Shown here: piece by piece, positions 1 to 64,000 of the stretch
How positions within the stretch are numbered: position 1 is the first letter of the stretch
Layout: every line of letters begins with the position of its first letter
Notes under the pieces: model-generated
Told to the model about the DNA's origin: nothing
Databases searched by the model: none
What the model saw: the letters and a program-made list of their open reading frames with translations, nothing else
Source: Mesorhizobium sp. ORS 3324
Lineage (GTDB): Bacteria > Pseudomonadota > Alphaproteobacteria > Rhizobiales > Rhizobiaceae
Length of the DNA stretch: 64,000 nucleotides
Assembly: GCA_000824825.2 (NCBI GenBank)
Contig: LM655170.1
Coordinates: 125,425-189,424 of the forward strand
Reading direction: 5' to 3'
Translations under genes and position numbers: made by a program

Positions 1-91
1 GGTGAGGGGCGGCGCCAGCGCCCGGGAAAAGAAGCGATTGTGGTGCTTCCATAGCCTTGGTGACCCGGCCGGCAGCCATGCGTCGCGTCAT
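1..91 (-). CDS. Possible 5' end of a gene running off the left edge
   Basis: An open minus-strand frame begins at an ATG with a GGAGGG ribosome-binding site about 6 nt upstream and stays open for 30 codons to the window edge (begins MTRRMAAGRV). It would be divergent from the oxidoreductase at 234. No domain can be recognised from so short a piece; the strong ribosome-binding site is the only support. It could equally be chance. Confidence 0.25.
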   Translation of the reverse strand, partial: MTRRMAAGRVTKAMEAPQSLLFPGAGAAPH

Positions 92-233
92 TTCCGAACC
101 CTCCACCGTTCTCGCGCAGGCTAGTGCGGCACGATCGTTTTACAAAACAAAATTTGGAAAGGCTGTTCGAAATCGGCGAGAAGCCCCTATAGTCCTGCGC
201 CGCCAATGACAGCCATCCGGGAGGAATCGAAAC

Positions 234-1418
234 ATGGTCTATGCAACCGCTGACGGAACCTCGCGCCAACGCTTGTCGGTCGGCATGGTCGGGGGCGGCC
301 GCAATGCCTTCATCGGCGCGGTGCATCGGCTGGCCATGCGGCTCGACGACCGGATTTCGCTGATCGCAGGCGCCCTTTCCTCCGATCCTGAAAATGCCGC
401 GGCCTCGGCCGCCGAGCTCGGCATCGCGCCCGAGCGCAGCTATGCCGATTACCACGCCATGGCGAAAGCCGAGGCGGCGCGGCCGGACGGCATCGAGGCG
501 GTGGTCATCGTCACGCCCAACCATCTGCATGCGCCGATCGCCACCGCTTTCCTCGAGGCCGGCATCGACGTCATCTGCGACAAGCCGCTGTCGACGACGC
601 TCCCCGAGGCCGAAGCGCTGGTGGCGCTGACGAAGGCGAAGAAGCGCCGCTTCGTCGTCACGCTCAACAACACCGGGTACGCCATGGTCCGCCAGGCGCG
701 CGAGATGGTGGCGACGGGCGCGCTCGGCCGCATCGTTTCCGTGCATGGCGCCTATATCCAGGATTGGCTGACGCAGCCGATCGACGCGCAGGGGCAGAAG
801 CAGGCCGAATGGCGCACCGACCCGGCGCGCGCCGGCCAGTCGGCCGTGCTCGCCGACATCGGCGTGCACGCCTTCAACCTGGCGAGCTTCATCTCGGGCT
901 TCGAGGCCGATGCTGTCTCGGCCGACCTGTTCACCGCGGTGCCCGGACGGCGGCTCGACGACAATGCGCATGTCTTGGTGCGCTGGACGGGCGGCGCGCG
1001 CGGCACGATCCTCGCCAGCCAGACCTCGCCCGGCCATTACAACGATCTCTCGGTGCGCATCTATGGCGACAAGGCCGGGCTCGAATGGTCGGGCACACGG
1101 CCGGAAGAGCTGCGCTTCTCGCCCTATGGCGAGGAAACGCGCACTCTGGTGCGCGGCGGCCACGGCTCGACGGCGGAAGCACAACGCGTGTCGCGCATGC
1201 CGGCCGCGCATCCGGAGGGCTATATCGAGGCCTTCGCCAATTTCTACCGCGACGCCGCCGACATCATTCGCGCGCATCGTTCTGGCGCTGTGGTCGACGC
1301 GGTGCGCGTGGCGCAGGTGCCCGATGTCGTCGACGGCGCGCGCGGCGTGAAGTTCGTGGCGGCGGCGGTGGAATCGAACGCGGCAGGGGGAGCGTGGACG
1401 CCGGCAAGGTTCGGGTGA
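234..1418 (+). CDS. Gfo/Idh/MocA-family NAD(P)-dependent oxidoreductase
   Basis: A 394-residue protein of the glucose-fructose oxidoreductase/inositol dehydrogenase family, which oxidises or reduces sugars, cyclitols and their derivatives in the cytoplasm. The N-terminal Rossmann fold carries a GMVGGGRNAFIG nucleotide-binding loop near residue 17. The family hallmark EKP appears as DKPLS near residue 118. The C-terminal half has the usual alpha/beta substrate domain, with a DIGVHAFNLASF stretch near residue 210 containing the expected catalytic-region Asp and His. The start is fixed by GGGAGGAA about 9 nt upstream. It stands alone, so substrate cannot be deduced; length is normal for the family (350-400). 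Confidence 0.9.
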   Translation: MVYATADGTSRQRLSVGMVGGGRNAFIGAVHRLAMRLDDRISLIAGALSSDPENAAASAAELGIAPERSYADYHAMAKAEAARPDGIEAVVIVTPNHLHAPIATAFLEAGIDVICDKPLSTTLPEAEALVALTKAKKRRFVVTLNNTGYAMVRQAREMVATGALGRIVSVHGAYIQDWLTQPIDAQGQKQAEWRTDPARAGQSAVLADIGVHAFNLASFISGFEADAVSADLFTAVPGRRLDDNAHVLVRWTGGARGTILASQTSPGHYNDLSVRIYGDKAGLEWSGTRPEELRFSPYGEETRTLVRGGHGSTAEAQRVSRMPAAHPEGYIEAFANFYRDAADIIRAHRSGAVVDAVRVAQVPDVVDGARGVKFVAAAVESNAAGGAWTPARFG

Positions 1419-1456
1419 GGCGAGGCAGGTCCTTGGAGCGACAAATTCGAACAGGA

Positions 1457-4111
1457 TCAGTGGGCGACGGACAATCCACGACGAGATCGAACAAATCTTC
1501 TCAGCCCATCTGAATCCAAGGCGTGCCCGAAAGCGTAGCCTTGCAAGATGTCGCAGCCAAGCGTTCTAAGCAGACGCGCGTGCTCCATCGTTTCGACGCC
1601 CTCCGCTACGATCTCGATGCCGAGGGATTTGCCGATTTCGATGATCGACGAGACGACCTGCCTTTGCTGGGGTGAGTCCACGATTGGACTGACCAACTGA
1701 CGATCTATCTTCAGGCGGCGAGGCTGCAATTTGAGCAGACTGACGATCGAAGCGTATCCGGTGCCAAAATCGTCGATTTCGATGTCGATGCCGAGTTGCT
1801 TGATCTGCTCGACGTTCCACGTGACCAGGTCGTCGTTGTCGTCGAGGAAGATCGACTCGACGAGCTCGAAGGAGAACGTTCCCTTCCTGATGTTGAGATC
1901 CCGCAAACTCTTGATGAGTTCCTCGTCTTGAAGACGCCGCGCTGAAACGTTGACTGACACGCGCGGTACGCCAATCTTTTCTGCGGACCACGCTTCGAAA
2001 TCCAAAAGCGATTGCTGGAGGATTTTCTGGTCTATTATCGACACGACGTTCAGTTCTTCGGCGGTCTTAAGAAAAACGTCGGGTGTCAGAATGCCCCGCT
2101 CCGGATGCCTCCATCGCGCCAGCGCTTCAACTCCCACAACCTCGCGCGTCCTGGCATCAAATTGCGGCTGGTAAAATACGATGAACTGGTTTCGCTCCAG
2201 GCCAGTTAGAATTTCGTCGGCAATTCTCTTTGTGTTGACGATTTCGCTTTGCAACTCGCCGCTGAAGAATTCATGCCGGTTGCGGCCGCGGCTCTTTGCC
2301 CGGTAGAGCGCTATATCGGCATTTACCAGCAGCTGTCTGGCATCGGCGTCCCTTCCATCATCGATTGCAATCCCGACGCTGACGCCAAACCGACACTGGT
2401 GACCGTGGTAATAAACGGGCCTGCGCATCTGTTCGACTATGCGGTCAGCGAGCACGGCCGCTTGGGTGCCATCGTTTATCGTGCAGAGCACGATGAATTC
2501 GTCTCCTCCAACCCGAGCGACGAAACCTCGATCGCCGACATTGGACTGGAGAACGGATGCAGCATGCACGAGCATCGCGTCGCCAGCCGCGTGGCCGAGC
2601 GTATCGTTGATGTGCTTGAAGCGGTCCAAGTCGACATGAAGCAACGCGGCATAGCCGCCGTTCAGCCTGGCCTTTGCCGCATAGTCGTCCAGCAGCTGGT
2701 CCAGATAACGGCGATTGGGCAAATCCGTAAGCGGGTCGTGAAGTGCGACATGCTCGATGCGGGCCTTGGCAGATTCTATTTCCGCATTCTTCGACTCGGC
2801 CAGTTGCCTCGCGCGAACCAGATCCGCGTTCAGCAAGACATCTGATGTCACGTCCCATTCCGCCCCCACCATGCGGGGTGAATTGTTTGCGGCCTGGTAG
2901 AAGATCGCCTTGGACCGGACATGACGTATCTCGCCATCGGGACGAACAATCCGGTACTCCGACGAATATGGTCCGCCGACGGCCGCCGCTCTGTCGAAGT
3001 CTGCGAGGGCAGCGGCCAAATCGTCTGGATGGATTGCTCCGGCCCAGTCCGAATAACCGCGTGGCTTTCCGTCGGCTGGCTTGCCGTAAATCTCATTGAC
3101 CCGATCGTCCCATGTAAGATCATCGGTCTCGAGGTCGTGTTCCCAGACCCCAATAGCCGACGCTTCCAGCGCAAGCTCCAGACGCCGCGACAGTCGCTCC
3201 AGTTCCCAGTAGTTTCGTTGTCTCTCGCCAATCAGTCGGCCAGCTACCAGGAAGGGGATCAAGATCAGCGCTCCCGCGGCTGCCATGATCCCGCGGAAGG
3301 CCCAGGCGTTGGCCGGAGTGGTCGGCCAACCACCCCTGGGGATCGCAGCGATCTGCCAGGAGCCTGACGGGACAAGAACGTCTGCCGTCACCGGATTGCC
3401 TTGGACGACCCGGTCGTCGCCGAAGAACTGGACCCCCTTTGCCCCGAGAGCATCCCTGCCAATCAGCGCAATATCAATCCCGAGGTCCTTGTCGAGAAGT
3501 CCGCTCGCCTGGTAGAGGCGTTGCACGTCGACGACTGCGGAAACGATCCCCCAGAACCGGTCGGTGTTGCCCGCGCTTTTTACGAATACCGGAAACCGGC
3601 CGATGAAGGCCTGTCCTCCCTGCTGCAGATCGACCGGGCCGGCGAGAATAAGCTTGCGCTCGTCGCGCGCACGCAAGGCGGCGGCGCGCTGCTGGTCGTT
3701 CTTGCGGTAGTCGAGGCCGATCGCCTTCTCGTTGCCGGCCATCGGATACATCAAGGAAATGACGAGGTCAGGTGCGCCGGCAATATTGCGAAGTTGGGAC
3801 TCTTCGTTGAACAGGCGGCTGGCAAGCTCTGCGAAACGCTGTTCTCCCATATAGGGTTCGGTCGCGACGGCCGCGACCAGTCCCCGCGCCAGCTGAAGGT
3901 TGCCGTTGATGTTCCCTTCGAGCTTGGCGCGAATGACGTTGACCTCGGCCAGGACGTCCGCGCGGGCGGCTTGGTCCGAGACGATCTTGTTCTGATGGTC
4001 CGCGAACACCGCGCAAACGGCAATGACCGCGACCGCGATCGCCGCCGGAATTCTCGCCGGTGAAAAGAGGGCCCCCTTCAGGCGGCCGAACCTGTTGGCG
4101 AAGAGTGCCAA
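1457..4111 (-). CDS. Membrane CHASE-PAS-GGDEF-EAL cyclic-di-GMP signalling protein
   Basis: An 884-residue predicted inner-membrane protein that makes and/or degrades cyclic di-GMP. Order: TM helix (about 20-37), periplasmic CHASE-type sensor (about 60-230), second TM helix (about 272-294), PAS (about 310-425), GGDEF (about 455-615, motif at 535-539), EAL (about 625-875, EAL at 662-664, loop-6 DDFGTGYAS at 780-788). Both catalytic signatures look intact, so it may be bifunctional. No RxxD inhibitory site is seen at the usual place before GGDEF, suggesting the cyclase, if active, lacks product inhibition. The start is a TTG preceded by GGGAAG. The tail is convergent with the oxidoreductase gene. 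The CHASE ligand is unknown. Confidence 0.93.
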   Translation of the reverse strand: MALFANRFGRLKGALFSPARIPAAIAVAVIAVCAVFADHQNKIVSDQAARADVLAEVNVIRAKLEGNINGNLQLARGLVAAVATEPYMGEQRFAELASRLFNEESQLRNIAGAPDLVISLMYPMAGNEKAIGLDYRKNDQQRAAALRARDERKLILAGPVDLQQGGQAFIGRFPVFVKSAGNTDRFWGIVSAVVDVQRLYQASGLLDKDLGIDIALIGRDALGAKGVQFFGDDRVVQGNPVTADVLVPSGSWQIAAIPRGGWPTTPANAWAFRGIMAAAGALILIPFLVAGRLIGERQRNYWELERLSRRLELALEASAIGVWEHDLETDDLTWDDRVNEIYGKPADGKPRGYSDWAGAIHPDDLAAALADFDRAAAVGGPYSSEYRIVRPDGEIRHVRSKAIFYQAANNSPRMVGAEWDVTSDVLLNADLVRARQLAESKNAEIESAKARIEHVALHDPLTDLPNRRYLDQLLDDYAAKARLNGGYAALLHVDLDRFKHINDTLGHAAGDAMLVHAASVLQSNVGDRGFVARVGGDEFIVLCTINDGTQAAVLADRIVEQMRRPVYYHGHQCRFGVSVGIAIDDGRDADARQLLVNADIALYRAKSRGRNRHEFFSGELQSEIVNTKRIADEILTGLERNQFIVFYQPQFDARTREVVGVEALARWRHPERGILTPDVFLKTAEELNVVSIIDQKILQQSLLDFEAWSAEKIGVPRVSVNVSARRLQDEELIKSLRDLNIRKGTFSFELVESIFLDDNDDLVTWNVEQIKQLGIDIEIDDFGTGYASIVSLLKLQPRRLKIDRQLVSPIVDSPQQRQVVSSIIEIGKSLGIEIVAEGVETMEHARLLRTLGCDILQGYAFGHALDSDGLRRFVRSRRGLSVAH

Positions 4112-4281
4112 AGAGGGCGACTTCCCAGTGCTTATCAGGTTCTCCCAGCGAGCCTGATCGGGGAAATATTAGTCCTCAAATAACTTAATTTTAGCCTTCA
4201 CAATCCTTAAAATTCTAGCACCTTTCACACTGTTCGGGCGCTATCATGGGAGAAATCGCGCCGGAACTCCCATAAGCGATG

Positions 4282-5169
4282 TTAGTGGCTATCGACCTTT
4301 TTCTGGACGATCCGATACGTCCCGACGCCGCGCTTGGTCGCCCCAATTGAATAGGCCATTGGAATCTTGGGGGCGTTTTCGGGCAGACCGTACATATCCT
4401 TGCCGACCCTGACCGAGAATGAAAAGTGCTTCCAGGAAACTGTGTCGTGCTCGTTTAGAAAATCGAGCGTCAGCCCCGCTGCGATCAGGGCATTCACCAC
4501 GTCGCTGATCGGGTGGATCCACTCGTAATAGCGAGGATGCTTCAAGGTGCGCTCGTCGCCGGTATAGGTGAGCTCCTCGTTCCAGACGAGCGGCCGCGCT
4601 ATCGGTGTTCGCCAGTCGTCTTTCAACTCGAGCACCGCAGCCTTGCGATTGCACTGGAACATCAAAGGATGGCCCTCGGCCATATAGAGCCGGCCGCCGG
4701 GCCGGAGAAGATCGGCGACCACCCGCGCCCAACGGAAGACATCGTCGAGCCAGTTGACCGACCCCCAGGTGACGTAGACGATGTCAAAGGTCCGGTCCAG
4801 CGCTTCGACAGCCTCGTACAGCGGCGCTTCCACGAAGCGAACGTCGCTGCCTGCCTTGGCGGCGAAATCCCGCGCCGCGGCGATTGCCCTTGGTGAAAAA
4901 TCGAGGCCGGTCACACTGCCCGCGCCGAGGTTCCTGAGGCTGATCGTGTCGAGCCCGATGTGGCATTGCAGATGGACGATGTCCTTGCCGAATATGTCGC
5001 CGATCTCGCGCGTTTCCAGCTCATAGAGATTGGATCCGCCGGCCAGCACATTCTCGATGCGATAGCTGCCGGTCCTATCGGTCGCATGCAGTTCCGCCCG
5101 ATCGTCCCAATTCAGGAGGTTCGCGTCTATGAACGGCTCCAAACTGCCCCCCGATCTCAGCCGCGCCAT
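4282..5169 (-). CDS. Class I SAM-dependent methyltransferase
   Basis: A 295-residue Rossmann-fold methyltransferase. The SAM-binding motif I region is VHLQCHIGLDTISL (near residue 60), followed by an acidic motif GLDFSPRAIAAA and a motif IV region FDIVYVTWGSVNWLDD. A post-motif LRPGGRLYMAEGHP is present near residue 165. Substrate is unknown; the family includes small-molecule N-, O- and C-methyltransferases. The ribosome-binding site is weak, so the start is less certain. It is separated by 80 bp from the TetR gene on the same strand; co-regulation is possible but not shown. Confidence 0.85.
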   Translation of the reverse strand: MARLRSGGSLEPFIDANLLNWDDRAELHATDRTGSYRIENVLAGGSNLYELETREIGDIFGKDIVHLQCHIGLDTISLRNLGAGSVTGLDFSPRAIAAARDFAAKAGSDVRFVEAPLYEAVEALDRTFDIVYVTWGSVNWLDDVFRWARVVADLLRPGGRLYMAEGHPLMFQCNRKAAVLELKDDWRTPIARPLVWNEELTYTGDERTLKHPRYYEWIHPISDVVNALIAAGLTLDFLNEHDTVSWKHFSFSVRVGKDMYGLPENAPKIPMAYSIGATKRGVGTYRIVQKKVDSH

Positions 5170-5248
5170 AGTAAACAGCTGGTTAATGCAGATTGCAGCG
5201 AGCGGGCATGCACGTCAATCCCAAGGCCTTGCGGGAAAACGAACGGGA

Positions 5249-5839
5249 TCAGCGGCGCTGGTCACCGATCAGGGGTGAAAGGCCGTCGAGCACCAGGCCG
5301 CGGAACATGGCGTCGACCTCGGACGGCAGCAGCCCAGGCTTTCGTTCGAACCACCAGTTCAGTGTCGTAAGGAAGGCGCCGACAATGAATTGCACGACGA
5401 AGTCGCGCGGCATCGTATCGCCTTCGAGGGTGGGGGGCAGCTCCTGCCGCACCATTTCCGCCAGGATCAGGCGGATCTCGTTCTCGGTCACGGCGCCGCC
5501 TCGCCCGCCGATCATCGTCCTATAGTGGTCGGCGTAGCGGGCCGCGTGCTCGAACATGGCCATGCTGAAACCAAGCGGATGGTCGTGTGAGGCTGCGGCT
5601 GTCGCGGGCACCGCGGAATGCGCCTCCTTGAGCTCTTCCCGGAGCAATTGGAAACCGCTGCGCAGGAGATCCTCCTTGCCGGTAAAGTGCGCATAGAATG
5701 TCGAGCGGCCGACATCGGCCTCGTCGATGATGTCCTGGACGGAGAGGGCCTCGTAGCCCTTGCGCAGCATGAGCGTCAGAAGCGCCTGGTGAAGGGCTCT
5801 GCGCGTACGGGCGGCCCGCCGATCGATCTCGCGCGGCAT
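5249..5839 (-). CDS. TetR/AcrR-family transcriptional repressor
   Basis: A 196-residue protein with a typical TetR helix-turn-helix at residues about 10-55 (SVQDIIDEADVGRSTFYAHF) and an all-helical ligand domain with a TetR C-terminal fold. The start is supported by GGAGGA 8 nt upstream. It is transcribed divergently from the methyltransferase at 6067, and the intervening 227 bp contain two inverted repeats built from TGTCC/GGACA. It probably represses its own gene and that methyltransferase; the ligand is unknown. Confidence 0.93.
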   Translation of the reverse strand: MPREIDRRAARTRRALHQALLTLMLRKGYEALSVQDIIDEADVGRSTFYAHFTGKEDLLRSGFQLLREELKEAHSAVPATAAASHDHPLGFSMAMFEHAARYADHYRTMIGGRGGAVTENEIRLILAEMVRQELPPTLEGDTMPRDFVVQFIVGAFLTTLNWWFERKPGLLPSEVDAMFRGLVLDGLSPLIGDQRR

Positions 5840-5918
5840 GGATCATTCCTCCGCCGCAGGCCACATTGCCGGCCCGCACTCCATTCAAGGCGCCTTTTCC
5901 AGGACGGCAGGCTCGGAT

Positions 5919-5934
5919 TGTCCATTAACGGACA
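5919..5934. promoter_or_regulatory. Candidate TetR operator 1 (TGTCC-N6-GGACA)
   Basis: A perfect inverted repeat with 5-bp arms and a 6-bp spacer, 80 bp upstream of the TetR start. Its left part TGTCCATTA recurs at 5971. Assignment to the TetR protein is inferred from position and symmetry. Confidence 0.55.
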
Positions 5935-5962
5935 TTTCCCCTGCATTGTCTGTCGCAATCCC

Positions 5963-5979
5963 GGACAGGGTGTCCATTA
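5963..5979. promoter_or_regulatory. Candidate TetR operator 2 (GGACA-N3-TGTCC, then ATTA)
   Basis: A second inverted repeat using the same pentamers with a 3-bp spacer. It is followed by ATTA, so TGTCCATTA is repeated exactly from 5919. It lies about 90 bp before the methyltransferase start. Two related sites between divergent genes is the usual TetR arrangement. Confidence 0.5.
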
Positions 5980-6066
5980 TCATACTGGCTGTTTCGAAAC
6001 TTCACCAGCCGGCAGTCGCCCAGCGGCGCTCGTCGGCTGGGCGCTGTTGAAGAAAGGATGACGAAC

Positions 6067-6726
6067 ATGCACCATATGCGAAGCGAAGGGCGCAACGCCG
6101 GGGTGGAAATCGGTCCGGAAGCGAACAAGGGCATCAGCTTTCCGCGCCTCTATGACCTACTGCTCCTCATGCTGACCCGTGGGCGGGACCGCGCCTATCG
6201 CGAGGATCTGCTCGATCTGGGTGGCCTGGCGCCGGGCTTCCAACTGCTGGACGTCGGATGCGGCACCGGCACGCAGGCGATAGCCGCCTGGCACCGCGTG
6301 CAACCCGGCGGATCGGTGGTTGGCGTCGACGTTTCCGAAAGGATGCTTGCTGCCGCCCGCCGCAAGGCTGGACGAGCAGGCCTCGACATCGCGTTTCACC
6401 ATGCCGATGCGGCCGATCTGCCGTTCGAGGACGGACACTTCGATGTCGTCACTTTCACGACGGTGCTGCACATGGTGCCTGAAGCGCGACGCAGCCTTTG
6501 CCTGCGTGAGGCTGCGCGCGTTCTGGCACCGGGCGGGCGGCTGTTGCTGATCGACTATGCGGGCCCCGTAAGCGGGCGCGGACACATGTCGGCAAAGCAT
6601 GGCCTGCATGGCCAGTTCGACCTGCATCGTCTTCGCGAACCGCTGGCGGCGGCGGGTTTCGAGCGCATAGAAGGCGGCCCGCTCGATTGGCTCGGCCTGC
6701 ATTTCCTGCGCGGCATCAGGGTATGA
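6067..6726 (+). CDS. UbiE-like class I SAM methyltransferase
   Basis: A 219-residue methyltransferase with a clear SAM site: LLDVGCGTGTQAIA (motif I), VVGVDVSERML (motif II acidic residue), HADAADLPFEDGHFDVV (motif III/IV) and LAPGGRLLLIDYAG. This is the Methyltransf_11/UbiE pattern; substrate unknown. An ATG at 6058 is also in frame, but AAAGGA is spaced correctly only for the ATG at 6067. It is probably controlled by the divergent TetR repressor. Confidence 0.88.
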   Translation: MHHMRSEGRNAGVEIGPEANKGISFPRLYDLLLLMLTRGRDRAYREDLLDLGGLAPGFQLLDVGCGTGTQAIAAWHRVQPGGSVVGVDVSERMLAAARRKAGRAGLDIAFHHADAADLPFEDGHFDVVTFTTVLHMVPEARRSLCLREAARVLAPGGRLLLIDYAGPVSGRGHMSAKHGLHGQFDLHRLREPLAAAGFERIEGGPLDWLGLHFLRGIRV

Positions 6727-6735
6727 AAATTGCCG

Positions 6736-6954
6736 TCACGCCGAAGCGGCTGCGGGCACCCCTTCCTCGCCCCGACTTCTAACAACGCTCGCTCCCGAGT
6801 GCTTGGGCGGCACATCGTTCTCGTCCGGATTGGGGACGGGCTCCTCGTCCGGCAGCCTTTCCGGATCCGGCTCGCGCATCGGCTTCGGGTCGGGAAACGG
6901 CGGCGGCGTGGGGACCGGTTTGGGCGTCGGATCGGGATTGGGGAGAATGGCCAT
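6736..6954 (-). CDS. Small proline-rich hypothetical protein
   Basis: A 72-residue protein starting MAILPNPDP, with about twenty prolines alternating with Asp, Lys and Glu in its first 50 residues. It has no recognised domain, signal peptide or membrane segment. The start is chosen because GGAAGA precedes this ATG by about 8 nt; the longer upstream frame has no such site and reads like shadow sequence. It lies tail to tail with the methyltransferase. Function unknown. Confidence 0.55.
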   Translation of the reverse strand: MAILPNPDPTPKPVPTPPPFPDPKPMREPDPERLPDEEPVPNPDENDVPPKHSGASVVRSRGEEGVPAAASA

Positions 6955-7282
6955 AAACTGATCTTCCTTGCGCTCGCTGTCCCGGCAAGGCGCCGGCGTG
7001 AAACGGAGCGTTCCGACTACCGGACATCCTGCCTGGCCAGACCATGGTGGAGCGACAGCCGCACCTCCGGCGCTCCAGCGAGCGCCCGATCGGCGGCTAA
7101 GGCTGGCAGAACGGTCACGCCCGTGGATGGTTCCCACGTCAATCCCGCTGCATTTTCGGCCGCGCCGGACACGAATGTCGATCAAATGATTTCCCGTTGC
7201 CCATTCGGCTCTTGCCGGCGCCATGCAGCGCATTAGTTCCGTTGCGGGGCGGGTGGTCAAACTGCCGACATAGGAGGCGGCC

Positions 7283-7717
7283 TTGAAGTACCAAACCGTT
7301 GATCAACTCAATGCCGTTGCCGACGTTAATGCTGAAGCAGCGGTTCTCATCCCCAGTCGAGGCCAGCGCCTCGAACGCTGGGCGCAACTTCTCGAGCAGG
7401 ATCCCAGCCGGCGCCTCGTGGCGCTTGCCGGCACCGAATACGCCACTCCAGAGGTGCGTGAAAGAATGCGTTCCGCCGGATCGCCAATCACTGTCGCTTT
7501 CGAAGACCCGATCTTTCGGGCACAGGGCCTTCGCGACGACACTTACGGCGAAGCGAAGCGCTTCTTCGAGCTCAGTGACTGGCAGTTGCATGAGGTCGTC
7601 TGCCATTGCCATGTCGGCGCCAATCTGCCGGCCCGCTGGGCGGCGTCCCGCGTTCGCGCGGCGATCTCTCCGGGTTCAGGCATTCTTGCCTGGCTGAGAT
7701 CGGTATTCATGCACTGA
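7283..7717 (+). CDS. Hypothetical protein, TTG start with strong ribosome-binding site
   Basis: A 144-residue soluble protein of unknown function (begins with KYQTVDQLNAVADVNAEA after the initiator). The start codon is TTG at 7283, supported by AGGAGG five nt upstream. Composition looks coding: hydrophobic and charged residues are mixed, with a conserved-looking segment EDPIFRAQGLRDDTYGEAKRF. The antisense frame over the same bases is richer in Arg/Gly and lacks a comparable start signal. No membrane segment. I do not recognise the family. Confidence 0.6.
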   Translation: MKYQTVDQLNAVADVNAEAAVLIPSRGQRLERWAQLLEQDPSRRLVALAGTEYATPEVRERMRSAGSPITVAFEDPIFRAQGLRDDTYGEAKRFFELSDWQLHEVVCHCHVGANLPARWAASRVRAAISPGSGILAWLRSVFMH

Positions 7718-7895
7718 GGCGACAGCCGCGGTTCGTGGAACCGCGGAAGGCCCAAAAGCGGGCTGCCGGAGGCGGGAGAGCAGTGCTCTCCTCGCCCCCC
7801 GGCAAGGTTACACTTGGCAGCCCCCTGCCACCGGAGCCGTTCAGCGTCCGGCAGAATCGCTGAACTGCTCCGACTCTTCGTTTTCCGGACGATGA

Positions 7896-9086
7896 TTAGC
7901 GATCGATCTCGCCGAACACGATGTCCAGCGAGCCTATGATGGCTGCGACGTCGGCGATCATGTGCCCGCGCGACAGATAGTCCATCGCCTGGAGGTGAGC
8001 GAAGGACGGAGCGCGTATCTTGCAGCGGTACGGAACATTGCTGCCGTCCGAGACCAGATAGACGCCGAATTCCCCTTTGGGGGCTTCCACCGCGGCGTAG
8101 ACCTCGCCAGGCGGCACGCGGTGCCCTTCGGTATAGAGCTTGAAATGCTGGATCGTCGCCTCCATCGAGCGCTTCATGGTGGCGCGCGGCGGCGGCGTGA
8201 TCTTCTGGTTGGGCACGGCGAACGGTCCCTCGCCATCGGGCGAGCGCAGTTTTTCCAGGCACTGCCGCATGATCCGCACCGACTGCCGCATCTCTTCCAT
8301 GCGCACCAGATAGCGATCGTAACAGTCGCCGTGCTTGCCGACCGGAATGTCGAAATCCATCTCGGGATAGCACTCGTAAGGCTGCGCCTTGCGCAGATCC
8401 CACGCCGCGCCCGACCCGCGCACCATAGGACCTGAGAACCCCCACGCCCAGGCGTCATCGAGCGGGATCACGCCGACATCGACGTTGCGCTGCTTGAAGA
8501 TGCGGTTTTCGGTCAGGAGTTCGTCGAGATTGCCCAATGCCTTCAGGAACGGATCGCAGAAATCCCAGATGTCGTCGAGCAACTCTCCCGGCAGATCCTG
8601 GTGCACGCCGCCAACCCGGAAATAATTGGCATGCATTCGGGCGCCGGATGCGCGTTCGTAGAAGACCATCAGCTTCTCACGCTCGGCGAAGCCCCAGAGC
8701 GGCGGCGTCAGCGCGCCGATATCCATGGCCTGGGTGGTGACGTTGAGCAGATGCGACAATAGCCGCCCGATCTCGCAAAACAGGACGCGGATGAGCTGCC
8801 CGCGCCGGGGGACCGATATTTCGAGCAGCTTTTCGGCGGCGAGGCAGAAGGCATGCTCCTGGTTCATCGGCGCCACATAGTCGAGCCGGTCGAAATAGGG
8901 CAGGGCCTGCAGGTAGTTCTTGTATTCGATCAGCTTCTCGGTGCCGCGGTGAAGCAGGCCGATATGCGGATCGGCACGGTCGACGATCTCGCCGTCCAGT
9001 TCCAGCACCAGCCTCAGAACGCCGTGCGCCGACGGGTGCTGCGGCCCGAAATTGAGCGTGAAGTTGCGGACTGCGGTTTCGGACAT
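7896..9086 (-). CDS. nuoD: NADH-quinone oxidoreductase subunit D (orphan copy)
   Basis: A 396-residue protein with the full NuoD/49-kDa (Nqo4) pattern: [14 protein letters not shown] at the N-terminus, [26 protein letters not shown], and a C-terminal [11 protein letters not shown] ending. NuoD forms part of the quinone-reaction chamber of complex I at the membrane interface. Here it stands alone, without nuoC or nuoE beside it, so it is probably a second copy apart from the main nuo operon. Length is normal and no disruption is visible. A palindromic repeat lies just upstream. Whether it assembles into complex I or a related oxidoreductase cannot be told. Confidence 0.95.
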
Positions 9087-9149
9087 GACTGGGCTTTCGC
9101 GGAAACTGGTTTTCTCTTGGCCGGTGCCGGTCTGGTCAACCGCGCCGGA

Positions 9150-9228
9150 GCAATTCCAGGAAAGTGCGCAGCTGCCTTCCGTTGGGAATTGCGTAAAACA
9201 GGCACCTAGAATCGGAGCGGCGATTCTA
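9150..9228. repeat. Rhizobial-type intergenic palindromic repeat
   Basis: Two consecutive hairpins: GCAATTCC (9150-9157) with GGAATTGC (9185-9192), and TAGAATC (9207-9213) with GATTCTA (9222-9228). The GAGCAATTCCAGGAAA core is a motif I associate with dispersed intergenic repeats in rhizobial genomes. A shortened copy occurs at 19825. It sits between the secreted-protein gene and nuoD and could shape the transcript there. Confidence 0.6.
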
Positions 9229-9259
9229 TCGTTCGCTGAACAGCTCTAGGCGCCGCCGG

Positions 9260-9691
9260 TCATGTCGTCGTCTGGATGATCAGCGTCAGCGTGCCGTCGC
9301 CATCGATGTTGGCGGCAACGACCTGCGATGAATTCAGTCCGTTCGCGCGCAGCACCGATACCGCCTCGGGCGACGCATCGATCGAGTTCTGCAATTTGGC
9401 CAGGTCCTTGGCCGTCGTCCTGGTGACCACGGCTTCCGCCTGCGCCTTCACTTCAGCGGGCAGATCCTCGATCGCCACCACCACGATATTGCTGAATTTC
9501 TGACCGGAATTTTGCTGACCGGGCTGTGCCTGGCCAGGTTGTGGCTGATCAGGCAGCGGCTGCCCGGACGGCGGTTGGGGCTGCCCCGCCGGCGGCAAGG
9601 CCTGCGGCGGCTGCGGAGCGGCGCGCTGGGCTGAGACCGGCTGCGCCAGTGCCAGTGCTGAAAGCGTGAGGACCATCGTCAATGTCCGCAT
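9260..9691 (-). CDS. Secreted Pro/Gln-rich hypothetical protein
   Basis: A 143-residue protein. Residues 1-21 form a Sec signal peptide (LTLSALALAQPVSA, cleavage before QR). A low-complexity linker of Pro, Gln and Gly follows (about 25-63), then an alpha/beta C-terminal domain (NIVVVAIEDLPAEVKAQAEA, and a Thr-rich end TLTLIIQTTT). The start has GGAAAG about 6 nt upstream; longer upstream frame sequence is the shadow of the kinase gene. Probably periplasmic. Function unknown. Confidence 0.75.
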   Translation of the reverse strand: MRTLTMVLTLSALALAQPVSAQRAAPQPPQALPPAGQPQPPSGQPLPDQPQPGQAQPGQQNSGQKFSNIVVVAIEDLPAEVKAQAEAVVTRTTAKDLAKLQNSIDASPEAVSVLRANGLNSSQVVAANIDGDGTLTLIIQTTT

Positions 9692-9828
9692 CGTCTTTCC
9701 TTCCATGTCTCGAAGTCTGACGACACAACCCCTCTGCCGGGCGTTGGTTCCCGGCATGGAGCCGCGTGACGGCGACGAAGGCCGGCGGAGACGGCGTAGC
9801 GGTTTCCGGCCCGCAACGCCTATGGAGA

Positions 9829-11436
9829 TCAGGCAGCCAGCAACGACAGCGCCGCGGCCTGCAGGCGTTCGAACGCCGCGAAACGCCTGTTGTGCCAGGC
9901 GGCGAGCGAGGAATTGGGCGAATAGACTTCGCCCACCTCGGACATGGCCGACATGGCCGCGGGAAGGTCGGCGTGGCGGCCGGCGGCGACCGCGCCGAGC
10001 ATCGCCGAGCCGAGCAGCACCGGCTCCGGAGATGTCGGCGCGTAGACCAGCTTGCCGGTCGTGTCGGCGATGAGCTGACGCACCAGCGGGCTTTGCCCGG
10101 CGCCGCCGCTGATGGCGATCGTGTCGATGCCGATGCCGCAGGCGCGCATGGCCTCCAGGATCTGCCGGGCGCCATAACCAAGGCCGCAGACACCGGCGAG
10201 ATAGAGCGCAACGAGGCTCTCGGCGCTTGTCGTCATGTCCAGCCCGGCAATAAGCGCGCGCGCGTCGGGATTGGCCAGGGGAGCGCGGTTGCCGAGGAAC
10301 TCCGGAACGACGTGCAGGCCGCCGATCAGCCTGTCCGCCTCGGCGGCACCGCCGTGTCGTTCGGCCTCCTGCGCCAGCCACTGGCTGAGGCTCAGGCCGT
10401 TTCGAGCCGCGATCTCTGCCAGCTCGACGGCGGCGGGATGCATGCCGACCAGGCGATCGATGGCGGCGCCTGCGGCCGACTGGCCGCCTTCGTTCAGCCA
10501 CAGGCCGGGCACCATGGCGGAGAAATAAGGTCCCCACACGCCCTGCACGAAGGCCGCCTGCTCGGTCGTGGTCATGGTGCAGGCGGAAGTGCCGAAGACA
10601 TAGGCCATGCGCGTCGTCACGCTGCCGGCGCCGCCGCGCGCGCCGACCGAGCCGATGCCGCCGGCATGGGCATCGATCATGCCGGCCGCGACCGGCGTTC
10701 CGGGCAGGAGTCCGAGCTCGGCCGCCGCCTCGTCCGTAAGGCCATTGGAAAGAGCGCTTCCGGGCGCCACGATCTTGGTGCCGATCCGCGCGAATTCCTC
10801 GTCCGCAAGCGCGCCCAGCCCGACCTTGCGGAAATAGGCGTCGTCCCACCGCGCCTCATGGGCGAGATAGGTCCATTTGCAGGTCACGGTGCAGGTGGAG
10901 CGCGCCAGGCTGCCGGTCGCCCTCCAGGTGAGGAAATCGGCAAGGTCCATGAACTGCCAGGCGTCAGCGAAAGTCCGCGGCATGTTCTCGGCGAGCCACA
11001 GGAGCTTCGGCGTTTCCATCTCCGGCGAGATGGTGCCGCCGACATAGCGCAGCACATCCTCGCCGGTGTCGTTGATGCGGCGCGCCTGCTCGGTGGCGCG
11101 ATGATCCATCCAGACGATGATGTTGCGCTCCGGATCTCCCGACGGGCTGACCGTCAGCCGCGCGCCGCCTGCTCCCAGAACGACCAGCGAGCAGGTGGCG
11201 TCGAAGCCGATGCCCTGCACCGATTGCGCCGGAATGCGGGCGAGCGAGACGGCTTCGCGCACGGTGGCCGCAACGGCGCGCCAGATGTCGTTGCTCGATT
11301 GCTCGACGACATGGCCTTCCGCGTGCCAGATGGCGATGTCGGCCTTGGCGGAGGCGAGCAGCACGCCGTGCTCGTCGAAGATGCCGGCACGCGCGCTCCC
11401 TGTTCCGATGTCGATGCCGATGAAATGGCCGCTCAT
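9829..11436 (-). CDS. FGGY-family carbohydrate kinase, probable D-ribulokinase
   Basis: A 535-residue FGGY kinase, the usual length. The N-terminal ATP-ase-fold motif is FIGIDIGTGSARAGIFD, with GIGFDATCSLVVL near residue 75 and the C-terminal FGGY signature region AISGGAGQSPLVRQLIADTTG near residue 435. It begins 33 bp after the ribitol dehydrogenase stop on the same strand. Ribitol dehydrogenase produces D-ribulose, so the expected reaction is ATP-dependent phosphorylation of D-ribulose to D-ribulose 5-phosphate. Specificity is inferred from context; other pentuloses are possible. Confidence 0.88.
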   Translation of the reverse strand: MSGHFIGIDIGTGSARAGIFDEHGVLLASAKADIAIWHAEGHVVEQSSNDIWRAVAATVREAVSLARIPAQSVQGIGFDATCSLVVLGAGGARLTVSPSGDPERNIIVWMDHRATEQARRINDTGEDVLRYVGGTISPEMETPKLLWLAENMPRTFADAWQFMDLADFLTWRATGSLARSTCTVTCKWTYLAHEARWDDAYFRKVGLGALADEEFARIGTKIVAPGSALSNGLTDEAAAELGLLPGTPVAAGMIDAHAGGIGSVGARGGAGSVTTRMAYVFGTSACTMTTTEQAAFVQGVWGPYFSAMVPGLWLNEGGQSAAGAAIDRLVGMHPAAVELAEIAARNGLSLSQWLAQEAERHGGAAEADRLIGGLHVVPEFLGNRAPLANPDARALIAGLDMTTSAESLVALYLAGVCGLGYGARQILEAMRACGIGIDTIAISGGAGQSPLVRQLIADTTGKLVYAPTSPEPVLLGSAMLGAVAAGRHADLPAAMSAMSEVGEVYSPNSSLAAWHNRRFAAFERLQAAALSLLAA

Positions 11437-11469
11437 GACTTCAGATCCTTCGCCCGATCCATCCGGTTT

Positions 11470-12198
11470 CTATAGGTCATTGCTTTGCGGCAGGATGACA
11501 AGGTCGCGAATGGTGATGTTGCGCGGCCTGGTCAGCATGAACAAGACGGCTTCCGCCACCTCGACCGGCTGCATCAGCCCGCCGGCGGCTAGCTCCTGCT
11601 CGAGCTTGTCCTTCGGCCAGTCCTTGATGAGCGCGGTGACCACCGGACCTGGCGCGACGGCGCCGACGCGCAGGCCGTATTTGGCGACCTGCCTTCGCAC
11701 GGTGTGGACGAAGGCCTGCACGGCGTGCTTGGACGCGGTGTAGATCGGCTCCCAAACGACGGGCACCAGGCCGGCGATCGAGCTGGTCATGACGATGTCG
11801 CCCGTCTTGCGCTCGACCATATGCGGCAGCACGGCGCGGATGGAGCGGAAGGCGGCATTGATGTTGAGGTTCAGCATGCGGTCCCAGGCGTCGGGATCGC
11901 CGCTCGCCACCTCGCCGCCGATATAGGCGCCGGCATTGGCGTGGAAGATATCGAGCCGGCCGGCGCGGTCGAGGATCTCCGGCATCATGCGGCCTGCATC
12001 GGCGGCGTCGGTCAAGTCGACCCGCAACGGGATCGCCGCCGGGCCAAGCTCCTCGCAGACGGCATACAAGGCTTCCTCGTCGCGGTCGACCAGCACCACG
12101 CGCGCGCCTTCCAACAGCATCATGCGGGCGCATTCGAGCCCGATGCCGGAGGCGGCGCCGGTGACCGCTGCGACCTTGTCGATCAGTTTCTCAGTCAT
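11470..12198 (-). CDS. rbtD: Ribitol 2-dehydrogenase (short-chain dehydrogenase)
   Basis: A 242-residue SDR enzyme that oxidises ribitol to D-ribulose with NAD+. It has [13 protein letters not shown] (cofactor loop), [13 protein letters not shown] (NAG motif), catalytic Ser in TSSIAG, and [11 protein letters not shown] (Tyr and Lys). Stretches such as [32 protein letters not shown] and the [12 protein letters not shown] end closely match enterobacterial RbtD as I remember it, so the substrate call is stronger than usual for an SDR. It lies between the AraC regulator and the kinase in an apparent operon. Confidence 0.9.
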
Positions 12199-12315
12199 GG
12201 TGTCCTCATGTTCCTATCGTCTTGCCGTCCAGTCAGCATGCAGGCAGCGCTTCGCCTTGCCGGAGCCGGCTCGCCCCGACCGCGTCTCGATGCCGAAGGT
12301 GTCGTGCCGGCCGCC

Positions 12316-13200
12316 TTAGGCCGCTTTCGCAAGGTTGATGTTGTGCAGCGTCAGCCGCCGGAAATGCGAGGGCGTCATGCCCTTTTCGGCGAGGAACTGC
12401 CGGTTGAAGTTGGAGAGGGTGTTGTAGCCGACCTCGAAGCAGATGCTGGTGATCGAAGCCTGCTCGTCGCTCATCAGCATCTGGCAGGCCAGGTTGATGC
12501 GCAGCCGCTTCACATACTGCACCAGGGTCATGCCGGTGTGCTGGCGGAAGGAGCGGGAAAAGACGCTGGGCGACTGGCCGGCGATGGCGGCCAGGTCCGT
12601 CTCGCTGAAAGGCTGGGTCAAGTTCTCGCGCAGATAGGCAAGCGCCTTGTTGATGCCCGCCGACATATAACCCGAGGGGTCGGGCAGGTAGCTTGCGCTG
12701 GCAAGCATGCGCGCACCCTCGGCGCGGCTGAGCAGGCCCATCATCATCATGAACAGCTCGATGCGGCGCACGCCTTGCGAATTCATGATCTCTTCCATCA
12801 GGGGGCCAAGCTGCCGGCTGGTCTGCCGGCTGAAGAGCACGCCGCGGCGCGAGGCCTCCAGCACCGGCGTCAGCGCCGCGAGCTCGGGGAAGGTGTTGAT
12901 GGCGCCCTCGATGAAGCCCTCCGTGAACTGGATGATGCGGCAGCGCAGCGGCACCGTCGCATCCTTCGGCACATCGCTCACCCAGTTGTGCGGCAGATTG
13001 GGACCGGTCAGCACCAGATTGCCCGGCTCGAACTCGCCGATGAAGTCGCCGACGAAATAGCGGCCGCGGGTGGCGACGATCAGATGCAGCTCGTATTCCG
13101 GATGGAAATGCCAGCGCACCGTGCGGAACGGATAGCCGTGCGACCAGGCGGTGAAAGATTCGCCGGGCCTGATCTGCACAACCTCTAGATCAGGTTTCAT
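12316..13200 (-). CDS. AraC-family transcriptional regulator of the pentitol genes
   Basis: A 294-residue regulator with an N-terminal cupin-like ligand domain (about 10-150, HFHPEYELHLIVATRGRYFVG) and a C-terminal double helix-turn-helix (about 190-290) including FSETDLAAIAGQSPSVFSRSF and ITSICFEVGYNTLSNFNRQF, the AraC signature. It heads the rbtD-kinase transcript. The 173 bp upstream contain GTACTTTTTTGA, found identically upstream of the binding-protein gene, so it probably regulates both units in response to a pentitol. Confidence 0.92.
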   Translation of the reverse strand: MKPDLEVVQIRPGESFTAWSHGYPFRTVRWHFHPEYELHLIVATRGRYFVGDFIGEFEPGNLVLTGPNLPHNWVSDVPKDATVPLRCRIIQFTEGFIEGAINTFPELAALTPVLEASRRGVLFSRQTSRQLGPLMEEIMNSQGVRRIELFMMMMGLLSRAEGARMLASASYLPDPSGYMSAGINKALAYLRENLTQPFSETDLAAIAGQSPSVFSRSFRQHTGMTLVQYVKRLRINLACQMLMSDEQASITSICFEVGYNTLSNFNRQFLAEKGMTPSHFRRLTLHNINLAKAA

Positions 13201-13328
13201 CGCTGCTCCTCCTGTGTCGAAGCCTCAAGACGCGTCCCCTCTACGATGCGCCACCTCCCATCGGCTTCATGCCATCCAAGCTACTGAGCCGACAAACCCG
13301 GCGCCACCATGTTCCCGTCGCATCATTG

Positions 13329-13348
13329 GTACTTTTTTGACTATTCTG
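13329..13348 (-). promoter_or_regulatory. Shared 12-mer upstream of the AraC-rbtD-kinase unit
   Basis: The sequence GTACTTTTTTGA (13329-13340), followed by CTATTCTG, lies about 130 bp upstream of the AraC start. The identical 12-mer, followed by TTCTG, lies about 170 bp upstream of the binding-protein gene. Two exact copies in the two promoter regions of one module suggest an operator or activator site; the AraC product is the obvious candidate. Confidence 0.5.
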
Positions 13349-13373
13349 AGCCTCCACTGCACCGAACATCGCA

Positions 13374-14339
13374 TCATACGACGCCGCGCTCCTCGCTTCT
13401 GATGCGGAAGGCGTCGACGGCGATCGCGAGCAGGATCATCGCCCCGCCGATCATCTGGATGTAATAGGCCGAGACATTGATGAGCTGCAGGCCGGTCTGG
13501 ATGACGGTGATGAGCAGCGTGCCGCCGAGCATACCGATGACGCGGCCGCGGCCGCCGAATAGCGAGACGCCGCCGATGACGGGTGCTGCCACGGCATAGA
13601 GCAGCGTCGTGCTGCCGACGGTGACGCTGACACCGCCGAGATAGGATGTGTAGAGGAACCCGGCCACACCGGCGAGGAAACCGGAGGCGGTGAAGGCGCC
13701 GAGCCTCGCGCGCTTGACGTTGATGCCCGCGGCGTTTGCTGCCCGGCGGTTGCCGCCGGTGGCGTAAAGGCTCCGGCCCCAGGCCGAATAGGCAAGCACG
13801 ATATGGGCGAGCAGATAGGCGACGAAGAGCGCGAGCGGCATCACCGGCCAGTTGCCGATGGTGGCGCTGCCGATGTAGCTGTAGCCCTCGTCGGTGACGA
13901 CCATCGTGCGCGCCTGCGTCGCGCCGAGCACCGCGCCCTGCAGGAAAAGTCCCATCGCCAGCGTCGCAATCAGCGAGTTCATGCGCAGATAAGCGACGAA
14001 GTAACCGTTGAGCAGGCCGACCAGGACGCCAGCGACGATGGTGATAAGGACTGCCAGCATCCAGTGGACGCCGAACTGCTGCATGGCATAGGCGCCGACC
14101 ATGCTCGAGAACACCAGATTGCCGACCACTGACAGATCGATCTCGCCGATCAGCAGCGTGAAGGAGACCGCGAGCACGAGGACGCCCAACGTGGTCGCCT
14201 GCACCAGCACGTTCTGCAGATTGCCTTCCGACAGGAAGAACGGGTTGAGGAAGCCGGCAAGGACGCTGAAGATGACGATCAGGATCCAGACCACGTTGTC
14301 GAGAAGGAATTTCTTGCTGGCCATTTCGAAGACTTTCAT
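13374..14339 (-). CDS. RbsC-like permease of a CUT2 sugar/pentitol ABC importer
   Basis: A 321-residue integral membrane protein with about nine or ten hydrophobic segments. It carries the RbsC-type conserved region GEIDLSVVGNLVFSSMVGAY near residue 65 and GGNRRAANAAGINV near residue 200, which contacts the ATPase. The start ATG overlaps the ATPase stop as ATGA (14336-14339); the longer open frame upstream is shadow sequence within the ATPase gene. It works with the ATPase and binding protein; ribitol or a related pentitol is the likely cargo. Confidence 0.92.
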   Translation of the reverse strand: MKVFEMASKKFLLDNVVWILIVIFSVLAGFLNPFFLSEGNLQNVLVQATTLGVLVLAVSFTLLIGEIDLSVVGNLVFSSMVGAYAMQQFGVHWMLAVLITIVAGVLVGLLNGYFVAYLRMNSLIATLAMGLFLQGAVLGATQARTMVVTDEGYSYIGSATIGNWPVMPLALFVAYLLAHIVLAYSAWGRSLYATGGNRRAANAAGINVKRARLGAFTASGFLAGVAGFLYTSYLGGVSVTVGSTTLLYAVAAPVIGGVSLFGGRGRVIGMLGGTLLITVIQTGLQLINVSAYYIQMIGGAMILLAIAVDAFRIRSEERGVV

Positions 14340-15856
14340 CGCGCCGTTCTCGCTTCGGCAATCGCGTCGATGGTGATCTCGGCGCCGCGCAGCGTGCGCG
14401 CGATACGGCCTTTGGAGAAGATCATCACGCGGTCGACGAGGCGCTGCATCTCTTCCGGGTCCTGGGCGAGCAGAAGCACGCTGACGCCCTTCTTCGTCGC
14501 GTCGTCGATCAGGCGGTGGATCTGTTCCTTGGCGGCGACGTCGACGCCGACGGTCGGCTCGTCGAGAAGAAGCAGCCTCGGCTTGCGCTCCAAGAGCCGG
14601 CCGAGCAGCACCTTCTGCTGGTTGCCGCCCGACAATTCGCCGATCTCCTGGCTGCCGCTGCCCATGACGATATCCATGGCGCCGCGCGCCTCGCGCATGC
14701 GGCGGTTCATGCCGGCGCCGCTCACCAGCCAACCGAGCGAGCGCGGCCAGTTGCCGAGGTTGAGGTTCTCCGTCACCGACATCGAGCCGACCAGGCCTTC
14801 GCCGATGCGGTCATGGGTGAGATAGGCGATGCCCGAGTCGAGGCTTTGCCCCGGCGAGCCGAGACGTGCCGCGCGGCCATCGACGAGGACGGCGCCGGCT
14901 TCGACCGGCAGCAGACCGCCAAGCGCCCGCATTAGTTCCTGCGGCCCTTCGCCGAGCAGGCCGACGAGGCCGACGATCTCGCCGCGGCCGATCGTCAGAT
15001 CGACCGGCCCGCCGCCTGGAAAGGTCAGCCCGCTGATCTCGATGGCGGCTGGGTGATCCTCGCGGCTGCGATGGAACTCGGCGACATCGGCGCCGGTGAT
15101 GACGCGCGCCATGGCATCGGCCGATAGCGCCGCGGCTTTGCCGCTTGCCGTCACCTTGCCGTCGCGCAGAACCGTGTATTCGGAACAGAGCTGCCGCACC
15201 TCGTCATTGTGGTGCGAGATGTAGATGAAGGACGTGCCGCGCTGGGTGAGGCTCGCGACCCATTCGAGAAGGTGCATCCGCTCCGCCGCGGCGAGGCCCG
15301 CCGTCGGCTCGTCGAGGATTATCAGCGAGGCTTCCGCCGCGACCGCCTTGATGATGGCGAGCCTGCGCCGGTCGCTGGCGCCGAGGTCGCCGGCGCGCCG
15401 CCGCGGGTCGACCGGCATGCCGTGGCTTTCGAGCTGGCGCGCCGCCAGGCGATGGAGTGCTGCCCAGTCGGTCAGGCCGAAGCGCCTCGGCAAATCGGGC
15501 AGCAGAAGGTTCTCGCCGATCGAGAGGTCCTCGAAGATCTCCGAATGCTGGGAGAGAAGATGGAGGCCGCGCTTCTTGCGCGCCGTCAGCGGCAGGGCCG
15601 ATACGTCCTCGCCGTTCAACAGGATGATGCCGCCGTCGAGGCGCAAGAGGCCGGCGATGATGTTGGACAGGGTCGACTTGCCGGCGCCGTTCTTGCCGAG
15701 CAGGCCGTGGATCGCGCCGCGCGACACGCTCAGCGAGACGCCGTCCAACACCGCAAGCGGGCCGAAGCGCTTGAAGACGCTGTCGACGGTCAAGACAGCA
15801 TCGGTGCTGTCCGGCGCATGACTATCGGGCACGATGGTGCCTTCGGCGACATTCAT
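14336..15856 (-). CDS. RbsA-like duplicated ATPase of a CUT2 ABC importer
   Basis: A 506-residue cytoplasmic protein with two fused ATP-binding halves. The first has Walker A GLLGKNGAGKST and Walker B LIILDEPTAGL. Its signature is degenerate (GDLGASDRRRLAI). The second has a degenerate Walker A (GLVGLLGEGPQEL), as usual in this family, with an intact signature LSGGNQQKVLLG and LLLLDEPTVGVDV. The start at 15856 (MNVAEGTIV) is chosen over an open extension to 15976, because the extension crosses a palindromic repeat and reads as non-protein. Confidence 0.9.
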   Translation of the reverse strand: MNVAEGTIVPDSHAPDSTDAVLTVDSVFKRFGPLAVLDGVSLSVSRGAIHGLLGKNGAGKSTLSNIIAGLLRLDGGIILLNGEDVSALPLTARKKRGLHLLSQHSEIFEDLSIGENLLLPDLPRRFGLTDWAALHRLAARQLESHGMPVDPRRRAGDLGASDRRRLAIIKAVAAEASLIILDEPTAGLAAAERMHLLEWVASLTQRGTSFIYISHHNDEVRQLCSEYTVLRDGKVTASGKAAALSADAMARVITGADVAEFHRSREDHPAAIEISGLTFPGGGPVDLTIGRGEIVGLVGLLGEGPQELMRALGGLLPVEAGAVLVDGRAARLGSPGQSLDSGIAYLTHDRIGEGLVGSMSVTENLNLGNWPRSLGWLVSGAGMNRRMREARGAMDIVMGSGSQEIGELSGGNQQKVLLGRLLERKPRLLLLDEPTVGVDVAAKEQIHRLIDDATKKGVSVLLLAQDPEEMQRLVDRVMIFSKGRIARTLRGAEITIDAIAEARTAR

Positions 15857-15924
15857 CTGGATAACCGGTAGTTCCGAAATGGGGTGAGAACGCGACGGCG
15901 TTCCCCACCCCCTCCTGTCGGCCA

Positions 15925-15973
15925 ATGCATGTCGCCCAAAAGTGCGCAGCGGTTTTGGGAAAACGACATGCAT
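15925..15973. repeat. 49-bp intergenic palindrome inside the pentitol operon
   Basis: Outer arms ATGCATGTCG (15925-15934) and CGACATGCAT (15964-15973) are perfect complements. Inner arms CCCAAAA (15935-15941) and TTTTGGG (15953-15959) are also perfect, giving a near-continuous hairpin. It resembles the dispersed palindromes of Mesorhizobium-type genomes. Between the binding-protein gene and the ATPase gene it could stabilise or end the upstream message and raise binding-protein levels. Confidence 0.7.
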
Positions 15974-15986
15974 CAAAACAAAGATT

Positions 15987-17096
15987 TCAGCCGGCGTTCT
16001 GCTGCATCTTCCACACCTGGGTCACGACATTGGCCCAGTGGCGCGGGTCGTCGGCATTTTCCTTGGTGAGGAAGTAAGGCGGGATGGTGAGCAGCGGGCC
16101 GGACGGGCTGTCGGCGATCGTGCCCTTCTCCCAGAAATACTTCTTGTTCTCGTAAGGCCCAGTCGGGACCGGCTTGCCCTTCAGCGTATACTGTTCGAGC
16201 AGATCGACGACGATCTCTACATAGGCGATCGGGTCCTGCGCGATGTCGGCGTCGATCTCGCCGGCCTTTACCCATTCCAGCGCGTTCGGCGAGGCGTCGA
16301 TGCTGGTGAGGATGATGTGCTTCTCGTGGCCGACCGGGAACAGCCGCTGCTGCGTCTCCAGCGCCTTGCGCGCATCGACGACGAAGATGTCGGTTGGCAT
16401 ATGGATGGCGTCGAGGTCCGGCCGCTCGCGCAGCGTCGCCGACACCACGGCAAGCGCCTGTTCATGCTGGTTGTTCTGCGGCCGGGAGATGATCTCGATG
16501 TCGGGATATTTGCTCTTCAGCGTCTCCTCGAAACCGTCCTTGCGGTCGCGCAGCGCCACCGCCGTCAGCGAGCCGTAATTGTTAAGCACGCTGCCCTTCG
16601 GCGAGCCGTATTTCTTGGTCAGCAGCTCGGCGGTCTTCTCCGCCGCCATGACGCCGGACTGCTTGTTGTCGAAGGTGACGGAGGCCGCCACCTCACCGCC
16701 GGTGAGCACGGTGTCGACCATGCCGAGCGGCACGCCGAGCGACTTCGCCTTCTTGCTCAACGGGATGAGCAACTCAGAATCCAGCGCGTCGGAAATGAGG
16801 TAGCGCGGCCTCTGCAAGAGAAGGCTGTTCCAGTCGTTGACCTGTGCGTTGGCATCGCCGTTGGCGTCCTTGCCGACGAACTCCAGACCAAGGCTCTCGA
16901 CCTTGCGCTTCAGCGCCTCCTGCAGCACGACAAAGAAGAAGAAGCCGAGATAGCCGGTCTCCCAGGCCACGACCTTGGAGGCCGCCCCCTGTGCGACGGC
17001 GCGCTCGCCGCCCGCCAGCAACAGGCCGCCGGCGGCGGCCGCGCCCTGCAACAGCGCGCGGCGGTTCATCATAAAGCTCTTGGTTTCGGAACCCAT
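15987..17096 (-). CDS. Periplasmic sugar/pentitol-binding protein of a CUT2 ABC importer
   Basis: A 369-residue type 1 periplasmic binding protein. The N-terminus MMNRRALLQGAAAAGGLLLAGG is a signal peptide with twin arginines, so Tat export is possible. The mature part follows the RbsB-like two-lobed pattern (VVAWETGYLGFFF, DALDSELLIPLSKKAKSLGVPLGMVDT, DAIHMPTDIFVVDARKALE). The start has GGGAG upstream. It is first gene of the pentitol operon; the 49-bp palindrome separates it from the ATPase. Ribitol as ligand is inferred from the neighbouring rbtD. Confidence 0.9.
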   Translation of the reverse strand: MGSETKSFMMNRRALLQGAAAAGGLLLAGGERAVAQGAASKVVAWETGYLGFFFFVVLQEALKRKVESLGLEFVGKDANGDANAQVNDWNSLLLQRPRYLISDALDSELLIPLSKKAKSLGVPLGMVDTVLTGGEVAASVTFDNKQSGVMAAEKTAELLTKKYGSPKGSVLNNYGSLTAVALRDRKDGFEETLKSKYPDIEIISRPQNNQHEQALAVVSATLRERPDLDAIHMPTDIFVVDARKALETQQRLFPVGHEKHIILTSIDASPNALEWVKAGEIDADIAQDPIAYVEIVVDLLEQYTLKGKPVPTGPYENKKYFWEKGTIADSPSGPLLTIPPYFLTKENADDPRHWANVVTQVWKMQQNAG

Positions 17097-17264
17097 GTCT
17101 CGCTCCCTAGAATGGTTGGAATCCTTTGCCGGCGCGGCTTTTCCACGAAGCCGTCCGGCGGGGCACGCAGCCCGGACACCCGCCGGAACGTTTCCTCCCC
17201 CGGCGATCTGTTCAGGCTAGGGGCGCGCTGTCCTGCCGGCCACCACCTTCCGGGGCAGGTGCTA

Positions 17265-17281
17265 GTACTTTTTTGATTCTG
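17265..17281 (-). promoter_or_regulatory. Shared 12-mer upstream of the pentitol transporter genes
   Basis: GTACTTTTTTGA (17265-17276) followed by TTCTG, identical over 12 bp to the site at 13329. It lies about 170 bp upstream of the binding-protein start, in the 367-bp divergent region shared with the GDSL hydrolase gene. Apart from this site I see nothing else definite between 17097 and 17463. Confidence 0.5.
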
Positions 17282-17463
17282 CTCGGGAAAACCGGTGCCG
17301 CGGTTGCGCCGGCGCGCGCGGCGGCAAAAGGCTGGGTCGCCGGCTCGCGGTCGGATCAGCCAAAAATGTATGGGTCACCGAAAGCGCGACCGGTAGCCCG
17401 CGCCCACCGCTGCGGCTATCAGTATTCGGGGGGCCACGCGCCGAAATCGAAGGGACGGAGCAA

Positions 17464-18642
17464 ATGGAACACTGGATCGGAAGCTGGAGCGCAAGCCCGA
17501 TGAATGTCTGGCCGGGAGACGCGGTGCTCTACGGCTTCCACCAGCAGACGGTGCGCCAGGTGCTGCGCCTCAGCAGGGGAGGCGAGAGGTTGCGATTGCG
17601 GCTGTCCAACGAATACGGCGCCTCGCCGATCCGAATCGGCGCAGCGACCGTCGCCCTTGCCGCGAGCGGCGGCGCGGTCGACCCCGCGACCATGCGGTGC
17701 GTGACGTTCAGCGGCGAGAGGCAAATCATCCTGGCGCCCGGCGCGCCGCTACTCAGCGACCCGATCGAGCTCAAGGTGGCCGACCTCGGGCAGATCGCGA
17801 TCAGCCTCTATTTCCCGGATTTCGCGCCGATCGAGACCTACCATTATGAGGCCCAGCAAACGGCCTACATTTCCGAGTTCGGCGATTTCGCCGGCGCATC
17901 CGAGCTGCCGGTGCAGCAGACGTCGACCAGCCGCTATTTCCTCAGCGCCGTCATGGTCGAGAGCGGGCCGGGCGGCGGCTCGCTGGTCTGCCTCGGCGAT
18001 TCCATCACCGACGGCTTCGGCTCGACCGTCGACGGCAATGCGCGCTGGCCGGACCGGCTGGCGGAGCGGCTAGCGAAAAGCGGCCGGCTGTCGGGCATCA
18101 GCGTCCTCAACCAGGGGATCGGCGGCAACCGCGTGCTCGTCAGCCGCGCCCGCGGCGCCAATGCGCTCGCCCGCTTCGACCGCGACGTGCTGAGCTTTCC
18201 CAATGTCAAATGGGTTTCGGTGCTGGAAGGCATCAACGACATAGGCTGGCCGGAAACCATGCTGGCCGGAGGCCAGGAGGCCGTCGCCGTCGAAAGCCTG
18301 ATCTCGGCCTACCGGCAGATCATCGCGCGCGCCCGCCTTAACGGCATCAAGGTGCTGCTCGGCACGCTGCCGCCCTTCGGCGGCGCGTTCGAGGGCCAGC
18401 CGCTCCGAACCTTCTACGCTCCGACCAAGGAGCGCGACCGCCAGGCGCTGAACGCCTGGATCAGGAGATCCGGCGAAGCCGACGCCGTCGTCGATTTCGA
18501 GCGCGCGCTGGCCGATCCCGCCAATCCGTCGAGGCTGCTCTCCGCCTTCGATTGCGGCGACGGCCTGCATCCGTCCGACGACGGCTATGCCGAGATGGCC
18601 AGGGTGTTCGAGCAGGCTTTCGAGGGATTGCTTGTGGACTAG
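17464..18642 (+). CDS. SGNH/GDSL-family hydrolase or esterase
   Basis: A 392-residue protein with the SGNH blocks: LVCLGDSITDGFG (block I Ser), a block II-like NQGIGGNRVL, block III EGINDIGW (Asn) and block V GDGLHPSDDGYAEMA (catalytic Asp and His). An N-terminal beta-rich region of about 170 residues precedes the hydrolase domain, as in some carbohydrate esterases. No obvious signal peptide, so probably cytoplasmic. It is divergent from the pentitol operon and might act on acylated sugars, but that is inference. Confidence 0.88.
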   Translation: MEHWIGSWSASPMNVWPGDAVLYGFHQQTVRQVLRLSRGGERLRLRLSNEYGASPIRIGAATVALAASGGAVDPATMRCVTFSGERQIILAPGAPLLSDPIELKVADLGQIAISLYFPDFAPIETYHYEAQQTAYISEFGDFAGASELPVQQTSTSRYFLSAVMVESGPGGGSLVCLGDSITDGFGSTVDGNARWPDRLAERLAKSGRLSGISVLNQGIGGNRVLVSRARGANALARFDRDVLSFPNVKWVSVLEGINDIGWPETMLAGGQEAVAVESLISAYRQIIARARLNGIKVLLGTLPPFGGAFEGQPLRTFYAPTKERDRQALNAWIRRSGEADAVVDFERALADPANPSRLLSAFDCGDGLHPSDDGYAEMARVFEQAFEGLLVD

Positions 18643-18832
18643 GAAGATCTCCTCCTCGAAGCGGCGGCCCACAAGCGGGAGGCGAACACACACACGACAG
18701 CCTCAGCCCGACCTTGCAGCGAGGCGTCTCCTCTGATTCCCTGATATTGGTGGGGATCGCCTGATTCGTGTGCTCGTTGCTGCGGTTCCGCATGGTTGCG
18801 GGGGCAGCGGGCGTTTTCGTAGAGAGATCACA

Positions 18833-19822
18833 ATGACCGCCAAGCCTGAAATCCTGGAGATGAGGCCCAAGATCACCGTTGTCGGGGTCGGCGGCGCCGG
18901 CGGCAATGCCGTCAACAACATGATCGCCGAAGGCCTGCAAGGCGTCGAGTTCGTCGTCGCCAATACAGACGCCCAGGCGCTTGCCATGTCGAAGGCGCCC
19001 CGACTGATCCAGTTGGGCGCGCATGTCACCGAAGGCCTGGGCGCCGGTTCCTTGCCCCAGGTCGGCTGCGCGGCCGCGGAGGAATCCATCGACGAGATCA
19101 TGGATCATCTTGCGGGAACGCATATGTGCTTCATCACCGCGGGCATGGGGGGCGGCACGGGGACCGGCGCCGCGCCCGTGATCGCGCGTGCCGCGCGCGA
19201 TGCCGGCATCTTGACCGTGGCAGTCGTCACCAAGCCTTTCGTGTTCGAAGGCAAGCGCAGGACCCAGGCCGCCGAGGAAGGCATAGAACGCCTGCGCGAG
19301 AGCGCCGATACCGTGATCGTCATCCCGAACCAGAACCTCTTCAGGGTTGCCGATGCCAAGACCACGTTTGCCGACGCGTTCGCCATGGCTGACCGTGTGC
19401 TCTACGCCGGTGTCGGATGCATCACCGATCTCATCGTCAAGGAAGGCCTGATCAATCTCGACTTCGCCGATGTGAAGTCGGTGATGCGGGACATGGGCCG
19501 GGCGATGATGGGGACCGGTCAGGCCTCCGGAGAGGGCCGTGCCAGGACGGCAGCTGAGGCGGCGATCGCCAATCCGCTTCTCGACGAAGCCTCCATGACG
19601 GGCGCCAAGGGCCTGCTCGTATCGATCTGCGGTGGCATGGACATGACGCTGTTCGAGGTCGATGAAGCTGCGACAAGGATACGGGAAGAGGTCGACGCCG
19701 ACGCCGACATCATCGTCGGCGCCATCTTCGACCAGGCATTGGCCGGAAAGTTCCGTGTGTCGGTCGTCGCAACAGGTCTGCGGAACGCAGACCTGGACCA
19801 GCTCGAGCGTGCGACGGCTTAA
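18833..19822 (+). CDS. ftsZ2: Short second FtsZ (FtsZ2-like tubulin GTPase)
   Basis: A 329-residue FtsZ. It has the GTP site ([14 protein letters not shown], tubulin signature [17 protein letters not shown]) and the T7 catalytic loop [11 protein letters not shown], so GTPase assembly looks possible. It stops right after the GTPase and C-terminal subdomains, lacking the long linker and the C-terminal FtsA/ZipA-binding peptide; rhizobial main FtsZ proteins are far longer. Short FtsZ2 paralogues are known in Sinorhizobium. The start at 18833 is preferred (AGAGAG upstream) over an open extension to 18770. No division genes surround it. Confidence 0.92.
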
Positions 19823-19824
19823 CT

Positions 19825-19848
19825 AGAGCAATTCCAGGAAAAGTGTGA
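19825..19848 (+). repeat. Truncated copy of the GAGCAATTCC intergenic repeat
   Basis: AGAGCAATTCCAGGAAAAGT and the next few bases match the left arm of the element at 9150, but the right arm GGAATTGC is missing. It lies immediately after ftsZ2. Confidence 0.45.
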
Positions 19849-19912
19849 AGATCACGTCTTTGTTGCAAAGACCCTTCGATGGCCCTCCGTCGCGGCGGGT
19901 CACGCCATTGGC

Positions 19913-20302
19913 TCAACGCCTGTCCTGGCGCTCCAGGGCGGCCCGAATGCTGTCGCTCAGGGTGTGATTGAAGAACGGCTTTTCGACAATCGGGATCCCG
20001 GCAGCGGCCGCGCTCTCCCGCAACGTCTTGCTCGGATATGAGGTGATCATGATCGCCGGCAACCGAACCTGCCCGTTCCGGAGCTGCTGCAGCACTTCGA
20101 GCCCATTTAGTGCTGGCAAGTTGTAGTCGATGACCAGGCAGCCAAAGGACGGCAGCGCCGCCTCGTTCAACAGCTCTGCGGCATCGGCGTAGGTGCTGAC
20201 CGAAAATCCCTCCAGCTCGAGCGAGAATTTGAGGGATCTCCGTACCGCCGGGTCGTCGTCAACCACGATCACTGTTGGTTTTTCCAGCGATGCGCTTTCC
20301 AT
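19913..20302 (-). CDS. Single-domain response regulator (receiver only)
   Basis: A 129-residue CheY-like receiver. The acidic pocket is VIVVDDDPAVRRSL, the phosphorylated Asp lies in CLVIDYNLPALNGLEVL, and the Thr/Ser and Lys positions are MITSYPSK and VEKPF. No output domain follows. The sequence style resembles receivers of FixJ-type regulators. The start at 20302 is chosen for the GGAG 9 nt upstream; the longer frame adds no receptor-like sequence. A relic of a FixJ-type C-terminal domain lies 125 bp upstream on the same strand. Confidence 0.88.
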   Translation of the reverse strand: MESASLEKPTVIVVDDDPAVRRSLKFSLELEGFSVSTYADAAELLNEAALPSFGCLVIDYNLPALNGLEVLQQLRNGQVRLPAIMITSYPSKTLRESAAAAGIPIVEKPFFNHTLSDSIRAALERQDRR

Positions 20303-20426
20303 CGCATTGATCTCCAAGCATCCGTTCACGACCCAGTAAACCGTTGCCGGAGACACTTCGCCTTGACCTGAGGCAAAAACAACGAAAGGGCCTGCAAATG
20401 TCGCCGAGCAGGGAAGGCGGCACTGC

Positions 20427-20516
20427 CTATCGGCGCTCGTACAGCACGCCCGGAACCAGTGCCAGGCGGATGAGCTCGGACAGATTCGAGGCCTGCATCT
20501 TGGTCATCACATTTGC
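20427..20516 (-). pseudogene. Relic of a FixJ/LuxR-type response-regulator C-terminus
   Basis: The minus strand reads ANVMTKMQASNLSELIRLAL and then VPGVLYERR and a stop. This matches the end of FixJ-family DNA-binding domains, which run VHR-anvM-kM-AsslaeLvrmAl. The preceding part of the helix-turn-helix and the receiver are absent, so only the last 29 codons survive. The rest of the 398-bp gap (20303-20700) shows no gene. Confidence 0.65.
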
Positions 20517-20700
20517 CGGAACGGAATTGGACAGCGGCTGATCGCTACCAACCCGCGAAATCATACCAAGTCAGAGATGTGAACATGTCCTCCGGGCCTA
20601 CCATTTTCCAAGCACCGGCTGCCCAGCCCCCAGGCGCGCAAAGATATAAGTCAAGGGCAACTTTGGTGTGTTATATACGCTCGGTGCGGATACGAGATCG

Positions 20701-21591
20701 ATGGATCAGGAAAGACTTCTGGCCGCAGTCCTCTTAGCTGATGTCGTGGGCAGCACGCCGCTCTACGAGCGCATCGGCGACGATGCCGCTCTACAGCAGA
20801 TCTCGGATTGCCTCGACGCGATACGCGAGATCGTAGCCCGGAACGGCGGTGATTTCATTTACTCGAAGGGTGATGACGTGCTCAGCCTGTTCGAGAGGCC
20901 GGAGGGGGCGCTGAGGGCCGTCTGCCAAATCAGCAGCCAACTGACGAAAGGGCCGCTGGGCGCCCGGATCGGATTGCATTTCGGGGCGGTCATTCGCGCG
21001 CGGGGCGCGGTATTCGGCGACGTTGTTAATGTCACCGCAAGATTGTCCACCACGGCCAACCCTGGGGAGGTGCTGATCAGCCAGAGCTTCTTCGAAGCCC
21101 TTTCGGCGGACAGCCGCAGTGCCTTGCGGCTGCTCGACAAAATGGCCTTCAAGGGGAAGCAAGAACTCTTCGATGTCTATACCCTGGGGAGCGACGATGG
21201 GGCCCTCAGTACGCAGATCGCCAGCCGAGGCACCATTGTCGATAGGCGCTCCGCCCCGCCGCGGCAGATCAATCTGGTCATCCGCTATGGAGATCAGTTG
21301 CGATCCTGCCGAAACAACGAATTCGTGACGATCGGCCGATCTGCGGAATGCAATCTCGTCGTCCAGCGGCCCTGGGTCTCAAGGCACCACGCGACCTTCA
21401 CCATTTCGAATGGCAAGGTCCGGCTTATCGAGCGAAGCTCGTCGGGCACATTTGTGTCGATGGGACCCGACCATGAAGTATTCGTGCGCCGCGAAGATAT
21501 TCTCCTGTTCGGATCCGGCGTCATCTCGCCTGGACGGAGATCGTCCCTCGGCGACGCCCAAGTCCTTCACTACGAAATTATCTCAGACTGA
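20701..21591 (+). CDS. Class III nucleotide cyclase fused to an FHA domain
   Basis: A 296-residue soluble protein. Residues about 5-165 form a class III adenylate/guanylate cyclase domain: LLADVVGST contains the first metal Asp (14), KGDDVLSLF the second (58), and FGDVVNVTARL the dimer-interface part. Residues about 190-290 form a forkhead-associated phosphothreonine-binding domain: FVTIGRSAECNLVV, VSRHHATF and SSSGTFV. A GTG at 20668 is in frame, but the ATG at 20701 starts just before the domain. A phospho-Ser/Thr partner kinase is not nearby. Confidence 0.88.
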   Translation: MDQERLLAAVLLADVVGSTPLYERIGDDAALQQISDCLDAIREIVARNGGDFIYSKGDDVLSLFERPEGALRAVCQISSQLTKGPLGARIGLHFGAVIRARGAVFGDVVNVTARLSTTANPGEVLISQSFFEALSADSRSALRLLDKMAFKGKQELFDVYTLGSDDGALSTQIASRGTIVDRRSAPPRQINLVIRYGDQLRSCRNNEFVTIGRSAECNLVVQRPWVSRHHATFTISNGKVRLIERSSSGTFVSMGPDHEVFVRREDILLFGSGVISPGRRSSLGDAQVLHYEIISD

Positions 21592-21725
21592 CCCGGCCGG
21601 ACTCGTTAGCCGAAACCGGCCCAAACGGGTAGCTGCTTCTCTGTAGCATACACATCCGGCTTCCGACTTTTGCCCTAGGTATTCGGCGCGCGCCGGGATA
21701 GCATATGTGCTGGTTGGGGTGTGCG

Positions 21726-23303
21726 ATGACAGAAGTCTCGATACGCCGGGCGGACTTCATGATGGTCCTCGCTTATGCGTCGGATCTCGCGACGGGCCAT
21801 TCCCGCGACTTCGCGCTGAAATCCTGCGTACTTGCAATGCGGATCGCCGAGCTTGCGAACCTTCCTGGTGAGGTTCGCCGCAACGCCTACCATCAGTCGA
21901 TGCTTCGCTATGTAGGCTGCAATGCCGACACCCACCTTTTGTCGGCCACTTTCGGCGATGAAATTGCACTGCGCCAGGATCTTGTCGGTCTCGATATGGG
22001 CAACCGTGCTGAACTCGGCAGGGTCTTCGCGCAGGCCTTCAAGCGGTTCTACTACGATCTCGCCCCTGACGCGCGGGCTAAAGCAATCGAGGCCGCTATG
22101 TCGCAGGCGCTCGCAGTCGCCCGCCCGGTTCTCACCGCGCATTGCGAGGTCGCGCAGCGGATCGGTGAGCGGCTTGGCCTGTCTGGGGAGATCCGGCGCA
22201 ATCTTGGACAGATCTACGAACGCTGGGACGGCAGGGGCCTGCCGCGTGGGCTGAGCGGCGAGCATGTCCTGCCGGCCGTGCGTCTGATCACATTGGCGCA
22301 GGATGCGATTGCGCTCTGCGATGCCGTCGGCATCGACCGGATGGCCGAGACCATCGCCAGCCGCGGCGATGGCCCCTACGAAGCGGATCTTGCCCGGCTC
22401 GTCGCCGCCAACGCGGCGGCGCTGATGGAAGGCATCGGCGCGACGGTCGACCGTGAGACGATCCTTGCGCTGGAGCCCGATCCACCGGTGACACTGGATG
22501 AGGCGGCTTGCGACGAGGCGTTCCTCGCCATTGCCGACATGATCGACATGCGCATGCCGTTCACGCACGGCCATTCTCGGATGGTGGCGGAACTGGCCGA
22601 AGGCGCTGGGCGGCGGACCGGGCTGCCAGACGCTGACGTGCGGGCGCTACGCTGGTCGGGCTGCATCCATGACATCGGCGAACTCGTGGTGCCGGTGGCG
22701 ACCTGGATGCGCAACGGTCCGTTGTCGGTGCGTGAGCGCGACGCGGCGCAACTGCACCCCTATTACGGCGAGCGGGCGCTGGCTTCCTTCGGCCGCGACG
22801 GCGATGCCATGGCCGCTCTCGTGCTGTGCCATCACGAACGCCTGGACGGCTCGGGATATCACCGCAAGGTCGGCGGCTCCGACCTATCCCCGGCGGCGAG
22901 GATCCTGGCTGCGGCCGAAGCGTTCCAGACGTCGCGCGAGGAACGTCCGCATCGCAGGGCGCTATCCAGCGAGGCAGCGGCGGCACAGTTGCGCGCGGCT
23001 GTTCGCGAGGGCTGTATCTGCCCCGATGCCGCCGAGGCCGTGTTGTCCGTCGCCGGGCTACCGTCACGCCGGACTCTGCCGCCGGCGCTCGGCGGCATGA
23101 CGGCGCGGGAGATCGAGGTGCTGCGCCTGATCGCGGCCGGCCTTACCGCAAAGGAAGTGGCGCGCAAGCTCGATATCTCGCCCAAGACCGCGGACCACCA
23201 TATCGAGAGCGTCTATTCCAAGATCCGCGTCACCACGCGCGCCGCAGCCGCGCTCTATGCGGTCGAGCATGGCCTTATCCGTCCGGGCGAGACGCCAGCA
23301 TAG
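21726..23303 (+). CDS. Tandem HD-domain (HD-GYP-like) protein with LuxR output domain
   Basis: A 525-residue protein with three parts. Residues about 10-200 look like a degenerate HD-GYP unit (ATGHSRDFAL, ERWDGRGLPRGL) without the HD pair. Residues about 270-440 form a second unit with CIHDIGE (His315-Asp316) and HHERLDGSGYHR (369-380), where GYH stands in place of GYP. Residues about 455-520 form a LuxR helix-turn-helix (MTAREIEVLRLIAAGLTAKE, ISPKTADHHIESVYSKI). HD-GYP proteins hydrolyse cyclic di-GMP; here the activity or ligand may control transcription directly. Start chosen at 21726, with GGGG upstream. Confidence 0.87.
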   Translation: MTEVSIRRADFMMVLAYASDLATGHSRDFALKSCVLAMRIAELANLPGEVRRNAYHQSMLRYVGCNADTHLLSATFGDEIALRQDLVGLDMGNRAELGRVFAQAFKRFYYDLAPDARAKAIEAAMSQALAVARPVLTAHCEVAQRIGERLGLSGEIRRNLGQIYERWDGRGLPRGLSGEHVLPAVRLITLAQDAIALCDAVGIDRMAETIASRGDGPYEADLARLVAANAAALMEGIGATVDRETILALEPDPPVTLDEAACDEAFLAIADMIDMRMPFTHGHSRMVAELAEGAGRRTGLPDADVRALRWSGCIHDIGELVVPVATWMRNGPLSVRERDAAQLHPYYGERALASFGRDGDAMAALVLCHHERLDGSGYHRKVGGSDLSPAARILAAAEAFQTSREERPHRRALSSEAAAAQLRAAVREGCICPDAAEAVLSVAGLPSRRTLPPALGGMTAREIEVLRLIAAGLTAKEVARKLDISPKTADHHIESVYSKIRVTTRAAAALYAVEHGLIRPGETPA

Positions 23304-23393
23304 GGAATCCACCCCATGTGCGCCTGCCGCAAGGCGCGCACCGTGATCCTGTCGACGGACCAATGGTGGCCGCGACCGATAGGAGGAAGTCCC

Positions 23394-23666
23394 ATGCTTC
23401 TCGCAACGACCAAGGTGGCCGACGTCGACCACTTCATCCGTATCTTTTCGACCAAGGGCGCCGACAAGCGCCGGCTGCACGGTTCGAACGGCGCAACCGT
23501 GTTCCGCGACCCGAGCGAGCCCGACCGCGTCTGGGCGATCTTCGACTGGGACGCAGAGGGCTGGAAGAACTTCGTGTCGGATCCGGAGGTGCCTGCGATC
23601 CTGCAGGAAGCCGGCCATGTCGGCAAGCCGCAGGCTGCGCTGCTGCTCGGACACTACGAAGCCTGA
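23394..23666 (+). CDS. Small hypothetical protein downstream of HD-LuxR regulator
   Basis: A 90-residue protein with an AGGAGG site ahead of the ATG at 23394. It has an alpha/beta pattern (TTKVADVDHFIRIFS, WAIFDWDAEGWKNFV, LLLGHYEA) reminiscent of small dimeric alpha-beta barrel proteins. I do not recognise the family. It lies between the HD-LuxR regulator and the AmiC-like binding protein, same strand, with gaps of about 90 bp each side. Confidence 0.75.
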   Translation: MLLATTKVADVDHFIRIFSTKGADKRRLHGSNGATVFRDPSEPDRVWAIFDWDAEGWKNFVSDPEVPAILQEAGHVGKPQAALLLGHYEA

Positions 23667-23756
23667 CGTCCACGCTGCGCGCCGCCTGCCGATCGGCGGG
23701 GGCGCGCCACGCTTCGTACCGCCCCTAACTCGAACACATAGAATCGGAGAAATCAG

Positions 23757-24890
23757 ATGAACCCGAAACCCATCAAGATAGGGCTTATCGCCGAACTCAC
23801 CGGCCCGTTGTCTTTTATGGGCATTGCCAATGCGAACCTCACGACCATGCTCGTCGACGACATCAACGCCAAAGGTGGCCTGCTCGGCCGGCCGTTGGCG
23901 CTCGTCATCGAGGATGGTGAAACTACCGAAAGTGTCGCCAAGGCAAAGGCTGCGAAACTGATCGACGTCGACAAGGTCGACCTGGTCGTGGGTGGCATCT
24001 ACAGCTCGACCCGCCAAGCCATCAAGGGCGAGGCGGTCACCCGAGGCAGGACGCCCTATATCTATACCGAGCAGTATGAAGGCCAGGAAAGCGACCCCCT
24101 GATCTTCTGCACGGGACCCGTGCCGGCGCAGCAGGTCGAGCCGCTGATACCGTGGCTGATGAGAAGCACCGGGGCGAAGCGGTTCTATTTGCCCTCCGCC
24201 GACTACATCTGGCCCCACTTGCTGAACAAGGCCGCGAGCCGGGTGGTCCGTACCAATGGCGGCGAGATCGTCGGCGAGGAGTATTTTCCGCTGGACACCG
24301 TCGATTTTCGGCGGACGGTGCAGCAAATCATGGCGAGCGGCACTGAAGTGGTTTTCAACACGATTGTTCCGCCGGGCCTGACGCCGTTCCTCGAAGAACT
24401 GCACAGGGCCGGCTTCGGCAAACGCGGCGGCAAGATCGTCTGCACCTACTTCGACGAGAATTTCTTCAACCTGGTGCCGCCAGAGCAGATCGAGGGCCTC
24501 TACAGCTGCCTCGACTACTACCAGGAAATCGACGATCCGTTCGGGCGCGAACTCCTGCGCCGCTACAGTGACCGGTTCCCGGGCAGCGCCATGTTCACTG
24601 CAGGCAGCGGCTGCACCGGCCACTACCGGGCGATCAAGATGTGGGAAGCCGCCGTTCGTGAGGCCGGCACCGTCGAGCGCGACGCGGTTATCCGGGCGCT
24701 CGATCACGCTCGGATCAGTGAGGGACCGGGCGGCCCGGCGGAGATGGTTCCAGGCCAGCATCATGTGCGGATGAACATGTACATCGCACAGGCACAGAGT
24801 GGTCGATTCAGGGTTGTGAAGAACCTTGGCCCGATCGATCCAAACGAGCGCATGCTTACCGAAGAATTCCAACTGAGCAGCGTGGGGTGA
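23757..24890 (+). CDS. AmiC/branched-chain-type ligand-binding protein without signal peptide
   Basis: A 377-residue type 1 periplasmic-binding fold of the AmiC/urea/branched-chain amide group: IGLIAELTGPLSFMGIANAN at the start, NAKGGLLGRPLALVIEDGE, VVGGIYSSTRQA, TPYIYTEQYEGQ, and FYLPSADYIWPHL. The mature fold begins at about residue 6 with no export signal, as in cytoplasmic AmiC, the amide sensor of Pseudomonas. No ABC permease or ATPase lies beside it. It could therefore be a cytoplasmic sensor working with the nearby HD-LuxR regulator; that role is inference. A missed upstream signal-peptide start is unlikely, because the ribosome-binding site GGAGAAATCAG fits this ATG. Confidence 0.85.
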   Translation: MNPKPIKIGLIAELTGPLSFMGIANANLTTMLVDDINAKGGLLGRPLALVIEDGETTESVAKAKAAKLIDVDKVDLVVGGIYSSTRQAIKGEAVTRGRTPYIYTEQYEGQESDPLIFCTGPVPAQQVEPLIPWLMRSTGAKRFYLPSADYIWPHLLNKAASRVVRTNGGEIVGEEYFPLDTVDFRRTVQQIMASGTEVVFNTIVPPGLTPFLEELHRAGFGKRGGKIVCTYFDENFFNLVPPEQIEGLYSCLDYYQEIDDPFGRELLRRYSDRFPGSAMFTAGSGCTGHYRAIKMWEAAVREAGTVERDAVIRALDHARISEGPGGPAEMVPGQHHVRMNMYIAQAQSGRFRVVKNLGPIDPNERMLTEEFQLSSVG

Positions 24891-25746
24891 ACCGCGCGGA
24901 CCCCAATCACTGCTCCTCCAATCGGCGAGGGCGGCTAGATGGTGCCCTCGCCGTCCACCTTCTCGTAACGGCCGGCGACGACGCTGCGCCAAGATGGGGA
25001 TCGCCAGCTGAATGGCACGTTTCTGGGTGTTTCGTGCCCGAACCGGACCGTTTGCTTCCGGCCAAACCCGCCGTGCTCACACCCTTGGTCAACATGGGTT
25101 CGGGGCGTCAAGTTCAGCAAATCGGGCGGCCATGATGGCGGTAGTTCACGGGCGACGGGCTCAAGTCTACCGTTCTAGCCGGGCCGGCTTGGCCCAGCGA
25201 TGTCTTGGCGGACTAGGTGGGCTCGGAGCGGCGTTGTTACACAGATCAAGGGTGTTTCGGCATTGAGGTGCCCGTCTGATTATTAGAAAATTTCTGGCGG
25301 AGAGAGCGTCTTTCGATCTTAGGCCTATAGCGTTGAAAATATTCAACTTTTTATTCGCTTTGTTACGCAGTTTGTTACACGGCTGGGGCGAAAGGTCACG
25401 GTTTCCATAAGCTCGCTGCTCCGAGTCCATCCACTCATTTTTGAGGGGCATTCGGGAGTCGCGCGCGAAAGGAATGTCGGCTTTGCGCCTGATATCGGTC
25501 ACACCGAAAGATCTTCCTTGTGCCCGGGAGCAGACGTCGCAGGGAAACACTATTGAGGTCGTGGTGACGCCATTCCACACCTACGCGGAGACAGGCGCCA
25601 ACGTCTCGTCTCGACCCTTCGACGGCGTTGACCGTTGCTGAGGGCAATGGTTGCCTTGGGTCCGAAAGCAGACTCGATTTGACTGGGCAACGGTGCGCGA
25701 AAGGCATTGCGCCGCCATCCTAGTGTCGGCTTGGCCGGACTTAGAA
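24891..25746. other. Gene-free stretch of about 850 bp
   Basis: No convincing gene on either strand. Open frames here are short and lack ribosome-binding sites and protein-like composition. A lower-GC patch around 25270-25400 contains GTTACGCAGTTTGTTACAC, a near-direct repeat. The sequence could be decayed coding DNA or a junction between blocks of different origin. Confidence 0.5.
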
Positions 25747-26697
25747 CTAGTAGACGCTCGCAGTGTCGAGCTCGGCGACGTCGGCTGTGCTGAGCTTTAG
25801 ATCGACCGCTTGGATCAAGCTTTCCATCTGCGGCAGCGAGGTCGCGCTGACGATTGGGGCCGTCACACCCGACCGCCGGATCAGCCAGGCCAGCGCCACC
25901 TCTGCGGGCTTCGCCGAATGCCGTGCGGCCACCACGTCAAGCGCCCCCAGGATTCGAAAGCCTCGGGGGTTGAGGTAGGCGCGCACCCCTTCTCCGCGCA
26001 CGCTTCGCCCGAGATCGGCCGAGCTGCGGTACTTGCCGCTCAAAAATCCCTTGGCAAGGCTGAAATAGGTGATGACGCCGATGTCCTCTCCGCGACAGAG
26101 ATCTGCGAGTGATCCCTCGAAGCCAGCGCGATCGTAGAGATTGTACTCCGGCTGAAGCACATCGTAGCGCGGCAGTGACTTCTGCGAGGCGACGCTGAGG
26201 GCCGCCATGAGCTCGCCGGCATCGAGATTGGAGCAGCCGATATTGCGCACCTTTCCGGCAGCAAGCAGCTTTTGGTGGGCGCAGAGCGTCTCCTCATGCG
26301 GCGTCGTCGGGTCCGGCCAATGCGAGAGGTAAAGATCTATGTAATCGGTATGGATACGCTTCAGCGAGGCCTCAGCGGCTCGTTCGATGTAGGTGGCGGA
26401 AAGATCCGTTCTGCCTTGCCCCATGTCGGAACCGACCTTCGACACGACGATCACCTTGTCGCGATTGCCGCGGCTCTTCATCCAGTTGCCGATGATCGTC
26501 TCTGATTCACCGCCCTTGTTGCCCGGCACCCATCGTGAGTAGGAGTCGGCCGTGTCGATCGTGTTAAGGCCCGCTTCCAGGAAACGGTCGAGCAGCTCGA
26601 ATGCGGTCTTCTCGTCCACAGTCCAGCCGAAGACGTTTCCCCCCAGAACCATGGGCGCGATTGTGAGTTCGGTCCGACCGAGGCGGCGTTTTTGCAA
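25747..26697 (-). CDS. Aldo/keto reductase
   Basis: A 316-residue NADPH-dependent aldo/keto reductase of the Tas/YajO type, a soluble TIM barrel reducing aldehydes or ketones. Visible family elements are TIDTADSYSRWVPG (catalytic Asp and Tyr), VVSKVG (catalytic Lys), DLYLSHWPDP (catalytic His) and KVRNIGCSNLDA. The C-terminal ALAWLIRRSGVTAPIVSATS forms part of the cofactor site. The natural substrate is unknown. A gap of 63 bp separates it from the upstream hydrolase-cyclase gene, so co-transcription is possible. Confidence 0.92.
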   Translation of the reverse strand: MQKRRLGRTELTIAPMVLGGNVFGWTVDEKTAFELLDRFLEAGLNTIDTADSYSRWVPGNKGGESETIIGNWMKSRGNRDKVIVVSKVGSDMGQGRTDLSATYIERAAEASLKRIHTDYIDLYLSHWPDPTTPHEETLCAHQKLLAAGKVRNIGCSNLDAGELMAALSVASQKSLPRYDVLQPEYNLYDRAGFEGSLADLCRGEDIGVITYFSLAKGFLSGKYRSSADLGRSVRGEGVRAYLNPRGFRILGALDVVAARHSAKPAEVALAWLIRRSGVTAPIVSATSLPQMESLIQAVDLKLSTADVAELDTASVY

Positions 26698-26760
26698 TGT
26701 GTTGCTCCGTCATTGGCGAGCGCGAGAAGGCCGCCGAAGATGGCGGACCAACTTTATGCT

Positions 26761-28086
26761 CTACTCAATAAGTCTGAACAGCGACCAGTCGCCAGGAACC
26801 CCTTTCAGCGAATGAGAGCCCTCGCTCTGGAAGCTGAGCCCGGAGCCCATGACGAGATCCTTTACGGTGCTCGATACTAGGATACCGTTCGACGCAGCTT
26901 GAGCGGCGATGCGCGACGCGAGGTGCACTGCCAGCCCGCTAAGGTCGTTGCCGCGCCGCTCGCATTCGCCTGTATGCAGCCCGGCACGCATCGCTAGCCC
27001 CATGCGCTCCAAATCGTCTTTGATTGCCGACGCGCAACGAATGGCGCGTGTCGGCCCGGTGAAGGCGAGAACGAAGCCGTCTCCTGTCGTGTTGACTTCC
27101 AGGCCTTCGAAATTCTTAAGCTCTCGCCGAACGGCCGCGTCGTGCAGCTGAAGCAGGTCTTTCCATTTCGAGTCCCCGATCGCAGCCGCTTTCTCCGTCG
27201 ACGCTACAATGTCCGTGACGAGCACCGTCAGGAGTACTCGATCCGTTGGGGGAGTGTCGCGCGCTCCGGTCAGGAACTCCTGAATTTCCCCGACCAGTCG
27301 CTCCTGATCCCCCCATTGAGGTATGTGGTCCTCCCCGGGAAGGACGGCCAGCCGGGCTCCGGGAATGTGGGCAGCGAGATATTGACCATGAGCCAACGGC
27401 ACCCAGCGGTCACCTTGCCTATGCACCACCAGCGTGGGCACACCAATGGTCGGTAACAGGCGGCGCACATCCAGCTGAAAATTCAGCTCCATCACTGCCT
27501 TGGCTGCATCAAGGCTGGCAGAATACCGTAGGTAGGCGCCGAACCAAGATCGCGCTGCCTCGTCGTTCGCTACACTTGGTGCGCCGTCGCCGAGTTCGAA
27601 CGGACCGCCCCACGTCTCTTCCACAGCGGCAATTTCGGCTGCTCGCTGTTCTTCTCTCACGCCCCAAGGATAATCAGGTGCCCATTGGCTTCGGGCGAAC
27701 GCGCCGTATAGCACGAGCGCGGTGGTGCGCTCCGGATGAGTTGCTGCAAACATCGCGCACATGCTGCCGCCCTCTGAGACGCCCATCAGGGCCGCGCTTT
27801 CTGAACCTGCGGCGTCCATGACTGCACGAATGTCGTCGACCCGTTCTTCCAGCGTCGAGTACCTGACGTCGCGGTCGGACATACCCATGCCGCGCCTGTC
27901 GAAGCGGATCAGCCGCGAGAATGCCGCAAGTCGGGTGATCAGGCGCGCGTAGTCTGGATTTTCCCAAGCGTATTCGACGTTAGACAGCCATCCCTGAGCG
28001 AAGACGAGATCGATCGGCCCGTCACCAAGAACCTGGTAGGCGACTGATACATTGCCGCTTTTGGTATACTGCGTGCGTGGAGGCAT
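26761..28086 (-). CDS. Alpha/beta hydrolase fused to a class III nucleotide cyclase
   Basis: A 441-residue fusion. Residues about 1-270 form an alpha/beta hydrolase: LIRFDRRGMGMSD, nucleophile elbow MGVSEGGSM (Ser104), PTLVVHRQGDRWVP, and catalytic His in GEDHIPQWG. Residues about 280-440 form a class III cyclase: VLVTDIVAST with the first metal Asp, NTTGDGFVLAF with the second, and LSGLAVHLASRIAA. This architecture is known in rhizobial and mycobacterial proteins, where the hydrolase half is thought to sense a ligand. It is the second class III cyclase within 7 kb. Confidence 0.9.
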   Translation of the reverse strand: MPPRTQYTKSGNVSVAYQVLGDGPIDLVFAQGWLSNVEYAWENPDYARLITRLAAFSRLIRFDRRGMGMSDRDVRYSTLEERVDDIRAVMDAAGSESAALMGVSEGGSMCAMFAATHPERTTALVLYGAFARSQWAPDYPWGVREEQRAAEIAAVEETWGGPFELGDGAPSVANDEAARSWFGAYLRYSASLDAAKAVMELNFQLDVRRLLPTIGVPTLVVHRQGDRWVPLAHGQYLAAHIPGARLAVLPGEDHIPQWGDQERLVGEIQEFLTGARDTPPTDRVLLTVLVTDIVASTEKAAAIGDSKWKDLLQLHDAAVRRELKNFEGLEVNTTGDGFVLAFTGPTRAIRCASAIKDDLERMGLAMRAGLHTGECERRGNDLSGLAVHLASRIAAQAASNGILVSSTVKDLVMGSGLSFQSEGSHSLKGVPGDWSLFRLIE

Positions 28087-28455
28087 CGCTCAAGGGCTTT
28101 CAGAGAGAGGCGGCTTAACGCCAACTCTACCATAACGAAGTCCCGGCGGCATGACTCTTACTGCTGGGCCCTGACCGTTCGGCCATCGACCAGCTTCGGA
28201 TAGTTCGCTTTGCGCCCAATGTCAGCTACAGAAGCAAACTTAGCTTCCACCTTGATGCAGACATGTGGGCGACGATGTTGCCGGTCGTGGTGCGCCAGAA
28301 GCGGACGCTGGCGAAGCAGTGCCTCTGAGCACTTTCCCTACCGAAAAACCGCTGTCGCGGTTTACTCAAATGGCCTCGCGAGCCGCGCCCAGGAAAACAT
28401 TCAGTGTCGCCAGAGTGCGACTAAGAGTGGCCGCCAAGTCAGAGTGCCTCGGCGT
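28087..28455. other. Gene-free stretch between cyclase fusion and small gene
   Basis: About 370 bp with no supportable gene. Open frames over it are shadows or lack start signals. I see no tRNA or clear repeat. Confidence 0.45.
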
Positions 28456-28629
28456 TCAATTGGTCTTCAGAGAGCCCGCTCGATTTTCGGCAATCCACCG
28501 GGCGGCCAGCACCAGCGCTCCCATGCTGAAATCCTTGCCGTGCTTGCCCACCATCTCTTCCGATAATTTGGCGAGCCGTTCGAAAAATTCGTCCTTGCTT
28601 TTTTCTTCGGCTGTGAGTTCGGTTTGCAT
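28456..28629 (-). CDS. 57-residue hypothetical protein ending the WD40 operon
   Basis: A short gene encoding MQTELTAEEKSKDEFFERLA and continuing through EEMVGKHGKDFSMGALVLAARWIAENRAGSL to a stop. The start has AGGAGG 6 nt upstream, near-ideal. The protein is charged and helical with one amphipathic segment; no membrane helix. It follows the WD40-like gene by 32 bp on the same strand. Family not recognised. Confidence 0.7.
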   Translation of the reverse strand: MQTELTAEEKSKDEFFERLAKLSEEMVGKHGKDFSMGALVLAARWIAENRAGSLKTN

Positions 28630-28661
28630 TGCATCCTCCTGTTTTGTGCGGATCGCCGCTG

Positions 28662-29789
28662 CTATTTGAAAAGCAGCGCCGGGAAGGTGATGATCGCGGC
28701 GGTGCCGTCCACCATGCCCGCAGCCAGGTGCCGCCCGTCGCCGGACCAGGCCAGCGCGGTGATAGCGCTGCCGGAAGGTTTCACGACAAGTTCGTCGCGC
28801 GATCCGATCTGGGCGATGGTGAGACGGCCATTGGCGTAACCGGCGGCAATGATTTTCCTCTCCGGGTGCGCTGCCACCGTCTCGACAGGAACCAGCCCGG
28901 GGCGACCTGTCTCAAGCGCGCCGGAAGCCGCGTCATGAAGCGGCGGGGTGGCCACCGACCAGCCGGCGATACGGAAAGCGCCCGACGCAAACAGCGCATT
29001 CGCCGGCCGGCTCCAGCACACCGTCCGAACCGGCGAGGGAAATCCGCCGACGATGGCCGATTGACCATCTGCCGGACTGGCAAGGACAAAGCCTCCGGTC
29101 TCAAGTCCGCATGCCAGCCATGAACCGTCGCCGCTCCAGCGAAGCGACGTCAGGCCTGCCGGCGTGGAAAAATCGCGCAGCGGCACGGGATCGCCGTCGA
29201 CCGTCCGGATCGACACTCCATTGCCGGAATCGAAGGCAAGCTGTTTCCCGTCCGGCGATAAGGCAATTGCGTGCGTCGATGAGTACGCTGCTTGCTGCAG
29301 CTTCACCATCTCGTCGTGGGCGCGCGACAGGAAGACGTCATGTCCATTGCTGATCGCCGTCGTAGCGGTCCCGTCGTTATGATCGATGGCGACGATCGGC
29401 CCCTCGATGTTGATAGGTGTCTCCGTGACCTCCCCGTCCGCCGCCAGGTGCAGTGCCTGGCCGGTTGTCGTACCAATAAGAAAGCCGGAGCGAAGATAGC
29501 TCGTGAGCGGCACGTCACCATCTGCCAGCGCTGATGTGGCGATTAGCGGAGCCGTGGGCATCTGGCGCGGTCGGATCGTTGTTTGTCCGAGGTCGCCGCT
29601 TACCCTGATCCTCGATTCCGGCTGCTCCTGATCAGCCACCGGCCCGATGGCGACGCTTCCGTCCACGGATGTGAATGCGACGGCAGAGCCATCGGCGCTG
29701 AAACATACGGCGGCAATCGCCGCGGGCCGCTGCCAGCTTCGCGCCAGCAGGTCGAATGGGCTCAGGTTTTGGGTTGCTTGCTGGTTCAC
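28662..29789 (-). CDS. WD40-like beta-propeller protein
   Basis: A 375-residue protein with about six or seven degenerate WD40-type blades, seen as recurring SPDG/SGDG turns followed by hydrophobic strands (AAVCFSADGSAVAFTSVDG, AIALSPDGKQLAFDSGNG, SLRWSGDGSWLACGLETG, ALAWSGDGRHLAAGMVDG). Such propellers are binding scaffolds. There is no signal peptide or membrane segment. The GTG start overlaps the preceding stop as GTGA and has GGAGAGGAG just upstream. It belongs to a tight four-gene unit with no recognised enzymes; the partner and role are unknown. Confidence 0.82.
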   Translation of the reverse strand: MNQQATQNLSPFDLLARSWQRPAAIAAVCFSADGSAVAFTSVDGSVAIGPVADQEQPESRIRVSGDLGQTTIRPRQMPTAPLIATSALADGDVPLTSYLRSGFLIGTTTGQALHLAADGEVTETPINIEGPIVAIDHNDGTATTAISNGHDVFLSRAHDEMVKLQQAAYSSTHAIALSPDGKQLAFDSGNGVSIRTVDGDPVPLRDFSTPAGLTSLRWSGDGSWLACGLETGGFVLASPADGQSAIVGGFPSPVRTVCWSRPANALFASGAFRIAGWSVATPPLHDAASGALETGRPGLVPVETVAAHPERKIIAAGYANGRLTIAQIGSRDELVVKPSGSAITALAWSGDGRHLAAGMVDGTAAIITFPALLFK

Positions 29790-30130
29790 GGCTCCTCTCC
29801 ATTACTGCCGCTTGTTGCCTTCGCGAGCGCGCGGTCGACCTCTGCGATCTCGCTCTCGATTGCCGCGATGCGTTCCTCGCTGCTCATGTATGCCTCGCTC
29901 GCGACCGTGGCGCTCTGCTCAACGTCATGCAAATCCCGCACCAGTTGGATGCTGGCGCCGGCTCTGCCGATTTCGAGCTGCAGGCGCAGCACGTCCATCT
30001 CGATACCGGCAAGCTTCTGACTGAGCCGCAGTGCTTCAGCCGTGAACGCCGAGGCGTCGGCGACAAGGGCAAGCCGGCGCGTCGCCAGCGTGGCGAGAGC
30101 ACGGGCTTGTCCTTTGGCCAAGCCGCCCAT
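29786..30130 (-). CDS. Coiled-coil hypothetical protein
   Basis: A 114-residue, almost wholly helical protein with Leu/Ala heptads through much of its length (ALRLSQKLAGIEMDVLRLQL, IAAIESEIAEVDRALAKA), suggesting a coiled coil. A GTG at 30133 could also start it; the ATG at 30130 overlaps the upstream stop as TGATG. It is translationally coupled to both neighbours. Function unknown. Confidence 0.72.
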   Translation of the reverse strand: MGGLAKGQARALATLATRRLALVADASAFTAEALRLSQKLAGIEMDVLRLQLEIGRAGASIQLVRDLHDVEQSATVASEAYMSSEERIAAIESEIAEVDRALAKATSGSNGEEP

Positions 30131-30585
30131 CACTGTTCGTCCGCGGGTTTTTCGAATGCCGACAACAAGCTCCGGAGACCATCGGCCTGCGAGTGAAACT
30201 GTTTTTCGGCGGTCTCGATATGGCTCTTCAACTGGTCCCAGATGTCGACGCGGATCATGGATGTCGAGTCGCCGGTAAGGCGCTCGATCTCGTCGATGCG
30301 AAACTGGCGCGACAGCGAGACGCCGGAAAACACGAAGTCGCGCAACAGGATCGCGTGGCTTTCGATGAACAGATTGATCATCGGATGCGTCTCAGCGCTC
30401 ACGCCGCGGGCGGCAAGCTCGGCCCGGATGAAATCCTGGAAGTGGCCCTGCAGGCGGTGCTGGCTCTCGCCCATGAATCGCATGACGAAAACCAGATCGC
30501 GCGGCATGAGCCTGACGAGTTCGGCGCTCACGTCGTCCGGCTGGATGGGCTGGGAGCGGTCTGGGCTGTCATCGTCGCTCGGCAT
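30130..30585 (-). CDS. Hypothetical helical protein heading the WD40 operon
   Basis: A 151-residue soluble, mainly helical protein (VSAELVRLMPRDLVFVMRFM, HPMINLFIESHAILLRDFVF, IRVDIWDQLKSHIETAEKQF). I do not recognise a family. It is first in a four-gene minus-strand unit: this protein, a coiled-coil protein, a WD40-like propeller and a 57-residue protein. It is divergent from the di-iron monooxygenase operon across a 566-bp region. Confidence 0.72.
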   Translation of the reverse strand: MPSDDDSPDRSQPIQPDDVSAELVRLMPRDLVFVMRFMGESQHRLQGHFQDFIRAELAARGVSAETHPMINLFIESHAILLRDFVFSGVSLSRQFRIDEIERLTGDSTSMIRVDIWDQLKSHIETAEKQFHSQADGLRSLLSAFEKPADEQ

Positions 30586-30725
30586 CGTCTTTCTCGGCTT
30601 GCCTCCTGCCCGCGATCTGCTCCCAAATAATGTATGAAATGATCGAAATGAATAGAGCCTGACTATTTTAATTTATATTGCAATCGCTAACAGTATATAT
30701 CGCAGTGCACAAAATTCTCAGAAGT

Positions 30726-30739
30726 ATTACATATGTAAT
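30726..30739. promoter_or_regulatory. 14-bp perfect palindrome ATTACATATGTAAT
   Basis: A perfect palindrome about 100 bp upstream of the sigma-54 promoter core, in an AT-rich stretch unlike the surrounding DNA. It could be a regulator-binding site for the monooxygenase operon or the divergent WD40 operon. Confidence 0.45.
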
Positions 30740-30742
30740 ATA

Positions 30743-30767
30743 CAACTGTAAAATATCGTTACAGTTG
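30743..30767. promoter_or_regulatory. Candidate activator-binding site: CAACTGTAA-N7-TTACAGTTG
   Basis: A perfect inverted repeat with 9-bp arms and a 7-bp spacer, centred about 85 bp upstream of the -24 element. That position suits an upstream activator sequence for a sigma-54 enhancer-binding protein. The activator encoded at 42204-44279 is the likely binder; this is inference. Confidence 0.6.
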
Positions 30768-30836
30768 CTAGGATGTTGCTGGGTGGAACGGGCTGCGATC
30801 TCGGCCCAGGCGCTGGTTACGGGCTTCAATTCCAAT

Positions 30837-30854
30837 TTGGCACGGTGTTTGCTT
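30837..30854 (+). promoter_or_regulatory. Sigma-54 (-24/-12) promoter of the monooxygenase operon
   Basis: The sequence TTGGCACGGTGTTTGCTT matches the RpoN consensus TGGCAC-N5-TTGC exactly, with GG at 30839-30840 and GC at 30851-30852. Transcription should start near 30863, giving a leader of about 290 nt before the large hydroxylase gene. The operon has a sigma-54 activator gene downstream, which fits. Confidence 0.88.
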
Positions 30855-31080
30855 CACCATTGGCATAAGAAGCCCATCGCGCTCTGACGCGGTGCCAAAA
30901 GAACGAAGGACCGGAGGAAGCAGCAGGACACGCGCTTCGATGCGCCCATCGCGAAATGCGATCGGCGTTTCGCAGCTCCCGCAGGCCCCCCGAAAACCTT
31001 TGCCGCGATCCACTTGAATGGCTGGACCCGGTGTCGCGCCTGGATGCGCAACCCTTTGTCGCGCCGTTCGCAAACTCACT

Positions 31081-31099
31081 GACGGCATTGTGTGCCGTC
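31081..31099 (+). other. Hairpin in the monooxygenase leader
   Basis: GACGGCA (31081-31087) and TGCCGTC (31093-31099) form a perfect 7-bp stem with a 5-nt loop, about 50 nt before the first gene. A weaker stem, GCGAAA/TTTCGC, lies at 30951-30973. No U-run follows, so neither is a plain terminator; a role in message stability or leader control is possible. Confidence 0.4.
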
Positions 31100-31151
31100 T
31101 CATGTCCTGGATCGAGGGATCCATGGCTCAACCTGGTGGAGGCTTATGACG

Positions 31152-32819
31152 ATGTCGTCGTTGACACTTAACAAGATTACCTCGCAGCGCGGTATTTCCG
31201 TGGGCGAGGCAACCAAGAAGATTTCCGACCTCGGTTGGAATCCGACCTATGTCCAGGAAGCGATGACGTTTCCGACCGACTACAAGATCGCCAAGGCGCC
31301 GCGCGATCCGATGAAGCAGGTGCTGCGCTCCTACTTCCCCATGCAGGAGGAAAAGGACAATCGCGTCTACGGTGCGCTCGACGCCGCCCTTCGCGGTGAC
31401 ATGTTCCGCAATGTCGAGCCGCGCTGGGTGGAGTGGATGAAGCTTTTCCTCGCCATCATTCCCTTCCCGGAAATTTCCGCGGCCCGCTCGATGGCGATGG
31501 TGGCGCGCCTGGCGCCCGGCGAGGACCTCAGGACCGGTTTCACCATGCAGATGGTCGACGAGTTCCGCCACTCCACCATCCAGATGAATCTGAAGAAGTG
31601 GTACATGGAGAACTACATCGACCCGGCAGGGTTCGACATCACCGAAGAAGCCTTCGGCAAGTGCTACGCGACCACGATCGGCCGCCAGTTCGGCGAAGGC
31701 TTCATCACCGGCGATACGATGACGGCTGCCTGCATGTACCTCACCGTCGTCGCTGAGACCGCCTTCACCAACACGCTCTTCGTCGCCATGCCGTCGGAGG
31801 CGGCCCGCAACGGCGACTACGCGCTGCCGACCGTGTTCCTGTCGGTGCAGTCCGACGAGAGCCGCCACATCGGCAACGGCCATTCGCTGCTGATGGCCGC
31901 CCTGAAGGAGCCGGAGAACCATCTGCTCCTGGAGCGCGACCTGCGCTACGCCTTCTGGCAGAACCACGCCATCGTCGACGCCGCCATCGGGACCTTCATC
32001 GAATACGGCACCACCAACCGCGACAAGAACAAGGAGTCCTACGCGGAGATGTGGCATCGCTGGATCTACGAAGACTACTATCGCACCTACATGCTGCCGC
32101 TCGAGAAATACGGCATCAAGGTCCATCATGACGACGTCCAGGCCGCCTGGGAACGCATCACCAAAAAGAACTACGTCCACAAGGTCGGCCAGTTCTTCGC
32201 CGTCGGCTGGCCGGTCAACTTCTGGCGAATCGAGGCTCAGACCGACAAGGACTTCGAGTGGTTCGAGCACAAATATCCGGGCTGGTACGCCGAGTTCGGC
32301 GACTTCTGGAAATGGTATGCCAAGCTCAGCCACAAGGGCGAGAAGGTGCTGCTGTTCAACAGCGATGTCGGCTACGTCTATCCGCACCGCTGCTGGTCTT
32401 GCCTGGTGCCTTGCCTGATCCGCGAGGACATGGTGGTCGATGAGATCGACGGGCAGTTGCACACCTTCGCCCACGAACTCGACCGCTGGACCGCCGTCGA
32501 AGCCTTCGCCGACGAGTATCAGGGCCGCCCGACGCCCGCGATGGGCCGCTTCAGCGGCAAGCGCGAATGGGAAACGCTCTATGACGGCTGGGACCTCGCG
32601 GATGCCATCAAGGACCTCAACTTCGTTCGTTCCGACGGTAAGACGCTGATCCCGCAGCCGCACCTGCGCTTCGGCGCCGACGAGCAGTGGACGCTCGACG
32701 ACGTGCGCGGCAACATCCTCGGGTCGCCGCTCAAGGCGCTTCGCAGCATGTCGCCAGCGGACCGCGAGAAGCACCTTGCCGAGTATCGGGCGGGCTTCAC
32801 CATCACGCCGTTCAACTGA
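31152..32819 (+). CDS. mimA: Soluble di-iron monooxygenase, large (alpha) hydroxylase subunit
   Basis: A 555-residue protein carrying the di-iron centre of a propane/acetone/phenol-type monooxygenase (mim/prm group). Iron ligands are Glu107 (PFPE), Glu137 and His140 in DEFRH, Glu202 (AET), Glu236 and His239 in DESRH. Their spacing equals that of methane monooxygenase (114, 144, 147, 209, 243, 246) throughout. Long stretches such as SYFPMQEEKDNRVYGA and GRQFGEGFITGD agree with mycobacterial MimA as I recall it. GGTGGAGG precedes; an ATG at 31146 is an alternative start. It is first gene of an eight-gene operon. It activates O2 to hydroxylate a small alkane, ketone or phenol; the exact substrate cannot be read from sequence. 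Confidence 0.95.
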   Translation: MSSLTLNKITSQRGISVGEATKKISDLGWNPTYVQEAMTFPTDYKIAKAPRDPMKQVLRSYFPMQEEKDNRVYGALDAALRGDMFRNVEPRWVEWMKLFLAIIPFPEISAARSMAMVARLAPGEDLRTGFTMQMVDEFRHSTIQMNLKKWYMENYIDPAGFDITEEAFGKCYATTIGRQFGEGFITGDTMTAACMYLTVVAETAFTNTLFVAMPSEAARNGDYALPTVFLSVQSDESRHIGNGHSLLMAALKEPENHLLLERDLRYAFWQNHAIVDAAIGTFIEYGTTNRDKNKESYAEMWHRWIYEDYYRTYMLPLEKYGIKVHHDDVQAAWERITKKNYVHKVGQFFAVGWPVNFWRIEAQTDKDFEWFEHKYPGWYAEFGDFWKWYAKLSHKGEKVLLFNSDVGYVYPHRCWSCLVPCLIREDMVVDEIDGQLHTFAHELDRWTAVEAFADEYQGRPTPAMGRFSGKREWETLYDGWDLADAIKDLNFVRSDGKTLIPQPHLRFGADEQWTLDDVRGNILGSPLKALRSMSPADREKHLAEYRAGFTITPFN

Positions 32820-32922
32820 CCATCCGAGCGCGGGGGTCGGGTCCGACCCCCGCGACATTCCAAAGGAAGGCCACTTCCCGACCCGCAGGGGCGGGGAACG
32901 GAGAGGAATTGGGAGGTTATCG

Positions 32923-33981
32923 ATGACTGGTGCTCACACGGTGCGCCTGGAGCCGGTCGGCGTCGAGTTCGAGGTCGAAAACGGTGAAACGGTCCTGAAC
33001 GCGGCATTCCGCCAGGGTATCGCGCTGCCGCATGGCTGCAAGGAAGGGCAATGCTCGGCTTGCAAATGCGTGCTGCTCGAAGGCGAAGTCGACATGCTGA
33101 AATACTCGACCTTCGCGCTCAACGACATGGAGAAGGAGAGCGGCCACGTCCTGTTGTGCCGGTCGATCGCCTATTCCGACATGCAGGTCGAGCTCCTCAA
33201 CTACGACGAGGAGGTTCTGGCGAAATCAATCGCGGTGAAGACGTTCAGTGGCCGGATCTCGAAATTCGAGCATCTCACCCACGACATCCGCGGCATCGAG
33301 ATTGAACTCGGCTCGCCGATAAAATTCTGGGCTGGGCAATATGTCGACATCACAGTCACCACGCAAAAAGGGGAGACGATTACGCGCTCGTTCTCCATGG
33401 CAAATACGCCGGACCAAACCCAAAAGCTCTCCTTCATCATCAAGAAATACCCCGAAGGAAAGTTCTCCGGAGAACTCGATTCCGGAGGCATCCGCGTCGG
33501 AGCCGAGGTCACCGTCGTCGGCCCCTATGGAACCTGTTTCCGACGGGAAGAGCGGCAAGGTCCCCTGATCCTGGTCGGCGCCGGATCCGGCATGTCGCCG
33601 GTCTGGTCGATCCTCAACGATCACCTGAAGAGCGGCGAAAAGCGGGACATCTATTTCTTCTATGGCGCGCGCACGCCCAGCGACCTGTTCTATCTCGACA
33701 GGATCGCCGAGCTCGCCGGCCGGCACCCGGAGCTGAACTTCATCCCCGTTCTCTCGCACGTCAACGGCGAGGCCTGGGATGGCGAGCGCGGCTTCGTGCA
33801 CCAGAGTGTAGACGCCAAGCTCAAGCAGCTTGCGGTCGACGGACAGGGCGACGTCTATGCCTGCGGTCCGCCGCCGATGATCGACGCGCTGCAGCCCGTC
33901 CTGTTCATGAACGGCTTCGAGACCGAACGCATCTTCTTCGACAGGTTCACCACATCGTCCAGCGCCGCCCCGGCCCATTGA
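32923..33981 (+). CDS. mimB: Monooxygenase reductase (2Fe-2S ferredoxin, FAD, NADH domains)
   Basis: A 352-residue electron-transfer subunit. Residues about 1-95 form a plant-type ferredoxin with CKEGQCSACKC and a final Cys in LLCRS. Next is an FAD-binding barrel (about 105-205, with TRSFSMANTP), then an NAD(P)H domain (GAGSGMSPVWSIL, ACGPPPMIDA). It passes electrons from NAD(P)H through FAD and the cluster to the di-iron hydroxylase. GGGAGG lies 6 nt before the ATG at 32923; an open extension upstream is intergenic. Gene order large subunit, reductase, small subunit, coupling protein is that of mim/prm operons. Confidence 0.95.
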   Translation: MTGAHTVRLEPVGVEFEVENGETVLNAAFRQGIALPHGCKEGQCSACKCVLLEGEVDMLKYSTFALNDMEKESGHVLLCRSIAYSDMQVELLNYDEEVLAKSIAVKTFSGRISKFEHLTHDIRGIEIELGSPIKFWAGQYVDITVTTQKGETITRSFSMANTPDQTQKLSFIIKKYPEGKFSGELDSGGIRVGAEVTVVGPYGTCFRREERQGPLILVGAGSGMSPVWSILNDHLKSGEKRDIYFFYGARTPSDLFYLDRIAELAGRHPELNFIPVLSHVNGEAWDGERGFVHQSVDAKLKQLAVDGQGDVYACGPPPMIDALQPVLFMNGFETERIFFDRFTTSSSAAPAH

Positions 33982-34034
33982 GGCGGGTCGGAGCCGACGA
34001 CTTTAGAGCAACTGCAACAAAGGGAGTGAAGACA

Positions 34035-35093
34035 ATGGTAGCAACGTCGAGTTCAGTAGGATCGGGAGCCGCGGGAGCCGCGGTGTTCGCCGATTCGGAC
34101 AGCCGCAGGTATCGGTATTTCGATCCGAAAGGTCAGCGCGCCACCCACTACGAGGATGTCACGGTCGACGTGCAGCCCGATCCCGAGCGCTACCTGATCC
34201 AGGACTGGATCATCAACTTCCCGGACGGCAAAGGCGCCTACGTCAAGGACAACACGGCTGCCAAGAGCTCGAACTGGCACGCGTTCCGCGCTCCCGACCA
34301 GGAATGGGAACGCACGCATTACCAGCGCCAGTCGAAGATCGAGACGATGGTTCAAAGCGTCATCACCAACGCCCGCCGCGCCGGCGCGCCGAAGACGTTC
34401 GACAAGGTCTGGGCCAAGCTCCTGCAGGCGCACCTCGGAGCATGGAAGCATGCCGAGTTTGGCCTGGGCACGTCGCTCATGCAGGCGCAGCGCTACGGCT
34501 ACACGCAGATGATCAACAATGCGACGCTGACCAACTCTTCCTACAAGCTGAGGCTCGCCCAGGACATCACGCTTTATCTGGCCGAGATCGGCATGGACAT
34601 CGCCGGCTGGGACGATGAGCTCGGCAAGAAGCATTGGCTGGAGGACGGCGTCTGGCAGGGCACTCGCGAGGCGGTCGAGACCATCATGGGCACGGCCGAC
34701 TATCTCGAGCAGTACTTCGCCATCAACATCGTGTTCGAGCCGCTGGTGGGCGAATTGTTCCGCTCCGGCTTCCTCATGCAGGCTGCGGCGGCCAATCACG
34801 ACTTCATCACGCCGCCGGTGATTTCGGCGGCTGAAGCCGACTACGAGCGCAACCTCGCCAACACCATCGACCTCATCTACCTGCTCGCCCACGACGAGAA
34901 GCACGGGGCGGACAACAAGAAGCTTTTCCAGGGCTGGATGAACAAGCATGGCGCGCTCGCCGACAAGGCGGCCACCGGCCTTCAGCCGATCTGGTCGATG
35001 CCGCATTCCAAGCCGGTTTCCTTCACCGACGTTCGCGCCCAATCCGAGGAACGGATTGGCCGGATCCTCGGCGAACTCGGCCTCAAGCGCTGA
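34035..35093 (+). CDS. mimC: Soluble di-iron monooxygenase, small (beta) hydroxylase subunit
   Basis: A 352-residue structural partner of the alpha subunit. It has the ferritin-like helical pattern of the beta subunits (YLIQDWIINFPDGKG, LGAWKHAEFGLGTSLMQAQR, YLEQYFAINIVFEPLVGELF) but no complete set of iron ligands, as expected. GGGAG lies upstream of the ATG at 34035. It sits between reductase and coupling-protein genes. It should form an alpha2beta2 hydroxylase with MimA. Confidence 0.93.
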   Translation: MVATSSSVGSGAAGAAVFADSDSRRYRYFDPKGQRATHYEDVTVDVQPDPERYLIQDWIINFPDGKGAYVKDNTAAKSSNWHAFRAPDQEWERTHYQRQSKIETMVQSVITNARRAGAPKTFDKVWAKLLQAHLGAWKHAEFGLGTSLMQAQRYGYTQMINNATLTNSSYKLRLAQDITLYLAEIGMDIAGWDDELGKKHWLEDGVWQGTREAVETIMGTADYLEQYFAINIVFEPLVGELFRSGFLMQAAAANHDFITPPVISAAEADYERNLANTIDLIYLLAHDEKHGADNKKLFQGWMNKHGALADKAATGLQPIWSMPHSKPVSFTDVRAQSEERIGRILGELGLKR

Positions 35094-35109
35094 ACAGGGG
35101 AGAAGCAAC

Positions 35110-35478
35110 ATGTCAGTAGCAGCACGCGACGCCTCGCAGTCCAACATCTTCAAGTCGATGAAGGACATCACTTTCGAGCAGACGATCTCGCACCAGTGCG
35201 GTGTCACCATGAACGACTCGGTCGAGGCCCGCGCCATCGCCGAATTCATGGGCAAGAAGCCAGGGGTCATCGTCACCTACCAGCCGGCCATGATCCGCAT
35301 CGACGGCAACGGCAAGCTGATCTTCAAGATGGACGAGATCAGCGAGTATCTCGGCCGCGAGATGACGGCCGAGATCTTCGAGGTCAACACCTCCACCCAC
35401 TACGGCCGCATGGTGCGCATCGACGACAACACCGTGATCCTGTTCGGGAACATGGACGAGGTCTTCGAGTACATCTGA
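35110..35478 (+). CDS. mimD: Monooxygenase coupling (effector) protein
   Basis: A 122-residue MmoB/DmpM-family protein (HQCGVTMNDSVEARAIAEFM, PAMIRIDGNGKLIF, EVNTSTHYGRMVRI). It has no cofactor; it docks on the hydroxylase and tunes electron transfer and substrate access. It follows the small subunit by 16 bp with GGGGAGAAG as ribosome-binding site. Length is normal for the family. Confidence 0.93.
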   Translation: MSVAARDASQSNIFKSMKDITFEQTISHQCGVTMNDSVEARAIAEFMGKKPGVIVTYQPAMIRIDGNGKLIFKMDEISEYLGREMTAEIFEVNTSTHYGRMVRIDDNTVILFGNMDEVFEYI

Positions 35479-35548
35479 GGAAGCCCCGGTGCGCTGCATG
35501 GGTGCAGCGTGCCGGCCCCCATCAACACGACGATTGCGGAGGCAAGAA

Positions 35549-36571
35549 ATGTATAGGACACCTGAAGGCAAGGACATCTTCGTGGTCGACGGCCACACCC
35601 ATTTCTGGGACGGCAGCCCTGAAAACCAGAAGAACATCCACGGCAAGCAGTTCATCGACTGCTTCTATGCCTATCACACCGGGCTCAGCCCGAAAGAGCA
35701 GCTCTGGGAGAAGGGCAAGTTCGAAAAATACAGCGCCGACGATCTCTACCGCGATCTGTTCATCGACGGTCCCGACGACGTGGCGATCGTCCAGTCGACC
35801 TATCTGAAGGATTTCTACAAGAACGGCTTCAACACGATCGAGCGCAACGCGGAGGTGGCCAAACGCTATCCGGAGCGCTTCATCGTCAACGGCGCCTTCG
35901 ATCCGCGCGATGGCAAGAAGGCGCTGGAATACATCCATTTCATGAAGGAGACCTACGACATCAAGGGCGTGAAGATGTACACGGCCGAGTGGAATGGCGC
36001 CTCCAAGGGCTGGAGGCTCACCGATCCTGAGGCCTACAGGTGCTTCGAGCTGTGCGACAAGCTCGGCATCAGGAACATCCACGTCCACAAGGGTCCGACG
36101 ATCATCCCGCTCAGCAAGGATGCCTTCGACGTGCATGACGTTGACCATGCGGCGACGGATTTCCAGGGCCTCAACTGGATCGTCGAGCATTGCGGGCTGC
36201 CGCGCCTCGACGATTTCTGCTGGATCGCGACGCAGGAAACCAACGTCTATGGCGGCCTGGCGGTGGCGCTTCCCTTCATCCACTCGCGCCCGCGCTACTT
36301 TGCCGAAGTCATCGCCGAGCTGCTGTTCTGGATCGGACCGGAGAAGATCCTGTTCGGCTCCGATTACGCGATCTGGACGCCCCGCTGGCTTGTCGAGAAA
36401 TTCTGGGCCTATCAGATCCCTCAGGACATCGCAGCGGAGCGTGGTGTGCAACTGACCGACGAGATCAAGGAGAAGATCCTCGGCCTCAACGCCGCGCGTC
36501 TCTACAACATCGACATCGATGCCAAGAAGAAGGCGCTCGCAAGCTCGCCCTTCAGCATCGCGGCGGAGTAG
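35549..36571 (+). CDS. Amidohydrolase-2 family protein of the monooxygenase operon
   Basis: A 340-residue TIM-barrel metal hydrolase of the amidohydrolase-2 (aminocarboxymuconate decarboxylase-like) family. Metal-site elements are VDGHTHFWDG at the start, HVHKGPT near residue 188, VEHCGLP near residue 222 and FGSDYAIW near residue 280 (catalytic Asp). Such a gene follows the coupling protein in mim/prm operons, but its role there is not settled. GCGGAGG precedes the ATG at 35549. Possible roles are product hydrolysis or hydroxylase maturation; neither is shown. Confidence 0.9.
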   Translation: MYRTPEGKDIFVVDGHTHFWDGSPENQKNIHGKQFIDCFYAYHTGLSPKEQLWEKGKFEKYSADDLYRDLFIDGPDDVAIVQSTYLKDFYKNGFNTIERNAEVAKRYPERFIVNGAFDPRDGKKALEYIHFMKETYDIKGVKMYTAEWNGASKGWRLTDPEAYRCFELCDKLGIRNIHVHKGPTIIPLSKDAFDVHDVDHAATDFQGLNWIVEHCGLPRLDDFCWIATQETNVYGGLAVALPFIHSRPRYFAEVIAELLFWIGPEKILFGSDYAIWTPRWLVEKFWAYQIPQDIAAERGVQLTDEIKEKILGLNAARLYNIDIDAKKKALASSPFSIAAE

Positions 36572-36576
36572 GGGCC

Positions 36577-37371
36577 ATGGCAACCGCCAGCGTTTCCGAT
36601 AGCCGCGAGAAGGAACTCTGGCGGCGCCTTGGTGAAGTCAACGACCCCGAGCTCGACGAACCGATCACCGAAATGGGTTTCGTCGAGCGGGCTGAAATCA
36701 CGGGCGATGGCAGCGTGGAAATAGACTTCCGCCTGCCGACCTACTGGTGCTCGCCCAACTTCGCCTTCCTTATGCTCGACGGCGTTCGCAAGGCGCTCGA
36801 TGAGCTCTCCTGGTCGCCGGTCTATAAAGTCAAACTACACGACCACATGTTCGCCGACGAGGTCAATCGCGGCATCGGAGAAGGCAAGACGTTCGGCGAG
36901 ATTTTTGCCGGACTTGCCGGAGACCAGGATATCGGCGCGTTGCGCGAGACCTTCAGCAAGAAGGCGTTCAAGCGGCGCCAGGAAGCCGTTCTGCTTGGCC
37001 TGAGGAAGCAAGGGCTGACGGATCGCGAAATCATCGGCATGGACCTGGGCGCCTATGACGCCGCCCGTCTTGGGTCCGCCGAGGTCAGCCAGAAAGCGAG
37101 ATACCGGGCAGCGCTTGTCGAGCGCTTTCCGGCAAGCAGGCAGGGTGATCCGGTCTTCGTGACCTGGGAGGGGCGGCAAATTTTGCCAGCGGACCTCGAT
37201 GCCTATCTCGCGGAGTTGCGTGCGGTGCGCATCAACATGGAGTTCAACGGCGCGCTTTGCCGTGGGCTCAAGCAGGCAAGATACAAGGAACTGGACGTGG
37301 TCGACGGGGAGCCGACGCTGGTCGACTTCATCATGGACCGCGTGCCGGAGCGAAGAGCGCCGGTCACCTAA
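36577..37371 (+). CDS. DUF59/MIP18-like metal-cluster assembly protein
   Basis: A 264-residue protein whose N-terminal 100 residues follow the DUF59/MIP18 pattern: LWRRLGEVNDPELDEPITEM and YWCSPNFAFLMLDGVRKAL, with a Cys in the position used for iron-sulfur or metal transfer (PTYWCSPN). The rest (about 110-264) is unique to this operon type. It starts 5 bp after the amidohydrolase. A job in loading iron into the hydroxylase or the reductase cluster is a reasonable inference. Companion genes of this kind are known in propane-monooxygenase operons. Confidence 0.82.
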   Translation: MATASVSDSREKELWRRLGEVNDPELDEPITEMGFVERAEITGDGSVEIDFRLPTYWCSPNFAFLMLDGVRKALDELSWSPVYKVKLHDHMFADEVNRGIGEGKTFGEIFAGLAGDQDIGALRETFSKKAFKRRQEAVLLGLRKQGLTDREIIGMDLGAYDAARLGSAEVSQKARYRAALVERFPASRQGDPVFVTWEGRQILPADLDAYLAELRAVRINMEFNGALCRGLKQARYKELDVVDGEPTLVDFIMDRVPERRAPVT

Positions 37372-37446
37372 GCAGAACCGAGAGCAACGGCCTCCACGCA
37401 CGAGGCCCCCAACCAACAACCCGCCCGTAAGGCGGAAGGAGGAGTC

Positions 37447-39078
37447 ATGCCCAAAATAATGCTTCACAATTCCGAGGCCCGCCGGGCCCTGGCCCGTGGT
37501 GTCTTTCGCTTGGCCGCGGCCGTCGAGCCCACGCTCGGCCCCAAAGGCATGAACGCCATGATCGACCGTCCGATAGGCACGCCGATGGTGACGCGCGACG
37601 GCGTCAGCATCGCCTCCGAGATCGAACTCCATGACCGTTTCGAAAACATGGGCGCGCAAGTCGTCCGCGAAGTCTCCATGCAGACCAACGAGGTCGCCGG
37701 CGACGGCACCACGACCGCTATCGTGCTTGCCAACGCGCTGATCCAGGGCGGCATTCAAGCCAGTGAACGCGGCGCGAAATCCGTTGATCTGTGTAAAGGC
37801 ATTGAGCTTGCCGTAACGGCGGTTGTGGACGCTCTCAAGGCTTCGGCCAAGCCGGCCACGGGCAACGGCATTCTCGCCGCTGTTGCCAACATCGCTGCGA
37901 CCGACGCCAAACTCGGCGCGCTGGTGGCAGAAGCGCATCAACGGGTCGGCGCCGAAGGCGTTATCACAACCGATTTCAGCGTCACCACCGAGACCACGCT
38001 CGACGTTGTCGAGGGCATGTCCTTCGATCGGGGCTACCTCTCACATCACATGGTCACCGACCAGGAGAAGATGGAGGCCGTGCTCGAGCGACCCTTCATC
38101 CTGATGACCGACCTCAAGATCAAGGAACCCAGCGCGCTCGAGGCTGCGCGCCGCATCGCCGACGAGGCCGGGCGGCCGCTGCTGATCGTGTCCGAGGAAG
38201 TATCGCCGGAAGTCGTGGTTACACTGCTCGGCAAGCGGGGACCCGGCAAATATCTCGTCGTCCATCCGCCGGAATACGGCCATTGGCGCAAGGCGATGAT
38301 GGAGGATCTGGCGATCATCACCGGAGGCCGGGTCATCGCCCGCGATCTCGGTGGCCGACTTGAAGACGTCACTGCCGAAGATCTCGGAGCCGCCGACCGG
38401 GTGAAGACCAGCTCGTCCTACACCTCGATCATTCGCGGCGGCGGCAATCATGACGTGATCGCCTCTCGCCGCGCACAGGTGCAGCGGCAGTACGAAGCCG
38501 CGCCGCCGAACATCGAGCAGGACAAGCTGCGCGAGCGCCTGGCCAAGCTTTCAGGCGGCACCGCCATCCTCTACGCCGGCGGCGTCACGCCGGTCGAGCA
38601 GAAGCGGACCATCCAGCTGATCGAGGATTCGCTGAATGCGGTGCGCGCGGCCTCCGAGGAGGGCGTGGTCGCCGGCGGCGGTTCCGCGCTTGCCCAGATC
38701 GCGCCGCTGCTCGACAAGGTGGCAGGCGGTGTCGGCGGCGACATTGCCGAAGGGGTGCGGCTGGTCCGTTCGGTGCTGACACGGCCCCTATGGCGTATTG
38801 CCGCCAATGCCGGCGCCGATCCCGAGGCCGTGGTGGCGGAGGTGACGCGTATCAACGGTGGCTACGGCTACAACGCATCCGTCGGCAGCTATCAGAACAT
38901 GTTCGAAGCCGGGATCATCGACCCCGTCCGCGTCACCTATACCGCGCTTGCCAACGCGGCTTCCGTGGCGACGCTGATCCTGACCACCGAAACATTGATC
39001 GGCGACCTCGCCGAGGACGAGGACCCGACCGCCGGGCCGGCGCTTGGTGGCGGCGCAGAGAAACTTGGCCGCGCCTGA
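37447..39078 (+). CDS. mimG: GroEL-like chaperonin dedicated to the monooxygenase
   Basis: A 543-residue group I chaperonin: TLGPKGMNAMID (ATP loop), VAGDGTTTAIVLANALI (catalytic Asp), and the apical domain with SEEVSPEVVVTLLGKR. It is diverged from housekeeping GroEL, has no GGM tail (ends GGGAEKLGRA) and no groES beside it. In Mycobacterium a chaperonin in the same operon is needed to fold the MimA hydroxylase, so the same is expected here. GGAAGGAGGAG precedes the ATG. It would need GroES from elsewhere. Confidence 0.93.
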   Translation: MPKIMLHNSEARRALARGVFRLAAAVEPTLGPKGMNAMIDRPIGTPMVTRDGVSIASEIELHDRFENMGAQVVREVSMQTNEVAGDGTTTAIVLANALIQGGIQASERGAKSVDLCKGIELAVTAVVDALKASAKPATGNGILAAVANIAATDAKLGALVAEAHQRVGAEGVITTDFSVTTETTLDVVEGMSFDRGYLSHHMVTDQEKMEAVLERPFILMTDLKIKEPSALEAARRIADEAGRPLLIVSEEVSPEVVVTLLGKRGPGKYLVVHPPEYGHWRKAMMEDLAIITGGRVIARDLGGRLEDVTAEDLGAADRVKTSSSYTSIIRGGGNHDVIASRRAQVQRQYEAAPPNIEQDKLRERLAKLSGGTAILYAGGVTPVEQKRTIQLIEDSLNAVRAASEEGVVAGGGSALAQIAPLLDKVAGGVGGDIAEGVRLVRSVLTRPLWRIAANAGADPEAVVAEVTRINGGYGYNASVGSYQNMFEAGIIDPVRVTYTALANAASVATLILTTETLIGDLAEDEDPTAGPALGGGAEKLGRA

Positions 39079-39122
39079 CGCGCCATTCACCAGAACGGTT
39101 TCGACGTTGAAAGGATACGACC

Positions 39123-40166
39123 ATGAAAGCTGCCAGACTTTACGAATACGACCCGAAAATGAACGTGAAGCTCAAGATCGAGGAGGTCAAGGCGCCGACG
39201 ATCACCGCACCTGACGAGGTGATCGTCAGGGTCGGCGCCGCGGGCCTGTGCCGCACGGACCTCCACATCATCGAAGGCGTGTGGAAGCCGACCATGGATC
39301 CCGACGGCACGCTTCTGCCCTATATCATGGGGCACGAGAATGCCGGCTGGGTCGAGGAAGTCGGCAGCGGCGTCAGGTCGGTCAAGCGCGGCGATGCCGT
39401 CATCTGCCATCCGTTCCGCTCCTGCGGCATCTGCCTCAACTGCCGGCACGGCGAGGACATGTATTGCGACAATGGCCAATTCCCCGGCCTGGGCATGAAT
39501 GGCGGCTTCGCTGAATACTTCATCACCAGCGAGCGCTCGCTGATCAAGCTGAATGTCAATGTCACGCCAATCGAAGTGGCGCCGCTGGCCGATGCCGGCA
39601 TCACCGCCTACCGGGCAGCCAAACGAGCGGCGAAGCTTTTACGGCCGGGCAGTTACTGCGTCCTGCTCGGCATCGGTGGCCTCGGCCACATCGCGCTGCA
39701 ATCGCTGCATGCGATTTCGGGTTGCCGGATCATCGCAGTCGATCGCGAGCCGGCGGCGCGCGTGCTGGCCAAGGATCTTGGCGCCGATTTCGTCCTCGAC
39801 GGCGGGCCGAACGTCGTCGAGGAGGTGAAGGCGATCACCGGCGGTGGGGCTCATGTGGTCATCGATTTCGTCGGCGAGCTCGGCGTCGAGAACATCTGCT
39901 GGAAGATGGTGCGCAAGGGCGGTCAGTTGTTCGTCGTCGGCTATGGCGGCTCGGTCAACGTGCCGACCGCGCATCTGGTCATCGAGGAGATCAACATCGG
40001 CGGCAGCCTGGTCGGCAATTTCACCGAGCTAGTCGAGTTGATGGAGCTCAACGCCGACGGCAAGGTGAAGATGCACTACACCGAATACAATCTCGCCAAC
40101 ATCAACACCGCCCTCGACGACTTCAAAAACCGGCGGTTCACCGGCCGCGGCGTCATTGTTCCCTGA
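39123..40166 (+). CDS. Zinc-dependent NAD alcohol dehydrogenase
   Basis: A 347-residue medium-chain dehydrogenase. Catalytic zinc site: Cys in AAGLCRTDLH and the GHENAGWVEEVG block. Structural zinc: CGICLNCRHGEDMYC, four Cys. Cofactor loop GIGGLGHIALQ followed by an acidic residue (IIAVDRE), indicating NAD over NADP. As the last enzyme of the monooxygenase operon it probably oxidises the alcohol made by the hydroxylase, for example 2-propanol, 1-propanol or acetol. The gap from the chaperonin is 44 bp. Confidence 0.93.
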   Translation: MKAARLYEYDPKMNVKLKIEEVKAPTITAPDEVIVRVGAAGLCRTDLHIIEGVWKPTMDPDGTLLPYIMGHENAGWVEEVGSGVRSVKRGDAVICHPFRSCGICLNCRHGEDMYCDNGQFPGLGMNGGFAEYFITSERSLIKLNVNVTPIEVAPLADAGITAYRAAKRAAKLLRPGSYCVLLGIGGLGHIALQSLHAISGCRIIAVDREPAARVLAKDLGADFVLDGGPNVVEEVKAITGGGAHVVIDFVGELGVENICWKMVRKGGQLFVVGYGGSVNVPTAHLVIEEINIGGSLVGNFTELVELMELNADGKVKMHYTEYNLANINTALDDFKNRRFTGRGVIVP

Positions 40167-40257
40167 AATCCTGGGGTTCCCCGAAAAATCCTGGGCCGGA
40201 TGCCATGCGTAAAGCTGCGGTCTTCGACCCAGGCCGTCACAATCTGGAGAGGAAAAA

Positions 40258-40947
40258 ATGAACAAATATATCTGTGAATTCGTAGGAACTTTCGCGCTGG
40301 TCTTCTTCGGCTGCGCGACGGTTCTGTTCATGCGTTCCGAGGTCGGACTGCTTGGCGTGGCAATGGCCTTCGGCCTGTCAGTGATTGCGATGGCCTATTC
40401 GATCGGGCCGATTTCAGGCGCGCATCTCAATCCGGCCGTGAGCCTGGGCGTCTTTGTTTCTGGGCGGATGAAATCCGGCGATTTGATTGGCTATGTCGTT
40501 GCGCAATGTGTGGGGGCGATCGTTGCATCGGCGGTCCTCTACGTGATCGTGGAAGGGAAGGGCGGCGGCTACGACGTCGCCGCGAACGGTTTTGCCCAAA
40601 ACGGCTGGTCGGCCTATTCGGCGACTTCGGCGTTCCTGTTCGAAGCAGTCGCCACCTTCCTGTTTCTGGTTGTCATCCTTCGTGCGACTGCCGAAGGCGG
40701 CGCCGGGCCTCTGGCAGGCCTTGCGATCGGGCTCACGCTGGTCATGATTCACCTCGCCGGCATCGCTGTTTCCGGGTCGTCGGTCAATCCGGCTCGCTCG
40801 CTGGGCCCAGCCCTGTTTGCCGGCGGGGCGGCGCTGTCGCAACTCTGGCTGTATATCGTCGCGCCTTGCCTCGGTGCCGCTGCGGCCGGACTGGCGCTGC
40901 GCGTTGGCGTGATAGGGATCGGCGAGCAGGCAGCGCAGCCTGCCTGA
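40258..40947 (+). CDS. Aquaporin (MIP-family channel)
   Basis: A 229-residue inner-membrane channel with six TM helices and both signature loops, AHLNPAVSLG and SSVNPARSLGPA. The NPAR second loop and short loops resemble AqpZ-type water channels more than GlpF. It follows the alcohol dehydrogenase by 91 bp, GGAGAGG before the ATG, so it may belong to the same transcript. In this setting it might pass small neutral solutes such as acetol, propanediol or alcohols; that is inference. Confidence 0.92.
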   Translation: MNKYICEFVGTFALVFFGCATVLFMRSEVGLLGVAMAFGLSVIAMAYSIGPISGAHLNPAVSLGVFVSGRMKSGDLIGYVVAQCVGAIVASAVLYVIVEGKGGGYDVAANGFAQNGWSAYSATSAFLFEAVATFLFLVVILRATAEGGAGPLAGLAIGLTLVMIHLAGIAVSGSSVNPARSLGPALFAGGAALSQLWLYIVAPCLGAAAAGLALRVGVIGIGEQAAQPA

Positions 40948-41194
40948 TCGGCAAGCTGGCTTTCCGACGGAATTTCCCCACCGACAAAACCTTCCAGCCC
41001 GTGGCGCGAATGCCATGGGTTCTTTCTTGATGGCGTTCATACGAAGCCGAAACGGAAGAGGCATTGCTTTGCGCAAAGAGTTGGCCGCGAAACGCCGAGC
41101 CTTGCGACGAAGCGGTTCTCTCGTTGCCAGGATGACGTCCTGGCCTGATGGAGACGCGGACGGAGGCCTCGCTTCGGCGGCAGATGACGTCGTG

Positions 41195-41500
41195 TCAGGC
41201 TGCCTTGCTGTCGAGATCCGAGGGCTCGCCGTCGAGCGGTTGCCTGTCGCGTAGGTAAAGCGCGCAGGTGGTGCGCAGCATGGATGCAAAGTTGGGGATC
41301 TGGCCATTGATCTCCAGTGCTTCGTCGTAGAGTGTTGACAGGAATTTCGGCGCCGTCATTCCCTGACGATGGGCGATCTCGTCCAAGAGCGTCCAAAAAG
41401 TGGCCTCAAGCTGGATGCTCGTAGAATGGCCGCCGATGCGAACCGAGCGATTGACCAGCCGGTATCCTTCCGGATCCTGACCGGCAAAGACTTTGCACAT
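41195..41500 (-). CDS. Ribbon-helix-helix domain protein
   Basis: A 101-residue protein of the RHH_4 type. The recognition strand and helices are seen in VRIGGHSTSIQLEATFWTLLDEIAHRQGM, and the C-terminal helix ends SMLRTTCALYLRDRQP. Such proteins are thought to bind DNA as dimers. Start 41500 is chosen for GGGAGG 7 nt upstream; an open extension to 41593 lacks support. It is divergent from the glyoxalase-fold gene and convergent with the aquaporin. Confidence 0.85.
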   Translation of the reverse strand: MCKVFAGQDPEGYRLVNRSVRIGGHSTSIQLEATFWTLLDEIAHRQGMTAPKFLSTLYDEALEINGQIPNFASMLRTTCALYLRDRQPLDGEPSDLDSKAA

Positions 41501-41690
41501 GTGATGACCTCCCGTTGAAAGCGAAAGCGCGGAGTGGTGAACGAAGTGCACTGCCCAATTTGCAGCTTGAGCAATTCGATTTTGGTTCATCAAGCGATCT
41601 TACGCGAATTTCCCGGCGTAGTAACCGGCTGCCACCCTTTTTGCGCCCAATGGCTCACGGTGAAGACCGAGTGGCAGACTGGAGGATCCC

Positions 41691-42086
41691 TTGGCGAAAG
41701 CAATACATTCGATGATCCGGGTGGTACAAGAGCGCCTATCGGTCAACTTCTACAAAAGCGCGTTCGGGCTTGATATTGCGGACCGTTTGGATTTCGAGAC
41801 GTTCACCTTGGTCTATCTGCGTAATGCGGAAGACGATTTCGAGCTCGAATTGACGATCAACAAGGGCCGGGCGGAGCCGTACGCGCTTGGCGATGGCTAC
41901 GGCCACATCGCTTTTTGCGTCGATGATCTCGAGGCAGAACACAAGCGCTTGACGGCTGCAGGGTTCAATCCGCGCAAAATTGTCGAATTCAACCGCGAAG
42001 GCGCGCTGCTTGCGCGGTTCTTTTTCGTAGCAGACTCGGACGGTTATCAGATCGAGGTGTTGCAGCGCCACGGACGCTACAGATAG
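41691..42086 (+). CDS. VOC-family (glyoxalase I-like) metalloprotein
   Basis: A 131-residue vicinal-oxygen-chelate protein similar to lactoylglutathione lyase: MIRVVQERLSVNFYKSAFGL, FELELTINKG, GYGHIAFCVDDLEAEHKRL and ADSDGYQIEVLQ, with metal ligands His, Glu, His and Glu in expected places. It starts with TTG, supported by GGAGG 5 nt upstream. It lies between the monooxygenase operon and its activator. If the monooxygenase and dehydrogenase yield methylglyoxal from acetone through acetol, a glyoxalase here would fit; other VOC activities are possible. Confidence 0.85.
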   Translation: MAKAIHSMIRVVQERLSVNFYKSAFGLDIADRLDFETFTLVYLRNAEDDFELELTINKGRAEPYALGDGYGHIAFCVDDLEAEHKRLTAAGFNPRKIVEFNREGALLARFFFVADSDGYQIEVLQRHGRYR

Positions 42087-42203
42087 TCCGTTGCGCCTGG
42101 GAAACCGCGCTGAGCGCCATGCCGTCGCCGGCTTCGGTTCCCCGTTGATCTTCGGCGGCTAGACCGTCCGCAGCGCGCGAATGCCTTGCTCTCTTGCCGC
42201 GGT

Positions 42204-44279
42204 TCATACGAACCCGCGTCGGATGCCGTATTGCTCAAGTTTGCGATAGAGCGTAGGCCGCGAAATGCCCAGTCTCTGGGCGACCTTACTCAGATTGCCA
42301 TTCTCCGCGGCTAGCGCGTTCCTGATCGCCTGGCGCTCGCCATCCTCGAATGTGCACACCGGCGCCTCGAGCATGGCCGCTGGATTGTCATTGTGCGAGG
42401 TCGAGCCGTTGCGATTGGCGACGGTGATTTCCCACGGGAGATCCTGGAGGCTGATGGTGCTGTTGCTCGCCAGGATATGCAGGCGCTCCATGAGGTTCTT
42501 CAGCTCGCGCACGTTGCCTGGCCAACGATAGGCAAGCAGCGCGTCGAGCGCGTCGTTTGAAAATTCCAGCGGATCGTTGCCGGTCTTGCCAGCAATCTGG
42601 CGATTGAAATGCTCGACCAGCAACAACACGTCCTCGCCACGCTCGCGCAGGGCGGGGACACGTATCGAGACGGCGCCGATGCGGTAATAGAGATCGCTGC
42701 GGAAGCGCCCGGCCGCGACTTCCTGCTTGAGATCGCGATTCGTCGAGGCGACCAGCCGGACGTCCACAGGCCGCCCCCTGCTGTCGCCGATGCGGTGAAC
42801 GACACGCTCTTCCAGCACACGCAACAGGAACGGCTGGATCTCGAGCGGCAACTCACCGATTTCGTCGAGGCTGAGCACGCCGCCATTGGCCTGCTCGAAA
42901 ACGCCCGCCTTGCCTTCACGCGAGGCGCCAGTAAAGGCGCCAGCCACGTGGCCGAACAGCTCGCTGCCGAACAGCTCCTTGGTGATCGCGCCGCAATTCA
43001 ACGCGACGAAAGGGTCATTGTCCGTACGCCGACTGCCAGCATGGACAAGCCGCGCGAACAGTTCCTTGCCGACGCCGGTTTCGCCTTCTATCAGCAGCGA
43101 TGTCACGCCCCTCGACCGAGCCACGCGGGAGGCGACATCGATGGCGGCCAGCAGCTTCTCGCTCTCGCCGACGATCATCGACGTTGCTGCCTGCAACGGG
43201 TTGTTTGTCTCCCGGCTGATCACCGCCACACCCGAAACCACCGGCGCGGCCGGGAACACCAGAGCCGCGCCGCTGAGATTCCCGTCCAGTTTCAGTGGCG
43301 TGATGTGACAGGACCGCAGATGCACCGGGAGTGCCTTGGCGAGATCGCTGTCCGAGCCGGGCGCCGGCAGGTTCATGAGCCAACGACCGCGACCCGGCTC
43401 GATCGGCCCATCCGTCATCCCGGTGGTCTCGCCATTGGGCACGTTGTTGCAGAAGATCGCTCGGCCACGGTGATCGACGATCACCAAGCCGTCTTTCCCG
43501 CGGTAACCGGGTGCCGAGGAAATGAAAGCTTCTAGCAGGCGGGTGCGCTGTTCCTGCTGCTGCTCGGCCAGCGCCTTTTCGATCTGCCTGGCAGTGGCGG
43601 CGACAAGAGCCGTGTTGTGGGGGCGGAAGATCGGCGAATAACCTGACAGGTCAACGACACCGATGATCTTTCCATCCAACGGGTCGCGGATCGGCGCGCC
43701 GGCGCAGGTCCAGCCTTTGATGCCAGCGCAGAAATGCTCGGCTGCGTGGACGAAGATCGGTTCGCCGGTCCAGAGCGCGGTGCCGATGCCGTTGGTCCCG
43801 ACAGCGCCCTCATTCCATTTGCCGCCGATGGCGAGATGGATGTCCATGCCATCATGCAGGGTCTTCTTGTCGCCGATGGCTTCGATCAGCACGCCGTCGC
43901 TGTCGGCCAGCACCAGCATCGCTCCCGTCCCTTCCAGCAGCGGGCCGAGGGAGGCGAACGGCCGCCGCGCCGCCGAAAGCAGCTCGGCGTTGGCGCGGGT
44001 CAGATACTCGATCTCGTCACGATTGCTGTTGAGGGGGGCCTCGACCCCCTGCGCGTTGATCCCGCCAGTGGCGCTGCGGTACCAGGAATCGTGGATCAGC
44101 GAGCGGACCTGGACCGGATCGCGCGCGCATTGCGGCGCGTCGGACAGAAAGTTTTCCCAGGCGCGCATGGTGGCGCGCTCGTCATAGTCGATGGAATCCA
44201 GAACCAGTCCAGTGGCTATCGGCGCGCGCGCCGGAAGGCCACCGGTCTTCATCTGGTTGGTATCGATCCCGCGTTTCAT
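42204..44279 (-). CDS. mimR: AcoR/MimR-type sigma-54 transcriptional activator
   Basis: A 691-residue enhancer-binding protein. Residues about 100-240 form a GAF sensory domain. The AAA+ core spans about 370-600 with Walker A GETGVGKE (399-406), the sigma-54-contacting GAFTGA (447-452) and Walker B LSLDEIGEL (Asp472-Glu473). The C-terminal Fis-type helix-turn-helix is at about 645-690 (NLSKVAQRLGISRPTLYRKL). The AcoR family senses ketones, diols or alcohols. A perfect sigma-54 promoter upstream of the monooxygenase operon makes it the evident target. Convergent with the glyoxalase gene. Confidence 0.94.
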   Translation of the reverse strand: MKRGIDTNQMKTGGLPARAPIATGLVLDSIDYDERATMRAWENFLSDAPQCARDPVQVRSLIHDSWYRSATGGINAQGVEAPLNSNRDEIEYLTRANAELLSAARRPFASLGPLLEGTGAMLVLADSDGVLIEAIGDKKTLHDGMDIHLAIGGKWNEGAVGTNGIGTALWTGEPIFVHAAEHFCAGIKGWTCAGAPIRDPLDGKIIGVVDLSGYSPIFRPHNTALVAATARQIEKALAEQQQEQRTRLLEAFISSAPGYRGKDGLVIVDHRGRAIFCNNVPNGETTGMTDGPIEPGRGRWLMNLPAPGSDSDLAKALPVHLRSCHITPLKLDGNLSGAALVFPAAPVVSGVAVISRETNNPLQAATSMIVGESEKLLAAIDVASRVARSRGVTSLLIEGETGVGKELFARLVHAGSRRTDNDPFVALNCGAITKELFGSELFGHVAGAFTGASREGKAGVFEQANGGVLSLDEIGELPLEIQPFLLRVLEERVVHRIGDSRGRPVDVRLVASTNRDLKQEVAAGRFRSDLYYRIGAVSIRVPALRERGEDVLLLVEHFNRQIAGKTGNDPLEFSNDALDALLAYRWPGNVRELKNLMERLHILASNSTISLQDLPWEITVANRNGSTSHNDNPAAMLEAPVCTFEDGERQAIRNALAAENGNLSKVAQRLGISRPTLYRKLEQYGIRRGFV

Positions 44280-44357
44280 TCAGTCATCACAGAACCTTGG
44301 GGGCAGGGTATTTCTGTATGCTGTCGGACTGCGCTCGGATGGTCGTTCGCAGATGCG

Positions 44358-44831
44358 CTAGGCGATGCCGAGCTTCACTCCGATGTCGGCGGCAAGCTGC
44401 TCTTCGGTGTAACTGGCCCCGAGCCGGGACCCGTCCAGGTCGGCAAGCTCTTGTGCGACAGCCTCATCGACGGGTGAAAAGAAGCCGTTCTGCTTCGTCG
44501 CCAGGACAAAGACCTGTTCGCCGCCCCGGTTCCGGATATCGCCGATATGGTGGAGTTGGCGACCTGTGTTCCGGTCCACCGAGACCACCCGGCCGTTGAT
44601 GCTTACGCGAATGGAGGGGTCAGCCTCGGCTGCGACCGGCGAGCCACCGCCAACATGGATCATCAGCCCTTCGGCTTCCGGTTTCTGGCGCGGCTTCCTG
44701 GATGCCGAATAGCCGCCGCCACTGATCTGATCGGCAAGACGCACAATCGTAGAGCGGTTTTGTTCGATCAGCCGCTTGACCTGAACATCCTCGCGCCGCG
44801 GGCCGTCCCGCTTGGAGATGATTTCGACCAT
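44358..44831 (-). CDS. Hypothetical protein upstream of the sigma-54 activator
   Basis: A 157-residue protein. It has a charged helical N-terminus (KRLIEQNRSTIVRLADQI), a Gly/Ser/Lys-rich linker, a beta-rich middle (IRVSINGRVVSVDRNTGRQLH) and an acidic C-terminus. It lacks signal or membrane segments. The ATG at 44831 has GGGAGG upstream. It lies 78 bp before mimR on the same strand and may share its transcript. Family not recognised. Confidence 0.68.
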   Translation of the reverse strand: MVEIISKRDGPRREDVQVKRLIEQNRSTIVRLADQISGGGYSASRKPRQKPEAEGLMIHVGGGSPVAAEADPSIRVSINGRVVSVDRNTGRQLHHIGDIRNRGGEQVFVLATKQNGFFSPVDEAVAQELADLDGSRLGASYTEEQLAADIGVKLGIA

Positions 44832-45650
44832 GAATCCTCCCAGATTCACCCGGCTGCCCTGTGCCGGGGTCGCATCTTATTTTTTGACCCTACACGACCT
44901 CGGTGAGGTTTGCTATTCGTTCGTTGGCTAGCACAAAAAAGTGTGTAGCAGGTAGCAGGTGGCTGCTACAGCTTAGCTTGCCCGTCATGGCTTTTCACAG
45001 CATCATCCTAGGAAACTAGTTGTGCTCGGATCCGGGCCCGAACGGCCGCTTCAGGTCAGATCATGACAATGCCACCACCAAACCCGAACGTCGGCTCATT
45101 GAATCTCGCGCCCCAAAGCTGCCGAACTGCTGTCGGCCCCAAATCAGCCGCCCTTGCACCCTTTGTGGTCAACACGTGTACGTCGACCCTTTGTGTGGGC
45201 TGGATAGAGAATCCGCCCGCACGAAAAACTAGTCCTCTTCCTCGTCCGCGGGTTCGCCAGACCTTACGAGAGAATACGAGGGAAACGGGTTGGCGAACCA
45301 ACCGCTAACGTATTGATTTCCTGTAGAAAACGATGACCCCCAGCGACTAACACAATTGTTATCGCCAAGGGGTTACAGAGCGGTTCGCCAAAGTTGATTC
45401 AAAACGCTGATCCAGCGACTCGCCGTGCCCATTTATCGTCTACGGGTGGCGGCTTTGCGCCTCAATCGCAGTCATTAAGGTCGGGTGCTTGTCGGCGGGA
45501 TCGCCGAGGATGCTGAAATCATGCCTGAGGCGCCTTTCCCCGTACCCTTCGAAACTTTCAGTTCAGCCTTTGCTATTATAGTTGAGCGAACTTTCGTCGG
45601 TCACCACCGCCTGAAGCCTTTCTTCGGGGGGCACTTATGAGCAGGTTGAG
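44832..45650. other. Gene-free stretch with three GGTTCGCCA copies
   Basis: About 820 bp without a supportable gene between the hypothetical protein and the end of the LysR gene. GGTTCGCCA occurs at 45251-45259, inverted at 45291-45299 and direct again at 45382-45390. A small hairpin GTAGCA/TGCTAC is at 44952-44969. Open frames here lack start signals. Confidence 0.5.
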
Positions 45651-46601
45651 CTAGCGCCCCCAGACGACCGCGTTCTCGTGCCGTTTAATGATATGCTTCA
45701 GATTCTCGAAGGCGGTCGTGACGTGACCGGCGAAGCGCTCCGCCGCAGGCGAGCGTGGTCCGCTAACCCGGCGCAGGATGCCGAGTGTGCGGCTGGGCTG
45801 CGGGATCTCATAGGGGAGCACCGTCACCCGGTTCTCCTTGCGCTGCGCGAAGACCACGGAAAACGGCAGCACCGCCAGTGCATCGGTTTCGGCGAGGAAG
45901 TTGATCACGCTCATCAGCGAGCCACCGGAATAACGCACGTTGAGGTCCGACATGCCGATGCTCATCAGGATCATCTGCAGGTCGGACATCAAAGGAGAGC
46001 CGGGTAGGGGCGCCACCCAGGGAAAACTGGTCAGGTCATGCGCCCTGAGGCGGCGATTGCGCAGCAGCGGATGGTCCGGCCGGCAAGCCACGACATTGCG
46101 TCCGGGCAGGATCTCGGTGAATTCGAAGCCGGGTCCAAGGTCAAGCACGCCAATCGGCACGATCCCGAGGTCGATCTGGTTGCTCTCCAGCGCCGCGACC
46201 ATCTCGGGCAGGTTCATATAGCTCTGCTGGACGGTCACCTCGGGTTCGAGCTTCTGGAATTCCCCGATCATGCGGCTGATCATCGCGTCCATGAAGAAAG
46301 GCACGCCGCCGACACGGACGACACCCTTGGTGCCTTTCATGAAGCCCTGCACCGCATCCGACGCCTTGCGCGAGGCGGTGATGATCGTGCGCCCTTGCGC
46401 CGCGAGCTGGAAACCGAGCGGCGTCGGCTGCAGCGGCCTACGGCCCTTGAGGAACAGCGGCTCGCCGACCCGCGCCTCCAGCATGGCCAATGATCGGCTG
46501 ACCGCAGGCTGGGTCAGGCCCAGCATGGCGGCTCCTTCCGACACGCCGCCGGCATCCAGCACCGCGGCGAGCTGCATCAAGTGGCGCTCGTTCAGCTTCA
46601 T
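45651..46601 (-). CDS. LysR-family regulator of the aromatic operon
   Basis: A 316-residue LysR protein with an N-terminal winged helix (MQLAAVLDAGGVSEGAAMLG, TQPAVSRSLAMLEARVG) and a C-terminal effector domain. It is most like the GalR/PcaQ/GbpR branch. It is divergent from the intradiol dioxygenase gene across 93 bp and should activate that operon in response to an aromatic or ring-cleavage intermediate. An inverted repeat ATAGC-N5-GCTAT overlaps its start codon. Confidence 0.93.
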   Translation of the reverse strand: MKLNERHLMQLAAVLDAGGVSEGAAMLGLTQPAVSRSLAMLEARVGEPLFLKGRRPLQPTPLGFQLAAQGRTIITASRKASDAVQGFMKGTKGVVRVGGVPFFMDAMISRMIGEFQKLEPEVTVQQSYMNLPEMVAALESNQIDLGIVPIGVLDLGPGFEFTEILPGRNVVACRPDHPLLRNRRLRAHDLTSFPWVAPLPGSPLMSDLQMILMSIGMSDLNVRYSGGSLMSVINFLAETDALAVLPFSVVFAQRKENRVTVLPYEIPQPSRTLGILRRVSGPRSPAAERFAGHVTTAFENLKHIIKRHENAVVWGR

Positions 46602-46614
46602 AGCAAAACGCTAT
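46600..46614. promoter_or_regulatory. Candidate LysR box ATAGC-N5-GCTAT
   Basis: A perfect inverted repeat containing T-N11-A, the LysR-box pattern. It overlaps the LysR start codon and lies 81 bp before the dioxygenase start. Its place suits autoregulation plus activation of the divergent operon. Confidence 0.6.
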
Positions 46615-46694
46615 ACAAGGGCCACCACATCTCATCAAGCATGGCGTCGGGCCGTGTTATCCCGTTTGGCAAGGGGAAGGGAGGCCCCGGCGAA

Positions 46695-47600
46695 ATGGAC
46701 GGCCAGCACGACCCCCAGAGGGATGAATTCCCCAAGGCGATCTCGTCGCAGGCCGAAGAATTCGCGCGGCGTCTGGCGGCAATGGGCCAATCCCGTCTCG
46801 CGGCTGCGGCACAGGCCGCTGTCGATGGTTTGCACGCGCTGATCGTGGAGTTGCGGCCCTCCGGCGAGGAATTCCGGCTGGCGATCGATTTTCTGACCGA
46901 GGTCGGCCATTACGCCGATGCGCGGCGCCAGGAATGGGTGCTGTTCGCCGATGTACTGGGCGTGTCCTCGCTGATCGAGGACCAAAACAGTCCGCGCCCC
47001 GCCGGGGCGACCCCCAACACCCTGGCCGGACCTTTCTACCGGGCCGATGTGCCGGAAATGCCGCTCGGCGGGAACATCTCGCGCGACCACAAGGGCGAGC
47101 CGCTGGAGGTTACCGGGCGGATCGTGGCGCTCGGCGGCGCGGGGATCAGCGATGCGACGGTCGAGATCTGGCAGGCCAACGCCGAGGGCCTGTACGAGAA
47201 CCAGGAGCCGGACAGGCAACCGGAATTCAACCTGCGCGGACGCTTCCGCGCCGATCCGCAGGGGCGGTTCAGCTTCATGACGGTGAAGCCGAAGGGCTAC
47301 ACGCTGCCGGCGGACGGCCCTGTCGGCCGATTGATGTCCTCGCTCGGTCTTGGCCTCGAGCGGCCGGCCCACATCCATTTTCGCGTTTCGGCACCGGGCT
47401 TCGAAACGCTGACGACCCACATCTTCGACCGGTCGGACCCCGCGATCTGCCGGGATGCCATTTTCGGGGTCAAACCCGAACTCATGGCCGAGTTCCGCGC
47501 GCTGCCGCCCCATGGAGGAAAGCGGAAGCACGCGCTCGACCTCAATCTCGTGCTCTGCCCGCAGCGGCGGGGCGAAACCGAAACCTCTGGGAGGAGATGA
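46695..47600 (+). CDS. Intradiol ring-cleavage dioxygenase (hydroxyquinol 1,2-dioxygenase type) 1
   Basis: A 301-residue Fe(III) intradiol dioxygenase. It has an N-terminal helical dimerisation domain (about 1-100), then the catalytic domain with LEVTGRIVALGGAGISDATV and EIWQANAEGLYENQ. The iron ligands are the Tyr in EGLY, Tyr in PKGYTLPADGP, and both His in RPAHIHFRV. It opens hydroxyquinol to maleylacetate or a catechol to a muconate; maleylacetate reductase downstream favours hydroxyquinol. GGGAGG lies 10 nt before this ATG; an open extension to 46581 overlaps the LysR promoter. Confidence 0.9.
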   Translation: MDGQHDPQRDEFPKAISSQAEEFARRLAAMGQSRLAAAAQAAVDGLHALIVELRPSGEEFRLAIDFLTEVGHYADARRQEWVLFADVLGVSSLIEDQNSPRPAGATPNTLAGPFYRADVPEMPLGGNISRDHKGEPLEVTGRIVALGGAGISDATVEIWQANAEGLYENQEPDRQPEFNLRGRFRADPQGRFSFMTVKPKGYTLPADGPVGRLMSSLGLGLERPAHIHFRVSAPGFETLTTHIFDRSDPAICRDAIFGVKPELMAEFRALPPHGGKRKHALDLNLVLCPQRRGETETSGRR

Positions 47601-47603
47601 GCA

Positions 47604-48563
47604 ATGGCGCGTATCAGCGGCTACCACCATCTGACGCTGTCGACTGACGGCGCTCAGGAAGATTTTGATTTCTATACCAAAGCGCTCGGCCTGCATTCGG
47701 TGAAGCGCACCGTCCTGTTCGACGACGTCATCCCCGTCTATCACCTCTACTACGGCTCGCCCGATGGCGATGCCTCGACGATCATCACCACCTTCCCGTT
47801 CCGCAAGCCGGGCGTCTACGGCCGCCGCGGCACCAACCAATCGCGCACCATCATGCAATCCATCCCCACGGGGGCCGCGGATTTCTGGGTGGACCGGCTG
47901 AACGCGCGCGGCATCGAGGCCACCAAGACCACACGCTTTGGCGCCGACCGTGTGGCTTTCGCGCATCCCTGCGGCATCTGGCATGAGCTGGTGGAAAGCG
48001 ACAGCGATCCGCGCGCGCCCATCACCAACGCGGTGCAGGGCATCGGCAAGGCCCACGGCATCAAGGGCATCTACGGCGCCGTCGTGGCGGTGACGGATCG
48101 CACCGCAATGGACGACTTCCTGACCGTGGCATTGCCGCTGGAGAAGGAGGCGGACAATCACGAAGGGCTCGTGTTCCGGGTGCCAGATACGACCGGCGTC
48201 GATCAGCGGGTCGAGGTGATCGTCGATCGCGACAGCGCACAGGGCACCTGGACGCTGGCGGGCGGCACGATCCACCACCTTGCCCTCAACACGGGCGACG
48301 AAGAGAACCAGCTGAAGCTGCGCGCTCATATCGAAGGCCTCGGCTTCACCGACATCTCGGAGCAGAAGGACCGCAACTACTTCAAGTCCTGCTATGTCCG
48401 CTCGCCCGGCGGCGCGCTGTTCGAACTTGCCTGGACCACGCCGGAAGGCTGGGCCAAGGACGAACCTCCGGGCCAGATCGGCAAGACCTTGGTCTTCCCA
48501 CCATGGTTCAAGGACCGCGAGGGCGAATTGCGGGCCGGTCTGGAACAGGCGGAATTCGCGTGA
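47604..48563 (+). CDS. mhqO: VOC-family ring-cleaving dioxygenase (MhqO-like)
   Basis: A 319-residue protein with two VOC repeats, as in LinE/MhqO hydroquinone dioxygenases: YHHLTLSTDGAQEDFDFYTKALG at the start (metal His), GGTIHHLALNTGDE in the second half (His) and SPGGALFELAWTTPEGW near residue 270 (metal Glu). It is 3 bp after the first intradiol dioxygenase. It may cleave hydroquinone-type compounds by the extradiol route or detoxify quinones. The following hydrolase is the usual MhqD partner. Gene symbol follows the Bacillus homologue by family only. Confidence 0.85.
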   Translation: MARISGYHHLTLSTDGAQEDFDFYTKALGLHSVKRTVLFDDVIPVYHLYYGSPDGDASTIITTFPFRKPGVYGRRGTNQSRTIMQSIPTGAADFWVDRLNARGIEATKTTRFGADRVAFAHPCGIWHELVESDSDPRAPITNAVQGIGKAHGIKGIYGAVVAVTDRTAMDDFLTVALPLEKEADNHEGLVFRVPDTTGVDQRVEVIVDRDSAQGTWTLAGGTIHHLALNTGDEENQLKLRAHIEGLGFTDISEQKDRNYFKSCYVRSPGGALFELAWTTPEGWAKDEPPGQIGKTLVFPPWFKDREGELRAGLEQAEFA

Positions 48564-49220
48564 GTTCAGGCAGCGGTCCACTCCGGCTCGGGCCAAAAGG
48601 CGCGCAGGCGAAGGCGATTTGCGTCTTCGTCCACGGCCGCGGCCAATCGCCGGAGGAGATGCAGTCGCACGTGCTGTCGCGGTTTTCCGCGCCGGCCGTG
48701 GCGTTCATCCTGCCGCGCGCGCCGTTCGGCGTGTGGTGGCAAGCGCGCGCCGTCGATCCGCTGACGCCGGTCGCGCGTGCGCACCTTTCCGATGCGCTCG
48801 ATCATTTGGCGGCCGCTGTCGTGGCGGCGCGGGCGGAATTGCCCGGACTGCCGCTGCTTCTGGCGGGCTTTTCGCAAGGGGCATGTCTGTCGATCGAATA
48901 TCTCTGCGCCGGGCTGCCGCCGCCGGACGCGCTCGCGGCCTTCACGGGCTGCCGCGTGGGTTGTTGCGGCGGACGGGCGCTCCGAAGCCGTGCCGGCCGG
49001 CGTGCCGGTCTATCTTTCCGGCAGCGACTCCGATCCCTGGATTCCGGTCTCGGCCTTCGCCGACACGGCGCAGTCGCTCGGCCGCGGCGGCGCGAGCCTG
49101 CGAGCCGATCTGTTCCCCGGCCGCAGCCATGAGGTTTCGGATGCCGAGATTGCAATGCTGGGCACCATGATCGCCGACCTGGAGGCCGGCCGGGGCGCGC
49201 GCATGGGGGCGGCGCGATGA
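48560..49220 (+). pseudogene. MhqD-like carboxylesterase/phospholipase, frameshifted
   Basis: The GTG start overlaps the preceding stop as GTGA. The first about 134 codons read as an alpha/beta hydrolase: VFVHGRGQSPEEM, LPRAPFGVWWQARAVDPLTP, and nucleophile elbow LAGFSQGAC. After FTGCRVG at about 48958 the sense continues in the next frame as AADGRSEAVPAGVPVYLSG, DSDPWIPVSA (Asp) and FPGRSHEVSD (His). Removing one T from GGGTTGTTG at 48961 would restore a full 219-residue protein. Either a real inactivating insertion or a sequencing error; the stop overlaps the next ATG as ATGA, so the operon architecture is kept. Confidence 0.82.
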
Positions 49221-50281
49221 TGGACAGTTTCACCTTCCCCGGGCTGACGACGCGGGTGATCTTCGGTGCCGGCACCATGCGCCGCGCGGGCGAGGAGGTA
49301 CGGCGGCTCGGCCATGACAAGGTGCTGGTGCTGTCGACGCCACATCAGAAGGCCGATGCCGACAATCTGGCCGATAGCCTTGGCGGCCTCGCCGCCGGGG
49401 TCTTTGCCGGCGCGGTCATGCATACACCCGTCGAGGTCACGGAAAAGGCCGTCGACGCCTTCCGCGCCAGCGGCGCCACGGCGGTCGTGAGCCTCGGCGG
49501 CGGCTCGACCACCGGGCTCGGGAAGGCGATGGCCATGCGCACCGGCGCCGATCAGGTGGTGATCCCGACCACCTATGCCGGCTCGGAAATGACCGACATC
49601 CTCGGCGAGACGGCGGCCGGCGAGAAGACAACCCGCCGGTCGCCGGACATCCGTCCCGAGACGGTGATTTATGACGTCGATCTGACACTGACCCTCCCTG
49701 TCGGCCTCACCGTCACCTCGGCGATGAATGCGATCGCGCACGCGATGGAGGCTTTCTACGCCCCCGACCGCAACCCGGTGATCGTGCTGATGTGCAGGGA
49801 TGCCATGGCCGCGTTCCGGGACGGCATTCCGCTCCTGATCGACGATCCGCAGGAGCGCGGCGCGCGCACACAGGCGCTCTATGCGGCCTGGTGCTGCTCG
49901 AGCGCGCTCGGCTATGTCTCGATGGCGCTGCATCACAAGCTGGCGCATGTCTTCGGCGGCTCGTTCGATACGCCGCATGCCGAGACCCACGCCATCCTGC
50001 TGCCCTACACGACCGCCTTCAACGAAGCGGCGGTGCCCGATCTGCTGCGGCCGATGGCCGAAGCCTTCGGGGGCGGCTCGGCGGGCGGCGGGCTCTGGGA
50101 TTTCGCGCGCTCCGTCGGCTCTCCGCTGAGCCTGAAGGAGATAGGCATCAAGGAAGCCGATCTCGACCGCGCGGCGGCGATCGCGGTGAAGAACGCCTAT
50201 GCGAATCCGAGGCCGATTGATTTGGCGTCGATAAGGGAACTCCTCCAGGCGGCGTTTGAGGGACGCCGTCCGGGGAGCTGA
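49217..50281 (+). CDS. Maleylacetate reductase (iron-type alcohol dehydrogenase family)
   Basis: A 354-residue enzyme reducing maleylacetate to 3-oxoadipate with NAD(P)H. It has the dinucleotide loop VSLGGGSTTGLGKA, TTYAGSEMTDILGETAAGEK, and metal or active-site residues in NAIAHAMEAFYA and HHKLAHVFGGSFDTPHAETHA, all typical of maleylacetate reductases such as TfdF/GraC/MacA. It links ring cleavage to the 3-oxoadipate pathway, whose later genes are not in this window. Translationally coupled to the broken esterase by ATGA. Confidence 0.92.
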   Translation: MMDSFTFPGLTTRVIFGAGTMRRAGEEVRRLGHDKVLVLSTPHQKADADNLADSLGGLAAGVFAGAVMHTPVEVTEKAVDAFRASGATAVVSLGGGSTTGLGKAMAMRTGADQVVIPTTYAGSEMTDILGETAAGEKTTRRSPDIRPETVIYDVDLTLTLPVGLTVTSAMNAIAHAMEAFYAPDRNPVIVLMCRDAMAAFRDGIPLLIDDPQERGARTQALYAAWCCSSALGYVSMALHHKLAHVFGGSFDTPHAETHAILLPYTTAFNEAAVPDLLRPMAEAFGGGSAGGGLWDFARSVGSPLSLKEIGIKEADLDRAAAIAVKNAYANPRPIDLASIRELLQAAFEGRRPGS

Positions 50282-50307
50282 AAAGAGGCAAGAGGGAGGA
50301 AGAGCAG

Positions 50308-51582
50308 ATGATTACAAGACGGAGCCTACTGAAAGCGTCGGCGGCGACAGGCCTGGTGCTTGCCGGTTCCCGGCTGGCGACGCCGGCGCTCGCGAAGGAC
50401 GCCAAGATTCGCCTGGGCTATGTTTCGCCGCAGACGGGGCCGCTCGCCGGCTTCGCCGAAAGCGATGCCTACAACATCAAGGCCTTTCTCGCGTCCGAGG
50501 CGGGCAAGAATTTCGAGGTCATCGTCAAGGACAGCCAGTCGAACCCCAATCGCGCAGCCGAGGTGGCGAAGAGCCTGATCGTCGACGACGAGATCAACCT
50601 GATGCTGGTCGGCTCGACGCCCGAAAACACCAACCCGGTCGCCACCACCTGCGAGGCGGAGGGCGTGCCGGTCATCTCGACCATGGCGCCGTGGCAGCCC
50701 TGGTTCATCGGCCAGCAGGGCAATCCGGCCGATCCATCGTCTTGGAAGCCTTTCAAGTTCGCCTATCATTATTTCTGGGGCCTTGAAGACATCATCGCCG
50801 TCTACACCGGCATGTGGAAGCAGCTTTCCACCAACGGCAAGGTGGGCGGACTGTTCCCCAACGATGCCGACGGCAATGCCTGGGGCGATCCGAAGAATGG
50901 GCTGAAGCCCGGCCTCGATGCCGCCGGCTTCCGCCTCAGCGATCCCGGCCGCTATCAGAACCTCTCGGACGATTTCACCGCGCAGGTCAACGCCTTCAAG
51001 GCGGCCGATGCCGAGATCGTCACTGGCGTGGTCATCCCGCCCGACTTCACCACCTTCTGGAACCAGGCCCGCCAGCAAGGCTTCAAGCCCAAGGCGGCGA
51101 CGGTGGCCAAGGCCATCCTCTTCCCGCAATCGGTCGAGACGCTCGGCGACGCCGGCCACAACCTTTCGTCCGAGGTCTGGTGGTCGGCCTCGCATCCGTT
51201 CAAGTCGTCGGTGACGGGCCAGAGCTCGGCGGACCTTGCGGCGGATTTCGCCGCCAAGACCGGGCGTCCGTGGACCCAGCCGATCGGCTTCGTCCATTCG
51301 CTGTTCGAGGTGGCGGCCAATGTGATGGGCCGCGTTTCGGATCCCGGGAATGCCGAGGCGATCGCGACGGCGATAGCGGTCACCGACGTGACGACCGTGG
51401 TCGGCAAGGTGGCCTGGAATGGTGCGGGGCTACCGCCTTTCGCTGCGAAGAACGTCTCAAAGACGCCGCTCGTCGGCGGCCAGTGGCGCAAGAAGGCCGG
51501 CGGCGGCTTCGATCTGGTGATCGTCGAAAACGCCACTGCGTCCGAGATTCCCACGGCAGGCAAGATGGAAGCCCTGGCCTGA
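50308..51582 (+). CDS. Branched-chain-type ABC substrate-binding protein (aromatic importer)
   Basis: A 424-residue LivJ-like periplasmic binding protein. The N-terminus MITRRSLLKASAATGLVLAG with an ALA cleavage site is a signal peptide with paired Arg, possibly Tat. The mature protein has IRLGYVSPQTGPLAGFAE and LMLVGSTPENTNPVATTC. It is followed by two ATPases and two permeases. Position inside a hydroxyquinol operon suggests an aromatic acid or phenol ligand rather than an amino acid; this is inference. Confidence 0.9.
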   Translation: MITRRSLLKASAATGLVLAGSRLATPALAKDAKIRLGYVSPQTGPLAGFAESDAYNIKAFLASEAGKNFEVIVKDSQSNPNRAAEVAKSLIVDDEINLMLVGSTPENTNPVATTCEAEGVPVISTMAPWQPWFIGQQGNPADPSSWKPFKFAYHYFWGLEDIIAVYTGMWKQLSTNGKVGGLFPNDADGNAWGDPKNGLKPGLDAAGFRLSDPGRYQNLSDDFTAQVNAFKAADAEIVTGVVIPPDFTTFWNQARQQGFKPKAATVAKAILFPQSVETLGDAGHNLSSEVWWSASHPFKSSVTGQSSADLAADFAAKTGRPWTQPIGFVHSLFEVAANVMGRVSDPGNAEAIATAIAVTDVTTVVGKVAWNGAGLPPFAAKNVSKTPLVGGQWRKKAGGGFDLVIVENATASEIPTAGKMEALA

Positions 51583-51640
51583 CGCCACCGGGGGCGGCGT
51601 ATGCGCCGCCCTCGTTCGGCGCGACCCGAGGATGACAGTG

Positions 51641-52357
51641 ATGATACTCAGGCTGGAAAACGTCTCGAAGTCCTTCGGGGCCCTGAAGGTTACCGACGGC
51701 GTCAGCGTCACGGTGCCGCGCGGCGAGGCGTTGGGTATCATCGGTCCGAACGGGGCGGGGAAGTCGACGCTCTTCAACCTGATCACCGGCAATCTGCTCG
51801 CCAATGAGGGCCGCATCGAATTCCTCGGCCGCGACGTCACCCACGCCCCAGCCATGGATCGGGTGCGCATGGGTGTCGGCCGCAGCTTCCAGATCCCGCA
51901 GCCCTTCGAGGGGCTGAGCGTGTTCGAGAACCTCTTGACCGCCGCCGCTTTCGGTCGGGGCGGCCGCGAAGCCGAGATGGTCGACGATTGCGCTGGTATT
52001 CTCGAGGAGACCGAGCTTCTGAGGAAAGCCAATGTGCTGGCCGGATCGCTGAGCCTTCTCGACCGCAAGCGCCTGGAACTCGCCCGTGCCCTGGCAACGG
52101 GACCCGAGCTTCTGCTTCTGGACGAGATCGCCGGCGGGCTGACGGAGGGCGAATGCAAGGCGCTGGTCGCGACGATCAGGGCCATCCACGCCAGGGGCAC
52201 GACGATCATCTGGATCGAGCATGTGCTCCACGCCCTGAGATCGGTGGTCGAACGGCTTCTCGTGCTGGATTTCGGGCGCGTGATCGCAATCGGTGAGCCG
52301 GATCAGATCATGGCCTCGAAAGAGGTTCGCGAAATCTATCTGGGGATCGAGGTCTGA
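51641..52357 (+). CDS. ABC importer ATPase, LivG-like
   Basis: A 238-residue ATPase with Walker A GPNGAGKSTLFNLI, Q-loop region GRSFQIPQPFEGLSVFENL, signature LSLLDRKRLELARAL (degenerate LSGGQ, typical in LivG) and Walker B LLLLDEIAGGL. Start 51641 has GAGG 9 nt upstream; an ATG at 51632 is too close to it. Stop overlaps the next start as TGATG. Confidence 0.92.
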   Translation: MILRLENVSKSFGALKVTDGVSVTVPRGEALGIIGPNGAGKSTLFNLITGNLLANEGRIEFLGRDVTHAPAMDRVRMGVGRSFQIPQPFEGLSVFENLLTAAAFGRGGREAEMVDDCAGILEETELLRKANVLAGSLSLLDRKRLELARALATGPELLLLDEIAGGLTEGECKALVATIRAIHARGTTIIWIEHVLHALRSVVERLLVLDFGRVIAIGEPDQIMASKEVREIYLGIEV

Positions 52358-53061
52358 TGCTGCTGGAGACGCGCGCCCTCACTGCGAATTACGGCCAGTT
52401 CGGGGCGCTGTTCGGCGTGGATATCACTGTCGCTGCGGGCGAATGCCTGGCGATCATCGGCGCCAACGGCGCCGGAAAATCCACGCTGATGCGCTCGATC
52501 ACGGGGGTGATCCGCAATGAACCCGGCATGGTGCTGCACAAGGGCGAACCGATCGGTGCGCTGCCCTCGGCCGAAATCCTGAAGCGCGGCATCGCCATGG
52601 TACCGGAAGGGCGCCGGCTCTTTGCCTCGCTGAGCGTCGAGGAGAACCTTCTGATCGGCGGGCAGGCGCGCAAGGCGTCGGGGCCGTGGAGCCTGGAGGC
52701 GGTCTACGACCTCTTCCCGATCCTGCGCGAGCGGCGCAAGAACCCCGGCACGGCGCTCTCGGGAGGCCAGCAGCAGATGGTCGCGATCGGCAGGGCGTTG
52801 ATGTCCAATCCGGAATTGCTGCTCTGCGACGAGATCAGCCTCGGCCTTGCGCCCGTCGTCATTCGCGACATCTACGCCGCACTTCCCAAGGTCCGCCAAA
52901 GTGGCGCCGCGATCGTGCTGGTCGAGCAGGATATCGGCAAGGCGCTGGCGGTGGCAGACCGCGTCTACTGCATGATGGAGGGCCGGGTGACGTTGGTCGC
53001 CAAGCCGGCCGAGGTCACGCGCGAAGAAGTCCATTCCGCCTATTTCGGAGTGGCGGCATGA
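52357..53061 (+). CDS. ABC importer ATPase, LivF-like
   Basis: A 234-residue ATPase with Walker A GANGAGKSTLMRSI, MVPEGRRLFASLSVEENL (LivF mark), signature LSGGQQQMVAIGRALM and Walker B LLLCDEISLGLAP. It pairs with the LivG-like subunit to power the importer. Coupled to it by TGATG. Confidence 0.93.
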   Translation: MLLETRALTANYGQFGALFGVDITVAAGECLAIIGANGAGKSTLMRSITGVIRNEPGMVLHKGEPIGALPSAEILKRGIAMVPEGRRLFASLSVEENLLIGGQARKASGPWSLEAVYDLFPILRERRKNPGTALSGGQQQMVAIGRALMSNPELLLCDEISLGLAPVVIRDIYAALPKVRQSGAAIVLVEQDIGKALAVADRVYCMMEGRVTLVAKPAEVTREEVHSAYFGVAA

Positions 53062-53119
53062 CGAGGCAGTCCCGCATGTCTGCGCACTCTTCCCGCCGCC
53101 CGATGACGGGCGCGCGGCG

Positions 53120-53983
53120 ATGATCTGGCTGGACACCCTCGTGCAGGGGATCCTGCTGGGCGGGCTCTACGCGCTGTTCGCAGCGGGGCTGAGCCTCGTC
53201 TTCGGCATCATGCGGCTGGTGAATCTCGCGCATGGCGACCTTATCGTCTTTGCCGCCTATCTGGTGCTGATGGGCGTCACCTTGCTCGGCCTGTCGCCCT
53301 GGGTTGCCGCGCTGATCGCCATGCCGGCGATGTTCGCGCTCGGCTGGCTGCTGCAGGCCGCAGTGCTGAACCGGGTGCTGGGCAAGGATATCCTGCCGCC
53401 GCTTCTCGTCACGTTCGGACTGTCGGTCGCCCTGCAGAACGGGCTGCTCGAGGCCTTTTCCGCCGACAGCCGGCGGATTCCGGTAGGCGCACTGGAGGGG
53501 GCATCGCTCGATCTCGGGTTGGTGACGGTGGGGGTGATGCCGCTGATGACCTTTGCGTCCGCGATCGTCGCCATCGTGGCCTTGAACGGGCTCTTCTATC
53601 ACACCGCCCTTGGCCGTGCCTTCCGCGCCACTTCGGACGACGCCGTGACTGCGGGCCTGATGGGGATCGAGCCGAAGCGGGTCTTCGCCGTCGCCACCGG
53701 GATCGCGATGGTCGTCGTGACGCTGGCGGCGCTCTATCTCGGCATGCGGGCGAATTTCGATCCCTCGATCGGGCCGGCGCGGCTGATCTATGCCTTCGAG
53801 GCGGTGATCATCGGCGGCCTTGGCAGCCTGTGGGGAACGCTTGCCGGCGGGATCATCATCGGCGTGGCTCAGGCGGCCGGCGCGGCGGTGAATCCGGAAT
53901 GGCAGATCCTGGCAGGTCACATCGCCTTTCTGGCCGTGATGCTACTCAAGCCGCGGGGCCTGTTCCCGCGGGCGGTGGATTGA
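53120..53983 (+). CDS. ABC importer permease, LivH-like
   Basis: A 287-residue membrane protein with about eight hydrophobic segments. It has the LivH marks QGILLGGLYALFAAGLSLVF and GIMRLVNLAHGDLIVFAAY, and IGGLGSLWGTLAGGIIIGVAQ near the end. The ribosome-binding site is weak and 58 bp separate it from the previous gene, so the start is less firm than for its neighbours. Confidence 0.92.
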   Translation: MIWLDTLVQGILLGGLYALFAAGLSLVFGIMRLVNLAHGDLIVFAAYLVLMGVTLLGLSPWVAALIAMPAMFALGWLLQAAVLNRVLGKDILPPLLVTFGLSVALQNGLLEAFSADSRRIPVGALEGASLDLGLVTVGVMPLMTFASAIVAIVALNGLFYHTALGRAFRATSDDAVTAGLMGIEPKRVFAVATGIAMVVVTLAALYLGMRANFDPSIGPARLIYAFEAVIIGGLGSLWGTLAGGIIIGVAQAAGAAVNPEWQILAGHIAFLAVMLLKPRGLFPRAVD

Positions 53984-53990
53984 GGGCGGC

Positions 53991-55040
53991 ATGTATCGGC
54001 TGACAACCCGCACCCGCGCCGGAACTGCCACGCAGATCGCCGTGCTCGTTCTCGTCGTTGCCGCGATCGCCTTGCCCGCCGTGACCTCGCGCGGTGTCAT
54101 ACAGGACCTGTTCTTCATTCTCACCATGCTGACGCTGGCGCAGATCTGGAACCTGCTGGCGGGCTATGCCGGTCTTGTCTCGGTGGGCCAGCAGGCCTTC
54201 GTCGGCATCGGCGCCTATGCGATGTTCGCGGGCGTGATCCTGCTGGGCTGGAACCCGGTCCCCGCGAGCCTGCTGGGCGGCCTTGCCGCGCTGGCTCTGG
54301 CCGTTCCCACGGCCTTCTTCGCCTTCCGCCTGCAGGGCGCCTATTTCGCCATCGGCACCTGGGTGATCGCCGAGGTGACGCGGCTGCTGATCGCGCAATG
54401 GAAGGCGCTCGGCGGAGGCACCGGCACCTCTCTGCCACGCGAGGCGACCAGCAACATCATTGGCACGGATGCGATCCGGGCGCTGTTTGGCGTGCGCGAG
54501 GCGGCCGCGCGCGACATTCTCGCCTACTGGCTGGCGCTGGCGCTGGTCGTGGTCGTCACAGGCTGCATCTACTGGCTGCTGCGCAGTCGCCTCGGGCTGG
54601 CGCTTGCGGCCGCGCGCGACAATGTCGATGCGGCCCGATCGGTCGGCGTCGATGTCAGACGGCTCAAATGGGCGGTGTTTCTGATCGCCGCGGCCGCCAC
54701 CGGACTGACCGGAGCGCTGATCTTTGTGCAGACGGCCCGCATCTCGCCGGAGGCGGCCTTCGCCGTCACCGACTGGACGGCCCATGTCATCTTCATCGTC
54801 GTCATCGGCGGTATCGGCACCATCGAGGGACCCATCGTCGGGGTTCTGGTCTTCTTCGCGCTGCGTGCGGCGCTGGCCGACTATGGCAGCTGGTACCTGA
54901 TGACACTCGGCCTCGCCGCCGTCGCGGTGATGCTGTTCGCGCCGAAGGGGCTGTGGGGGCTGATTTCGGCCCGCACCGGCCTGCACCTGTTTCCGGTCCG
55001 CCGCAGGCTGGCCGGTCCGAAGATCGAGGGAGGAAATTGA
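53991..55040 (+). CDS. ABC importer permease, LivM-like
   Basis: A 349-residue membrane protein of the LivM family: IWNLLAGYAGLVSVGQQAFVGIGAYA, the FAFRLQGAYFAIGTWVIAEV segment, LAAARDNVDAARSVGVDV (ATPase contact loop) and IGGIGTIEGPIVGVLVFF. Its stop overlaps the FAD monooxygenase start (TGATG). Confidence 0.92.
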   Translation: MYRLTTRTRAGTATQIAVLVLVVAAIALPAVTSRGVIQDLFFILTMLTLAQIWNLLAGYAGLVSVGQQAFVGIGAYAMFAGVILLGWNPVPASLLGGLAALALAVPTAFFAFRLQGAYFAIGTWVIAEVTRLLIAQWKALGGGTGTSLPREATSNIIGTDAIRALFGVREAAARDILAYWLALALVVVVTGCIYWLLRSRLGLALAAARDNVDAARSVGVDVRRLKWAVFLIAAAATGLTGALIFVQTARISPEAAFAVTDWTAHVIFIVVIGGIGTIEGPIVGVLVFFALRAALADYGSWYLMTLGLAAVAVMLFAPKGLWGLISARTGLHLFPVRRRLAGPKIEGGN

Positions 55041-56794
55041 TGGCGGATATCGAAACCGACGTGCTGATCGTGGGCACGGGCCCTGCCGGCTCGGCCACGG
55101 CGGCACTTCTCGCCAGTTCCGGCGTGGCCAACATGGTCGTGAACCGCTACCGCTGGCTGGCGAATACGCCGCGCGCCCACATTACCAACCAGCGCACCAT
55201 GGAGGTGCTGCGCGACCTCGGACCGGAGGTCGAGGCCGAGGCCGTGATGCACGCCTCGCCGCAGGAACTGATGGGCGAGAACGTGTTCTGCGAAAGTCTG
55301 GCCGGCGAAGAGCTTGGCCGCATGAAAAGCTGGGGCACGGACCCGCTCTCCAAGGCCGAACATCTCCAGTCGTCGCCGTCCTTCATGAACGATCTGCCCC
55401 AGACCTTCATGGAGCCGATCCTGTTCAAGACGGCGTGCGCTCGCGGCACGCAGGCGCGCATGAGCACCGAATATGTCAGCCATGTCCAGGATGCGGACGG
55501 CGTCACCACGACCTGCCGCGACCGGCTGTCGGGCAGGGATTTCACCGTGCGGTCGAAATTCCTCGTCGGCGCCGATGGCGGCAACTCGCTGGTGGCCGAG
55601 CATCTGGGCCTGCCGTTCGAGGGCAAGATGGGCGTCGGCGGGTCGATGAACATCCTGTTCCGGGCCGATCTTTCAAAATACGTCGCTCACCGGCCGAGCG
55701 TCCTCTACTGGGTCATGCAGCCCGGTGCCGATGTCGGCGGCATCGGCATGGGTCTCGTTCGCATGGTACGCCCATGGAACGAGTGGCTCATCGTCTGGGG
55801 CTACGACATCAACCAGCCGCCGCCCGATGTGACGCCGGAACTGGCTACCGGCGTCGCACGCCAGCTGGTCGGAGATCCCGAGCTCGAGATCGAGCTTCTG
55901 GGCGCCAACACCTGGACGGTGAACAACTGTTTCGCCACGCACATGCACAAGGGGCGGGTGTTCATCATGGGCGACGCCGCGCACCGGCATCCGCCCTCGA
56001 ACGGGCTCGGCTCCAACACGTCGATCCAGGACGGCTTCAACCTTGCCTGGAAACTCGCCAAGGTGGTCAAGGGGCAGGCGGGCATAGGGCTTCTGGAAAG
56101 CTATTCGGCCGAGCGCGCGCCGATCGCGCGCCAGATCGTGACGCGCGCCAACCAGTCGATCGCCGAATTCGGCCCGATCTTCGAGGCGCTCGGCATGGAT
56201 GGCGGCGTCGATCACGACAAGATCCAGAGGAACATGGAGGCCCGCGCGGACGCCACTGCGGCGGCCGAGGCGCAGCGCGAGGCGCTGCGCAAGGCCATTG
56301 CCTTTAAGAAATACGAGTTCGACGCCCATGGCGTCGAGATGAACCAGCGCTATGCGTCGGGCGCCGTGGTGACCGACGGCCAGCGCGAGCCGGCTTTCGA
56401 GAAGGATCGCGAGCTGCATTATGCGCCCACGACCTGGCCCGGCGCGCGCCTGCCGCATGTCTGGGTCTTTGAGCGCTCGGGCCGGAAGGTTTCGACGCTC
56501 GACCTTTGCGGACATGGCGAGTTCACGCTGTTGACCGGGATTGGCGGCGAGGCGTGGGGCGCCGCTGCGGAGACGGTCGCCGCCGAACTCGGCTTGCAGA
56601 TCCGCGTCCATGTGATCGGCCCGCGCCGCGCGATCGAGGACCACACCGGCGACTGGGCGCGCGCACGCGAAATCGGCGACGCAGGCTGCCTGATCGTGCG
56701 TCCCGACCACCACGTCGCCTGGCGCACCGAAAGGCTGGCGGCCGATCCCGCAATCGAACTGCGCCGGGTCTTCAAATCCGTTCTGGCGCGCTGA
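55040..56794 (+). CDS. FAD-dependent phenol/resorcinol-type hydroxylase
   Basis: A 584-residue single-component flavoprotein monooxygenase of the PheA/TfdB type. It has the ADP-binding GTGPAGSATAALLAS, a central FLVGADGGNSLVAEHLGL (DG motif), the FIMGDAAHRHPPSNGLGSNT motif (GD, ribityl site) and a thioredoxin-like C-terminal domain (about 440-584). It would hydroxylate a phenolic ring with NAD(P)H and O2. In this operon a resorcinol or related phenol giving hydroxyquinol is the likely reaction. The start has GGGAGGAAA upstream and is coupled to the permease. Confidence 0.9.
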   Translation: MADIETDVLIVGTGPAGSATAALLASSGVANMVVNRYRWLANTPRAHITNQRTMEVLRDLGPEVEAEAVMHASPQELMGENVFCESLAGEELGRMKSWGTDPLSKAEHLQSSPSFMNDLPQTFMEPILFKTACARGTQARMSTEYVSHVQDADGVTTTCRDRLSGRDFTVRSKFLVGADGGNSLVAEHLGLPFEGKMGVGGSMNILFRADLSKYVAHRPSVLYWVMQPGADVGGIGMGLVRMVRPWNEWLIVWGYDINQPPPDVTPELATGVARQLVGDPELEIELLGANTWTVNNCFATHMHKGRVFIMGDAAHRHPPSNGLGSNTSIQDGFNLAWKLAKVVKGQAGIGLLESYSAERAPIARQIVTRANQSIAEFGPIFEALGMDGGVDHDKIQRNMEARADATAAAEAQREALRKAIAFKKYEFDAHGVEMNQRYASGAVVTDGQREPAFEKDRELHYAPTTWPGARLPHVWVFERSGRKVSTLDLCGHGEFTLLTGIGGEAWGAAAETVAAELGLQIRVHVIGPRRAIEDHTGDWARAREIGDAGCLIVRPDHHVAWRTERLAADPAIELRRVFKSVLAR

Positions 56795-56804
56795 GGAGGG
56801 TCAC

Positions 56805-57692
56805 ATGATCGACGAACACGAACACGGCTATTTCACCGAGCCCAACTCGGCGGAAGTCGTCGTGGCGCGCAACAAGAACGCCAAGGACCAGCGACTTGCC
56901 CAGGTCATGGAGGTCATCACCCGCAAGCTGCACGAGGCGGTGAAGGAGATCGAGCCGACGCAGGAGGAATGGTTCAGCGCGATCATGTTCCTGACGCGGA
57001 CGGGCCAGATCTGCAACGAGTGGCGGCAGGAGTACATCCTTTTGTCGGATATCCTCGGCGTCTCGATGCTGGTCGATGCGATCAACAACCGCAAGCCGTC
57101 GGGCGCCTCGGAATCCACCGTGCTGGGCCCATTCCATGTCGCCGACGCGCCCGAACTGCCGATGGGCTCGAACATCTGCCTCGACCAGAAGGGCGAGCCG
57201 ATGTTCGTGCACGGCCGCATCCTCGACACCGAGGGCAACCCGATCGCGGGCGCCAAGATCGATGTCTGGCAGGCCAATGACGAAGGCTTCTACGACGTGC
57301 AACAGAAGGGCATCCAGCCCGATTTCAACCTGCGCGGCGTCTTCCGCACCGGCGCGGACGGACGCTACTGGTTTCGCGGCGCAAAGCCCAAATACTACCC
57401 CATCCCGGATGACGGGCCGGTCGGCAAGCTGCTCGGCGCGCTGGGCCGCCACCCCTATCGCCCGGCGCATCTCCACTACATCGTCGAAGCAGAAGGCTTC
57501 GATGCGCTGACCACGCACATCTTTGACCCGGACGACCCGTATATCCATACGGACGCCGTCTTCGGCGTGAAGCAGAGCCTGCTCGCCCAGTTCCGCAAGG
57601 TCGAGGACGCCGAGGCCGCCGCCAAGGCCGATGTTGCGGCCCCGTTCTATGACGTCGAGTTCGATTTCGTGCTTTCGCGAAAGAAGAAGTGA
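56805..57692 (+). CDS. Intradiol ring-cleavage dioxygenase (hydroxyquinol 1,2-dioxygenase type) 2
   Basis: A 295-residue Fe(III) dioxygenase, paralogous to the one at 46695. It has a helical linker domain (about 20-100), ESTVLGPFHVADAPELPMGS (hydroxyquinol-dioxygenase style), VWQANDEGFYDVQ (Tyr ligand), PKYYPIPDDGPVG (Tyr ligand) and RPAHLHYIVEAEGF (two His ligands). It follows the FAD hydroxylase by 10 bp with GAGGAGGG upstream, so the hydroxylase-dioxygenase pair is likely the core of hydroxyquinol formation and cleavage. Its 3' end overlaps the convergent MucR-like gene by 46 bp. Confidence 0.92.
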   Translation: MIDEHEHGYFTEPNSAEVVVARNKNAKDQRLAQVMEVITRKLHEAVKEIEPTQEEWFSAIMFLTRTGQICNEWRQEYILLSDILGVSMLVDAINNRKPSGASESTVLGPFHVADAPELPMGSNICLDQKGEPMFVHGRILDTEGNPIAGAKIDVWQANDEGFYDVQQKGIQPDFNLRGVFRTGADGRYWFRGAKPKYYPIPDDGPVGKLLGALGRHPYRPAHLHYIVEAEGFDALTTHIFDPDDPYIHTDAVFGVKQSLLAQFRKVEDAEAAAKADVAAPFYDVEFDFVLSRKKK

Positions 57693-58201
57693 CCCGCCGC
57701 GCCGCGGGCGACGCCGCTGTTATCACCGGTAAAGCGGACACCGGCCTCGTCTTGGTCAACTCTTGTTTTGCTGGCCGCGGGCCTTTTCGGTTCCTGCGGC
57801 TTCCGTCCCAGGCCAAATTTTTTTGCCAGGAGCGAGCGTGATGCAGCGTAGTTTGGAGCTACCATTGGGTAGTCGGAGGACAGGCTCCATCTTGCGCGAT
57901 ACTCGTCCGGTGATAGACCGTACCTCGCTCGCAGGTGGCGCTTCAGGGTTTTGAACTTTTTGCCGCTCTCCAGCGAGATGATGAAATCCGGCGTAACGGA
58001 TTTCCTGATTGGAACCGCTGGCTTCAACGGCTCCATCCTAGCTTTCGCCTGATGGTCGGATCGCAGCAAATCGAAAGACTGGTAGATCTGGTGGATCACG
58101 ACTGGCAGTTCGCCTGCCGGAACAAGGTTGTTCGAAACATATGCGGAAACCACGTCTGCCATGACTTTCAAAATGGCATCTTTCGAGCCGTTGTCGGTCA
58201 T
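57647..58201 (-). CDS. MucR/Ros-like regulator lacking most zinc ligands
   Basis: A 184-residue MucR/Ros-family DNA-binding protein (AILKVMADVVSAYVSNN, GKKFKTLKRHL, YGLSPDEYRARWSL, DYPMVAPNYA). Ros uses Cys-Cys-His-His; here both Cys positions are Ser (IISLESGKKF) and the last His is replaced (RARYG), leaving only the KRH His. Zinc-independent Ros homologues are known from Mesorhizobium, so it may still bind DNA. It is about 40 residues longer than usual, with an unusual tail (SGVARGAAGHFFFRES) reading antisense through the end of the dioxygenase gene. Start 58201 has GAGGAG upstream. Confidence 0.87.
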   Translation of the reverse strand: MTDNGSKDAILKVMADVVSAYVSNNLVPAGELPVVIHQIYQSFDLLRSDHQAKARMEPLKPAVPIRKSVTPDFIISLESGKKFKTLKRHLRARYGLSPDEYRARWSLSSDYPMVAPNYAASRSLLAKKFGLGRKPQEPKRPAASKTRVDQDEAGVRFTGDNSGVARGAAGHFFFRESTKSNSTS

Positions 58202-58233
58202 TTCTCTCTCCTCTGATTGACCGTGCATCTTGT

Positions 58234-59733
58234 TCACTGCGCCACGGCTCTCGACGCGAAGCGTGGCCCAGTCGTGACGTCTATGATCTCGGGTGTCGTG
58301 CTATCGACGACGCCGTCCCAGCCGCCGCCGAGCGCCTTGTTGAGAGCGACGTAGTCGGTGGCGATCGACACCCGGCTCTGCAGCAGCGAGTCCTCCGCCG
58401 AATACGCTGAACGCTCGGCATCCAGCACATCGAGGAGATTTGCCTCGCCGGCCTTGTAGAGAGTGCGCTCCAGTTGCGCAGCGTCCGCGTAGGATTTCGC
58501 GGAGGAGGCGAGCTTGCCGTTCCTGATGCGCTCCTGCGACAGCGAAACCGTGGCGTTCTCAACGTCTTCCAGCGCGGTCAGGACCGAGGTTTTGTAGGCG
58601 ACGAAATACTGGTCGCGCTGAGCCTTGGCGACGTCGACGGCCGCCCGCAGCTGGCCGCCATTGTACAACGGCACGCTGAGCGTCGGTCCGAACGACCAGC
58701 CTATGGTGGAGTTCTTGCCGAGATCGCCGAGCTTGAGAGACGTGGTGCTGATGTCGCCGGTCAGGCTGACGCTCGGATAGCGCGCCGCCTCGGCTTGGCC
58801 GATCTTGGCGGTGGACTGTGCATACTGGCGCTCGGCCATGCGCACGTCCGGACGGGTGAGCAGGATGTCGGCCGGGATGCCGGTCGGGATCGGCAGGCGG
58901 GGCGCTGGGATCGGCTTGGCGCGCTTCAGCCGCTCTGTAAGGGCCGTGGGCGGCCGGCCGGTCAGCACCGAAAGCCGGTGCACGGCTTCGGCGTAGCCTG
59001 CGTCCAGCGTCGGAATGCCTGCTTCCGTGCCGCTGGCCTGCCCTTCGGCCTTGGCCACATCTGCCGCCGTCGCGGTGCCTGCCAGGGCCATCGTGCGGGT
59101 AAGCTCCGCGGTCTGCCTTTGTGACGCAGCCGAGCGCCGGGCCAGCGCGATGCGGGTTTGATAGCCACGCGCCTGGACATAGTTCGAGGCGACATCGCCG
59201 ACCAGGGTCAGTAGGGTCGAGCGCAGGCTCTCCTCGGAAGCGTCCAAGCCGTAGCTGGCCGCCTCGACGCTGCGGCGGTTGGCGCCGAAGAGGTCAAGTT
59301 CCCAGCTGGCATCGAAGCCTGCCTGATACTGGTCATAGGTTGTGCTGGTAGCCGTACCCGAGCTGGTTGCTGCGGTCCTGTTGCGGGTGGCCGAGGCCGA
59401 ACCGTTGGCGGATGGGAGCAATGTCCCGACCGATTGACGATAACTCGCCCGCGCCTCGCGGATCTTGGCCTTGGCGGTGGCGACATCGAGATTGCCGGCA
59501 ACCGCTTCCTCCATGAGCGCGTTCAGCTCGGGATCGCGCAGGCGCTGCCACCACTTCGACAACTGCGCCGGCTTCGCCGGTTTTGCCGCCTTCTGCCCGC
59601 TCCAACTCGCCGGCATTGCCACAAGAGGCTTCTGGTAATCCGGACCGACGACGCAACCCGAGAGCAGCGCAGCGGCAAACGCGGGCAAAAGAAGCCCCTT
59701 CGCGGTCACGAGACCGCGTTCAAAACCTGGCAT
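58234..59733 (-). CDS. RND efflux outer-membrane channel (NodT/OprM family)
   Basis: A 499-residue TolC-like lipoprotein. Signal peptide with lipobox LLSGC, then VGPDYQKPLVAMPASW, the NodT/OprM start. Two helical repeats follow (NLDVATAKAKIREARASYRQ and AVDVAKAQRDQYFVAYKTSVLTALEDVENA). It provides the outer-membrane duct for the RND pump encoded just upstream on the same strand (12-bp gap). Confidence 0.93.
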   Translation of the reverse strand: MPGFERGLVTAKGLLLPAFAAALLSGCVVGPDYQKPLVAMPASWSGQKAAKPAKPAQLSKWWQRLRDPELNALMEEAVAGNLDVATAKAKIREARASYRQSVGTLLPSANGSASATRNRTAATSSGTATSTTYDQYQAGFDASWELDLFGANRRSVEAASYGLDASEESLRSTLLTLVGDVASNYVQARGYQTRIALARRSAASQRQTAELTRTMALAGTATAADVAKAEGQASGTEAGIPTLDAGYAEAVHRLSVLTGRPPTALTERLKRAKPIPAPRLPIPTGIPADILLTRPDVRMAERQYAQSTAKIGQAEAARYPSVSLTGDISTTSLKLGDLGKNSTIGWSFGPTLSVPLYNGGQLRAAVDVAKAQRDQYFVAYKTSVLTALEDVENATVSLSQERIRNGKLASSAKSYADAAQLERTLYKAGEANLLDVLDAERSAYSAEDSLLQSRVSIATDYVALNKALGGGWDGVVDSTTPEIIDVTTGPRFASRAVAQ

Positions 59734-59745
59734 CGAAAGAAACCT

Positions 59746-62700
59746 CTATTCTTGAGTGGCTGTGGCTTGTGTCCCGCTCGTATCCTGCTTGGCCGCCTTG
59801 CCCTTGAAGATGCGGCGCACCGTGACGAAGAGAAGCGGCACCAGGAAGACGCCGATCACAGTCGCCGCGATCATGCCGCCCATCACGCCGATGCCGACCG
59901 AGTTCTGCGCCCCGGAACCCGCGCCGCTGGCGATCGCCAAGGGCGTGACGCCGAGGATGAAGGCCAGCGACGTCATCAGAATCGGCCGCAGGCGTTGCCG
60001 CGCCGCTTCGAGCGTGGCTTCGACCAGTCCCATTCCGGCCGCCTGCCGCTCGATGGCGAACTCAACGATGAGGATGGCGTTCTTGGCGGCAAGACCGATC
60101 GTGGTAAGCTGTCCGACCTTGAAATAGACGTCGTTGGTCTGGCCAAAGAGGGTGGCCGCCGCCAGCGCGCCGAAGATGCCGATCGGCACCGACAGCATGA
60201 CCGCGAACGGGATCGACCAGCTTTCGTAGAGCGCTGCCAGGCACAGGAACACGACCAGCGCCGAAATCGCGTAGAGCGACATCGCCTGGTTGCCGGAAAG
60301 CTTCTCCTGATGCGACAGGCCGGTCCATTCATGCGAATATCCGGCGGGCAGTTGCGCGACCAATTTGTCGATCTCGTCCATCGCCGCGCCCGAGCTTTGG
60401 CCTGCGGCCGCGGCGCCCTGGATCTCGACCGCCGCCGAGCCGTTGTAGCGTTCGAGGCGAGGCGATCCGTAGGTCCAGTGACTGGAGGCGAAGGCCGAGA
60501 ACGGCACCATGGCGCCGCCGGAGTTGCGGACCTGCCATTTGTCGAGATCTTCCGGCTGCATGCGGAAATCCGCGTCGGATTGCAGATAGACCGGCTTCAC
60601 CCGTCCCCGATCGATAAAGTCGTTGACGTAGTCGCTGCCCCAGGCGCTCGACAGCGTGTTGTTGATGTCGGCGAGGCTGATGCCCAGCGCGCTGGCCTTT
60701 TCCTGGTCGATATCAACCGAAAATTGCGGCTGGTCCTCCTGGCCGTTGGGGCGTGTGTTGGCGAGCAGCGTGCTCTTCGCGGCCAAGCCGAGAAGCTGGT
60801 TGCGCGTCTGGATCAACGCCTCATGGCCGGCGCCATTGACATCCTGGAGGTAGAAATCGAAGCCGTTGGTGTTGCCGAAACCCTGGATGGCGGGTGGGGC
60901 GAGGGCGAAGACCTGAGCATCCCTGATCTTGGAGAAGGCGGCCATGGCGCGGCCGGCGACCGCAGACACGGAAAGAGCCGAGGTCTTGCGCTGGTCGAAA
61001 TCCTTCATCCGCACGAAGGCGATGCCGACATTCTGCCCGGAGCCGCCGAAGCCGAAGCCGGAAGCCGTGAACACGCCTTCGACCGCGTCCTTCTCTTCGT
61101 TGAGATAGTGGTCGGTCACCTCAGCCAGCACGTGCTGGGTGCGGTCCTGCGTCGCGCCGGCCGGCAGTGAAGCGCTGGTGATCAGGATGCCCTGATCCTC
61201 ATCCGGCAGGAACGAGCTCGGCAGCCGGGCGAACATCCAGCCCATGGCGATGACGACCGCCAGGAACACGGCAAGGAAGCGCCACGACCGATTGATGATG
61301 CCGTGCGAGCCGTCCCGATAGGCGATCGTGCCGCGGTCGAAGAGACGGTTGAACCAGCCGAACGGCCCCCTCTGCGTCGCATGGTCCTTTGGCGCACGCA
61401 GGATGGTGGCGCAGAGCGCCGGCGTCAGCACCAGTGCCACCAGCACGGAAAGCACCATTGCCGAAACGATGGTGACCGAGAACTGCCGGTAGATGATGCC
61501 GGTGGAGCCGCCGAAGAAGGCCATCGGCACGAAGACTGCCGACAGCACGGTGGCGATGCCGATCAGCGCGCCGGTGATCTCGTTCATCGATTTGCGCGTC
61601 GCCTCTTTCGGCGGCAGGCCTTCCTCGTGCATGACGCGCTCGACATTCTCGACCACGACGATAGCGTCGTCGACAAGCAGGCCAATGGCCAGAACCATGG
61701 CGAACATGGTGAGCGTGTTGATCGAATAGCCGAAGAAGGAGAGCACGCCGAATGTGCCGAGCAGCACCACCGGCACGGCGATCGTCGGGATGATGGTGGC
61801 GCGCAGGTTCTGCAGGAACAGAAGCATCACCAGGAACACGAGCACGATCGCTTCGGCGAGCGTCTTCACCACTTCCTCGATCGAAAGCCGCACGAAGGGC
61901 GAGGTGTCGTACGGGTAGACGACCTCGACGCCTTGCGGGAAGGTCGAGCTCAGGCGATTGATCGTCGCGCGCACCGCTTCCGCCGTGTTGATCGCGTTGG
62001 CGCCGGTCGCCAGGCTGACGGCGACGCCGGCGGCCGGCTTGCCGTTGTAATGGGCTTGGGTGGTGTAGCTTTCGGCGCCGATCTCGACGTTGGCGACATC
62101 GTTCAGCCGCACCAGCGAGCCGTCGGTATTGCTCTTCAGGATGATGTTGCGGAACTGTTCGGCGGTCTGCAGCCGGCTCTTCGCCGTCACCGTGGCGTTG
62201 AGCTGTTGGCCCTTGCGCGCCGGCAGGCCGCCGAGCTGGCCGGCCGAGACCTGTGTGTTCTGCGCCTCGACGGCCGTGGCGACATCGCTCGGCATCAGCG
62301 CGTATTGCGCTAGTTTGTCCGGGTCGAGCCAGATGCGCATGGCATAGCCGGAGCCGAAAAGCTGCGTCGATCCGACGCCTTCGACGCGTTTCAGCGTGTC
62401 GTTGACGGTTGAGTTGACATAGTCCGCGAGGTCGGTCGAGTTCATCTTGCCGTCGCTGGAGACGAAGCCGATGACCATCAGGAAGCCGGTCGAGGATTTG
62501 GAGACGGTGATGCCCTTGCTCTGCACGACCTGCGGCAGCTGCGACTGCACAAGCTGCAGCTTGTTCTGCGTCTGCACCTGGGCGGTGTCCGCGTTGGCGC
62601 CGCTGGTGAAGGTCAGCGTGATCGAGGCCTGTCCGGTCGATGTCGAGGTCGCCGTCATGTAGTCGAGATTGTCGATACCGGTCATGCCCTGTTCGATGAC

Positions 62701-62889
62701 CTTGGTCACCGAATTCTCCACCGTCTGGGCGTCGGCGCCGGGATAGCTGGCGCTGATGTTCACCGTGGTGGGCGCAATCTGGGGATATTGCGAGATCGGC
62801 AGGTTACGCAGCGCGAGCAGGCCGCCCAACATGATCACGATGGCGATCACCCAGGCGAAGATCGGCCGGTTGATGAAGAAGGTCGACAT
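59746..62889 (-). CDS. RND multidrug efflux transporter (AcrB/MexB type)
   Basis: A 1047-residue inner-membrane pump of the HAE1 RND family. It starts [20 protein letters not shown] and has 12 TM helices with two large periplasmic loops. The proton-relay region [20 protein letters not shown] (two Asp) lies near residue 405, and the C-terminal [20 protein letters not shown] near residue 965. Start 62889 is the family start; an extension to 62949 overlaps the adaptor gene. It expels hydrophobic or aromatic compounds with the adaptor and outer-membrane channel. Confidence 0.95.
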
Positions 62890-62893
62890 CGCC

Positions 62894-64000
62894 TCAGTTC
62901 CCGGTTGCACCAGATGCCGGTTGTTTTCCGGCGCCGCCGGCATTGCCACCGGCCGTGGAGGAAGTCTGCTCGCGATCCTTGATCTCGCCGGTCGCCTCGT
63001 CGATGGTCACCTCGACCGGCGTCGCGTCGCCGCCGGCGCGCACCAGCTGCAGGCCCTCGACGATGACGCGGTCGCCGTCGCCGACGCCGGAATCCACCAG
63101 CCAGTTGTTGCCGACGCTGTTGCGCACGCCGAGCACACGCTGCTCGACCTTGCCCTGAGCATTGACGACCATGGCCGTCGCCTGGCCCTTGGGGTCACGG
63201 CTGACGCCGCGCTGCGGCACCAGGAAGCTGTTTTGGGCGACGCCTTCCTCGACGATGGCGCGGACATACATGCCCGGCAGCAGCAGACGGTCGGGATTGG
63301 GGAACTGGGCTCTGAGCGCGAAGGTTCCGGTCGACTGGTCGACATTGGCACCGGCGAACTCCAGCTTGCCGTTCTGCGCGTAGATGGTGCCGTTGTCGAG
63401 CTTCAGCTTGACGCTGACATTGGTCCCGCTGAATTTCAGCCGGCCTTCGTTGATCGCCTGGCGCAGATTGAGCAGGTTGGTGCTGGACTGCGTGACGTCG
63501 ACATTGATCGGATCGAGCGAGCGAATGGTGGTCAGCACCGTTTCCTGGTTGGCGGTGACCAGCGCACCCGGCGTCAGCGTGGATTTGTCGATCCGGCCGG
63601 CGATCGGCGCGGTGATCGAGGTGCGGTTCAGGCTGATGTGGGAGGTCTCGACGCCGGCCTTGGCGGACGCCACATCGGCTTGAGACTGCGCCAGCGTCGC
63701 GGCGGCATCGTCATAGTCCTGCTTCGACACCACATGCTGCTGCAGCAATCCGGAATAGCGGTCGAATTTTGCCTGCGCGGTGGAGAGGGCGGCTTCGGCC
63801 TTCTGCTGGGCGGCGACGGCGCTGTCATAGGCTGCCTGGTAGCTCGCCGGATCGATGAGGTAGAGCGGCTGCCCCGCCACCACCTCGGCGCCTTCCTGGA
63901 ACAGGCGCTGCCGGATGATGCCGTCGACCTGCGGGCGTACCTCGGCCACGAGCGAAGCAGCGGTGCGTCCCGGCAACTCAGTGGTAATCGCGACCGATTG
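62894..64000 (-). CDS. RND efflux periplasmic adaptor, 5' end outside window
   Basis: The last about 368 residues of an AcrA/MexA-type membrane-fusion protein. It has the barrel-sandwich lipoyl part ([22 protein letters not shown]), a helical hairpin ([38 protein letters not shown]), [18 protein letters not shown], and beta-barrel and proximal domains. The reading frame stays open to the window edge, so the signal peptide and start lie beyond it. A Pro/Gly/Ala-rich tail ends 4 bp before the pump gene. Confidence 0.93.

Follow-up and report, generated by a model that had tools for sequence, protein, structure and literature searches.

How is the monooxygenase operon of Mesorhizobium sp. ORS 3324 controlled, and does its control end at the promoter? 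In the 64,000-nt stretch of DNA that we analysed (the window), we propose that there are two stacked layers of control: a sigma-54 activator with its promoter, and a structured leader that acts in cis on the transcript. We put the probability of this reading at roughly 0.7.

The operon lies on the forward strand and begins with a prmA/mimA-type hydroxylase large subunit (31152..32819; Pfam Phenol_Hydrox, 2.9e-61; alternative ATG at 31146). It continues with ORFs for a reductase (32776..33981, whose true start is probably around 32923), the hydroxylase small subunit (33978..35093), and a coupling protein (34948..35478, with an MmoB_DmpM domain in its C-terminal part). Domain searches identified the small subunit and also the genes that follow: an amidohydrolase (35489..36571), a protein with an FeS-assembly domain (PF01883; 36577..37371), a GroEL-like chaperonin (37447..39078), and a Zn alcohol dehydrogenase (39123..40166). 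All four monooxygenase subunits and GroEL are thus found in one cluster, and the operon encodes a soluble di-iron monooxygenase (SDIMO) of the prm/mim type (group 5), the group being assigned from gene order and the literature. According to the available parts of two papers, the substrates that this group of enzymes oxidises include propane, acetone, and pollutants, among them dioxane and N-nitrosodimethylamine (PMC8784404, PMC8394569). Because the coupling protein scores 110.3 bits against the NCBIfam equivalog MimD, whose cut-off is 150, we do not call the operon propane-specific, and its substrate is not settled. In three plasmid relatives, prmA clusters repeatedly have WD40-repeat proteins and small hypothetical proteins nearby (9204-10331 in locus L136, 10507-11607 in L129, and 24437-25552 in L132), and a 375-aa ORF upstream of prmA in the window (28662-29789, reverse strand) may be their counterpart.

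Upstream of prmA, an earlier note made from the sequence had pointed to an exact RpoN consensus with correct spacing at 30837. A motif scan bears this out: the sigma-54 promoter TTGGCACGGTGTTTGCTT (30837..30854, forward strand) fits TGGCAC-N5-TTGCW exactly, with the −24 GG at 30839-30840 and the −12 GC at 30851-30852, 10 nt apart. When the 64-kb window was scanned for TTGGCACG-N4-TTGCTW with up to three mismatches, there were three matches (mean of 7.5 in the shuffled window); the site at 30837 had no mismatches, the other two had three each, and within two mismatches it is the sole match in the window. From the position of the −24 and −12 elements, we infer that the transcript would start at about 30864. 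Two loci in the genome match Sigma54_DBD (E 3.3e-71 and 4.4e-69), which means that there are two rpoN genes. A sigma-70-like match (9/12) is also seen at 30726-30754 on the forward strand, where it overlaps the upstream element in an AT-rich stretch; there are three sigma-70-like matches in 30600-31300, versus 0.5 in shuffles.

To see what is conserved, we compared 81 loci, namely the window and the best 80 of at least 588 prmA relatives, with up to 10 kb fetched on each side. In all 80 relatives, prmA is at least 89% identical, so relatedness inflates the raw locus counts that we give below. The set splits into 62 Hyphomicrobiales-type and 19 Rhodobacterales-type loci (28 and 17 nonredundant rows, respectively). 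The sigma-54 site of each locus was taken as the best score in the roughly 500 nt upstream of prmA, a choice that favours consensus letters. TGGCAC-N5-TTGCW is exact in 62 of the 81 loci, and the best-scoring sites have the −24 GG in 80 loci, the −12 GC in 79, and both in 78. A score of at least 17 was reached by all 62 Hyphomicrobiales-type loci and by 5 of the 19 Rhodobacterales-type loci in this best-80 set. The other 14 Rhodobacterales-type sites are weak (<17), and 7 of the 19 have A instead of C in GGC.

The earlier note had also described two palindromes upstream of the promoter. The perfect 9-bp inverted repeat is there (CAACTGTAA-N7-TTACAGTTG, 30743-30767), and so is the palindrome before it, which is a perfect 16 bp (TATTACATATGTAATA, 30725-30740) rather than 14. 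The two are parts of one composite activator element (30725..30767, forward strand) built of TTACA-N2-TGTAA repeats. Its parts are TTACATATGTAA (30727-30738), a second, imperfect dyad ATACA-AC-TGTAA (30740-30751), and a last half-site TTACA (30759-30763), and within it lies a core upstream activating sequence (UAS), TGTAA-N7-TTACA, which can also be written TGT-N11-ACA (30747..30763, forward strand). We rejected the strength of the palindromes as evidence, because 11 inverted repeats in the window are perfect over arms of 9 bp or longer (spacers of 0-15), and four 16-bp palindromes are likewise perfect. What takes this region beyond chance is its conservation in related loci. Within the organism's own 6.58-Mb genome, the inverted-repeat core with 6-bp arms occurs in one place, and the composite element is unique up to three mismatches.

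The conserved unit turned out to be the core and not the 9-bp arms. The earlier note's suggestion that the same repeat would be found upstream of homologous operons holds for the element, but perfect 9-bp arms are present in just 13 of the 62 Hyphomicrobiales-type loci (from the best 80 of at least 588, with the window), all of them the window or loci named Mesorhizobium. (In one locus, L047, both 9-bp arms have changed alike and are still perfect.) With the promoter as the anchor of the alignment, the pattern TTACA-N2-YGTAA-N-TTACR-N2-TGTAA-N7-TTACA can be made out by eye in the Hyphomicrobiales-type loci. The half-sites that precede the core by 20, 13, and 7 nt agree in four or more of five letters in 58, 43, and 57 of these 62 loci, and the core matches at nine or more of ten positions in 60 of them. 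Among the nonredundant Hyphomicrobiales-type rows, 26 of 28 reach nine positions, versus 1.4% of shuffles. N7 was the best dyad spacing in both nonredundant sets when spacers of 0 to 13 were scanned, and a spacer of 1 was likewise enriched (22/28 Hyphomicrobiales-type rows), owing to the tandem units.

The element is less well kept in the Rhodobacterales-type loci of the same set. Nine or more core positions match in 7 of the 19, and 5 of the 19 promoters have only 7/10. The nonredundant rows nonetheless stand above shuffles, both at nine or more positions (6/17 versus 0.6%) and at eight or more (12/17 versus 8.2%). We had considered that the UAS might be absent from Rhodobacterales, and we rejected this: it is present but weaker, and it is found at a greater distance, 107-195 nt from the promoter end of the stretch that was scanned.

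Which protein might bind this element? The candidate is a GAF-AAA+-Fis activator encoded downstream of the operon on the reverse strand (42204..44279). It had been singled out in the earlier note for its intact GAFTGA and Fis-type helix-turn-helix, and we verified both the domains (GAF, Sigma54_activat of the AAA+ type, and the Fis-type HTH_8) and the motif. These are the features of a Fis-type enhancer-binding protein, and the core at 30747-30763 matches the UAS class TGT-N10-12-ACA that has been published for such activators upstream of their targets (PMC6615313, of which part was available). FhlA, NifA, PrdR, and other enhancer-binding proteins with a Fis HTH appear, from that part, to be similar in combining a TGT-N11-ACA-like dyad with such an activator. 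In Clostridiales, the accessible text places most TGT-N10-12-ACA sites 100-250 bp upstream of the promoter (PMC6615313). In contrast, the window has an extended TGTAA-N7-TTACA with tandem TTACA-N2-TGTAA units, and the end of the core is about 75 bp from −24.

An orthologue of the activator (at least 42% identity) is present in 63 of the 81 loci (window plus the best 80). We did not find one in the fetched stretch of the other 18, which stops early in some cases (L018, L022, L048, and L081) and not in others (L011, L025, and L051). Of the 62 loci of this set that reach the HTH, 61 have SRPTLYRK as the recognition helix and one (L063) has SRPTLYRR. We also fetched 8 of the 28 plasmid records with a prmA-like match. 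Among these relatives, the helix begins with SRS in Azospirillum, ART in Methylocella, SRA in Bradyrhizobium, and SRS in Caballeronia, and none of the four has a TGTAA dyad within 700 nt; Azospirillum has TGTCYC-N5-GSGACA dyads in its place. A Paracoccus locus (L133) has the SRP helix, yet there is no strict dyad within 700 nt. Furthermore, the organism's own genome has 11 further stretches that match the activator, in several other genes. Because of the Paracoccus exception and these related activators, we regard the pairing of the 42204-44279 activator with TGTAA-N7-TTACA as likely, but only likely.

Several other features of these regulators deserve mention. In 18 of the 81 loci (best 80 and window), a second GAF-AAA-Fis activator, only 28-31% identical, is encoded some 4-6 kb ahead of prmA, at about 3.3-5.7 kb in each locus (L046, L051-L057, L060, L061, L063, L065, L069, L070, L072, L073, L075, and L087). 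Three of the 18 are named Mesorhizobium, and none was seen near the window's own prmA. In Caballeronia (L129), the activator (19956-22004) has GAYTGA in place of GAFTGA, and by the patterns that we used there is neither a −24/−12 site nor a leader upstream of prmA. In Bradyrhizobium sp. CB82 (L132), which has the SRA helix, repeats rich in GCAA/TTGC upstream of −24 may represent a third type of activator site. Finally, on plasmid pAMI4 of Paracoccus aminophilus (L133), a sigma-54 factor gene lies about 3 kb from prmA, and there is an IS5-like element inside the operon (7834-9096, 14934-15863).

So, as a scheme of regulator, site, and promoter, the earlier note was right in outline: the promoter class, a conserved upstream element, and an orthologous activator in the locus all stand, and its definition of the site (9-bp arms and a separate palindrome) does not. 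It also leaves out the most conserved element in the region, which is a structured leader RNA downstream of the promoter. If the transcript starts at 30864, this leader is about 285 nt long (30865..31145, forward strand). It is supported by conservation and covariation, and a covariance model of the leader, R1, matches 30862-31015 with E 2.3e-30 in a search that included R1's own training row.

All parts of the leader are on the forward strand. P1 is a hairpin with arms at 30875-30881 and 30888-30894. It is followed by an 11-nt near-invariant core, AAGAACGAAGG (30899..30909), which 80 of the 81 loci (window and best 80 of at least 588) share letter for letter; the exception, L033, has AAGAACGAGGG, which is one letter off. 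The last six letters of the core, CGAAGG (30904-30909), are the 5′ arm of P2, and the 3′ arm, CCTTTG (30997-31002), lies in a second conserved block, ACCTTTGCC (30996..31004). The pattern CCTT[TC]GCC is found in all 81 leaders of the set. P2 is thus CGAAGG paired with CCUUUG some 90 nt on, and across loci the partner begins 44-100 nt after the core; measured from start to start, the distance between the two blocks is free (55 to 111 nt). GGA-rich letters follow the core. Further down are the hairpins P4 (31081..31099, arms GACGGCA at 31081-31087 and TGCCGTC at 31093-31099) and P5 (TGGATC-GAGG-GATCCA, 31108..31123), and then the Shine-Dalgarno sequence GGAGG (31138..31142).

We examined these helices in alignments of nonredundant leaders. 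Alignment A1 has 45 rows drawn from 80 of the 81 leaders after rows at least 0.90 alike were removed (L033, which does not have the exact core, and L060, which holds an N, were left out), and A2 has the identical 45 loci. A3 has 43 hand-picked rows, including L033, L124, L126, and L132, which were chosen because P2 varies in them; the P2 counts of A3 therefore do not represent a random sample. In A1, P1 has changes on both sides in 7/7 pairs, with 80.9% of cells paired. P2 is nearly invariant in A1 and is paired in 43/43 of the hand-picked A3 rows, where two of its pairs are compensated (CGAGGG/CCCUUG in Bradyrhizobium L132 and CGAAGA/UCUUUG in L124). Taken together in A1, P1 and P2 have 89.7% of cells paired, versus 79.3% in shuffles (reached by 0/500), and a covariation score of 0.271, versus 0.102 in shuffles (again 0/500), and slid versions score at most 0.077. 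The number of pairs with double changes (7), on its own, was matched by 57/500 shuffles. P4 has double changes in five of six scored pairs and 88.1% of cells paired, versus 85.6% in shuffles; its number of pair types was reached by 310/500 shuffles. P5, which comes from the fold and a table of stems, is weakly supported: its letters differ between clades while the pairing is kept, and 10/45 rows are above the 95th percentile of shuffles, but in 11/45 the script chose a stem further up. The GGAG of the Shine-Dalgarno sequence is invariant in A2. Folded one at a time, eight sequences gave only modest z-scores (−2.27 to +1.02), so the case for the leader rests on comparison. We also count it as a caution that the predictions place P2 above 0.5 in 33 of the 45 leaders. 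In short, compensatory base-pair changes, which are also a test for riboswitches, are found in P1, P2, and P4.

These changes bear on whether a leader with a function is needed at all. The simplest explanation would be that the activator, the palindrome, and the sigma-54 promoter suffice and that the leader is merely a long untranslated region. All of the evidence at the level of the promoter fits this, but the leader core is conserved better than the upstream palindromes, even in the Rhodobacterales-type loci, whose upstream site has drifted, and P1, P2, and P4 carry compensated changes. We therefore consider a single layer of control quite improbable.

The position of the core suggests another explanation. 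In 81/81 loci (window plus the best 80), AAGAACG follows the start of the −24 motif at a distance of 51-65 nt, and we conclude from this nearly fixed distance to the promoter that the leader RNA would start with the transcript, P1 being close to the expected 5′ end. The same regularity could mean that AAGAACGAAGG is a DNA site for a protein that acts downstream of the start. This seems very improbable: changes in the P2 partner, which begins 44-100 nt beyond the core, are compensated, and P1 also covaries, both of which argue for pairing in RNA. Nor does the conserved block seem to encode a leader peptide, which we rejected as scarcely credible: the window does have a 25-codon ORF from ATG 30940, but this start codon is not conserved (it is ATA in L010 and others), the spacing of the blocks is free (55 to 111 nt), and it is the paired blocks that are conserved.

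Does the leader belong to this operon, or is it used elsewhere? Of 7972 candidates in the organism's own genome, 150 were scored with R1; a single leader emerged (E 4.9e-29), and the runner-up had E 3.4. Among 29 leader-carrying genomes and plasmids, with at most 117 candidates scored in each, 28 have a single match, and the extra match in the other one (G932, E 0.016) does not have the core. The core pattern occurs in 1/385 genomes of a class-wide sample, which is the organism's own, and in 13/249 genomes of a sample of the order, where 10 of the 13 are directly before prmA. As a control, the reversed pattern gave one match in each of these two samples, and given this we treat the three order-sample matches away from prmA (G460, G567, and G613) as chance. 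(The one in G613, locus L102, was picked by the core pattern in a genome with no prmA match; it scores 22.7 bits with R1 and 28.7 with a second covariance model, R2, and by eye it lies between gene ends and has no clear P1.) A search of 289 class-sample genomes with R1, with at most 10 candidates scored in each, found only the organism's own leader, which is a weak negative. The wider samples contained too few prmA carriers to be informative (2/318 class-wide and 4/349 phylum-wide).

Conversely, not every prmA has the leader. Of the 20 order-sample genomes with prmA, 13 have both conserved blocks, two have variants (L124, where a sigma-54 site is also present, and L126), and in five none was found (L120, L122, L125, L127, and L128). 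R1 finds the leader in 11 of 21 prmA loci outside the model, with L126 only at E 0.35. R2 finds no leader in those five loci or in L129, L131, L134, and L135, and in L130 there is only a 10-bit match elsewhere. Plasmid loci from Azospirillum, Methylocella, and Skermanella have sigma-54 sites, but we found no leader in them, which places the leader in a single lineage of the system. Similarly, the loci of family f206 (L120, L122, and L125) have sigma-54-like sites and no canonical leader that we could find, and the one prmA carrier from outside the order (L169) has neither a leader nor a sigma-54 pattern in the 450 nt that were read. By eye, there are TTACA/TGTAA dyads upstream of prmA in the AT-rich f206 loci L122 and L125, and L122 has a possible AAAGG/CCUUU counterpart of P2.

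Nor did the five leaders that we scanned match a known family. Against Rfam 15, nothing came near a gathering score (best E 1.8); there were two weak matches to narK, which span the promoter and the letters immediately following. In the open-licence literature on propane monooxygenase, its regulators, Mesorhizobium, or RNA motifs, we found no description of the leader. It looks like an undescribed, operon-specific RNA with a presumed regulatory function.

What might it do? A post-transcriptional role in cis is most likely, because the leader starts at the promoter, there is apparently one per genome, it lies almost only before prmA in our samples, and there is no terminator-like site. (None was found in 30600-31300, and of the 81 leaders (window and best 80) just one, that of L020, has five T in a row.) The folds of 45 leaders bear on whether there is a simple switch. 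The Shine-Dalgarno sequence is mostly paired (mean openness 0.27), and we rejected a switch between CCUUU and the Shine-Dalgarno sequence as a general mechanism, with a mean pairing between the two of 0.05. When P2 was blocked rather than forced, the openness of the Shine-Dalgarno sequence fell by more than 0.1 in 3 of the 45 leaders and rose in 7, so a simple switch is unsupported, as the state of P2 moves this openness in no consistent direction.

One possibility is that the leader is a riboswitch that binds a substrate, product, or cofactor of the pathway (such as acetone, isopropanol, or an iron-related signal). It has conserved AAGAA and CC letters beside a nearly invariant helix, its peripheral helices vary, and it is linked to one catabolic operon. 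This last feature can be turned around, however: most riboswitch classes precede several genes, and this leader is found with one operon. The region 30600-31300 has no terminator-like site, blocking P2 in silico gave no consistent shift in access to the Shine-Dalgarno sequence, and the five leaders have no Rfam match, so we think a riboswitch unlikely. A more specific proposal, that an orphan riboswitch gates translation of the monooxygenase in response to a short-chain alkane or ketone metabolite or to the enzyme's metal state, strikes us as rather unlikely.

A second possibility is that the leader binds a protein or a small RNA, or acts as a 5′ stabiliser, and so sets the lifetime or translation of the mRNA with no sensing of a metabolite. 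The single-operon distribution in our samples, the hairpin near the 5′ end, and the GGA-rich letters after the core are consistent with this, but no candidate partner was identified. We favour it tentatively, at a little under even odds, and a role of this kind seems more likely than binding of a metabolite.

Returning to the two-layer reading, we propose the following sequence of events. The AcoR-like activator (GAF-AAA+-Fis) would sense a pathway signal through its GAF region, bind TGTAA-N7-TTACA and the neighbouring half-sites about 75-115 bp upstream of −24, and open the sigma-54 polymerase at 30837-30854. The transcript would then open with P1, AAGAACGAAGG, and P2, which closes a variable arm, followed by P4 and P5 before the Shine-Dalgarno sequence. 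A protein, a small RNA, or a ligand may read the AAGAA/P2 core, and the translation or stability of the prm mRNA would thereby be set in cis.

It is also useful to compare this arrangement with known systems. The available parts of two papers describe actinobacterial prmABCD/mimABCD clusters (Rhodococcus BCP1, Gordonia TY-5, and Mycobacterium) with PrmABCD, an amidohydrolase, a metal-sulfur protein, an alcohol dehydrogenase, GroEL, and a Fis-family regulator (PMC4428276, PMC8394569), and on that showing the gene set of the window's operon is alike. For the prmA of BCP1, the portion available gives hypothetical elements of the −10/−35 type and not sigma-54 (PMC4428276). Butane monooxygenase and its regulator BmoR likewise combine a sigma-54 activator with a monooxygenase operon, as far as the accessible part of the source goes (PMC8784404), but that enzyme is a group 3 monooxygenase and so belongs to another group than the window's. 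Unlike the window, a Rhodococcus locus (L135) has neither a sigma-54 site nor a leader by the patterns and models that we used. MimR is reportedly the subject of a mycobacterial paper. As for the RNA, structured 5′ leaders such as riboswitches and protein-binding leaders similarly have covarying helices around conserved bases upstream of the ribosome site. In contrast to known leader RNAs, this one reaches E 1 with no Rfam 15 family in five loci, and in the samples that we searched it accompanies a single operon.

These results provide, at the level of the promoter, a testable pair of regulator and site, with a 17-bp core and natural variants in specificity (SRP versus SRS, SRA, and ART helices). 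The leader adds a candidate structured RNA with nearly invariant bases, compensated helices, and no Rfam match in five leaders. The regulators of these monooxygenases are of interest as biosensors, and a hidden post-transcriptional layer, if it is real, would affect induction, transfer to other hosts, and the use of reporters. If the leader should prove to be an orphan riboswitch, then a single mRNA would be subject to two sensors in series, the ligand-sensing sigma-54 activator and the leader itself.
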